Virus record (IMG/VR): IMGVR_UViG_3300002835_001051
Location: 1 to 24,373 of that record
Source: a virus
DNA length: 24,373 bases
Strand: one strand, 5' to 3'
Part shown: in pieces, positions 1 through 24,373 of the stretch
Numbering within the stretch: the stretch's first letter is position 1
Layout: every line of letters begins with the position of its first letter
Notes under the pieces: model-generated
Told to the model about the DNA's origin: nothing
Databases searched by the model: none
Seen by the model: the letters and a program-made list of their open reading frames with translations, nothing else
Program-made: the position numbers and the translations under genes

Positions 1-155
1 AGATACTCGACTGCTACAACTATGTTGAACAGAGCCTCATCCGTAAAGTCATACTCGTTATTGAAATCGAGAATCTTGTTCTCTACGCCTTTGTTGTATT
101 GGTTGAGGAAATCAACAATCTCTGAATCGGTCAATCCTTCAATAGATTTTTTCAC
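1..155 (-). CDS. Hypothetical protein, C-terminus cut by window edge
   Basis: Not recognised. An open frame runs from a GTG codon at 155 to the window edge, giving at least 51 residues (VKKSIEGLTDSEIVDFLNQY and on). The sequence is acidic and probably helical. The start is chosen because an ATG just upstream is followed at once by a stop. An AAAGAG-like ribosome site lies 9-10 bases upstream. It is the first gene downstream of the boundary element at 210-234. Confidence 0.6.
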   Translation of the reverse strand, partial: MKKSIEGLTDSEIVDFLNQYNKGVENKILDFNNEYDFTDEALFNIVVAVEY

Positions 156-182
156 AGCATAACTCTTTCTCTAGTTGTATTT

Positions 183-188
183 ATTGTA
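183..188 (-). promoter_or_regulatory. Possible -10 (TACAAT) for the left-edge gene
   Basis: TACAAT on the minus strand, 28 bases before the GTG start. No good -35 is visible at 16-18 bp, so this is weak. Confidence 0.3.
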
Positions 189-209
189 GCAGAAATAATT
201 ACATAAGAT

Positions 210-234
210 GGGGGTGAAATAATGGCCGCCCCCC
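210..234 (+). repeat. Boundary element A1
   Basis: GGGGTGAAATAATGG followed by CCGCCCCCC. It directly abuts the box at 237. It also contains one of the few GGCC sites of the left block. Confidence 0.7.
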
Positions 235-236
235 GT

Positions 237-260
237 AATGTCGGTGGTTTGTGCTACCAG
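237..260 (+). promoter_or_regulatory. Box-B promoter-like site a
   Basis: AATGTCGGTGGT, then TG at positions 16-17 and TACCAG at 19-24. It points right, into the 3' end of the gene ending at 280. Confidence 0.5.
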
Positions 261-267
261 TTTTTGT

Positions 268-291
268 AATGTCGGTGGTCTATGGTAAGTG
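268..291 (+). promoter_or_regulatory. Box-B promoter-like site b
   Basis: Second copy of the 14-base word GTAATGTCGGTGGT, 31 bp after the first. The -10-like TAAGTG follows a TG and lies inside the last codons of the leftward gene. Confidence 0.5.
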
Positions 292-612
292 AACTTCCAG
301 CCCAGCCATCCGAACGATTCGACTTCGCTCGTAGCCAGTTAGGTTGCTAGCCAGTAGATAGTTCTCTATCGCTTTACGAGGCAGACTCCGAAGGATACGC
401 CCAACCAGTCTCCCTGTTGTTTGAGAGATTACTCCGGGGGTTAGATAGATAATCTCCGAGTTGAGTGTGTCATACATCAGGATTTGTGTTTCCCAATGGC
501 GAATAGCATAGAACCCATTTTCGATAGTGGCAACAATAGTTCCGTTGTAGTTTTCGAATGGTCTAAGTGCCAAGATTTCTTTTTCTATTTTGTGATTAGG
601 AATTTTAGTCAT
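280..612 (-). CDS. Hypothetical protein (110 aa)
   Basis: Not recognised. Start taken at the ATG at 612 (MTKIPNHKIEKEILALRPFE), which overlaps the last codons of the upstream zinc-ribbon gene and has a GGGG-containing ribosome site. The longer frame back to 723 would run through that gene. The middle looks like beta strands (GTIVATIENGFYAIRHWETQ). The tail is basic (GRILRSLPRKAIENY). It is the last gene of the operon that starts at 1710. Confidence 0.75.
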   Translation of the reverse strand: MTKIPNHKIEKEILALRPFENYNGTIVATIENGFYAIRHWETQILMYDTLNSEIIYLTPGVISQTTGRLVGRILRSLPRKAIENYLLASNLTGYERSRIVRMAGLEVHLP

Positions 613-811
613 CGCCAAACCCCACGCTGTTATTCTTGCCACACTCGGCACATTCAACATCAACATCGCCAGAGCGACCTCCGACCATAACTTCAGTTTC
701 GTTTTCGACTTCACACTCGCCACACTCGAACCAAACAGTTATCTCTCGCTCATCATCCCAGGGCGTTGCTGTTCTCCAGCCATCGTATCCTCCACCAATG
801 TCATAACTCAT
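605..811 (-). CDS. Small zinc-ribbon protein (68 aa)
   Basis: Two CxxC pairs (FECGECEV near residue 29 and VECAECGK near residue 53) are spaced as in a zinc ribbon. The rest is acidic and glycine-rich. The start ATG overlaps the stop of the upstream gene as TAATG, with GGAGG just before it, so translation is probably coupled. Binding of nucleic acid or a protein partner is possible but not shown. Confidence 0.8.
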   Translation of the reverse strand: MSYDIGGGYDGWRTATPWDDEREITVWFECGECEVENETEVMVGGRSGDVDVECAECGKNNSVGFGDD

Positions 812-1710
812 TACTTACCTCCGTTTACTATTTCGTATTCTTCTCTGAACTCTGGATTATCGTATTGTGGATTCAACTTAGCCCACTCTCTCTGCTCACG
901 CTGAATTTTCACAATGTCTTTATTTGCTTTGTTTGAAATCTCGGCACGCACTACTTCTAAATCCTGCCCTGTTTTATTCGCAATCGCAACTAAAACTTTT
1001 TCGATTTCAACAATTGTCTCTGCTCTTTTTTCTAGTCTGTAATCTTTTTTAGAACTAGAAGAGGCAACCCAAACCATTTGGTCTTTAGCCCAGATGCGAG
1101 CAGTTCTCTCTGTCTTTAGTGTCTCTTTGTAAGACCCAGACCAAGATGCGACACGCAACTCCGAACCATCTGGATTTGAGATACCGACAGCAATTCTTTT
1201 TGCCTCACGCTCGGCTTTAGCAATCGCACGCTCTTCTCGAGCCTTCACTACTGAAGGGTCTTCAAGTTGGCACTTCCGTAAAAAGTATTCACTAGGAGCA
1301 TCGGGATAACAAACAGAGCAAGCCTTCTCTCCAGCAAGACCAGCAATCTCTAATCTGTCTTGTCCAGATAAATCAGTAAGCCAGATGTATTGAGTAGTTG
1401 GAAAACAAGTTCCACAATTCATCGAGGCGTGGATGTGTCCGTTTGAATTTTTGACTAGGAAGGCACGAGACCAGCCTGTGTATTTTTTATTTAGTATCTG
1501 AACGCTAGCGAACACAATCGAGTATCGCTCTAGCAACTCTTCAAGTTTAGCCTCTGCCTTAGCCTTATTGCTCGCGTAGTATTCACGCTCGGCATAGCCT
1601 TCGATTCGGCTACGAAGATTTGTAATGTCGAATTTCAATCCATCTTGCTCGTAATAGAATTCGGCAAGTTTAGTGTCAATCTCGACAGGGGTTTTCAAAT
1701 CATCAAACAT
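811..1710 (-). CDS. Conserved phage protein with Cys/His metal-site motif (299 aa)
   Basis: This resembles a conserved hypothetical of actinobacterial phages; I know no function. A likely zinc site is formed by HIHASMNCGTCFPTT around residues 92-106 and EKACSVCYPDAP around residues 128-139. Both flanks are highly charged and probably coiled (AKAEAKLEELLERYS; KAREERAIAKAEREAKRIA). First gene of a three-gene operon with its own TTGCTA/TATACT promoter and a GAAGGAG ribosome site. A structural or nucleic-acid-binding role would fit but is a guess. Confidence 0.8.
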   Translation of the reverse strand: MFDDLKTPVEIDTKLAEFYYEQDGLKFDITNLRSRIEGYAEREYYASNKAKAEAKLEELLERYSIVFASVQILNKKYTGWSRAFLVKNSNGHIHASMNCGTCFPTTQYIWLTDLSGQDRLEIAGLAGEKACSVCYPDAPSEYFLRKCQLEDPSVVKAREERAIAKAEREAKRIAVGISNPDGSELRVASWSGSYKETLKTERTARIWAKDQMVWVASSSSKKDYRLEKRAETIVEIEKVLVAIANKTGQDLEVVRAEISNKANKDIVKIQREQREWAKLNPQYDNPEFREEYEIVNGGK

Positions 1711-1728
1711 AACTTCTCCTTCAGTTCC

Positions 1729-1756
1729 AGTATAACAGACAAATACTAAATAGCAA
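1729..1756 (-). promoter_or_regulatory. Promoter for 811-1710 operon
   Basis: TTGCTA (1751-1756), 16-bp spacer, TATACT (1729-1734), with the extended -10 TG. Confidence 0.7.
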
Positions 1757-1760
1757 GTAT

Positions 1761-2195
1761 CTATCTAAAGTTTTTTATACAGACTGGACCGATACCCTGC
1801 TCGACACTCTTAGGGTCTGTCAGGAAAACTCCACAAACACAACAAAGACCAGTAGAAGTTCCAAACGCTTTAGCCTCTTCCAAAGTCATTCGCTCACTTT
1901 CCTTTAGGCGATAGATTGCCCCAGCCTCATACTCCCAGCCTCCAGTAAAGACCAGTTTCTTAGCGTAAAGTCTGTTGGCATAACTCTTACTTGGTTGGAC
2001 TCGGTAGATGTTGCCATCTTCAGTTTGGTAAATTCCAATCTTGTTTACAATGCTTGTCGGTGCTTTTAGTAAATTGCTGATTAGGTCGCTCGCCTCTTTA
2101 CTTGACAGACTTGCTACATCGACAGCCTTATCCCAGATACGCTCTGTCAATAGACTCTCAATGAATCCGATTTGTCTCTCGCTTGCTTTATTCAT
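1761..2195 (-). CDS. DUF6011-type protein (144 aa)
   Basis: The C-terminus (GLCCVCGVFLTDPKSVEQG, then IGPVC) has the CxxC...GIGPxC signature of DUF6011, a small metal-binding domain common in phage and actinobacterial proteins of unknown role. The N-terminal part (ASERQIGFIESLLTER, then SSKEASDLISNLL) is a helical module also present in the gene at 7352-7720. Start chosen at 2195, where AAGGAG precedes it; the frame is open back to 2237 but crosses the promoter. Single-gene transcript: promoter at 2217-2244. Confidence 0.85.
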   Translation of the reverse strand: MNKASERQIGFIESLLTERIWDKAVDVASLSSKEASDLISNLLKAPTSIVNKIGIYQTEDGNIYRVQPSKSYANRLYAKKLVFTGGWEYEAGAIYRLKESERMTLEEAKAFGTSTGLCCVCGVFLTDPKSVEQGIGPVCIKNFR

Positions 2196-2216
2196 TTTAC
2201 CATCTCCTTCAGTTCC

Positions 2217-2244
2217 AGTATAACAGATACCGAGCAAATGTCAA
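2217..2244 (-). promoter_or_regulatory. Promoter for the DUF6011 gene
   Basis: Perfect TTGACA (2239-2244), 16 bp, TATACT (2217-2222). Confidence 0.8.
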
Positions 2245-2268
2245 TACCATTTCCGTATGTCGCAAATT

Positions 2269-2294
2269 ACAGGGGGTATGACCTTTTTCACCCG
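2269..2294 (-). repeat. Boundary element A2
   Basis: ACAGGGGGTATGACC then TTTTTCACCCG on the plus strand. Lies between terminator 2319-2336 and promoter 2217-2244. Confidence 0.65.
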
Positions 2295-2318
2295 AACTTT
2301 CCCGAATAATAAAAAAAA

Positions 2319-2336
2319 GCCAGCCCGAAGGCTGAC
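2319..2336 (-). terminator. Rho-independent terminator
   Basis: GTCAGCC-TTCG-GGCTGGC hairpin followed by eight T on the minus strand. Ends the seven-gene operon 2361-3797. Confidence 0.85.
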
Positions 2337-2360
2337 TTTCTTGGGTGGTTTATCTAAGAC

Positions 2361-2603
2361 CTAAGCCTTATTCAACTCATCGAGTCTGGCGTTCAAAGCC
2401 TCAAAGACTTCGTTCAAGCCTTGGATGTTTTGGTTAGCCAGTTCAACAGCCCTAGAGTTTGTAGCAATTAGTTCGGCATTGGATTCAATAATGCCTAGCA
2501 ACTGTTGGAGTGCCTTGGTTGTTTCGACAATAGCCAAGGTTGCTTGGATAGAACCTAGAGACTGAATCTCATCTATAAAAGGTTGATACATTTTTGTTCC
2601 CAT
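2361..2603 (-). CDS. Small coiled-coil protein (80 aa)
   Basis: Not recognised. Start MGTKMYQPFIDEIQSLG at 2603 is preceded by AGGAAAC; the longer frame would overlap the upstream membrane gene. The whole protein after residue 10 reads as one long amphipathic helix (IVETTKALQQLLGIIES, AELIATNSRAVELANQ), so a coiled coil is likely. Last gene of the ClgR operon, right after two membrane proteins, so a role at the membrane with them is possible. Confidence 0.8.
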   Translation of the reverse strand: MGTKMYQPFIDEIQSLGSIQATLAIVETTKALQQLLGIIESNAELIATNSRAVELANQNIQGLNEVFEALNARLDELNKA

Positions 2604-2610
2604 TTGTTTC

Positions 2611-2781
2611 CTACTTTCTTTCTTTGAATAAATCGGCAATTGCCAATACGACAGCACCGAAGATTAGTATCAGTCCTAAAAATGAACCGATAGCCCACGA
2701 AACAGCAGAGTCATTCTGTTCCATAAAGAACCAGCCCATTCCTACTGAATAAGCACCAAGCCCCATTAGAAAATACTTCAT
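2611..2781 (-). CDS. Small membrane protein (56 aa)
   Basis: Start MKYFLMGLGAYSVGMGWFF at 2781 with GGAAAGAG upstream, overlapping the previous stop as ATGA. Two hydrophobic segments (residues about 3-17 and 28-48) are separated by a short polar loop (MEQNDSA) and followed by a basic tail (LFKERK). This is a holin-like layout, but the neighbouring genes do not include an endolysin, so holin is only one option. Confidence 0.8.
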   Translation of the reverse strand: MKYFLMGLGAYSVGMGWFFMEQNDSAVSWAIGSFLGLILIFGAVVLAIADLFKERK

Positions 2782-2987
2782 CGTCTCTTTCCGTTCAATA
2801 GGGGGATGATGGCGAACATAATTGTTGCTAGCAATCCTAGCCACAATCCGTCATTCCAAACTCGATTGACACTTGACATCGGTAAAGCAAATACCATTCC
2901 AAGAATGGCACTAAACAGAACCCAGACCATAGCGACCACAGGAATTATTATGATTCCAACTAACGCTCTTCTAAACACATACTTCAT
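2778..2987 (-). CDS. Small membrane protein (69 aa)
   Basis: Basic N-terminus (MKYVFRRAL), a long hydrophobic segment at about residues 9-36, a short polar loop (SSVNRVWNDG), a second segment at about 48-64, and a basic C-terminus (NGKRR). Its AAGGGAAG ribosome site lies 5 bases from the ATG. It is coupled by ATGA to the next membrane gene, and the two may form one complex. Confidence 0.8.
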   Translation of the reverse strand: MKYVFRRALVGIIIIPVVAMVWVLFSAILGMVFALPMSSVNRVWNDGLWLGLLATIMFAIIPLLNGKRR

Positions 2988-3013
2988 TTATACTTCCCTT
3001 CAATCCCAGAGTA

Positions 3014-3298
3014 TCAAACTAAAATCGGTTTGTCAATTACCATCTCTTCGAGTGTCAAGTCTTCACTTTCCCAAACGCCCATTCGATAACCAGTTTCGAT
3101 TACGATTTGGTGGATAGGAACATCTAGACCTTTAGCCAGAGATTTCATTACTGCCGAAGACGCGTCTTTATGACCACGCTCTACTTCGGAAATGTATCCC
3201 AGAGCAACATTGGCTTTCTTACTCAACGCTCTAAGCGTTAGGTGTCTTTCCGTTCGCAACTCTCTTACTACATCTCCAAACGCTACTTTGAATTCCAT
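3014..3298 (-). CDS. ClgR-like XRE-family transcription regulator (94 aa)
   Basis: A helix-turn-helix domain fills residues 9-65: RELRTERHLTLRALSKKA, then VALGYISEVERGHKDASS, then SLAKGLDVPIHQIV. The segment LGYISEVERGxKxASS is characteristic of ClgR, the actinobacterial activator of Clp protease and stress genes; cellular versions read SLGYLSEVERGQKEASSEL. The tail (VWESEDLTLEEMVIDKPILV) is unlike what I remember of cellular ClgR. It is the third gene of an operon with small membrane proteins downstream. It may imitate or compete with host ClgR, or regulate phage operons. Confidence 0.85.
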   Translation of the reverse strand: MEFKVAFGDVVRELRTERHLTLRALSKKANVALGYISEVERGHKDASSAVMKSLAKGLDVPIHQIVIETGYRMGVWESEDLTLEEMVIDKPILV

Positions 3299-3331
3299 AA
3301 CTTTCCTTGTCTTTCGTCTTTGTGTTTTTTG

Positions 3332-3517
3332 TTAGGCGACTAAGTAGTCGTCAATGTCTTCCTCTTCTATGAATTTCCAGCCTTCAAGTTTTCTGCCTGT
3401 GTATTCTGGAAACACATTTTCAAGTTTGTTCTCTGCGTGCCTCTTTGAGTTAGCAACAATCTCTACAACCCTTACTGGCTCTAACCCATAGATTTCGTAT
3501 CGGTAAACACTAGCCAT
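3332..3517 (-). CDS. Hypothetical protein (61 aa)
   Basis: Not recognised. Small acidic alpha/beta protein (MASVYRYEIYGLEPVRVV, then FPEYTGRKLEGWKFIEEEDI). Two consecutive ATG codons are possible (3520 and 3517). The second has better spacing from GGGGAAG. Overlaps the end of the upstream gene. Confidence 0.75.
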   Translation of the reverse strand: MASVYRYEIYGLEPVRVVEIVANSKRHAENKLENVFPEYTGRKLEGWKFIEEEDIDDYLVA

Positions 3518-3797
3518 CATCTTCCCCTTCGTCTCCGTAGTTCACGAACAGGTTGAGGTGGAAGTTCTCCACTATCTTTCCAGCCGGGGCAGAGTCTCTT
3601 CCTTGATAGGTCGCCCCATCAGGTAAAGATACATCGGTGTTTGCCTCTCCATCTGAACATAAGTAAACAGCAAGCACGCACGCTTGTAGCATTTCTTTTG
3701 GAACAGGAGGATAGACATTGCTAGTCAAGTGAAGTCTTATCTTGTCTTCAAATGATAAATCGGAATCGAGGATTCCTAATAGATTTTGTAATCCCAT
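3510..3797 (-). CDS. Hypothetical phage protein (95 aa)
   Basis: First gene of the operon that carries the ClgR-like regulator. The core (KIRLHLTSNVYPPVPKEMLQ, then VSLPDGATYQGRDSAPA, then IVENFHLNLFV) resembles small conserved proteins of actinobacterial phages whose function I do not know. A signature is the pair PPVPxEM and LPxGxxYxGxxxAPA. AAAGGAC ribosome site. Confidence 0.75.
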   Translation of the reverse strand: MGLQNLLGILDSDLSFEDKIRLHLTSNVYPPVPKEMLQACVLAVYLCSDGEANTDVSLPDGATYQGRDSAPAGKIVENFHLNLFVNYGDEGEDDG

Positions 3798-3835
3798 TTC
3801 GTAATTGTCCTTTCGTCTTACACTCTTACACTATT

Positions 3836-3864
3836 AGTATAACAGATGTTGCCAGTCTAGTCAA
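3836..3864 (-). promoter_or_regulatory. Promoter for the ClgR operon
   Basis: TTGACT (3859-3864), 17 bp, TATACT (3836-3841). The -35 overlaps the stop codon of the gene at 3857. Confidence 0.75.
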
Positions 3865-4066
3865 TCTTGTTTATAGAATCTTCACCAATAGATACGACTA
3901 CCTTCGGACCGAGGTAAGTAGGACTGGAGGCGAGTTCGGCATAATGCCCAACTACTTCAATCAGACTCTCTCGAACGAACTCCATTGTTTGAGCCTCGTC
4001 ATTAGTTATCGAAGACTTGTCTACCTCGAAGTCTAGTGATACACGGACTTTCATTGTTTCTGCCAT
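3857..4066 (-). CDS. Hypothetical protein (69 aa)
   Basis: Not recognised. Reads as beta-alpha-beta (MKVRVSLDFEVDK, QTMEFVRESLIEVVGHYAEL, GPKVVVSIGEDSINK). GCAGG ribosome site 8 bases before the ATG. It has its own promoter at 4132-4160 and a leader of about 60 bases with two small hairpins (GGTG-CTAAT-CACC and TACAC-CGAAAAA-GTGTA). Confidence 0.75.
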   Translation of the reverse strand: MAETMKVRVSLDFEVDKSSITNDEAQTMEFVRESLIEVVGHYAELASSPTYLGPKVVVSIGEDSINKID

Positions 4067-4131
4067 TTGTTATACCTGCTTTCTTTATTATTTTACACTT
4101 TTTCGGTGTAGGTGATTAGCACCATAAATCT

Positions 4132-4160
4132 AGGTTAGCACTTATAGAATCTTATGTCAA
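4132..4160 (-). promoter_or_regulatory. Promoter for 3857-4066
   Basis: TTGACA (4155-4160), 17 bp, TAACCT (4132-4137). Only 3 bp separate the -35 from element A3. Confidence 0.7.
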
Positions 4161-4163
4161 ATA

Positions 4164-4188
4164 ACAGGGGTATCTTCTTTTTCACCCC
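4164..4188 (-). repeat. Boundary element A3
   Basis: ACAGGGGTATCTTC then TTTTTCACCCC on the plus strand. AGGGGT and ACCCCT form exact 6-bp inverted arms around a 12-bp centre. Confidence 0.7.
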
Positions 4189-4210
4189 TAAAAATCAAAA
4201 TACGAAAAAA

Positions 4211-4233
4211 GCCAGGCACTTTGAGTGCCCGGC
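4211..4233 (-). terminator. Rho-independent terminator after the lipoprotein gene
   Basis: GCCGGGCACT-CAA-AGTGCCTGGC followed by TTTTTT on the minus strand. Confidence 0.85.
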
Positions 4234-4253
4234 TCTTTACTTTCGTTTGAGTG

Positions 4254-4820
4254 CTATGGAGTTTCAAGCACCCGAACATAAACTATTCGGTTGTCTCCGA
4301 ATTCCGTAATGTGTTGGATGTGTGTGCCACCGAATCCTCGATTGGCATTTACTATCTTGCCCTTGCCGATGTAGATGGCAGAGTGGTAGAACGACTTGTA
4401 GCCCCTGTATCCAAAGATTACGATGTCGCCTACCTTCCTATCCTTTTGAGCGACTCTACGACCAGCGTAGGACTGTTCTGTGGCTGAATGGGGAAGTTCC
4501 TTGCCCATCTGACCATAAGCCCACATCACCATCCCAGAGCAATCCCATCCGTAAGGAGTAGAGCCAGAGAATACATAGCGAGTTTTGCCAACTCGGTTCA
4601 GCAACTTTTTTACTGCTTGAGTTATTTTTTTCTTATTACTTTTCAGTTTGTCTTGTCTTTGTAATTCCTTGACAGAAAATACTTTCAGCGTTTGAGGTTC
4701 CAAACTCTCAACTGTTTTATTACTACTACTACTACTGATTTCTGACGGAACTGCTACCGAAGAAGATGATACGCATCCTCCAAGAATCACAGTAGTTATG
4801 ATTGCTATCAACCATTTCAT
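4254..4820 (-). CDS. Lipoprotein NlpC/P60-family cell-wall hydrolase (188 aa)
   Basis: N-terminal lipoprotein signal: MKW, hydrophobic stretch IAIITTVI, then lipobox LGGC with the lipidated Cys at 16. A serine-rich linker (residues 17-35) follows. The NlpC/P60 domain starts near residue 70 with the catalytic Cys94 in GWDCSGMVMW and His146 in FYHSAIYIGKG. The third polar residue seems to be an Asn (IVNANRG) rather than His. The family cleaves peptide stems of peptidoglycan. Its own promoter and 115-base leader set it apart from the lysin candidate at 20.7 kb. Being membrane-anchored and secreted, it might remodel the wall or exclude other phages; both are inference. Confidence 0.85.
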   Translation of the reverse strand: MKWLIAIITTVILGGCVSSSSVAVPSEISSSSSNKTVESLEPQTLKVFSVKELQRQDKLKSNKKKITQAVKKLLNRVGKTRYVFSGSTPYGWDCSGMVMWAYGQMGKELPHSATEQSYAGRRVAQKDRKVGDIVIFGYRGYKSFYHSAIYIGKGKIVNANRGFGGTHIQHITEFGDNRIVYVRVLETP

Positions 4821-4904
4821 TAGGCGACCTACCTTTCACATTCGTTTAGTTCTAGGGTCGTTGTTTGTTTTGGTTCTCCCAATACTTATTCAGTTGTCTT
4901 TACA

Positions 4905-4925
4905 GGATACCATCTATCCGTATCC
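4905..4925 (-). other. 5' leader hairpin of the lipoprotein transcript
   Basis: Exact 6-bp stem GGATAC / GTATCC around a 9-base loop, about 10 bases after the predicted -10. It may stabilise the 5' end. Confidence 0.5.
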
Positions 4926-4934
4926 ACACTAACA

Positions 4935-4964
4935 ATTGTATAGCCTCTGTGCCTCATTTGTCAA
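4935..4964 (-). promoter_or_regulatory. Promoter for the lipoprotein gene
   Basis: TTGACA (4959-4964), 18 bp, TACAAT (4935-4940); TATACA at 16 bp is an alternative. It overlaps the stop of the gene at 4954. Confidence 0.75.
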
Positions 4965-5205
4965 GCGTTTTGGTGTGTCCTAGCAGGTTTAGGGCGTGTT
5001 CGACATCAACTCTCTTGATTGAGGCAAGTGATTTGGAAAAGTCGATTTCTTTGCCATCTCTATCACATAAGAAGACCGAAGTTTCCTCTCTTCCAGTTAT
5101 GTTCTGACATAAGACAGCAACAAACTCACCAGTTTTCAGACCAAACACAAACCCAATCCTGTCGGGTTCAGCGTAAATCATCTTGACCAGTTCTGCTACA
5201 TACAT
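4954..5205 (-). CDS. Hypothetical protein (83 aa)
   Basis: Not recognised. Mostly beta (YAEPDRIGFVFGLKTGEFVA, ETSVFLCDRDGKEIDFS), ending in LASIKRVDVEHALNLLG. No Shine-Dalgarno precedes the ATG at 5205. A TTCACC-17-TAGACT promoter would begin the RNA at or near the start codon, so this could be a leaderless transcript. Confidence 0.75.
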   Translation of the reverse strand: MYVAELVKMIYAEPDRIGFVFGLKTGEFVAVLCQNITGREETSVFLCDRDGKEIDFSKSLASIKRVDVEHALNLLGHTKTLDK

Positions 5206-5212
5206 AGACCAG

Positions 5213-5236
5213 AGTCTACTAAATAATTATTGTGGG
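5213..5236 (-). promoter_or_regulatory. Possible leaderless promoter for 4954-5205
   Basis: TAGACT at 5213-5218. A TTCACC hexamer 17 bp upstream falls inside element A4. Weak -35. Confidence 0.35.
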
Positions 5237-5256
5237 GTGAAAAAACGCCGCCCCCT
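5234..5256 (+). repeat. Boundary element A4
   Basis: GGGGTGAAAAAACGCCG then CCCCCT. The same-strand box-B site follows 13 bp later. Confidence 0.7.
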
Positions 5257-5268
5257 ATGAAAAAGTCC

Positions 5269-5292
5269 AATGTCGGTGGTTCGTGATAAGAG
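5269..5292 (+). promoter_or_regulatory. Box-B promoter-like site c
   Basis: AATGTCGGTGGT, TG at 16-17, TAAGAG as -10. It points right into the terminator and 3' end of the nine-gene operon. Confidence 0.5.
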
Positions 5293-5293
5293 A

Positions 5294-5319
5294 AATGCCC
5301 AGACCAAAGTCTAGGCATT
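5294..5319. terminator. Bidirectional terminator candidate
   Basis: AATGCC.AGAC stem with a 4-base loop. The T run is better on the plus strand (TTTTTATTT) than on the minus strand (TTTCTCTT). Confidence 0.65.
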
Positions 5320-5333
5320 TTTATTTACCGAGT

Positions 5334-5552
5334 TCAGTAATCTACCGAAGGCAATTCACTCATTATTTTTCCGATTGCGTTTGTGATTGCGTTAGCCTCA
5401 TCTGTTTCAAGAGTATTGAAACTCCAATCTTGCGTTTCCTCGTTCCAAACATCTCCCGAATCAAAGTTGATTGAAACATCTGGCTCGGTAGACCAACTCT
5501 TAGTTTCGGTGTCATACATAACTACAAAGTGATACTGTTTCGCTTTACTCAT
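5334..5552 (-). CDS. Hypothetical protein (72 aa)
   Basis: Not recognised. Start MSKAKQYHFVVMYDTETKSW at 5552: GGAGG lies 6 bases upstream and the ATG overlaps the previous stop (ATGAGTAA). The first half is beta with aromatic residues (SWSTEPDVSINF), the end helical (EANAITNAIGKIMSEL). Last gene of a nine-gene operon. Confidence 0.75.
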   Translation of the reverse strand: MSKAKQYHFVVMYDTETKSWSTEPDVSINFDSGDVWNEETQDWSFNTLETDEANAITNAIGKIMSELPSVDY

Positions 5553-5775
5553 TGTTTTCCTCCACGAAAGTTCTGAACTCATCGGCAACATCTCTGCTGA
5601 ATGAATCGGCAACACTTGAATAGCGTTCCTGCGAATCAACAAACGCCTCCCATAGTTCAGTAGTAGCGTCTTCGATTTCTCCAGCAACATCTTCAAATTC
5701 GATTGTTTGCCAAATTAGTTCTTCATCTGGTTTGTAAGTTTCTTCTAGAAACTTGATTAGATTATCTCTAGTCAT
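5545..5775 (-). CDS. Acidic hypothetical protein (76 aa)
   Basis: Not recognised. Strongly acidic and helical (MTRDNLIKFLEETYKPDEEL, AGEIEDATTELWEAFVDSQE). Start overlaps the upstream stop as ATGACTAG. The acidic surface resembles that of DNA-mimic or inhibitor proteins, but nothing specific supports this. Confidence 0.75.
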   Translation of the reverse strand: MTRDNLIKFLEETYKPDEELIWQTIEFEDVAGEIEDATTELWEAFVDSQERYSSVADSFSRDVADEFRTFVEENNE

Positions 5776-5992
5776 TTTTTATCTCCTTTTCATTTTCATT
5801 TTCATTTTCAATTTCAACACAATCACGAAAACAATCTTCGCAATGAAATCCCTGCTCGACATAATTATCTGACTTGGAACATTCGTGCTTACTACAAGGG
5901 CAGACTTTTATGTGCTGTTCTATCCACGCTTGTCTCTGACCATCTTCGGCATTGTCTAGCCACTCTTGTTCAAGTTCTGTTGGCTTACTCAT
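5768..5992 (-). CDS. Cys-rich hypothetical protein (74 aa)
   Basis: Six Cys and several His (KVCPCSKHECSKS and FHCEDCFRDCVE, residues 31-60) suggest one or two zinc sites. The tail is a run of Glu-Asn dipeptides (ENENENEKE), encoded by an imperfect 6-bp repeat. Start at 5992 has GGAGAGG 9 bases upstream and overlaps the previous stop. Confidence 0.75.
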   Translation of the reverse strand: MSKPTELEQEWLDNAEDGQRQAWIEQHIKVCPCSKHECSKSDNYVEQGFHCEDCFRDCVEIENENENEKEIKND

Positions 5993-6263
5993 CTTCGACA
6001 ACCTCTCCATACTGGTTCACTACGGAAATCACTTCAAGTAAATCTTCTTCACGCCTACTGTTTGATAATTGAATTACAACATCGGCAGTATTGGATTTCA
6101 AATACTCAACGAACTCTTCAACAGTAAATTCTGGAGACTCATCGTTCATCTCTCGAATCTCTAAATACTGTTCGGCAGTTTGTCTCGTATCCCAAGTCAT
6201 AACTATCTGACCATTGACATACTGACCAATCAGGTCTACTACATTTTCAACTGACTTAGACAT
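5985..6263 (-). CDS. Acidic hypothetical protein (92 aa)
   Basis: Not recognised. MSKSVENVVDLIGQYVNGQI start with AAGGAG 7 bases upstream. Mixed alpha/beta, acidic (NDESPEFTVEEFVEYLKSN; SRREEDLLEVISVVNQYGEV). The ATG overlaps the stop of the 36-aa gene upstream. Confidence 0.75.
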   Translation of the reverse strand: MSKSVENVVDLIGQYVNGQIVMTWDTRQTAEQYLEIREMNDESPEFTVEEFVEYLKSNTADVVIQLSNSRREEDLLEVISVVNQYGEVVEDE

Positions 6264-6366
6264 TTACTACTCCTTCCCAAACTTCTTCGGCAACTACTGG
6301 GTCTATCGCATTACTCGAAACTAATTCCGAGAGAATGTTGAATAACGCTTTTTCAATTTCTGACAT
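6256..6366 (-). CDS. Microprotein (36 aa)
   Basis: MSEIEKALFNILSELVSSNA, then IDPVVAEEVWEGVVNV: an amphipathic helix pair. It is shorter than usual gene-finder limits but is supported by TAATG overlap with the upstream stop and by ATGTCTAA overlap with the next start, exactly as its neighbours are linked. Confidence 0.65.
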   Translation of the reverse strand: MSEIEKALFNILSELVSSNAIDPVVAEEVWEGVVNV

Positions 6367-6536
6367 TACACGCCCTCCACTTCTACTGGTGGAGAGATTC
6401 GCCACTCTAACGCCTCTAGGGTTGATTCATCGTAATCCCCTGTCTCACGCATTTCTTGAATTGAATCGAGCAAGTCTACGATTACATTTTCGTAAAAACT
6501 ATTTAGTTCGTCTGTAAGTATTTGTCTCTCACTCAT
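6366..6536 (-). CDS. Hypothetical protein (56 aa)
   Basis: Not recognised. Start MSERQILTDELNSFYENVIV at 6536 overlaps the upstream stop (ATGAGTGA) with AGGTGG before it. Acidic and helical. Ends WRISPPVEVEGV. Confidence 0.75.
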   Translation of the reverse strand: MSERQILTDELNSFYENVIVDLLDSIQEMRETGDYDESTLEALEWRISPPVEVEGV

Positions 6537-6714
6537 TGCTGTCCACCTTTTCTTCTTTAGCGTTTTGTAAAGCCCCTGCTGTGTAAGCAAAGTCCCAGAT
6601 TTGTCTGGCGTTGTAAACTGTGTAGATTGAAACTTCGTGTTTGTCTGCTATGGCTTGTGCCTTATCAAACCAAACAAAAAAATCTCTTTCTCTGTCTTCG
6701 TAAAATTTATCCAT
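6529..6714 (-). CDS. Hypothetical protein (61 aa)
   Basis: Not recognised. Start MDKFYEDRERDFFVWFDKAQ at 6714, directly after the previous stop, with AAGGAG upstream; an in-frame ATG further back lies inside the preceding gene. The middle (ADKHEVSIYTVYNARQIWDF) could be a small helix-turn-helix, but this is weak. Confidence 0.75.
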   Translation of the reverse strand: MDKFYEDRERDFFVWFDKAQAIADKHEVSIYTVYNARQIWDFAYTAGALQNAKEEKVDSNE

Positions 6715-6715
6715 T

Positions 6716-6844
6716 TTAGTTATCTCCTTCTTCTTCGTTTTTATCTCGGCAATCGCAATCAGCATTGCTACAAGGATTTTCCAAGTGGAACTCCCTTGCC
6801 TCTTCCATAAGGCTTGCCACTTCTGGTGAGATGTAAAGATTCAT
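6716..6844 (-). CDS. Cys-rich microprotein (42 aa)
   Basis: MNLYISPEVASLMEEAREFH, then LENPCSNADCDCRDKNEEEG. Three closely spaced Cys follow a helical start. Strong AAAGGGG ribosome site. First gene of the nine-gene operon, 35 bases downstream of a TTGACT/TATAAT promoter. Confidence 0.7.
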   Translation of the reverse strand: MNLYISPEVASLMEEAREFHLENPCSNADCDCRDKNEEEGDN

Positions 6845-6879
6845 TTAGTTCCCCTTTCAAGAAAACTTCTTACATTTCT

Positions 6880-6907
6880 ATTATACAGATTTATTCGCCA
6901 GAGTCAA
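6880..6907 (-). promoter_or_regulatory. Promoter for the nine-gene operon 5334-6844
   Basis: TTGACT (6902-6907), 16 bp, TATAAT (6880-6885), a perfect -10. It overlaps the 3' end of the preceding gene. Confidence 0.8.
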
Positions 6908-7145
6908 ACTTATCTTCTTCAATTTCTCGAACGATTGTAAAGTCGAACTCTTCATCATTCGGGTCGAAGGCTCGCTGATACTCTGCCTCGTCTTGAAAAT
7001 AAAACCAGACACGCTGGTCGAAACTTTCGTCTGCGACCATCTTCTCCATCAACTTAGGGTCATTGAGGATAATTACCATCGCGTCTGTATCGCCAGACAC
7101 TTCTTCATCTTTCCAGATGTAATCTACCCAAACTACTCTTTCCAT
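6891..7145 (-). CDS. Acidic hypothetical protein (84 aa)
   Basis: Not recognised. MERVVWVDYIWKDEEVSGDT start with GGAGGAG 3 bases before it. Very acidic throughout (AFDPNDEEFDFTIVREIEED). Starts right after the stop of the 54-aa gene (TAAATG), so the two form a pair. Confidence 0.75.
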   Translation of the reverse strand: MERVVWVDYIWKDEEVSGDTDAMVIILNDPKLMEKMVADESFDQRVWFYFQDEAEYQRAFDPNDEEFDFTIVREIEEDKFDSGE

Positions 7146-7310
7146 TTACTCCTCCACCTTTTCTACTTTTACTCTCTTCGGCACAACACGCCACTTACGA
7201 CCAGACCAAGATACGATTCCAATTCCGTAATCGTTCGCCAACTTTCTATTTGCGAATTCAAATGGGGCGAATCCCTGACCTTGAATTTCTACTAAGTAAA
7301 TTACCTTCAC
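7146..7310 (-). CDS. Small basic hypothetical protein (54 aa, GTG start)
   Basis: GTG start with GAGGAGG 6 bases upstream: MKVIYLVEIQGQGFAPFEFA, then WSGRKWRVVPKRVKVEK. Basic beta protein in a region of acidic ones. First gene of a two-gene transcript from the promoter at 7334-7364. Confidence 0.7.
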   Translation of the reverse strand: MKVIYLVEIQGQGFAPFEFANRKLANDYGIGIVSWSGRKWRVVPKRVKVEKVEE

Positions 7311-7333
7311 TTTATTCCTCCTCTTTCATTTTT

Positions 7334-7364
7334 AGTATACCAAACAAATCTCTAAAAGCACAAG
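7334..7364 (-). promoter_or_regulatory. Promoter for 6891-7310
   Basis: TTGTGC (7359-7364), 18 bp, TATACT (7334-7339). It overlaps the last codons of the gene at 7352. Confidence 0.6.
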
Positions 7365-7720
7365 TCAGCCGAACAATGTCTTCCGTGTCCAACTCTGCCC
7401 TCGAAATTACAGTTGAAATGTGGGATTGGGTGTCCACTCTTACAAACCTCACAGTTTGCCTCTTCAGCCCTTCGCTTGTCTTCGATTCTCTGTCTCGACA
7501 ATTCAATCTGTCTCTGCTCTTCAGCAAGTATCGCTTTGTATTCTGGACTCTCACTCTTCTTCGGTGAGTTTAGATACTGCTCGATTAGTTCACTAGCACC
7601 TTTACTGCTTAGGTCTGTCGCAAGGAACTCGTCATACTTCGCAACCAGATTCGGTGCGTATCGCTCGTTCTTCAAACGCCCTAGAAATTTCCATTGCTTT
7701 TCAGTCATTTTATTTCCCAT
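7352..7720 (-). CDS. Hypothetical protein sharing a module with the DUF6011 gene (122 aa)
   Basis: The N-terminus (TEKQWKFLGRLKNERYAPN ... SSKGASELIEQYLNSP) matches the start of the protein at 1761-2195 (SERQIGFIESLLTER ... SSKEASDLISNLLKAP). In place of the DUF6011 end it has a charged helix (AEEQRQIELSRQRIEDKRRA) and a Cys/His tail (NCEVCKSGHPIPHFNCNFEG, then GRHCSADLCF). Probably a metal-binding protein of the same shared-module family. Confidence 0.8.
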   Translation of the reverse strand: MGNKMTEKQWKFLGRLKNERYAPNLVAKYDEFLATDLSSKGASELIEQYLNSPKKSESPEYKAILAEEQRQIELSRQRIEDKRRAEEANCEVCKSGHPIPHFNCNFEGRVGHGRHCSADLCF

Positions 7721-7741
7721 TTCTACCTTCCCTTCATTTCC

Positions 7742-7769
7742 AGTATAACAGAAAATAAAATGAAAGCAA
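7742..7769 (-). promoter_or_regulatory. Promoter for 7352-7720
   Basis: TTGCTT (7764-7769), 16 bp, TATACT (7742-7747), with the extended -10 TG. Confidence 0.7.
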
Positions 7770-7843
7770 GCATAAAAGACAATTATTTTTATTTATTTCC
7801 GTGCTTGACAAATTTGCTGGAGTGTGTGTAAATAAAAAAAGAT

Positions 7844-7868
7844 GGGGTGAAAAAACCTATACCCCTGT
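7844..7868 (+). repeat. Boundary element A5
   Basis: GGGGTGAAAAAACCTAT then ACCCCTGT, with arms GGGGT / ACCCC. Confidence 0.7.
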
Positions 7869-7874
7869 AAAAAA

Positions 7875-7900
7875 TACCACCGAACGCAATGTCGGTGGTA
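7875..7900 (-). terminator. Terminator built on a box-B copy
   Basis: TACCACCG / CGGTGGTA stem with a 10-base loop followed by TTTTTT on the minus strand. One arm is the box at 7888. Confidence 0.75.
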
Positions 7901-7911
7901 TGTGTTATGTA
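7888..7911 (+). promoter_or_regulatory. Box-B promoter-like site d
   Basis: AATGTCGGTGGT, TG at 16-17, TATGTA as -10. It ends 10 bp before the stop codon of the leftward gene. Confidence 0.45.
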
Positions 7912-7920
7912 ATTTTTGAA

Positions 7921-8388
7921 CTATGAAATGATTTGAAGTTCGACCACTCCACGCTGTTTGATTGGGTAGAATCCGTGCTTACCTTCTGCGAAGTGATAGT
8001 AAACATTTGCTAACTGGTAGCCCTTGCTACGATAGAAAGCCTGTCTGCGTTCTAACTTTTGTGCCTGTGAGACATTGACCCACTCGACCCCTTCGCCAAC
8101 CTGAACACGCCAGACCGAACCATACTTGCCTTCGACTATCTTAGCCTCGACCAAGTTGCCCTCTAAGTCCACTAAGCCGACCTCGTAGTCTATTCCGTGG
8201 TTTCGTGCCAAGTCAGCCTCACGCCTCTTGCTACTAGCCATTTGTTCGTGATAGAAGGCGTATCCGTCATCTTGAAGGATTCGGTGCTTGTCCTCGTAAA
8301 TTTCTTCGACCCTCTTCTCGCAAGCGTTAGCGTAGTCTGCCCACTCTTGTTCTGAAACATCTTCTCGATACCAAATTGAAACTGCCAT
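7921..8388 (-). CDS. Hypothetical protein (155 aa)
   Basis: Not recognised. MAVSIWYREDVSEQEWADYA start with GAGAGAGG upstream. Helical, charged N-terminal half (ACEKRVEEIYEDKHRILQDD; SSKRREADLARNHGIDYEV), then a beta-rich half (KIVEGKYGSVWRVQVGEGVE). Single-gene transcript with its own promoter and terminator. Confidence 0.8.
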   Translation of the reverse strand: MAVSIWYREDVSEQEWADYANACEKRVEEIYEDKHRILQDDGYAFYHEQMASSKRREADLARNHGIDYEVGLVDLEGNLVEAKIVEGKYGSVWRVQVGEGVEWVNVSQAQKLERRQAFYRSKGYQLANVYYHFAEGKHGFYPIKQRGVVELQIIS

Positions 8389-8412
8389 TTTTTTCCTCTC
8401 TCTTACATTTCT

Positions 8413-8440
8413 AGTATAGCAGGTTAGTCAGACAAAACAA
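8413..8440 (-). promoter_or_regulatory. Promoter for 7921-8388
   Basis: TTGTTT (8435-8440), 16 bp, TATACT (8413-8418). Confidence 0.65.
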
Positions 8441-8477
8441 CCCCAATCCGAAAGTTTCTTGAAAATCTTTTGAAACA

Positions 8478-8501
8478 ACAGGGGCGGCTCTTTTTTCACC
8501 C
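8478..8501 (-). repeat. Boundary element A6
   Basis: ACAGGGGCGGCTC then TTTTTTCACCC on the plus strand. Confidence 0.7.
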
Positions 8502-8537
8502 AGCAAAACCAGAATTTTTTTCTGCGACATAAAAAAA

Positions 8538-8556
8538 CCCCGTGCTTTCGCACGGA
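8538..8556 (-). terminator. Rho-independent terminator
   Basis: CTCCGTGC-GAAA-GCACGGGG followed by seven T on the minus strand. Confidence 0.85.
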
Positions 8557-8573
8557 GTTCAGTTTGTTATGTT

Positions 8574-8771
8574 TTAGTCATCAACCTCAACGACTTCGAC
8601 TTGTAGAGATTCATACTCTTCGTTGTATTTCACAAGGCGAACTATGTCTTCCGACACCATTGCCTTCATACTTCGTATCATCTGCTCTTCGTCTTTACCT
8701 TCAAACAAATCTTCGTGTTCGCCTTCTGGCTCGAACTCAAACATAAGACCCACTCTGTAAACTTTGCTCAT
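8574..8771 (-). CDS. Acidic hypothetical protein (65 aa)
   Basis: Not recognised. Start MSKVYRVGLMFEFEPEGEHE at 8771, overlapping the upstream stop as ATGA with a G-rich ribosome site. Ends in a beta-like acidic stretch (YESLQVEVVEVDD). Confidence 0.75.
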   Translation of the reverse strand: MSKVYRVGLMFEFEPEGEHEDLFEGKDEEQMIRSMKAMVSEDIVRLVKYNEEYESLQVEVVEVDD

Positions 8772-8977
8772 AGCACCCACCCCCCTTCAAGTTCTACTGG
8801 CTGAAATGGTCTGACCTCATAAAGAACCCTGACCTTTTCAACATACGGAGAATCCTTCCATTGCTCGCCTAAGCAATTAGGACAAACCAACTTGCCCTCT
8901 TTAGTTAGGCTCTGCTCTCCAAAGAATCCGTAGCACTCAACACAATCAAACACATAAACATAATTGACCTTTGCCAT
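8768..8977 (-). CDS. Small zinc-ribbon protein (69 aa)
   Basis: CVEC at residues 12-15 and CPNC at about 32-35 form a classic four-Cys ribbon (FDCVECYGFFGEQS ... GKLVCPNCLGEQW). GAGAGGAG ribosome site. Transcribed from a box-B promoter at 9003-9026. Confidence 0.8.
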   Translation of the reverse strand: MAKVNYVYVFDCVECYGFFGEQSLTKEGKLVCPNCLGEQWKDSPYVEKVRVLYEVRPFQPVELEGGWVL

Positions 8978-9002
8978 TTGAATCTCCTCTCTCTACTCTT
9001 TT

Positions 9003-9026
9003 ATAATAACAGCCACCTCTGACATT
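9003..9026 (-). promoter_or_regulatory. Box-B promoter g for the zinc-ribbon gene
   Basis: AATGTCAGAGGT, TG at 16-17, TATTAT as -10. The closest match of its class to a full promoter. TTACCA also sits 17 bp upstream of the -10. Confidence 0.65.
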
Positions 9027-9030
9027 GGTA

Positions 9031-9056
9031 ATCCCCCAGCCTCTCGACTGGGGAAT
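9031..9056 (-). terminator. Hairpin after 9069-9362, without T run
   Basis: ATCCCCCAG / CTGGGGAAT stem with an 8-base loop and no T tract. Confidence 0.5.
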
Positions 9057-9068
9057 CGGGGAACGAAC

Positions 9069-9362
9069 TTAGACAGCCCGAACGAAGTCATAATTGGCAA
9101 CACGAACTACTGCCTCATACGCCTCTGGAAAGTTCTCAGCAAGAGCCTTCAAATCAGCAGAACGATTAGAACCATTTACTAACTTGAACGCAACAGAGCC
9201 ACCAATCTTGGCGACCTTTGCCTCACCAAGAGCCTCACGCAAAATCACTTCTGCTTGAGCCTTCTTAGCCTTGCCCTCTGCCTCTAGTTGCTTACCAGCA
9301 ACAAAATCAGCAAGAGCCTTACGAACATCGGCATTGAAACCGACCTCAACGAAATCACTCAT
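9069..9362 (-). CDS. Hypothetical protein, paralogue of 12038-12361 (97 aa)
   Basis: Start MSDFVEVGFNADVRKALADF at 9362 with AGAGG 8 bases upstream. It aligns along its whole length with the protein at 12038-12361 (VEVGFDKETRKALADFVEAS; AEVILRxxLG; IGGxxAFK; FPEV/FPEAY; YDFI/YDFVRAV). A long charged helix (EAEGKAKKAQAEVILREALG) is followed by a small beta part. I do not know the family's function. Confidence 0.8.
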   Translation of the reverse strand: MSDFVEVGFNADVRKALADFVAGKQLEAEGKAKKAQAEVILREALGEAKVAKIGGSVAFKLVNGSNRSADLKALAENFPEAYEAVVRVANYDFVRAV

Positions 9363-9392
9363 CAACATCACCTCTCTTTCCCTCACATCTTT

Positions 9393-9420
9393 AGTATAGC
9401 AGGGGGGACTGACAAAGCAA
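9393..9420 (-). promoter_or_regulatory. Promoter for 9069-9362
   Basis: TTGCTT (9415-9420), 16 bp, TATACT (9393-9398). Confidence 0.65.
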
Positions 9421-9481
9421 GGTTATTTGAATAAATTATGAAAGTTTATTATAACAGTTTCATAACAGAGAAATCGGCAAT

Positions 9482-9505
9482 CTCTTACCATAGACCCCTG
9501 ACATT
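9482..9505 (-). promoter_or_regulatory. Box-B promoter-like site h
   Basis: AATGTCAGGGGT, TG at 16-17, TAAGAG. Nearly the same sequence as site b on the opposite strand. It would read into 9069-9362 as a second promoter. Confidence 0.5.
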
Positions 9506-9525
9506 TACGGCTCATCAAAACTGGA

Positions 9526-9540
9526 ACATAAGGCTTATGT
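9526..9540. repeat. 15-bp palindrome, copy 1
   Basis: ACATAAGGCTTATGT: arms of 7 bp around one G. Second copy at 14759. Confidence 0.6.
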
Positions 9541-9573
9541 AATAAAAGCAAACGGCAGTCAGCCAGGCAAACA

Positions 9574-9597
9574 ACAGGGGCGGCTGGTTTTTCACAC
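9574..9597 (-). repeat. Boundary element A7
   Basis: ACAGGGGCGGCTGG then TTTTTCACAC on the plus strand. Tandem with A8. Confidence 0.65.
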
Positions 9598-9599
9598 TT

Positions 9600-9624
9600 A
9601 CAGGGGTGGCTAGTTTTTCACCCG
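9600..9624 (-). repeat. Boundary element A8
   Basis: ACAGGGGTGGCTAG then TTTTTCACCCG. Begins 2 bp after A7. Confidence 0.7.
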
Positions 9625-9676
9625 ACATTTTTATTTATACAAGAAAACTTTTATTTGTCAAGTCGGATACAAAAAA

Positions 9677-9698
9677 AATCCCAAGCGAACTTGGGATT
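9677..9698 (-). terminator. Rho-independent terminator
   Basis: AATCCCAAG-TTCG-CTTGGGATT followed by eight T on the minus strand. Confidence 0.85.
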
Positions 9699-9720
9699 CT
9701 TATGTTTTAGATTTTAGATT

Positions 9721-9882
9721 CTAGATTTCAGATTTCAATCTGCGAACCTTGCGAGTGATAGTTATGCGATTCTGCCACGGAATAATTCCAGCCAACATAC
9801 CGAACCTAATCAGGTCGAAAGTTTTGTTTAGTTGGAACTTATCCAGTTCGGCAATTCGTTCGGGGGTTAGTTTATTCCTCAT
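9721..9882 (-). CDS. Small basic hypothetical protein (53 aa)
   Basis: Not recognised. MRNKLTPERIAELDKFQLNK start at 9882, GGAGAT ribosome site, overlapping the upstream stop. Basic C-terminus (ITITRKVRRLKSEI). Its last codons lie in a short imperfect repeat of TTTAGAT-like units (9706-9738). Confidence 0.7.
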   Translation of the reverse strand: MRNKLTPERIAELDKFQLNKTFDLIRFGMLAGIIPWQNRITITRKVRRLKSEI

Positions 9883-10018
9883 TGCTATCTCCATTTTCCT
9901 TGTTGAACTTTTCAAACGCTTTATCAACTTCGGGGTCGTAAATCCACTCCAAGAATTCTCGGATTCCTTCTTGTGTCTTTAGATTTACTTTTGGGTCGAT
10001 TGGATTTTCATACGCCAT
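9872..10018 (-). CDS. Hypothetical protein (48 aa)
   Basis: Not recognised. MAYENPIDPKVNLKTQEGIR, then EFLEWIYDPEVDKAFEKFNK. GGAGGAAA ribosome site. Ends inside the start region of the next gene (ATGAGGAATAA), so they are coupled. Confidence 0.7.
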   Translation of the reverse strand: MAYENPIDPKVNLKTQEGIREFLEWIYDPEVDKAFEKFNKENGDSNEE

Positions 10019-10061
10019 TTTTATTTCCTCCTCATTAGATACAACAGTTTTTATTTAGGAT

Positions 10062-10415
10062 TTATTCCCGAAATTCTTTTGCGAATTTGATTGCTTGTTG
10101 AAGGTCGTGTATCGGCTCTGAAAAGAATTCCGTATCCTTCTCCGTGTAAACCTCAAACCAAGAATTATTTTCCCAAGAGAAAACTTCCTCGCCCTTGTTT
10201 GTCCACTCGGCAAGTTCTTTATCATTAGTAATTCCAAATCTCTCCAGTTGGTCTGTGTATCTTATGACTTCGATACTGCCATCATCTCTCGTGGCGTGGA
10301 TTCGCATTTCACCATTTCGAACTACATAGTAGTCGCAACCTTCTTGTTCCCAGACTACTTCTGTGCCGGGTCCATTTGTATAAAAGGCTGAATCTAATTT
10401 TTCTGTTTCTGACAT
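10062..10415 (-). CDS. Hypothetical protein (117 aa)
   Basis: Not recognised. MSETEKLDSAFYTNGPGTEV, a beta-rich centre (DYYVVRNGEMRIHATRDDGS), and a helical end (DLQQAIKFAKEFRE). Overlaps the upstream gene by 22 bases. Confidence 0.8.
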   Translation of the reverse strand: MSETEKLDSAFYTNGPGTEVVWEQEGCDYYVVRNGEMRIHATRDDGSIEVIRYTDQLERFGITNDKELAEWTNKGEEVFSWENNSWFEVYTEKDTEFFSEPIHDLQQAIKFAKEFRE

Positions 10416-10567
10416 TTGATTTTACTCTTTCTTTTTTGTGGATTGTGTGTCGGACATTTTTTTGGATTTCGACACGGAACTAAAATCAGTTCCGAAAATT
10501 CATCTTTGAGCAATCCAAGAGCAAACATTTCTGCTCGCTCTTGGTCGCCCTTACGCTCTTGGAACAT
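10394..10567 (-). CDS. Hypothetical protein (57 aa)
   Basis: Start MFQERKGDQERAEMFALGLL overlaps the upstream stop as TAATG. The second half has a Cys/His motif (VPCRNPKKCPTHN) and a very basic tail (PQKRKSKIKCQKQKN), suggesting nucleic-acid binding. Function unknown. Confidence 0.7.
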   Translation of the reverse strand: MFQERKGDQERAEMFALGLLKDEFSELILVPCRNPKKCPTHNPQKRKSKIKCQKQKN

Positions 10568-10782
10568 TAGAGACCCCAAGCCCTAAAGTCTAAGTCGCTT
10601 GCGATACGCCTAGCGTTTGAGTGAGCCATTTCTCCGTAGAAATACTTTTTCTTTTTTGCCTTCTTATCAAACACATACCAGTAGTCGTTCTGGAACACAG
10701 CACTACCGAACCCAACTTCAACTTCGGCACTAGAAAAAACTACCTGCCAGTCTCGAACTAACTTCACACTTGGTTTAGCCAT
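10567..10782 (-). CDS. Hypothetical protein (71 aa)
   Basis: Not recognised. MAKPSVKLVRDWQVVFSSAE, a beta-like core (FGSAVFQNDYWYVFDKKAKK), ending ARRIASDLDFRAWGL. GAGAGG ribosome site. Probably transcribed from box-B site i. Confidence 0.75.
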   Translation of the reverse strand: MAKPSVKLVRDWQVVFSSAEVEVGFGSAVFQNDYWYVFDKKAKKKKYFYGEMAHSNARRIASDLDFRAWGL

Positions 10783-10809
10783 TTTTATTTCCTCTCTCTT
10801 TACAATTTT

Positions 10810-10833
10810 AGATTATCGGCAACCACCGACATT
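10810..10833 (-). promoter_or_regulatory. Box-B promoter i
   Basis: AATGTCGGTGGT then TGCCGATAATCT. TA at positions 19-20 begins TAATCT. No -35 of the TTGACA type is present. Confidence 0.6.
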
Positions 10834-10838
10834 TAGAT

Positions 10839-11006
10839 TTACTCTGCCTCCACGAAGGCAAACAGTTTTGCCTCTTTGTTCATTTCATCAGCGTTGAATC
10901 TCTGAACAAAAGCAAGAGCAGATTCCCAACTTTTCATTTTCAACAGAATCTTATCTACCCTGTTATCCTCGTTGGCAATCCAAACTCGAACTGAATAACT
11001 TTCCAT
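10839..11006 (-). CDS. Hypothetical protein (55 aa)
   Basis: Not recognised. MESYSVRVWIANEDNRVDKI, then LLKMKSWESALAFVQRFNAD. GAGAGG ribosome site. Supported by its own upstream box-B site and by fitting exactly between its neighbours. Confidence 0.7.
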   Translation of the reverse strand: MESYSVRVWIANEDNRVDKILLKMKSWESALAFVQRFNADEMNKEAKLFAFVEAE

Positions 11007-11029
11007 TTGTTTTCCTCTCTTTCATTTTT

Positions 11030-11053
11030 AGACTATCGGCAACCACCGACATT
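11030..11053 (-). promoter_or_regulatory. Box-B promoter j
   Basis: Identical to site i over 20 bases, except TAGTCT in place of TAATCT. Confidence 0.6.
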
Positions 11054-11058
11054 TGAAT

Positions 11059-11196
11059 CTAAGCGAACTTGAAAACCTTTTTGAACACACCAAAGAACTT
11101 CTCTCGAACTTCCTCTGCCTTCTTGTCGCGAGCAACCTTCGCCTCGTAAAGAGCCTTACGCTCGGCTATTGCCTCTGCTGAAAACCAATCTGCCAT
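11059..11196 (-). CDS. Small charged helical protein (45 aa)
   Basis: Not recognised. MADWFSAEAIAERKALYEAK, then VARDKKAEEVREKFFGVFKK. One amphipathic basic helix. GGAGGAGG ribosome site, strong promoter 23 bases upstream of the start. Confidence 0.7.
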   Translation of the reverse strand: MADWFSAEAIAERKALYEAKVARDKKAEEVREKFFGVFKKVFKFA

Positions 11197-11218
11197 CTCA
11201 ATCACCTCCTCCACTTAT

Positions 11219-11247
11219 AGTATTACAGTTTTAGGGTGATTTGTCAA
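11219..11247 (-). promoter_or_regulatory. Promoter for 11059-11196
   Basis: TTGACA (11242-11247), 17 bp, AATACT (11219-11224). Confidence 0.75.
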
Positions 11248-11306
11248 GAGGAAAACACTATTTATTACAAAATCTTTTTTCGGCAAAAGTCTCGGCAAAG
11301 CCAAAA

Positions 11307-11332
11307 ACAAGGGGTGCTACTTTTTTCACCCC
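11307..11332 (-). repeat. Boundary element A9
   Basis: ACAAGGGGTGCTAC then TTTTTTCACCCC on the plus strand. Confidence 0.7.
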
Positions 11333-11369
11333 ACCAAACGAACTTTCTGCCCTCCCAGCATAAGAAAAA

Positions 11370-11389
11370 AGCCGAGATTTCTCTCGGCT
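11370..11389 (-). terminator. Rho-independent terminator
   Basis: AGCCGAGA-GAAA-TCTCGGCT followed by TTTTTT on the minus strand. Confidence 0.85.
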
Positions 11390-11406
11390 CTGACTGCTTG
11401 GGTTCT

Positions 11407-11574
11407 TTACAAACTTGCGAGGCTCACTACTGCGACAAAGACTTCGCTTGGCTTTACCTTGCGACCTCCAGCCTTCTTTTGAAATCTCGACAAAGCCTTT
11501 TGCCTTGCTTGCTCGGAACTTTCAGCCATAATCTCTACTTGGCGATTCCTGTAAAAGCACAGATACTTATTCAT
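11407..11574 (-). CDS. Small conserved phage-type protein (55 aa)
   Basis: MNKYLCFYRNRQVEIMAESS, then EQARQKALSRFQKKAGGRKV, then FVAVVSLASL. This is the beta-alpha-beta plan of short proteins seen in many unrelated phages, role unknown. Start at 11574 with GAAGGGAG 5 bases upstream. Confidence 0.75.
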   Translation of the reverse strand: MNKYLCFYRNRQVEIMAESSEQARQKALSRFQKKAGGRKVKPSEVFVAVVSLASL

Positions 11575-11593
11575 TGGAACTCCCTTCACTATT

Positions 11594-11617
11594 AGACTAT
11601 CGGCAACCTCTGACATT
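11594..11617 (-). promoter_or_regulatory. Box-B promoter k
   Basis: AATGTCAGAGGT then TGCCGATAGTCT. The same downstream half as j, with the AGA variant of the box. Confidence 0.6.
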
Positions 11618-11683
11618 TAGCCCAGCCCAGCCCAGTCCAGCACTATCTTACGGAACAAAAACGAAAGCCCCAACAGAAATGTC

Positions 11684-11708
11684 GGGGTGAAAAAGGGGCT
11701 ACCCCTGT
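11684..11708 (+). repeat. Boundary element A10
   Basis: GGGGTGAAAAAGGGGCT then ACCCCTGT. Starts a few bases past the terminator at 11717. Confidence 0.7.
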
Positions 11709-11715
11709 AAAAAAA

Positions 11716-11892
11716 TCAAGCCCAATCTTTCAGGGCTTGAAGTTTTTTGGATTGGCGAGTTCGGATTCGCTTTTCTCTTTTATCTGCGTGTGTTCCATTA
11801 GCACCCGAACGATTACGCTCACGCATAAGAATCGCAAGTTTGAGAGATTCTAAATCTCGCCTCGCTTTATTTGCTCTGTCTAGTTTTCGCAT
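11716..11892 (-). CDS. Small basic protein (58 aa)
   Basis: MRKLDRANKARRDLESLKLA, then ILMRERNRSGANGTHADKRE, then KRIRTRQSKKLQALKDWA. Extremely Arg/Lys-rich, so nucleic-acid binding is plausible. AGGAGG ribosome site. The last eight codons form the stem of the terminator hairpin. Confidence 0.75.
   Translation of the reverse strand: MRKLDRANKARRDLESLKLAILMRERNRSGANGTHADKREKRIRTRQSKKLQALKDWA
11717..11739. terminator. Terminator inside the gene end, bidirectional
   Basis: CAAGCCC / GGGCTTG, 9-base loop. ATTTTTTT follows on the minus strand (overlapping the TGA stop) and AAGTTTTTT on the plus strand. Confidence 0.75.
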
Positions 11893-11944
11893 TTTTTATT
11901 TCCTCCTAGTTCTATTGTATCACAACTATCAGACATAATGGGAA

Positions 11945-11983
11945 ACCCTACCGAATTTTCGTGAGGGAATTTTTCGGTAGGGT
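11945..11983. terminator. Long hairpin, weak T run
   Basis: Perfect 11-bp arms ACCCTACCGAA / TTCGGTAGGGT around 17 bases. Confidence 0.6.
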
Positions 11984-11990
11984 CTCGGTG

Positions 11991-12027
11991 GGTGGCTAGG
12001 AGAATTGAGAGGCAAGAACTAGCCACC
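11991..12027. repeat. Second hairpin after 12038-12361
   Basis: GGTGGCTAG / CTAGCCACC arms of 9 bp with a 19-base loop, directly beside the previous hairpin. No T run. Confidence 0.55.
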
Positions 12028-12037
12028 ACTTTTATCT

Positions 12038-12361
12038 CTACTTTACAGCCGAGATAAAGTCGTAAGGATTGCTGTATGAGACCTCGGCAAAGACTTCTGG
12101 GAACGAATCCTTCAAAACATCTCGCTTTATGTCTGTGCGATTTCGGTGAGCAATCTTGAACGCTGGAACGCCTCCAATTGTTGCTACCTCGTGAACGCCT
12201 AACTTTGCTCGCAAGATAACTTCGGCACTAGCCTTCTGTTCCTTGGCAATCTTTTCGGCATTACTAGCCTCGACAAAATCTGCCAATGCTTTTCGTGTCT
12301 CTTTGTCGAATCCAACTTCAACGCTAGTTCCGAACTCTGTTGGGGTGATAGTCTTTGACAT
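12038..12361 (-). CDS. Hypothetical protein, paralogue of 9069-9362 (107 aa)
   Basis: Start MSKTITPTEFGTSVEVGFDK at 12361 with AAAGAGG 7 bases upstream; the longer frame would run through the leader hairpin. Full-length similarity to the 97-aa protein at 9069-9362, with ten extra N-terminal residues. Each copy has its own promoter and follows a multi-element regulatory stretch, which suggests the two are used at different times or levels. Confidence 0.8.
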   Translation of the reverse strand: MSKTITPTEFGTSVEVGFDKETRKALADFVEASNAEKIAKEQKASAEVILRAKLGVHEVATIGGVPAFKIAHRNRTDIKRDVLKDSFPEVFAEVSYSNPYDFISAVK

Positions 12362-12389
12362 CTCACTACCTCTTTCTTTTTGTCGTTTC

Positions 12390-12406
12390 GTGGCAACTCC
12401 TGCCAC
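12390..12406 (-). other. 5' leader hairpin
   Basis: GTGGCA-GGAGT-TGCCAC, exact 6-bp stem, about 7 bases after the -10. Confidence 0.5.
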
Positions 12407-12412
12407 TCTTTT

Positions 12413-12441
12413 AGGATACCAAACTTGGCAACTGGTGTCAA
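12413..12441 (-). promoter_or_regulatory. Promoter for 12038-12361
   Basis: TTGACA (12436-12441), 17 bp, TATCCT (12413-12418). Confidence 0.75.
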
Positions 12442-12459
12442 GTCTATTCGCAACTTTTT

Positions 12460-12756
12460 TTAGTAAAGTTCCGAAAGTTTTTTGTTCCCGAAATGAAGGT
12501 CTCGTTCGACTTTCATACCAAAAGGTCCAGAGAGGGATTCCAATTCACTTAGATAGAAATACCCAAGTTCTTTTTCAAATCCATCTACAAGCCCAAAGAA
12601 CTCGTCTTTGCCATCAAATTCTGTGGCATACCAAGTCCAGTTAGCCCAAGGGGTGAAAAACTTTACAACTACCTCGGCATCTAGACCTACTGATTCGCCT
12701 GAACCAATCGGCTTAGTCTCGAATTTCTTTTGAATCTCTTTTGTCATTAGTTTCAT
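12460..12756 (-). CDS. DUF2958-type protein (98 aa)
   Basis: The sequence KLMTKEIQKKFETKPIGS ... VKFFTPWANWTWYATEFDGK ... FFGLVDGFEKELGYFYLSEL ... GMKVERDLHF matches the DUF2958 family, found in phages, plasmids and mobile elements and of unknown function. Signatures are the FTPWxxWTWYATE core and the ELGYFxLxELE block. Start at 12756 with GGAGGAG. Length is normal for the family. Confidence 0.85.
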   Translation of the reverse strand: MKLMTKEIQKKFETKPIGSGESVGLDAEVVVKFFTPWANWTWYATEFDGKDEFFGLVDGFEKELGYFYLSELESLSGPFGMKVERDLHFGNKKLSELY

Positions 12757-12775
12757 TTTTATCTCCTCCACTTCT

Positions 12776-12804
12776 ATTGAACCACAATCCCAATCAAAAG
12801 TCAA
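12776..12804 (-). promoter_or_regulatory. Promoter for the DUF2958 gene
   Basis: TTGACT (12799-12804), 17 bp, TTCAAT (12776-12781). Confidence 0.65.
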
Positions 12805-12831
12805 GCGTGTCGGCAACTTTTTTTATTCGGA

Positions 12832-12857
12832 ACAAGGGGTAGTGGTTTTTTCACCCG
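12832..12857 (-). repeat. Boundary element A11
   Basis: ACAAGGGGTAGTGG then TTTTTTCACCCG on the plus strand, 27 bp upstream of the next -35. Confidence 0.7.
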
Positions 12858-12893
12858 ACCTTTTCGGAAAAAAAATCTGCGATATAAAAAAAA

Positions 12894-12920
12894 ACGAAGG
12901 CTGAATTTCTCAACCTTCGT
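12894..12920 (-). terminator. Rho-independent terminator
   Basis: ACGAAGGTTGA / TCAGCCTTCGT stem, 5-base loop, nine T on the minus strand. Confidence 0.85.
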
Positions 12921-12924
12921 TCTC

Positions 12925-12948
12925 CGTGTCGGTGGCTTATGCTATAAA
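12925..12948 (+). promoter_or_regulatory. Box-B promoter-like site e
   Basis: Variant box TGTCGGTGGC, TG at 16-17, TATAAA as -10. The -10 lies within the final codons of the leftward gene. Confidence 0.45.
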
Positions 12949-13299
12949 GTCAAAATCTTTTTCATCTACAAACACAATCTCCAACTTCACAACTCTCTCG
13001 CCCCAATCGCCTAAGTCGGCATAGGTGGCATAAACAGGATAGTATCCGTCTCCTAGTCCAGCACTAGATACCACACCAGCCCCAGCGTGTCCAGCGACAA
13101 AGTTCAGTTGCCCTGCTCGTTCCTCCGTAAGCGTTGTAGCACAAGCCCCCGACCAAGAATAATCTCCCTTGCCTGTATCGCCCATCTTGTTCTGTTTCCA
13201 ATCGGCAAAATAACTTGGGTCGGTAATTAGAATCTGTCCAGAATCAACAGCACAATAGCCGATTATTTTTTTCCGTGTTTTAGTTTTTGTTTCTGACAT
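12937..13299 (-). CDS. DUF4241-like hypothetical protein (120 aa)
   Basis: The blocks GYCAVDSGQILITDPSYF, YSWSGACATTL and FVAGHAGAGVVSSAGLGDGY, then YPVYATYADLGDWGERVVKL, resemble a small bacterial and phage family annotated as DUF4241-like; function unknown. Start ATG overlaps the upstream stop. Last gene of a transcript begun at 13889. Confidence 0.7.
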   Translation of the reverse strand: MSETKTKTRKKIIGYCAVDSGQILITDPSYFADWKQNKMGDTGKGDYSWSGACATTLTEERAGQLNFVAGHAGAGVVSSAGLGDGYYPVYATYADLGDWGERVVKLEIVFVDEKDFDFIA

Positions 13300-13553
13300 T
13301 AGACACCAGCCCTTTCATAACCTTTGTCTGTTTTTTTATACACTTGCTCAATCACAAACGCCTTCGCAAGTTCGGCACTAGGAAAATCTTTTCGTTGCTC
13401 TTGATAGGTATACTCTGGCAAGTTTTCTCGACCCCAGCGAACGATTACTGAATCGCCTCTGCGAGAGATTGTGTATTTCTTTTTGTAGCCGAACCTGCCT
13501 CGTTGTCCATCAGACCTAGCGACCAGCACCACTCTTTCGATAAAGTCGTTCAA
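13299..13553 (-). CDS. Single WGR-type domain protein (84 aa, TTG start)
   Basis: After ten basic residues the fold is a WGR domain: KKYTISRRGDSVIVRWGREN, a gap, DFPSAELAKAFVIEQVYKK, then KGYERAG. The VxxRWGR strand and the final KGY are the family hallmarks. WGR domains bind nucleic acid or partners in PARPs and in bacterial proteins, where they are usually fused to other domains; here it stands alone. TTG start with AGGTG upstream, directly abutting the previous stop. Confidence 0.75.
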   Translation of the reverse strand: MNDFIERVVLVARSDGQRGRFGYKKKYTISRRGDSVIVRWGRENLPEYTYQEQRKDFPSAELAKAFVIEQVYKKTDKGYERAGV

Positions 13554-13889
13554 CTAAATCACCTGCCCATCTATGAATCTGTGTGCTTGGTCGGCAAAAA
13601 CGCTTGGGTCATTTCGGAAACCAAGTTTTTCGTTTTCGTCATTTGACATCTCAAACTCAAAGCACGCACTAAGAACAGCGACACGAGCAAACGCTAACGA
13701 GAGACTTCCGAAATACTCGTTCCACTCATTAGCAATGTAGTCAATCCACTTCACTCGGTAGACACTCTCTTTATCGGCATTTACAAAAGTGTCTATTGTG
13801 ATTTGACACTCACGCCCTAAGTCAAAAGTGATTGGCTCTGATAGTAGTTGAACCTTTACTGGCTCTGTGTGAACTCCTATGTTTTCCAT
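13554..13889 (-). CDS. Hypothetical protein (111 aa)
   Basis: Not recognised. MENIGVHTEPVKVQLLSEPI, beta-rich (CQITIDTFVNADKESVYRVK), then helical (LSLAFARVAVLSACFEFEMS). Start at 13889 with AAAGGAG. First gene of a three-gene operon with the WGR and DUF4241-like genes. Confidence 0.8.
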   Translation of the reverse strand: MENIGVHTEPVKVQLLSEPITFDLGRECQITIDTFVNADKESVYRVKWIDYIANEWNEYFGSLSLAFARVAVLSACFEFEMSNDENEKLGFRNDPSVFADQAHRFIDGQVI

Positions 13890-13921
13890 TTTGTCTCCTT
13901 TCAAAAGACCCTTACATTTTT

Positions 13922-13945
13922 ATTCTATTGGTAGCCTCTGACATC
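13922..13945 (-). promoter_or_regulatory. Box-B promoter l
   Basis: GATGTCAGAGGC then TACCAATAGAAT: TA at 19-20 begins TAGAAT. Weaker box, better -10. Confidence 0.5.
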
Positions 13946-14615
13946 AAGCGTAAATCGGAAAGTTTACGGAGAGGTCTGTTTCAGCCTCGCCCCAAATCAT
14001 TTCACCATTTTTACGGAACACAGCACCAGCCTTTTTCCACATCTCGTTTGAGATTGGAACACAAGAATCATTTAGAATCTCGCCCTTATCAACTTCAAAA
14101 GTTCCAATGAAATCCATACCCTCCTCGTAGTAGTTGTTCACAACACGAACGCCATACTTTTCGGATAGTGTGTTCCAGAATTGGCACGCTGGAGACCAAG
14201 CAGTATTGAATCCAATTTTGAAAACAAATTCGTCTCCAGATTGCTCGACCTCGCCAAGATAAACTTCATCTTGTCCTATGTCCCACTTAGTTCCCCAATG
14301 GGCTAAGTGCCAGTCGTAGAGGTTGTCGTAGGCATAAGTCAAGTTGCCAGCAATAGCGTTAGCAAAACTTTCAGCGTGGTCTTTGTTATCCTCGCCAGCC
14401 TTGTAGACCTTGCTAAAAGGTATGTCGCTTGGTGCTGGAACTAGAGACTGGAACGAAAATTTGTTTGGGTGTTCTGTGAACGAATCGTATTCGCCCTTCT
14501 CTCGATTCCAATCAGAATAAGTTTTGTGTGTTCCTTGTCTGCCATCAGACAGGATTTTTTCTAGGGTCTCTTTGTTTCCATAGACCTCAACATCATTAGT
14601 CGCCCAGTTTGGCAT
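13944..14615 (-). CDS. Api92-like (DUF1281-type) protein (223 aa)
   Basis: Starts MPNWATNDVEVYGNKETLEK, as phage Api92-like proteins do (PNWCxNxxxxxG). Conserved blocks follow: FSFQSLVPAPSDIPF, YDWHLAHWGTKWDIG near residue 100, FNTAWSPACQFWNTLSEKYG and EEGMDFIGTFEVD. The family has a ferredoxin-like fold and unknown function, and is spread among phages and plasmids. Single gene with its own TTGACT/GACAAT promoter. Confidence 0.85.
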   Translation of the reverse strand: MPNWATNDVEVYGNKETLEKILSDGRQGTHKTYSDWNREKGEYDSFTEHPNKFSFQSLVPAPSDIPFSKVYKAGEDNKDHAESFANAIAGNLTYAYDNLYDWHLAHWGTKWDIGQDEVYLGEVEQSGDEFVFKIGFNTAWSPACQFWNTLSEKYGVRVVNNYYEEGMDFIGTFEVDKGEILNDSCVPISNEMWKKAGAVFRKNGEMIWGEAETDLSVNFPIYA

Positions 14616-14657
14616 TGGCAGTTCCTTTCGTAGTTGTTATTTTTTCCTTACATCTCT

Positions 14658-14686
14658 ATTGTCGCAGGTTAGTATCCAAAAGTCAA
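14658..14686 (-). promoter_or_regulatory. Promoter for the Api92-like gene
   Basis: TTGACT (14681-14686), 17 bp, GACAAT (14658-14663). Confidence 0.7.
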
Positions 14687-14724
14687 GTTCATTTATAGAA
14701 CTTTTTTCTGTGTCAAGTTTTGGT

Positions 14725-14748
14725 ATCTTAGCACGCACCTATGACATT
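14725..14748 (-). promoter_or_regulatory. Box-B promoter-like site m
   Basis: AATGTCATAGGT, TG at 16-17, TAAGAT. A possible second promoter for the Api92-like gene. Confidence 0.5.
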
Positions 14749-14758
14749 TTGGTCTGAC

Positions 14759-14772
14759 ACATAAGGCTTATG
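14759..14772. repeat. Palindrome, copy 2
   Basis: ACATAAGGCTTATG, same as at 9526 except for the last base. Again between a minus-strand box-B site and a boundary element. Confidence 0.6.
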
Positions 14773-14797
14773 CCACAGCCAAAAACGATAAAAAGTC

Positions 14798-14823
14798 GGG
14801 GTGAAAAAAGGCGGCCCCCTTGT
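14798..14823 (+). repeat. Boundary element A12
   Basis: GGGGTGAAAAAAGGCGG then CCCCCTTGT. Confidence 0.7.
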
Positions 14824-14840
14824 AATTTGGATAAAAAAAA

Positions 14841-14862
14841 TCCACGAGCCTAAACTCGTGAA
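14841..14862 (-). terminator. Rho-independent terminator
   Basis: CACGAG-TTTAGG-CTCGTG followed by GATTTTTTTT on the minus strand. Confidence 0.85.
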
Positions 14863-14885
14863 TTCTTTTGTGATTTAGTTATCAC

Positions 14886-15305
14886 TTACCAACTGCCAAC
14901 AGTTTCCCTACTTATGTCTGTGTAAGGTTCGCCACCTAAAGTTTTCTCCTCCAACTTGTAAGTTATTGGGAACACTTTGGTAAACGCCTCTCGAACAAGT
15001 CCAGAGATGTCCAACCAGTTTTGAGATTCACCATAAAGTTTTGAGGCATCACCTTCGTAGCCTTGAATCTCTTGTGTGTAATCACCTAAGACCACAACTC
15101 TATCTCCACACCAGCGACCAGAAACAACAGTCCCAGGCCAATCACCACCACCACTATTCGGTGAACTCATTACGAGCAAATAAATAGCATCGGCTAGACT
15201 TCCCTCGATTCCAGTATGCTCATACTGCTTGCTGAACAATCCGATACCGTGAGGGTCTACGACCTCTTGCTTATCTAGATTTACTAACTTGTGATACTGA
15301 CCCAT
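14886..15305 (-). CDS. Conserved phage hypothetical protein (139 aa)
   Basis: MGQYHKLVNLDKQEVVDPHG is the signature opening of a protein found in many large and actinobacterial phages. Later blocks are NSGGGDWPG and SGRWCGDRVVVLGDYTQEIQ, with DISGLVREAF near the end. Function unknown. Own promoter 15364-15392 and a leader with a small CCGA/TCGG hairpin. Confidence 0.8.
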   Translation of the reverse strand: MGQYHKLVNLDKQEVVDPHGIGLFSKQYEHTGIEGSLADAIYLLVMSSPNSGGGDWPGTVVSGRWCGDRVVVLGDYTQEIQGYEGDASKLYGESQNWLDISGLVREAFTKVFPITYKLEEKTLGGEPYTDISRETVGSW

Positions 15306-15363
15306 CCGTTTATTTCCTTCCGTCTCTTATCGCTTGCCGACTTTATTATCGGTTCACATTTCT

Positions 15364-15392
15364 AGGGTATCGTATCGGCTCACTTTACGCAA
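15364..15392 (-). promoter_or_regulatory. Promoter for 14886-15305
   Basis: TTGCGT (15387-15392), 17 bp, TACCCT (15364-15369). Confidence 0.55.
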
Positions 15393-15408
15393 GCCGACAC
15401 GAATCCGT

Positions 15409-17421
15409 TTATCCGTTTCGCTTGCCGACCTTCTCAAGAGCAGTCGCTGATGCTTGACCGATAATGGTCGCAATCTCGCTTGCCGACTGTTCCGTTGTGG
15501 CACAAACCAATTGAGCATCCGTTCCCTCAAGATAACCACGAGCCGAACCTCCGTTGTCGAATGTCAGCCATAGAACAGCGACACCGTTATCGTGGCACTT
15601 GCGAATGAAGTCTCTGACCTCACCACGAATCTCGTGCCGATAGTATCCGTCAGATACAACCACCATCAGTCTCGCACCCTTGCCATACATTAGGTCGAGA
15701 GAACCGTCAAGAGCCTTGAACGCCTCAACAGCCTCCTCCGTTCCATCCTGTGCCGAGTAGACCTTGACATCCTCCAAGTGTTGCCCAGCCTTCAATGTCG
15801 GGAAAACTGAATTGCCGAAGTAGACCATCGCAGTCTTTGCTTGAACCCTACGACCAGCCTCGGATAGAACCCAAGCAGTAGTCGCCATCGGATTCATAGC
15901 ACCACCCATCGAACCTGAAATGTCCACAGCAACACCAATGGTAAGAGTTGGCTCGTCAGTCATTCTACGAATTGTTCTCGACCAAGCATCAACTGGAGTG
16001 TGAACGCCACGAGCCTTTTGTGCTTGACCCTGAACTAACGCACGAGTTCTTAGGCGACCCGGAGGCAGAACTGAATTGACCTCAATCACATCACGCTCAC
16101 GATACTTTGCTTTTTCCAAAGCCTTCGCAACACGAACAGCAGAGATACGCTCGTCAGAAGTTGGCTTACGAGTTTCAATCAAACGAGAGTTAGTTCCAGA
16201 ATCATCACCTGGTCCACTTGTCTTTGAGAAAACTTTTTGAGCAATCTTTTCGCTAGTGGATTTATCCTTCGCTCTAGATTCTCTTTGCTCGGTAGCCTCT
16301 TTCCAATCCTCTTGAGTAAGAGCATCATCTAAGTCAGACTGATTCGAAACATCAACATTGTCTTTAGATTCGTTCAGAGCATCTTGAATCATCTGCTCAA
16401 GTGGGGATAGAGATTCACCTTCACCTTCTGATTCAGATTCACCTTCACCAGATTCTGGTTTACCAGTTTCTGATTCACCTTCACCTTCTGATTCAGATTC
16501 ACCTTCACCTTCACCAGATTCTGGTTCTGATTCAGATTCATCCTCGCCAGTTGGAGATGGAGTTGGAGTTGGAGTTGGAGAACTTCCACCAGTTGGAGTT
16601 GGAGTGCCACTACCAGATGGAGATGGATAGCCACAAATAATCGGAGGGAATTCTCCTTGAGGCTCACCCTTTTCGATTGAGGTCTCGTCAAGAATCTTTA
16701 CCCACTTTTCGGCAAGAGCATAAAGTTCAGTTGCGTTGTTGTGAATGTCGTGTGCTTGGAACTGAATCCAAACCTCACGCAACTTAGCAAGAACCTCGAC
16801 ACCTAAAATGCCTTCAAGAATTGGAATGACTGGTTCAATGTCGCTCTGCTTTAGAACGCCAGCATCAACACGAGCAAGTGTCAAAGCAGCCAAGAGACCA
16901 GCACCACGAACATTCGCAATTTTGGAAATGTGATTCTCAAGGTCTCCAATTACAATTCCCATCGCACAAGCACGAAGTAGAACTTGTCGTTCAGGTGAAG
17001 TGCGAACACCAAACGCCTCGATGCGACCCTCCTCCAAATTGTGGAGTGCTTGATACACATCAGGAGTTAGAGCCTTATACGCATCCTCCAAAGACCAGCG
17101 AGTGAAACGAGCGTGGAGTGCCTCGTGGAAAATCGCACCAGCACCCTTAGCGTATTCAAGTTGAGTTCTACGCTTGGTAATGTCTCCAATGTCTCCAGCA
17201 GAAACGCCAGCACCAAAGGCAACCTTTGTGTTGATTTCAATCTCGGCAGTAGCAGGATTGAAAAGAGCAGGGGCAGGGGCAGAAGTTTCCTCACCCAAAT
17301 TTACAACTAGGTCAGTTCGGAACGACCAGTCATTTACTAACCTACCCACATCAGCACCAAAGCGTAGCCATTCGTGGGGAGTTGTTTTACGCATCTCTAG
17401 CGTAGTAGCGAAGTGAGCCAT
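15409..17421 (-). CDS. CobT-like VWA-domain protein with HExxH motif (670 aa)
   Basis: N-terminal part (1-260) contains HEALH at residues 99-103 in GAIFHEALHARFT, a zinc-metallopeptidase-like motif. Residues about 268-345 are low complexity: a Pro-Thr stretch, then Glu-Ser-Gly repeats. The C-terminal von Willebrand A domain carries the MIDAS residues D500, S502 and S504 (VAVDISGSMGG) and a later VVVSDGYY. This matches the CobT-like partners of MoxR/CobS-type AAA ATPases, which act with the ATPase to remodel or metallate a target. The AAA gene lies just upstream. There are no cobalamin genes here, so the target is unknown. The acidic linker suggests a flexible or metal-binding tether. Confidence 0.85.
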   Translation of the reverse strand: MAHFATTLEMRKTTPHEWLRFGADVGRLVNDWSFRTDLVVNLGEETSAPAPALFNPATAEIEINTKVAFGAGVSAGDIGDITKRRTQLEYAKGAGAIFHEALHARFTRWSLEDAYKALTPDVYQALHNLEEGRIEAFGVRTSPERQVLLRACAMGIVIGDLENHISKIANVRGAGLLAALTLARVDAGVLKQSDIEPVIPILEGILGVEVLAKLREVWIQFQAHDIHNNATELYALAEKWVKILDETSIEKGEPQGEFPPIICGYPSPSGSGTPTPTGGSSPTPTPTPSPTGEDESESEPESGEGEGESESEGEGESETGKPESGEGESESEGEGESLSPLEQMIQDALNESKDNVDVSNQSDLDDALTQEDWKEATEQRESRAKDKSTSEKIAQKVFSKTSGPGDDSGTNSRLIETRKPTSDERISAVRVAKALEKAKYRERDVIEVNSVLPPGRLRTRALVQGQAQKARGVHTPVDAWSRTIRRMTDEPTLTIGVAVDISGSMGGAMNPMATTAWVLSEAGRRVQAKTAMVYFGNSVFPTLKAGQHLEDVKVYSAQDGTEEAVEAFKALDGSLDLMYGKGARLMVVVSDGYYRHEIRGEVRDFIRKCHDNGVAVLWLTFDNGGSARGYLEGTDAQLVCATTEQSASEIATIIGQASATALEKVGKRNG
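16410..16625. repeat. Imperfect coding repeats in the VWA gene
   Basis: Tandem TTCACC/GATTCA-type units encode the Glu-Ser-Gly tract, and TTGGAG-type units encode the Pro-Thr tract. Likely length-variable. Confidence 0.6.
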
Positions 17422-17462
17422 CTGGCACCACCAACCTTTCTAATAAAATCTCTTACATTTCA

Positions 17463-17491
17463 ATTGTCGCACAAACGATTTAGTTTGTCAA
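17463..17491 (-). promoter_or_regulatory. Promoter for the VWA gene
   Basis: TTGACA (17486-17491), 17 bp, GACAAT (17463-17468). Confidence 0.8.
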
Positions 17492-17499
17492 GTTTAGTT

Positions 17500-17566
17500 G
17501 AGGGGAACGAGGAAATAAATTTCGACCCATTCCCCTCGACCAGAACCTAGTCTGGAAGGAGACTAG
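17500..17566. terminator. Two hairpins after the AAA gene, no T run
   Basis: CTAGTCT / AGACTAG (6-base loop) contains the TAG stop. GAGGGGAA / TTCCCCTC (22-base loop) follows. Confidence 0.5.
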
Positions 17567-18558
17567 ATTTTGGCTGGTTGAACGACCTCGCCAAAGATTC
17601 GTGAGAATACATCGGCAACCACAGGTCGGTCAAGTTCAGGGGCAGAGGCAATCAAGTTTGAGATTGCCCACGAAGTCCCATAGTTTTCGGCAAGGAGTTT
17701 GAATGTCAAAACTTCTCGCATCTGTGGAGACCACGAGACCTCACCAGAAACATACTTCTTGGCGAGATTCTGGCTCGCAGTAATCACAGGCACAGGAACA
17801 CCCAACTTCTTTGCGATTGTCCAGTCAGTTCCCATTTCAGATTGAATTCCGAAACGAGACAATAGAGCCTCTGACAATCTCACACCCGGAGCATTAGGGT
17901 TCGTAGCAGAGACCACATAGAATCCCTCTTGAACTTTTACGACACCACGCTCTGGATTCTGTGTGATACGAAGTTCACCACGACCATCCATCAGACCATA
18001 GACCACAGAAAGAACTTTAGGGTCAATCAATCCAATTTCGTCAATCAGCAAAACTTTACCTTGCTCGATTGCTTGAACAAGTGGACCATCAATCCATTCG
18101 AATCCACCACTTGGAGTTTGAATGTAGCCACCAACAAAGTCGGCAACTTCTGTATCTCCAGTTCCAATGATGGTAAGCAAATCATCACCGAAGGCTGCCT
18201 CAAGCAACGCAGTTTTACCAGTTCCCGGAGGTCCATAGAGCAACGCATACTGCTTGAGAATTCTACCCTTGCGTAGAACTTCAATGTCAGCGTGTTCACC
18301 CCAACCTCGGCTAGTGTAAGTCTCACCATTAGGTCGAACATAAATGTTCTCACCAGTCATTGGTTCAGCATTGACCACGCCACGCACCTTCTTTTCGGTA
18401 GTCGCACCACGAGTTCGGATTACAGCACGACCTGAATCCTCGTGATAGAAACGATTTAGTTTGTCGGCATAATGTCCATTGACTGCTTGACCAAAGACAC
18501 CTCGAAGGGCATCTGGTAAGTCAGCGTGGAATCCAACTGTTGTATTTATTTCACTCAT
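17563..18558 (-). CDS. MoxR/CobS-type AAA+ ATPase (331 aa)
   Basis: Walker A GPPGTGKT at residues 109-116, Walker B VLLIDE at 169-174, sensor 1 in SATNPN at 217-222, and an Arg-finger-like ALLSRF at 231-236. The order and the GDTEVADFVGGYIQ stretch after Walker A place it with MoxR/CobS ATPases, which work as hexamers with VWA partners. Its N-terminal 100 residues have no clear domain. AAGGAGA ribosome site. It is 16 bases after 18575-19063, probably on the same transcript. The partner VWA gene follows after a separate promoter, so the ratio of the two can be set independently. Confidence 0.9.
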   Translation of the reverse strand: MSEINTTVGFHADLPDALRGVFGQAVNGHYADKLNRFYHEDSGRAVIRTRGATTEKKVRGVVNAEPMTGENIYVRPNGETYTSRGWGEHADIEVLRKGRILKQYALLYGPPGTGKTALLEAAFGDDLLTIIGTGDTEVADFVGGYIQTPSGGFEWIDGPLVQAIEQGKVLLIDEIGLIDPKVLSVVYGLMDGRGELRITQNPERGVVKVQEGFYVVSATNPNAPGVRLSEALLSRFGIQSEMGTDWTIAKKLGVPVPVITASQNLAKKYVSGEVSWSPQMREVLTFKLLAENYGTSWAISNLIASAPELDRPVVADVFSRIFGEVVQPAKI

Positions 18559-18574
18559 AAGTTTAGTCTCCTTC

Positions 18575-19063
18575 CTAGACTGCTACTTCATTGAATAGTG
18601 ATTCAGACCACGAAACTGCTTTTCGAGAACGCTCGATTCTGCGATAAAGTTGATTCGGAGTTTTACCACTTTGGATGGCACTCAAATCCTCGTATGAGAA
18701 TTCAACTACCAATGGTCGCTCGTAGAGTTTCCAATCTTGAACGAGCAAATTGTTGAACTGACTTTTGATGTATCCATAAATGTTTTCGGCATAATTTTCA
18801 ACGCCAACCTCAACTGGATTACTTTCAAAAGCACCATAGGCATCACGAGACGGAACTGTCGCACGAGACAATTTGTCAATCTGCCAATTTCTGCGTGGAT
18901 GCCAGATGGACACCCTCCTTCGCATAAACGCTGGACTGACAATTTCATTCTCGAACGAAATTGCGTGAGGCGTGATAATCACTTGGTATGTGTATTGGTC
19001 TTTTCTGAATTCAAGGTAAAGTGCTTTACCAACTGAATCCTTCTTTGTTTTCGCAGTAGTCAT
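18575..19063 (-). CDS. Hypothetical protein (162 aa)
   Basis: Not recognised. Start MTTAKTKKDSVGKALYLEFR at 19063 with GGAAGGGG upstream. Beta-rich first half with many Arg and Trp (AFMRRRVSIWHPRRNWQIDK), then ENYAENIYGYIKSQFNNLL and a basic end (QLYRRIERSRKAVSWSES). Encoded just ahead of the AAA ATPase, so it could be an adaptor or substrate of that system. Confidence 0.8.
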   Translation of the reverse strand: MTTAKTKKDSVGKALYLEFRKDQYTYQVIITPHAISFENEIVSPAFMRRRVSIWHPRRNWQIDKLSRATVPSRDAYGAFESNPVEVGVENYAENIYGYIKSQFNNLLVQDWKLYERPLVVEFSYEDLSAIQSGKTPNQLYRRIERSRKAVSWSESLFNEVAV

Positions 19064-19102
19064 TTTGACCCCTTCCATTTCTGCTATCTTTTCCATACTT
19101 CT

Positions 19103-19131
19103 AGTATTACACAGGTTGAACCTAATGTCAA
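19103..19131 (-). promoter_or_regulatory. Promoter for the 18575 / AAA transcript
   Basis: TTGACA (19126-19131), 17 bp, AATACT (19103-19108). Confidence 0.75.
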
Positions 19132-19150
19132 GTTCATTCGCAAAGAATCT

Positions 19151-19609
19151 TTAGTCAATTCTCGATTCGTATCGAGCAGAGATACCTTCAGAGCGAAGGT
19201 AATTTGCGACCTTATTACAGACCTGCTCTTTGAGTTGTAGCGACTGACGAGTTTCAGCGAACCCTTCTCGTGAGTGTAGCCAGATGGAAACACCCTTGTA
19301 GCCACCTCCCCATTGGTAATGCTTAGAGCCATAGCCCTTCTTTATCAGCCATTGAGCAAATCCAGTTCGACCAGAATCAAGCACGACCCACGCAAAGCCA
19401 CAAACGCCATCAGCAACATACCAAGTTTTCTTGGTGAGGTCTACATCGCTACCAAGTGGAGTAGATGGCGACCCAACAATCATTGGAGTTGGAGGGGTGG
19501 CACTAGCCAGAGCCTCGTGAGAGACGCGTTTCATTTCATCCCAGAGACGCTGATACTTCGCCTCGTTCGCTGGACTGGTGGACTTCTTAGACTTCGAAAT
19601 TGTTTTCAT
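19151..19609 (-). CDS. Hypothetical protein (152 aa)
   Basis: Not recognised. Start MKTISKSKKSTSPANEAKYQ at 19609 with AAGGAG. A basic start and linker (ATPPTPMIVGSPSTPLGSDV) lead to a folded part with aromatic and glycine motifs (WYVADGVCGFAWVVLDSGRT; KHYQWGGGYKGVSIWLHSR). The end is helical (KEQVCNKVANYLRSEG). The frame extends to 19699 but runs across the promoter. Confidence 0.8.
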   Translation of the reverse strand: MKTISKSKKSTSPANEAKYQRLWDEMKRVSHEALASATPPTPMIVGSPSTPLGSDVDLTKKTWYVADGVCGFAWVVLDSGRTGFAQWLIKKGYGSKHYQWGGGYKGVSIWLHSREGFAETRQSLQLKEQVCNKVANYLRSEGISARYESRID

Positions 19610-19627
19610 TTTATCTCCTTCACTTCT

Positions 19628-19656
19628 ATTGTCGCAGTTTAGGAGGCTAATGTCAA
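19628..19656 (-). promoter_or_regulatory. Promoter for 19151-19609
   Basis: TTGACA (19651-19656), 17 bp, GACAAT (19628-19633). Confidence 0.8.
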
Positions 19657-19695
19657 GTCCATTATAGAAAAAGTTTTTAGCGTGTCGAAGGCTAA

Positions 19696-19721
19696 ACAAG
19701 GGGTAGGTAGTTTTTCACCCC
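19696..19721 (-). repeat. Boundary element A13
   Basis: ACAAGGGGTAGGTAG then TTTTTCACCCC on the plus strand, 39 bp upstream of the next -35. Confidence 0.7.
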
Positions 19722-19730
19722 AGATTTACA

Positions 19731-19964
19731 TCAGAGAATAGGAGACGCACATTCGAAACAAACAACCCATTCAGCCTCATCATCTAAGGCGAGAACAAAG
19801 GGGGCGAACTTCTTGCTTACTGGACTTTCACCAACTTGCTGGAAACATTCCTCGCAGGTTTCAGCGTTATCAACTTTGAAACCAATCTGGTTAGCAGTAA
19901 CGACATCCTTGCTGGACTCGATTGTGTGAAGTTCTATGTGTCTCATAGGTTTATCATAAAACAT
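19731..19964 (-). CDS. Small Cys-pair protein (77 aa)
   Basis: CEEC near residue 37 and CFEC near residue 71 suggest a zinc ribbon (NAETCEECFQQVG; EAEWVVCFECASPIL). Two in-frame starts are possible, at 19964 and 19946; the first abuts GAGG closely. It is the rightmost gene of the palindrome-poor left block. Confidence 0.7.
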   Translation of the reverse strand: MFYDKPMRHIELHTIESSKDVVTANQIGFKVDNAETCEECFQQVGESPVSKKFAPFVLALDDEAEWVVCFECASPIL

Positions 19965-19999
19965 CCTCAGAAGGGTGATTTACGCAACCGTTGAGTCGG

Positions 20000-20248
20000 T
20001 CACTCCTCTATAGACAGACCAAGGTTCGACGCTCTCCAAACGCTCGGAGAGTGGTTCTCCTCGACCATCCGTTTGACGTCCGTCGACTCGTACAGACGTA
20101 CCACATTGATGCAAGGGTCACCCGTCTCGAATTCCTCGTCTTCGCTTGCCGATGTTGGCAAGCCGTCATGCGTATAGCACACTGGCACGCCGACCCATCC
20201 GTTTTCGTATCCGATGGCTAGCCACTCGTCAAAAGTCATATCCGTCAA
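20000..20248 (-). CDS. Conserved actinophage-type hypothetical (82 aa)
   Basis: MTFDEWLAIGYENGWVGVPV, then CYTHDGLPTSASEDEEFETG, then INVVRLYES and NHSPSVWRASN. The blocks PxCxTHDGLP and HSPSVWR recall small proteins common in actinobacterial phages; function unknown. Two starts are possible (residue 1 or 4). It is the first gene of the right block: ACGT and GTAC words first appear here. Confidence 0.75.
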   Translation of the reverse strand: MTDMTFDEWLAIGYENGWVGVPVCYTHDGLPTSASEDEEFETGDPCINVVRLYESTDVKRMVEENHSPSVWRASNLGLSIEE

Positions 20249-20338
20249 TCCGTTCTGGCTCGTATCCCGAGCCGTTGTTGTTTTTCACTCTACACCCAAG
20301 CCGTTGAATTTCGCAAGGCGGTTTGTGAGTCATCCGTC

Positions 20339-20362
20339 TGTAACGCAAGCCGTTACGTTACA
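20339..20362. repeat. Dyad repeat, copy 1
   Basis: TGTAACG / CGTTACA arms (7 bp, exact) around CAAGCCGTTA. The best-formed of the set. Confidence 0.65.
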
Positions 20363-20397
20363 AAACTTGAACCCCCCGCTTCAGGTCCCGTGCCGTT

Positions 20398-20420
20398 TGT
20401 AACTTAAGCCGTTATGCTCA
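20398..20420. repeat. Dyad repeat, copy 2
   Basis: TGTAACTTAAGCCGTTATG; right arm degraded. Confidence 0.55.
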
Positions 20421-20444
20421 GCCGGGATGGAAGCCTGGCTCATC

Positions 20445-20466
20445 TATAACACAAGCCGTTATGTAA
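20445..20466. repeat. Dyad repeat, copy 3
   Basis: TATAACACAAGCCGTTATG then TAA; ATAAC / GTTAT arms around seven bases. Confidence 0.6.
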
Positions 20467-20523
20467 GAATCGGGATACCTCGGCCAAGATTAATTTCAGA
20501 AGACTGCCGCTCGGTCTTCTCGC

Positions 20524-20549
20524 TGTAACACACAAGCCGTTATGTAATA
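20524..20549. repeat. Dyad repeat, copy 4
   Basis: TGTAACACACAAGCCGTTAT then GTAAT; two bases longer in the left half. Confidence 0.55.
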
Positions 20550-20587
20550 ACCGTGGAGCGTCGGCCGTCTTCAGCCGTCCAAAAAAC

Positions 20588-20612
20588 GGGGTGAAAAAAG
20601 CGGCGGCCCTTG
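20588..20612 (+). repeat. Boundary element A14
   Basis: GGGGTGAAAAAAGCGGC then GGCCCTTGT. The only copy in the right block, with a weaker CCC arm. Confidence 0.6.
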
Positions 20613-20628
20613 TAATCTCTGGCCGTTG

Positions 20629-20652
20629 AATGTCAGTGGTTTGTGGTATGTA
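20629..20652 (+). promoter_or_regulatory. Box-B promoter-like site f
   Basis: AATGTCAGTGGT, TG at 16-17, TATGTA. It ends at the stop codon of the leftward lysin candidate and points into it. Confidence 0.45.
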
Positions 20653-21417
20653 TTACTGCTTCGCAGTGAAGAGGTTCGTCATCTCTCCGAGAATCTGAAG
20701 CGACTCAAAGTCGACGTCGCCAGTTGCTCTGGACTGGGCGTAGCCCAGAGTTCTTTGGAAACGAGCGTAAGCGTATTTGGTCTTCGGGTCAAAGTGACCA
20801 CGCTCCAAATACTTAGCGTCGACGACCATGCTTAATGCAAGTTGCACACGCTCCACGAATTTGTTCTTCGAACCTGCACGCAACTGACCAACGTTGATAA
20901 CGGGCACCGTTGAGTCTGTGGACTTCACTACCTTACCCGTTGGGTTGAACGGGCGTCCAAACCCAAGGACCTCGTAACTAAAACGCATCCGTTGGTATAC
21001 CCCGTTGTTCCCATTCGCTTGCCGTTGAATTGGACTGGCCGTCATACCTTCAACGGTCTCGACCAGACCATCCGTCTCCCAACGCGAGCCGTCAATAACA
21101 ATACCCACATGTGGCACGCCGTAATCCGATACCGTCGACGTTTCGAAGAACACGATGTCACCCCGTTGCGGTTTATTGTATAACCGTCCGTGTTTAAGAA
21201 AGGTGCTCAGTGCAACGGGCGTCTGTGACATAACGGGCAATCGCAAGCCGACTTCACGGGCCACAACGTCAATGAACATACCGTCCCAAGGCAAGCCGTT
21301 TGTTCCCAATCGCTCGCCGAAGATATTGTCTCGGCCTTCTCGGGCCACGTACCCGTTGTAACTTAAGGCTTGTGTTACAAACCTGTCGACCTTAGCCGTC
21401 GGCTTTCGGAATATCAT
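20653..21417 (-). CDS. CHAP-like lysin candidate without cysteine, with peptidoglycan-binding-like end (254 aa)
   Basis: Residues 40-115 follow the CHAP/NlpC plan: LPWDGMFIDVVAREVGL where CHAP enzymes usually read xWCAxFVxxVxxxAG, then KPQRGDIVFFETS, then VPHVGIVID with the usual His at 103. The catalytic Cys position is Asp-Gly, and the protein has no Cys at all. Residues about 168-248 (NKFVERVQLALSMV ... RGHFDPKTKYAYARFQRTLG ... ATGDVDFESLQILG) look like a PG_binding_1 repeat. Either catalysis uses another residue or the protein is a binding/structural relative. It sits right after the small terminase, and its start overlaps the upstream 63-aa gene. Confidence 0.75.
   Translation of the reverse strand: MIFRKPTAKVDRFVTQALSYNGYVAREGRDNIFGERLGTNGLPWDGMFIDVVAREVGLRLPVMSQTPVALSTFLKHGRLYNKPQRGDIVFFETSTVSDYGVPHVGIVIDGSRWETDGLVETVEGMTASPIQRQANGNNGVYQRMRFSYEVLGFGRPFNPTGKVVKSTDSTVPVINVGQLRAGSKNKFVERVQLALSMVVDAKYLERGHFDPKTKYAYARFQRTLGYAQSRATGDVDFESLQILGEMTNLFTAKQ
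21356..21377. repeat. Dyad-repeat relative inside the lysin candidate gene
   Basis: GTAAC / GTTAC arms around TTAAGGCTTGT; the reverse complement resembles the non-coding dyad repeats at 20.3-20.5 kb. It lies in coding sequence near the gene start. Confidence 0.4.
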
Positions 21418-21583
21418 TTGTCTCTTCCGTTAAAGATTGGAGTTCGTGGAGAAGATTAACCGCTTCGTTTGCACGTGCCGTTAATCGTATGTGTTCAAGT
21501 CTAGTCGACGCAAGCCGAACGTCATCGTGGAGTTGCTCGGCTAGAGATGCTGCCATCTCAATTATATCATTAAGGGCTGACAT
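21392..21583 (-). CDS. Helical hypothetical protein (63 aa)
   Basis: MSALNDIIEMAASLAEQLHD, then RLASTRLEHIRLTARANEAV, then LLHELQSLTEETNDIP. Almost wholly helical, probably a coiled coil. Start overlaps the end of the terminase gene (ATGTCAGCCCTTAA) and its end overlaps the lysin candidate start, so the three are coupled. Confidence 0.75.
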   Translation of the reverse strand: MSALNDIIEMAASLAEQLHDDVRLASTRLEHIRLTARANEAVNLLHELQSLTEETNDIPKADG

Positions 21584-22496
21584 CTTCGACTACCTCTTCT
21601 GCGTCAACAATGTCTTCGCTCTTGTTTTCATTAAGTATAGCCGTCCGTCTCTCTTCTTCCCTGTTCGAAGCGTCGATGGCGTTTTGGGCAATCCGTTGCA
21701 AACGTTCGGCAATGATGGAAGCGGCAGGGCGTACGTCAAGAGTGACGTCCGTGTTTATATCAAAACCAGCACGCACGCCAGCACGGTCAAGAATCTCGGT
21801 CGCCGCTTTCAACTTAACGGGTTCGCTCTCAGCGGAATCCATTAATTGTTCCAGAGTGTCAACAGCCGTCGGTGCTGCTTGGGTTAATCTGGCTCGGGCA
21901 CGTTCTACTGAGTCGGTCGGTTTATTACGTAAGGACCCTAAGTGAACTCGGCAGAAGCCGTCATCTTGTGGACGTCCGCCAGTCCATAACTGGCAACGTA
22001 CGCCGTCATCCTTGATGGCCTTGCAACGGGCAGGAAGGGGTAGACGTTTTTTAGGTTCGAGGCCAGTGGCGTCAATTTCGTTGGACTGTTTGGCCCACGC
22101 CTTCGTTGCCCCTAGTACCCAAGGGGGAACGACGACGTCGCTTGCAGATTCTGCAAGAAGGTCGTAGCCTGTTAGGTAGTCGGAGTTCTTCGACGCAGGG
22201 TTAGATAGGATTGCTTGCTTTTCGGTAATAGATAGCAAACGTTGTTGAGTTTGCATCTCGGCTGAAAGGGCTTGGATGAGACCCGTCGGAACTCCGTTTA
22301 CTGCATAGACAGGAAGCCAGTTAAGTTTGGCTCGACGTAGGGCCTGACGATTTTCAAACGTATCTTCACAGATACCGAGGTCGGTTTCTTCGATGCCGTA
22401 ATCTGATAGATTTGGACGTAGGTTAATTGGGGTATCGATTTGGATATCGGGAGCCTCGAGTTCAGGCTTAGCGAAGAGAGGGTCTATGTCTGTCAT
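21570..22496 (-). CDS. Small terminase-like protein with Cys/His finger (308 aa)
   Basis: Start MTDIDPLFAKPELEAPDIQI at 22496 with AAGGA 8 bases upstream; a longer frame to 22577 lacks a ribosome site. C158, C168, C182 and H185 (PARCKAIKDDGVRCQ ... GFCRVHLG) form the Cx9Cx13CxxH finger typical of actinophage small terminases. The block QLMDSAESEPVKLKAATEIL, then DRAGVRAGFD is also typical of that family. It probably recognises DNA for packaging. The C-terminus is acidic (EDIVDAEEVVEDVSP), which could contact the large subunit. No large subunit is visible in the window. Confidence 0.75.
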   Translation of the reverse strand: MTDIDPLFAKPELEAPDIQIDTPINLRPNLSDYGIEETDLGICEDTFENRQALRRAKLNWLPVYAVNGVPTGLIQALSAEMQTQQRLLSITEKQAILSNPASKNSDYLTGYDLLAESASDVVVPPWVLGATKAWAKQSNEIDATGLEPKKRLPLPARCKAIKDDGVRCQLWTGGRPQDDGFCRVHLGSLRNKPTDSVERARARLTQAAPTAVDTLEQLMDSAESEPVKLKAATEILDRAGVRAGFDINTDVTLDVRPAASIIAERLQRIAQNAIDASNREEERRTAILNENKSEDIVDAEEVVEDVSP

Positions 22497-22604
22497 CGTC
22501 CACGTCCTTAAGTTAGTGAGCCAGACGAGGAGGCTGGGGAGAGACTGCTCCTCGCCTGACCCGAACTGTGCAACCATTTGTTGCTGTTTTAGGTGTCTCT
22601 TCCA

Positions 22605-22622
22605 TTAGGTTATAGAACCTAA
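22605..22622. repeat. Inverted repeat upstream of the terminase gene
   Basis: TTAGGTT-ATAG-AACCTAA, exact 7-bp arms. Could be an operator or a leader hairpin. Confidence 0.5.
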
Positions 22623-22721
22623 CAGTTATCACTATAAGGGCAAGTAAAAAAACCGATTGGACGAATTTTTGGATGAGGTGAGGCTGTCGCGTACCTTTTT
22701 CATTTACAAAGGCAAAAAAAT

Positions 22722-22755
22722 CCCCGAAAAATCAGGGAGAACTGAAAATTCGGGG
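22722..22755 (-). terminator. Strong rho-independent terminator
   Basis: CCCCGAATTTTCAG / CTGATTTTTCGGGG stem with a 6-base loop, followed by ATTTTTTT on the minus strand. Separates the Mom operon from the terminase operon. Confidence 0.9.
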
Positions 22756-22778
22756 AAGATTTTAAAAGTGATTTGAAA

Positions 22779-23144
22779 TTACTTCTTTTTTGGTGCTGTT
22801 TTCTTTGGAGTAGTTGGTTTACTTTTCTCCACTAGAAGTTTGTTTTCTTTAGATACTTTTGCTGGGTGACGCATCCTGCTACCGTTTTCGCATGGACACA
22901 TTCCGTCTCCACCACACTTGCAAGTCTTATCGGACATCATAGACTTTAGGATTTGCTGAGTCCTAAAGTTGCTCTGTCTCACTGCCTCAGCAATTACTTT
23001 AGGGTCATCTGTCTTTTTAAGTATGGTTCCAGTCTCTGGGTTAATCACCCAACGACCAGAGTCGTCTCGAACGAAGGTTGCAGTCAACTTACGAACATTG
23101 CGATATTTGATGCTGTTGATTTGTTTCTTAATCCAGTTTTTCAT
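22779..23144 (-). CDS. Lys-rich hypothetical protein with Cys cluster (121 aa)
   Basis: Not recognised. Basic start (MKNWIKKQINSIKYRNVRKL), a beta hairpin (FVRDDSGRWVINPETG), a helix (PKVIAEAVRQSNFRTQQILK), a four-Cys cluster (CKCGGDGMCPC) and a tail of Lys, Pro and Thr (KPTTPKKTAPKKK). The tail and cluster suggest DNA binding. ATGA overlap with the Mom-like gene; the pair may act together. Confidence 0.75.
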   Translation of the reverse strand: MKNWIKKQINSIKYRNVRKLTATFVRDDSGRWVINPETGTILKKTDDPKVIAEAVRQSNFRTQQILKSMMSDKTCKCGGDGMCPCENGSRMRHPAKVSKENKLLVEKSKPTTPKKTAPKKK

Positions 23145-23776
23145 TCTGTCTTGTCTCCTAATTTTGGATATGGTTTTATTTCGTATTTCAATTTGGCTAG
23201 TAGTTCTTTTCTACGCCTCTTTGAAGTTGTATTAAAGAAAACATATCTATGCTTTCTTGGTCTTTCATGTCGTTGGAGTCTGTCTCCATAGAATGCTTTT
23301 GCTCCATTCACTCCTCCATGCTCATCGAACAAGTGGCGAGAGTGAGAGCCAGACTTTCCATCTAATCTCCATTCTACATGACGGTCTGACATTCCTGTGT
23401 ATTTCCAGTTTGTGGCTTGATAAACAATTCCGATATGTCCTGCACCTATTTCAGCGTAGGACACTATTATATCTTTATCTTTAGGTAGCAGTCGTAGGCT
23501 ACGACCAATCAGATACGACTCTGTGTTCTTTGGAGTCCCATCTTGAATCCACAAGCGAGTGAGTTCTAAAACTTTACTTGACTCTTCAGGACCACAAACT
23601 CCTACACACAAACTTGGTGATGCTGGCTTTCCATAGATTACGCAACCAATCATTTCCTCATTATCGAATAGGCCAAACGCAAACATCGTGCTGGCTTTAC
23701 GATGGAGGTAGTGATTTTCGACAACCATAACATTTGCAGATTTGCTGTCGATTTGTCTAATTACATAATCAATCAT
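23141..23776 (-). CDS. Mom-family DNA modification protein (211 aa)
   Basis: Matches the phage Mu Mom family (GNAT-like fold; Mom turns adenine into N6-methylcarbamoyl-adenine and so blocks many restriction enzymes). Visible blocks are NHYLHRKAS at 21-29, FAFGLFDNEEMIGCVIYGKP at 32-51, VLELTRLWIQDGTPKNTESY at 69-88, IVSYAEIGAGHIGIVYQATN at 104-123 and WKYTGMSD. The C-terminal 60 residues are very basic (RLQRHERPRKHRYV; KRRRKELLAKLKYEIK). Length is near that of Mu Mom. It sits in the block where palindromic sites are tolerated. Confidence 0.85.
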   Translation of the reverse strand: MIDYVIRQIDSKSANVMVVENHYLHRKASTMFAFGLFDNEEMIGCVIYGKPASPSLCVGVCGPEESSKVLELTRLWIQDGTPKNTESYLIGRSLRLLPKDKDIIVSYAEIGAGHIGIVYQATNWKYTGMSDRHVEWRLDGKSGSHSRHLFDEHGGVNGAKAFYGDRLQRHERPRKHRYVFFNTTSKRRRKELLAKLKYEIKPYPKLGDKTE

Positions 23777-23936
23777 TAGAGGTGGAGTCTTGTCCTTCTT
23801 CGCTTTCGCTCTTTGCCTCTGAGCAGACTTTACAGTTGCAGTACCACACTTTGTCGTACCACGTTATTTTTGGTCTGCACATGTCATGGCTATTTGTGTT
23901 GCAGTAGCCACAGGTTCTATCTAACTCATCCGTCAA
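23769..23936 (-). CDS. Cys-rich microprotein (55 aa, TTG start)
   Basis: MTDELDRTCGYCNTNSHDMC, then RPKITWYDKVWYCNCKVCSE, then an acidic tail. Six Cys (CGYC, C, CNCxxC) suggest zinc binding. TTG start with GAGG 5 bases before it. It overlaps the glycosyltransferase stop as TTGA and the Mom start by 8 bases, so it is translationally coupled to both. Confidence 0.65.
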   Translation of the reverse strand: MTDELDRTCGYCNTNSHDMCRPKITWYDKVWYCNCKVCSEAKSESEEGQDSTSND

Positions 23937-24373
23937 GATGGCCTCAATTCGTAAATAATCTCTTTGTGATGTTTCACTCTAACAGTCGGGTCAAGCATAA
24001 CTTTAAACCCATTCTGTCGAGCGTTCATACACCAAGAATAGTCTTCACCAATATTGCACTCGAACTCTAGACCATCCCATTGGACACCTCTGATTCGGAA
24101 CCAAGGTCTATCGCAGTTTTCAAAGACTCCAGACTTCATGGCAATAAAGCCAAACCCAATTCCAAAGACTTCGACTGGCTCGTCCTGCATGAAGAAGTCC
24201 GTCTCTTTAACTAGGGTAGGTCTACCCTTGGCATCAAAGTTTGCACAAGCAACCTGACCATTTGGATTGGTTTGATAAAGACCACCCAAGATATCTAAAT
24301 CGGACTCCAAGACTTTTTGAAACATCTCGACATCCCATGAGATATCAGAATCAATCCAGAAGATTTTGCCGTA
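23933..24373 (-). CDS. Glycosyltransferase family 2-like protein, N-terminus cut by window edge
   Basis: Open to the right edge, at least 146 residues. KIFWIDSDISWDVEMFQKVL contains a DxD-type motif (DSD) of GT-A glycosyltransferases, which binds the metal and nucleotide sugar. ILGGLYQTNPN, GFGFIAMKSGVFE and FECNIGEDYSWCMNARQNGF (EDYxxC, as in the acceptor-side ED motif) follow, with a final LDPTVRVKHH. The target may be a virion or wall glycan, or DNA. It is upstream of, and coupled to, the microprotein and Mom-like genes, so a link to DNA modification is possible. Confidence 0.75.
   Translation of the reverse strand, partial: YGKIFWIDSDISWDVEMFQKVLESDLDILGGLYQTNPNGQVACANFDAKGRPTLVKETDFFMQDEPVEVFGIGFGFIAMKSGVFENCDRPWFRIRGVQWDGLEFECNIGEDYSWCMNARQNGFKVMLDPTVRVKHHKEIIYELRPS

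Follow-up and report, generated by a model that had tools for sequence, protein, structure and literature searches.

A sharply bounded island nearly free of many restriction-site-like words in the predicted long terminal repeat of uncultured phages

Why does one part of a phage genome lack short palindromes that the adjoining part carries in ordinary numbers? The question is raised by an IMG/VR viral contig of 24,373 bases (the window, meaning the whole stretch of DNA analysed), in which positions 1 to about 19,990 form a site-free compartment, or island, and the terminal ~4.4 kb make up the other side. Against the expectation of a maximal-order Markov model, window positions 1-20000 contain no ACGT (42 expected), CATG (38), GTAC (54), TGCA (67) or TTAA (74), a single ATAT at 12882 (59 expected) and three GGCC (53 expected). 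The final 4,373 bases hold 25 ACGT, 12 CATG, 9 GTAC, 23 TGCA, 23 TTAA, 14 ATAT and 14 GGCC, all near expectation. Because AGCT, GATC and GCGC are absent both left and right of the border and CCGG is scarce on both sides, there are two tiers of avoidance. AATT, CTAG, TCGA and (weakly) TATA showed no avoidance in the word counts of the window.

When the codons of the island genes were shuffled synonymously, each lost word appeared 20-71 times on average, and the lowest of 200 shuffles gave 11-56 copies, compared with the 0-1 observed. The right-hand genes matched their own synonymous shuffles, except for AGCT, GATC, GCGC and CCGG. Codon or amino-acid composition is thus ruled out as the cause of the depletion. 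Among the 136 strand-collapsed tetramers ranked, the top seven depleted words in the island were all palindromes. Further depleted words in the window or its relatives were GTNAC, GANTC, GTNNAC, GGNNCC, CTNNAG and CAN6TG, and the asymmetric or longer words CCGC, CCTC, GAAGA and GATGC were lost as well. Known Type II or IIS enzymes recognise several of these longer, asymmetric or gapped words; for ATAT, which is missing from many islands, we know of no restriction enzyme. Since the strongly depleted words are almost only palindromes or resemble restriction sites, and coding is excluded as the cause, the results argue for restriction avoidance. With composition and codons controlled, recognition words in the island fall far under expectation, as in restriction-site avoidance. 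CCGG behaved in the opposite way to the other words and was avoided less inside the island than outside in the window and in the relatives designated G010, G002 and G004 (inside versus outside, as a fraction of expectation, 0.37 versus 0.07 in the window and 1.62 versus 0.23 in G002).

The compartment and the features at its border are as follows.

1 to 19990, no strand: compartment without sites, from word counts and shuffles, belonging to the predicted long terminal repeat; the contig ends within it, and its outer edge lies beyond the window
19965 to 20079, no strand: inner border of the compartment, from the last lost-word site (ACGT, 20076-20079) and the homologous border in relatives
20000 to 20248, minus strand: unassigned 82-aa ORF, last gene on the site-containing side; several relatives have a homologue with 61-79% identity in this position
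19731 to 19964, minus strand: conserved small ORF of 77 aa, first gene within the compartment, from the ORF list and relatives

An earlier note on this DNA had put the first ACGT at 20076 with GTAC about 15 bp on, and had CATG, TGCA, TTAA and ATAT returning up to 24,373. The counts agree, with the first GTAC at 20090. Coming from the right, lost-word sites are spaced ~37 bp apart down to 20076; to the left of it, the seven lost words are absent for 4.9 kb and the six named in that note for 7.2 kb. The switch, which the note had assigned to one small gene or its edge, maps to the 3' end of the 82-aa ORF or to the 35 bp that separate it from the 77-aa ORF. The note had also argued that gradual mutation would not produce such an edge, and the edges are sharp within tens of bases, which rules out a mutational gradient. 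A chimeric assembly is ruled out as well, because relatives and L043, a near-identical independent contig of 14,875 bp from another metagenome, span the border.

The relatives of the window include the Actinomycetia phage DSL-LC01, phages of Microbacterium, Arthrobacter and Gordonia, and ~90 viral-contig loci. From these relatives and published data (PMC10611076), the host of the window phage is probably a freshwater actinobacterium (Actinomycetia). A border shared by relatives had been set beforehand as a test, and such a border was found: of 21 clusters of relatives, 20 show the loss of one or more palindromic words at the homologous position and 15 the loss of at least three, with DSL-LC01 and the cultured phage Zooman having no border. 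The depletion in the relatives begins just downstream of the terminase-small-subunit-like (TerS) and endolysin genes, homologous to the border in the window. The lost words vary from phage to phage, and words fully avoided outside an island are also avoided inside it, with CCGG as an exception. In G001, G005, G006 and G008-G011 a second, outer edge follows, +20 to +29 kb away from the AAA gene, giving an island of ~20-29 kb. Since the island is two-edged in these longer relatives, the window shows its inner edge, and the contig ends before the outer one is reached. A sliding test along the genomes found steps of at least three words only at the two island edges where the island was clear, and the weaker G002, G003 and G004 had scattered one- or two-word steps elsewhere. 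DSL-LC01 (L096-L098, whole genome, 129 kb) has no island; TTAA and ATAT are wholly absent from it and most other palindromes are normal.

All main genes of the window lie on the minus strand. To the right of the border are a glycosyltransferase-like ORF, a Mom-like gene, the TerS-like gene and the endolysin; the left side holds dozens of small ORFs together with an AAA ATPase and a VWA-domain protein.

4254 to 4820, minus strand: NlpC/P60 lipoprotein-like cell-wall hydrolase (PF00877, 1.3e-18)
15409 to 17421, minus strand: VWA-domain partner protein, CobT/CoxE-like (weak PF05762, 0.0019; synteny with the "cobalamin biosynthesis protein" gene of DSL-LC01)
17563 to 18558, minus strand: MoxR/CobS-like AAA ATPase (PF07728, E 9.7e-20; phrog_16448, 7.2e-51)
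19628 to 19656, minus strand: promoter-like TTGACA-17-GACAAT, by sequence match
19991 to 22399, minus strand: proposed packaging (TerS-loading) array, dense and strand-specific, with ~50 copies of ACGG/AACGGC running over TerS, the endolysin and noncoding DNA
20249 to 20652, minus strand: noncoding gap with four spaced TAACGGCTTGTGTTA-type repeat copies
20653 to 21417, minus strand: endolysin (phrog_9589, 4.2e-15)
21570 to 22577, minus strand: TerS-like gene; in Zooman, Pumpernickel and Racecar the homologue stands at the physical left end, as gene 1
22500 to 22600, no strand: predicted left end of the terminal repeat, a conserved CTCTCCCC hairpin region at the TerS start, placed purely by analogy from alignment with relatives and the Zooman junction
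23141 to 23776, minus strand: Mom-like DNA modification protein, outside the compartment (PF25680, 1.5e-45)

A search of the window's island with Pfam and with PHROGs (for PHROGs, the best 25 of 39 families) found no known anti-restriction gene; the island matches were RecE-like, DUF2958, WGR, HTH and NlpC/P60 only. Two similar small island ORFs, 9069-9386 and 12038-12406, are probably the two weak matches to the RecE-like exonuclease family phrog_434. The island of the window, like those of G005 and G010, includes the NlpC/P60 hydrolase, which is found just beyond the outer edge in G001, G006, G008 and G009. Most of the strongest islands belong to phages with no match to the Mom-like gene.

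The TerS-bearing region at the inner edge resembles the start of the long terminal repeat (LTR) in the cultured Microbacterium phages Zooman and Pumpernickel and Arthrobacter phage Racecar, whose exact LTRs of 17,079, 19,963 and 20,468 bp each start just ahead of a TerS-like gene and, as in the island phages, contain small genes. The LTRs of all three show no palindrome depletion. In Zooman, the same TerS/endolysin gene block opens the repeat, and a strand-specific ACCG array is present as well, with AACCGT occurring 22 times in bases 189-2448 of the repeat (0.7 expected in the first 3 kb). In the relatives of the window, a strand-specific ACGG/AACGG array runs over TerS, the endolysin and the following noncoding DNA and ends at or near the inner edge of the island. 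The TerS-like gene, endolysin and strand-specific array are found together here, at the left end of the predicted repeat, as in Zooman. The TAACGGCTTGTGTTA repeats were rejected as the end signal, since they occur at the inner border in close relatives only and the common feature is the ACGG array.

The outer edge lies within a long gap without ORFs of at least 80 codons. Seven uncultured genomes (G001-G005, G010 and G011) carry a conserved noncoding end element in single copy, with [CG]GAAAC 35 bp before the predicted cut and a conserved block after it; the window contig stops short of the expected place. CGAAAC is found exactly 35 bp before the right end of the LTR in Zooman, Pumpernickel and Racecar. 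The best gapped match of the element core in the first 100 kb of Zooman, on both strands, is the LTR end (rank 1 of 1996 windows, by a narrow 28 versus 27), and an ungapped scan of Zooman was weak, ranking that end about fifth. A gapped scan did not recover the element block at the Pumpernickel and Racecar ends, where only CGAAAC at 35 bp is common. With this 35-bp ruler from the cultured LTRs, the predicted DNA end in the uncultured genomes lies close to the first lost-word site, which is 29 bp outside it in G010 and 3 bp inside it in G011; the first sites are 31 and 11 bp inside it in G005, and 55 and 7 bp inside it in G001. These four genomes have 0-3 other lost-word sites in the preceding 3 kb. 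The edge agrees loosely with the end element in G003, a word-specific edge lies ~10 kb inside the element in G002 and G004, and the best element-like match in G006 is 464 bp from the edge. G008 has no clear end element and G009 a weak one only, at the edge. The predicted LTR of the uncultured members is placed by homology; the duplication itself is confirmed in the cultured relatives only. The clustering of contig ends at the border was dropped as evidence for an LTR, because metagenome contigs collapse terminal repeats and collapsed repeats do not break contigs there.

Promoter-like sites are distributed unevenly. The island of the window has 10 on the coding strand and none on the opposite strand, and coding-strand sites occur at 3.8 per 10 kb in islands versus 1.1 outside. 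The sigma70-like enrichment is found in most islands; G008 and G009 are without it. This enrichment fits an early expression of the island, and the small island genes with their many host-type promoters are probably the first to be expressed.

Taken together, the results make it likely that the island is the LTR minus its packaging array, the first-entering DNA of the phage, purged of sites for many restriction enzymes. The terminal repeat would consist of the packaging array followed by the island. The last-packaged right end would leave the capsid first, so that the first DNA in the cell would be the island, with no unprotected DNA ahead of it. There it would meet the host restriction enzymes before any phage product exists, and selection would strip it of recognition sequences; where this is strongest, 9-12 palindromic tetramers are gone, along with further short words. 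Products of the island may then shield the remaining genome from most, not all, of these enzymes, and the words missing genome-wide would be those that the later protection does not cover. Such partial protection would give the two tiers, with some words absent from the whole genome (AGCT, GATC and GCGC here) and others from the island only. Three parts of this account are inferred: restriction as the agent, first entry by this end, and island genes as the source of the later protection. With right-end entry, the array at the inner edge would stand where a stop signal is expected. More tentatively, entry may proceed in two stages, in which a repeat of 20-29 kb, invisible to many enzymes, enters, pauses at the array and expresses a broad anti-restriction programme that licenses the rest. 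Several findings count against the likely reading: the cultured LTR relatives without depletion, contradictory density gradients within islands, the edge mismatch in G002 and G004, the 464-bp offset in G006, the lack of a known anti-restriction gene in the window's island, the CCGG pattern, and ATAT as a word without a known enzyme.

Which end enters first was weighed separately, and the last-packaged right end is probably the one, with a slight preference over the left. Were the left end to lead, the 2.5-kb TerS/endolysin array would enter unprotected, followed by the island, and cuts in the array would be harmless by virtue of the second LTR copy. The density gradient within islands gives signals both ways: in G006, G008 and G009 avoidance is tightest beside the array, at the inner edge, and relaxes toward the outer edge, as left-first entry would have it, whereas G003, G005, G011 and L046 are relaxed at the inner edge. 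The genes are transcribed away from the array, like those in left-first T7-like entry, but the terminal 2.5 kb would then be the least protected DNA although first in, and the predicted DNA terminus coincides with the outer, not the inner, edge, with no unprotected DNA between. Entry by the left end is therefore unlikely.

Of the two origins that the earlier note had offered for the border, a recombination junction or a functional border between early and late DNA as in T5, the second is the one that the anatomy supports, with the island inside the predicted LTR and its outer edge at the predicted physical DNA end. For the first, the left part would have been imported from a phage with another restriction history. 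GC content does rise near the border, from 0.42-0.45 to 0.52, G002 and G004 carry some words more often inside the island than outside it, and patches within islands look imported (for example, TGCA over the initial 4.6 kb in G005). However, the high GC is also present in the same TerS segment of the island-less DSL-LC01, both island edges coincide with cis-elements, and no comparable steps occur elsewhere in the genomes that have islands. The border stays at the same gene boundary across diverged relatives although their word sets differ, and divergence is about equal on either side of it (protein identity between the window and G010 is 86% for AAA and 82% for TerS). This conservation largely refutes recombination, which we consider highly improbable. 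A boundary of DNA modification seems just as implausible. Here, phage DNA modification would cover all but the terminal repeat, the repeat would have to lack sites, and the order of entry would be irrelevant. A Mom-like gene adjoins TerS in the window and in five relatives (G002, G003, G004, G010 and G011), yet within the sequence covered no match to the window's Mom protein was found in G001 and G005-G009, and G001 and G006-G009 are among the strongest islands. We also know of no mechanism by which 20-29 kb of replicated DNA would escape modification and have its edges at the packaging sites, which counts against this reading.

If the reading of the island as first-entering, purged DNA is true, the entry order, the physical genome ends and the host restriction range would become readable from the sequence of unculturable phages; the island alone would show which DNA enters first, and the word list of each island would be a record of the restriction systems of its hosts. 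Because the rest of the genome, exposed when island products would already be present, tolerates words that the island excludes, the 20-29 kb of the island would also be a short list for new anti-restriction genes. Avoidance of Type II sites has been described by Rusinov et al. 2018 (PMC6286503); it is genome-wide there and compartmental with sharp edges here, and we found no local or positional analysis of avoidance in that study. In the literature searched, of which the coverage was partial, no site-free island with several lost words and sharp bounds was found described. The leading regions of conjugative plasmids, which are enriched in anti-defence genes (PMC11602122), are first-entering DNA specialised against host defence, as the island would be, but their route is single-stranded and their specialisation is in gene content, not in site removal.

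The closest known system is phage T5, which, like the island phages as interpreted here, has a long terminal repeat in which early genes of small size occur and a repeat-rich element lies close to one end (T5 record AY543070). In the annotation of that record, the terminal repeat is the first-step-transfer DNA, which enters first, and an injection stop signal lies near its inner end; stepwise transfer is established in T5 and would apply to the island phages by inference. The pre-early region of a T5-like phage is reported to be without EcoRI sites (PMC13250531), and T5 restriction resistance has been ascribed to protection functions of the DNA injected early, although avoidance of sites has been put forward too (PMC8594841). 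The T5 repeat differs in being only mildly depleted, with just GTAC (14 of 31 expected), AGCT (25 of 58) and CTAG (29 of 46) clearly low and 15 common six-base sites together at 11 versus 26 expected. In the island phages, as many as 12 words disappear together, the genes are different and the repeat has 2-3 times the length. What was an old single-enzyme observation in T5 is extended here to a whole family, in quantitative form and with edges that are sharp on a scale of tens of bases. GCGC and CGCG are strongly enriched in the T5 terminal repeat (L158 1-10219), at 55 versus 8.5 and 29 versus 6.8 expected from the rest of the genome, respectively.
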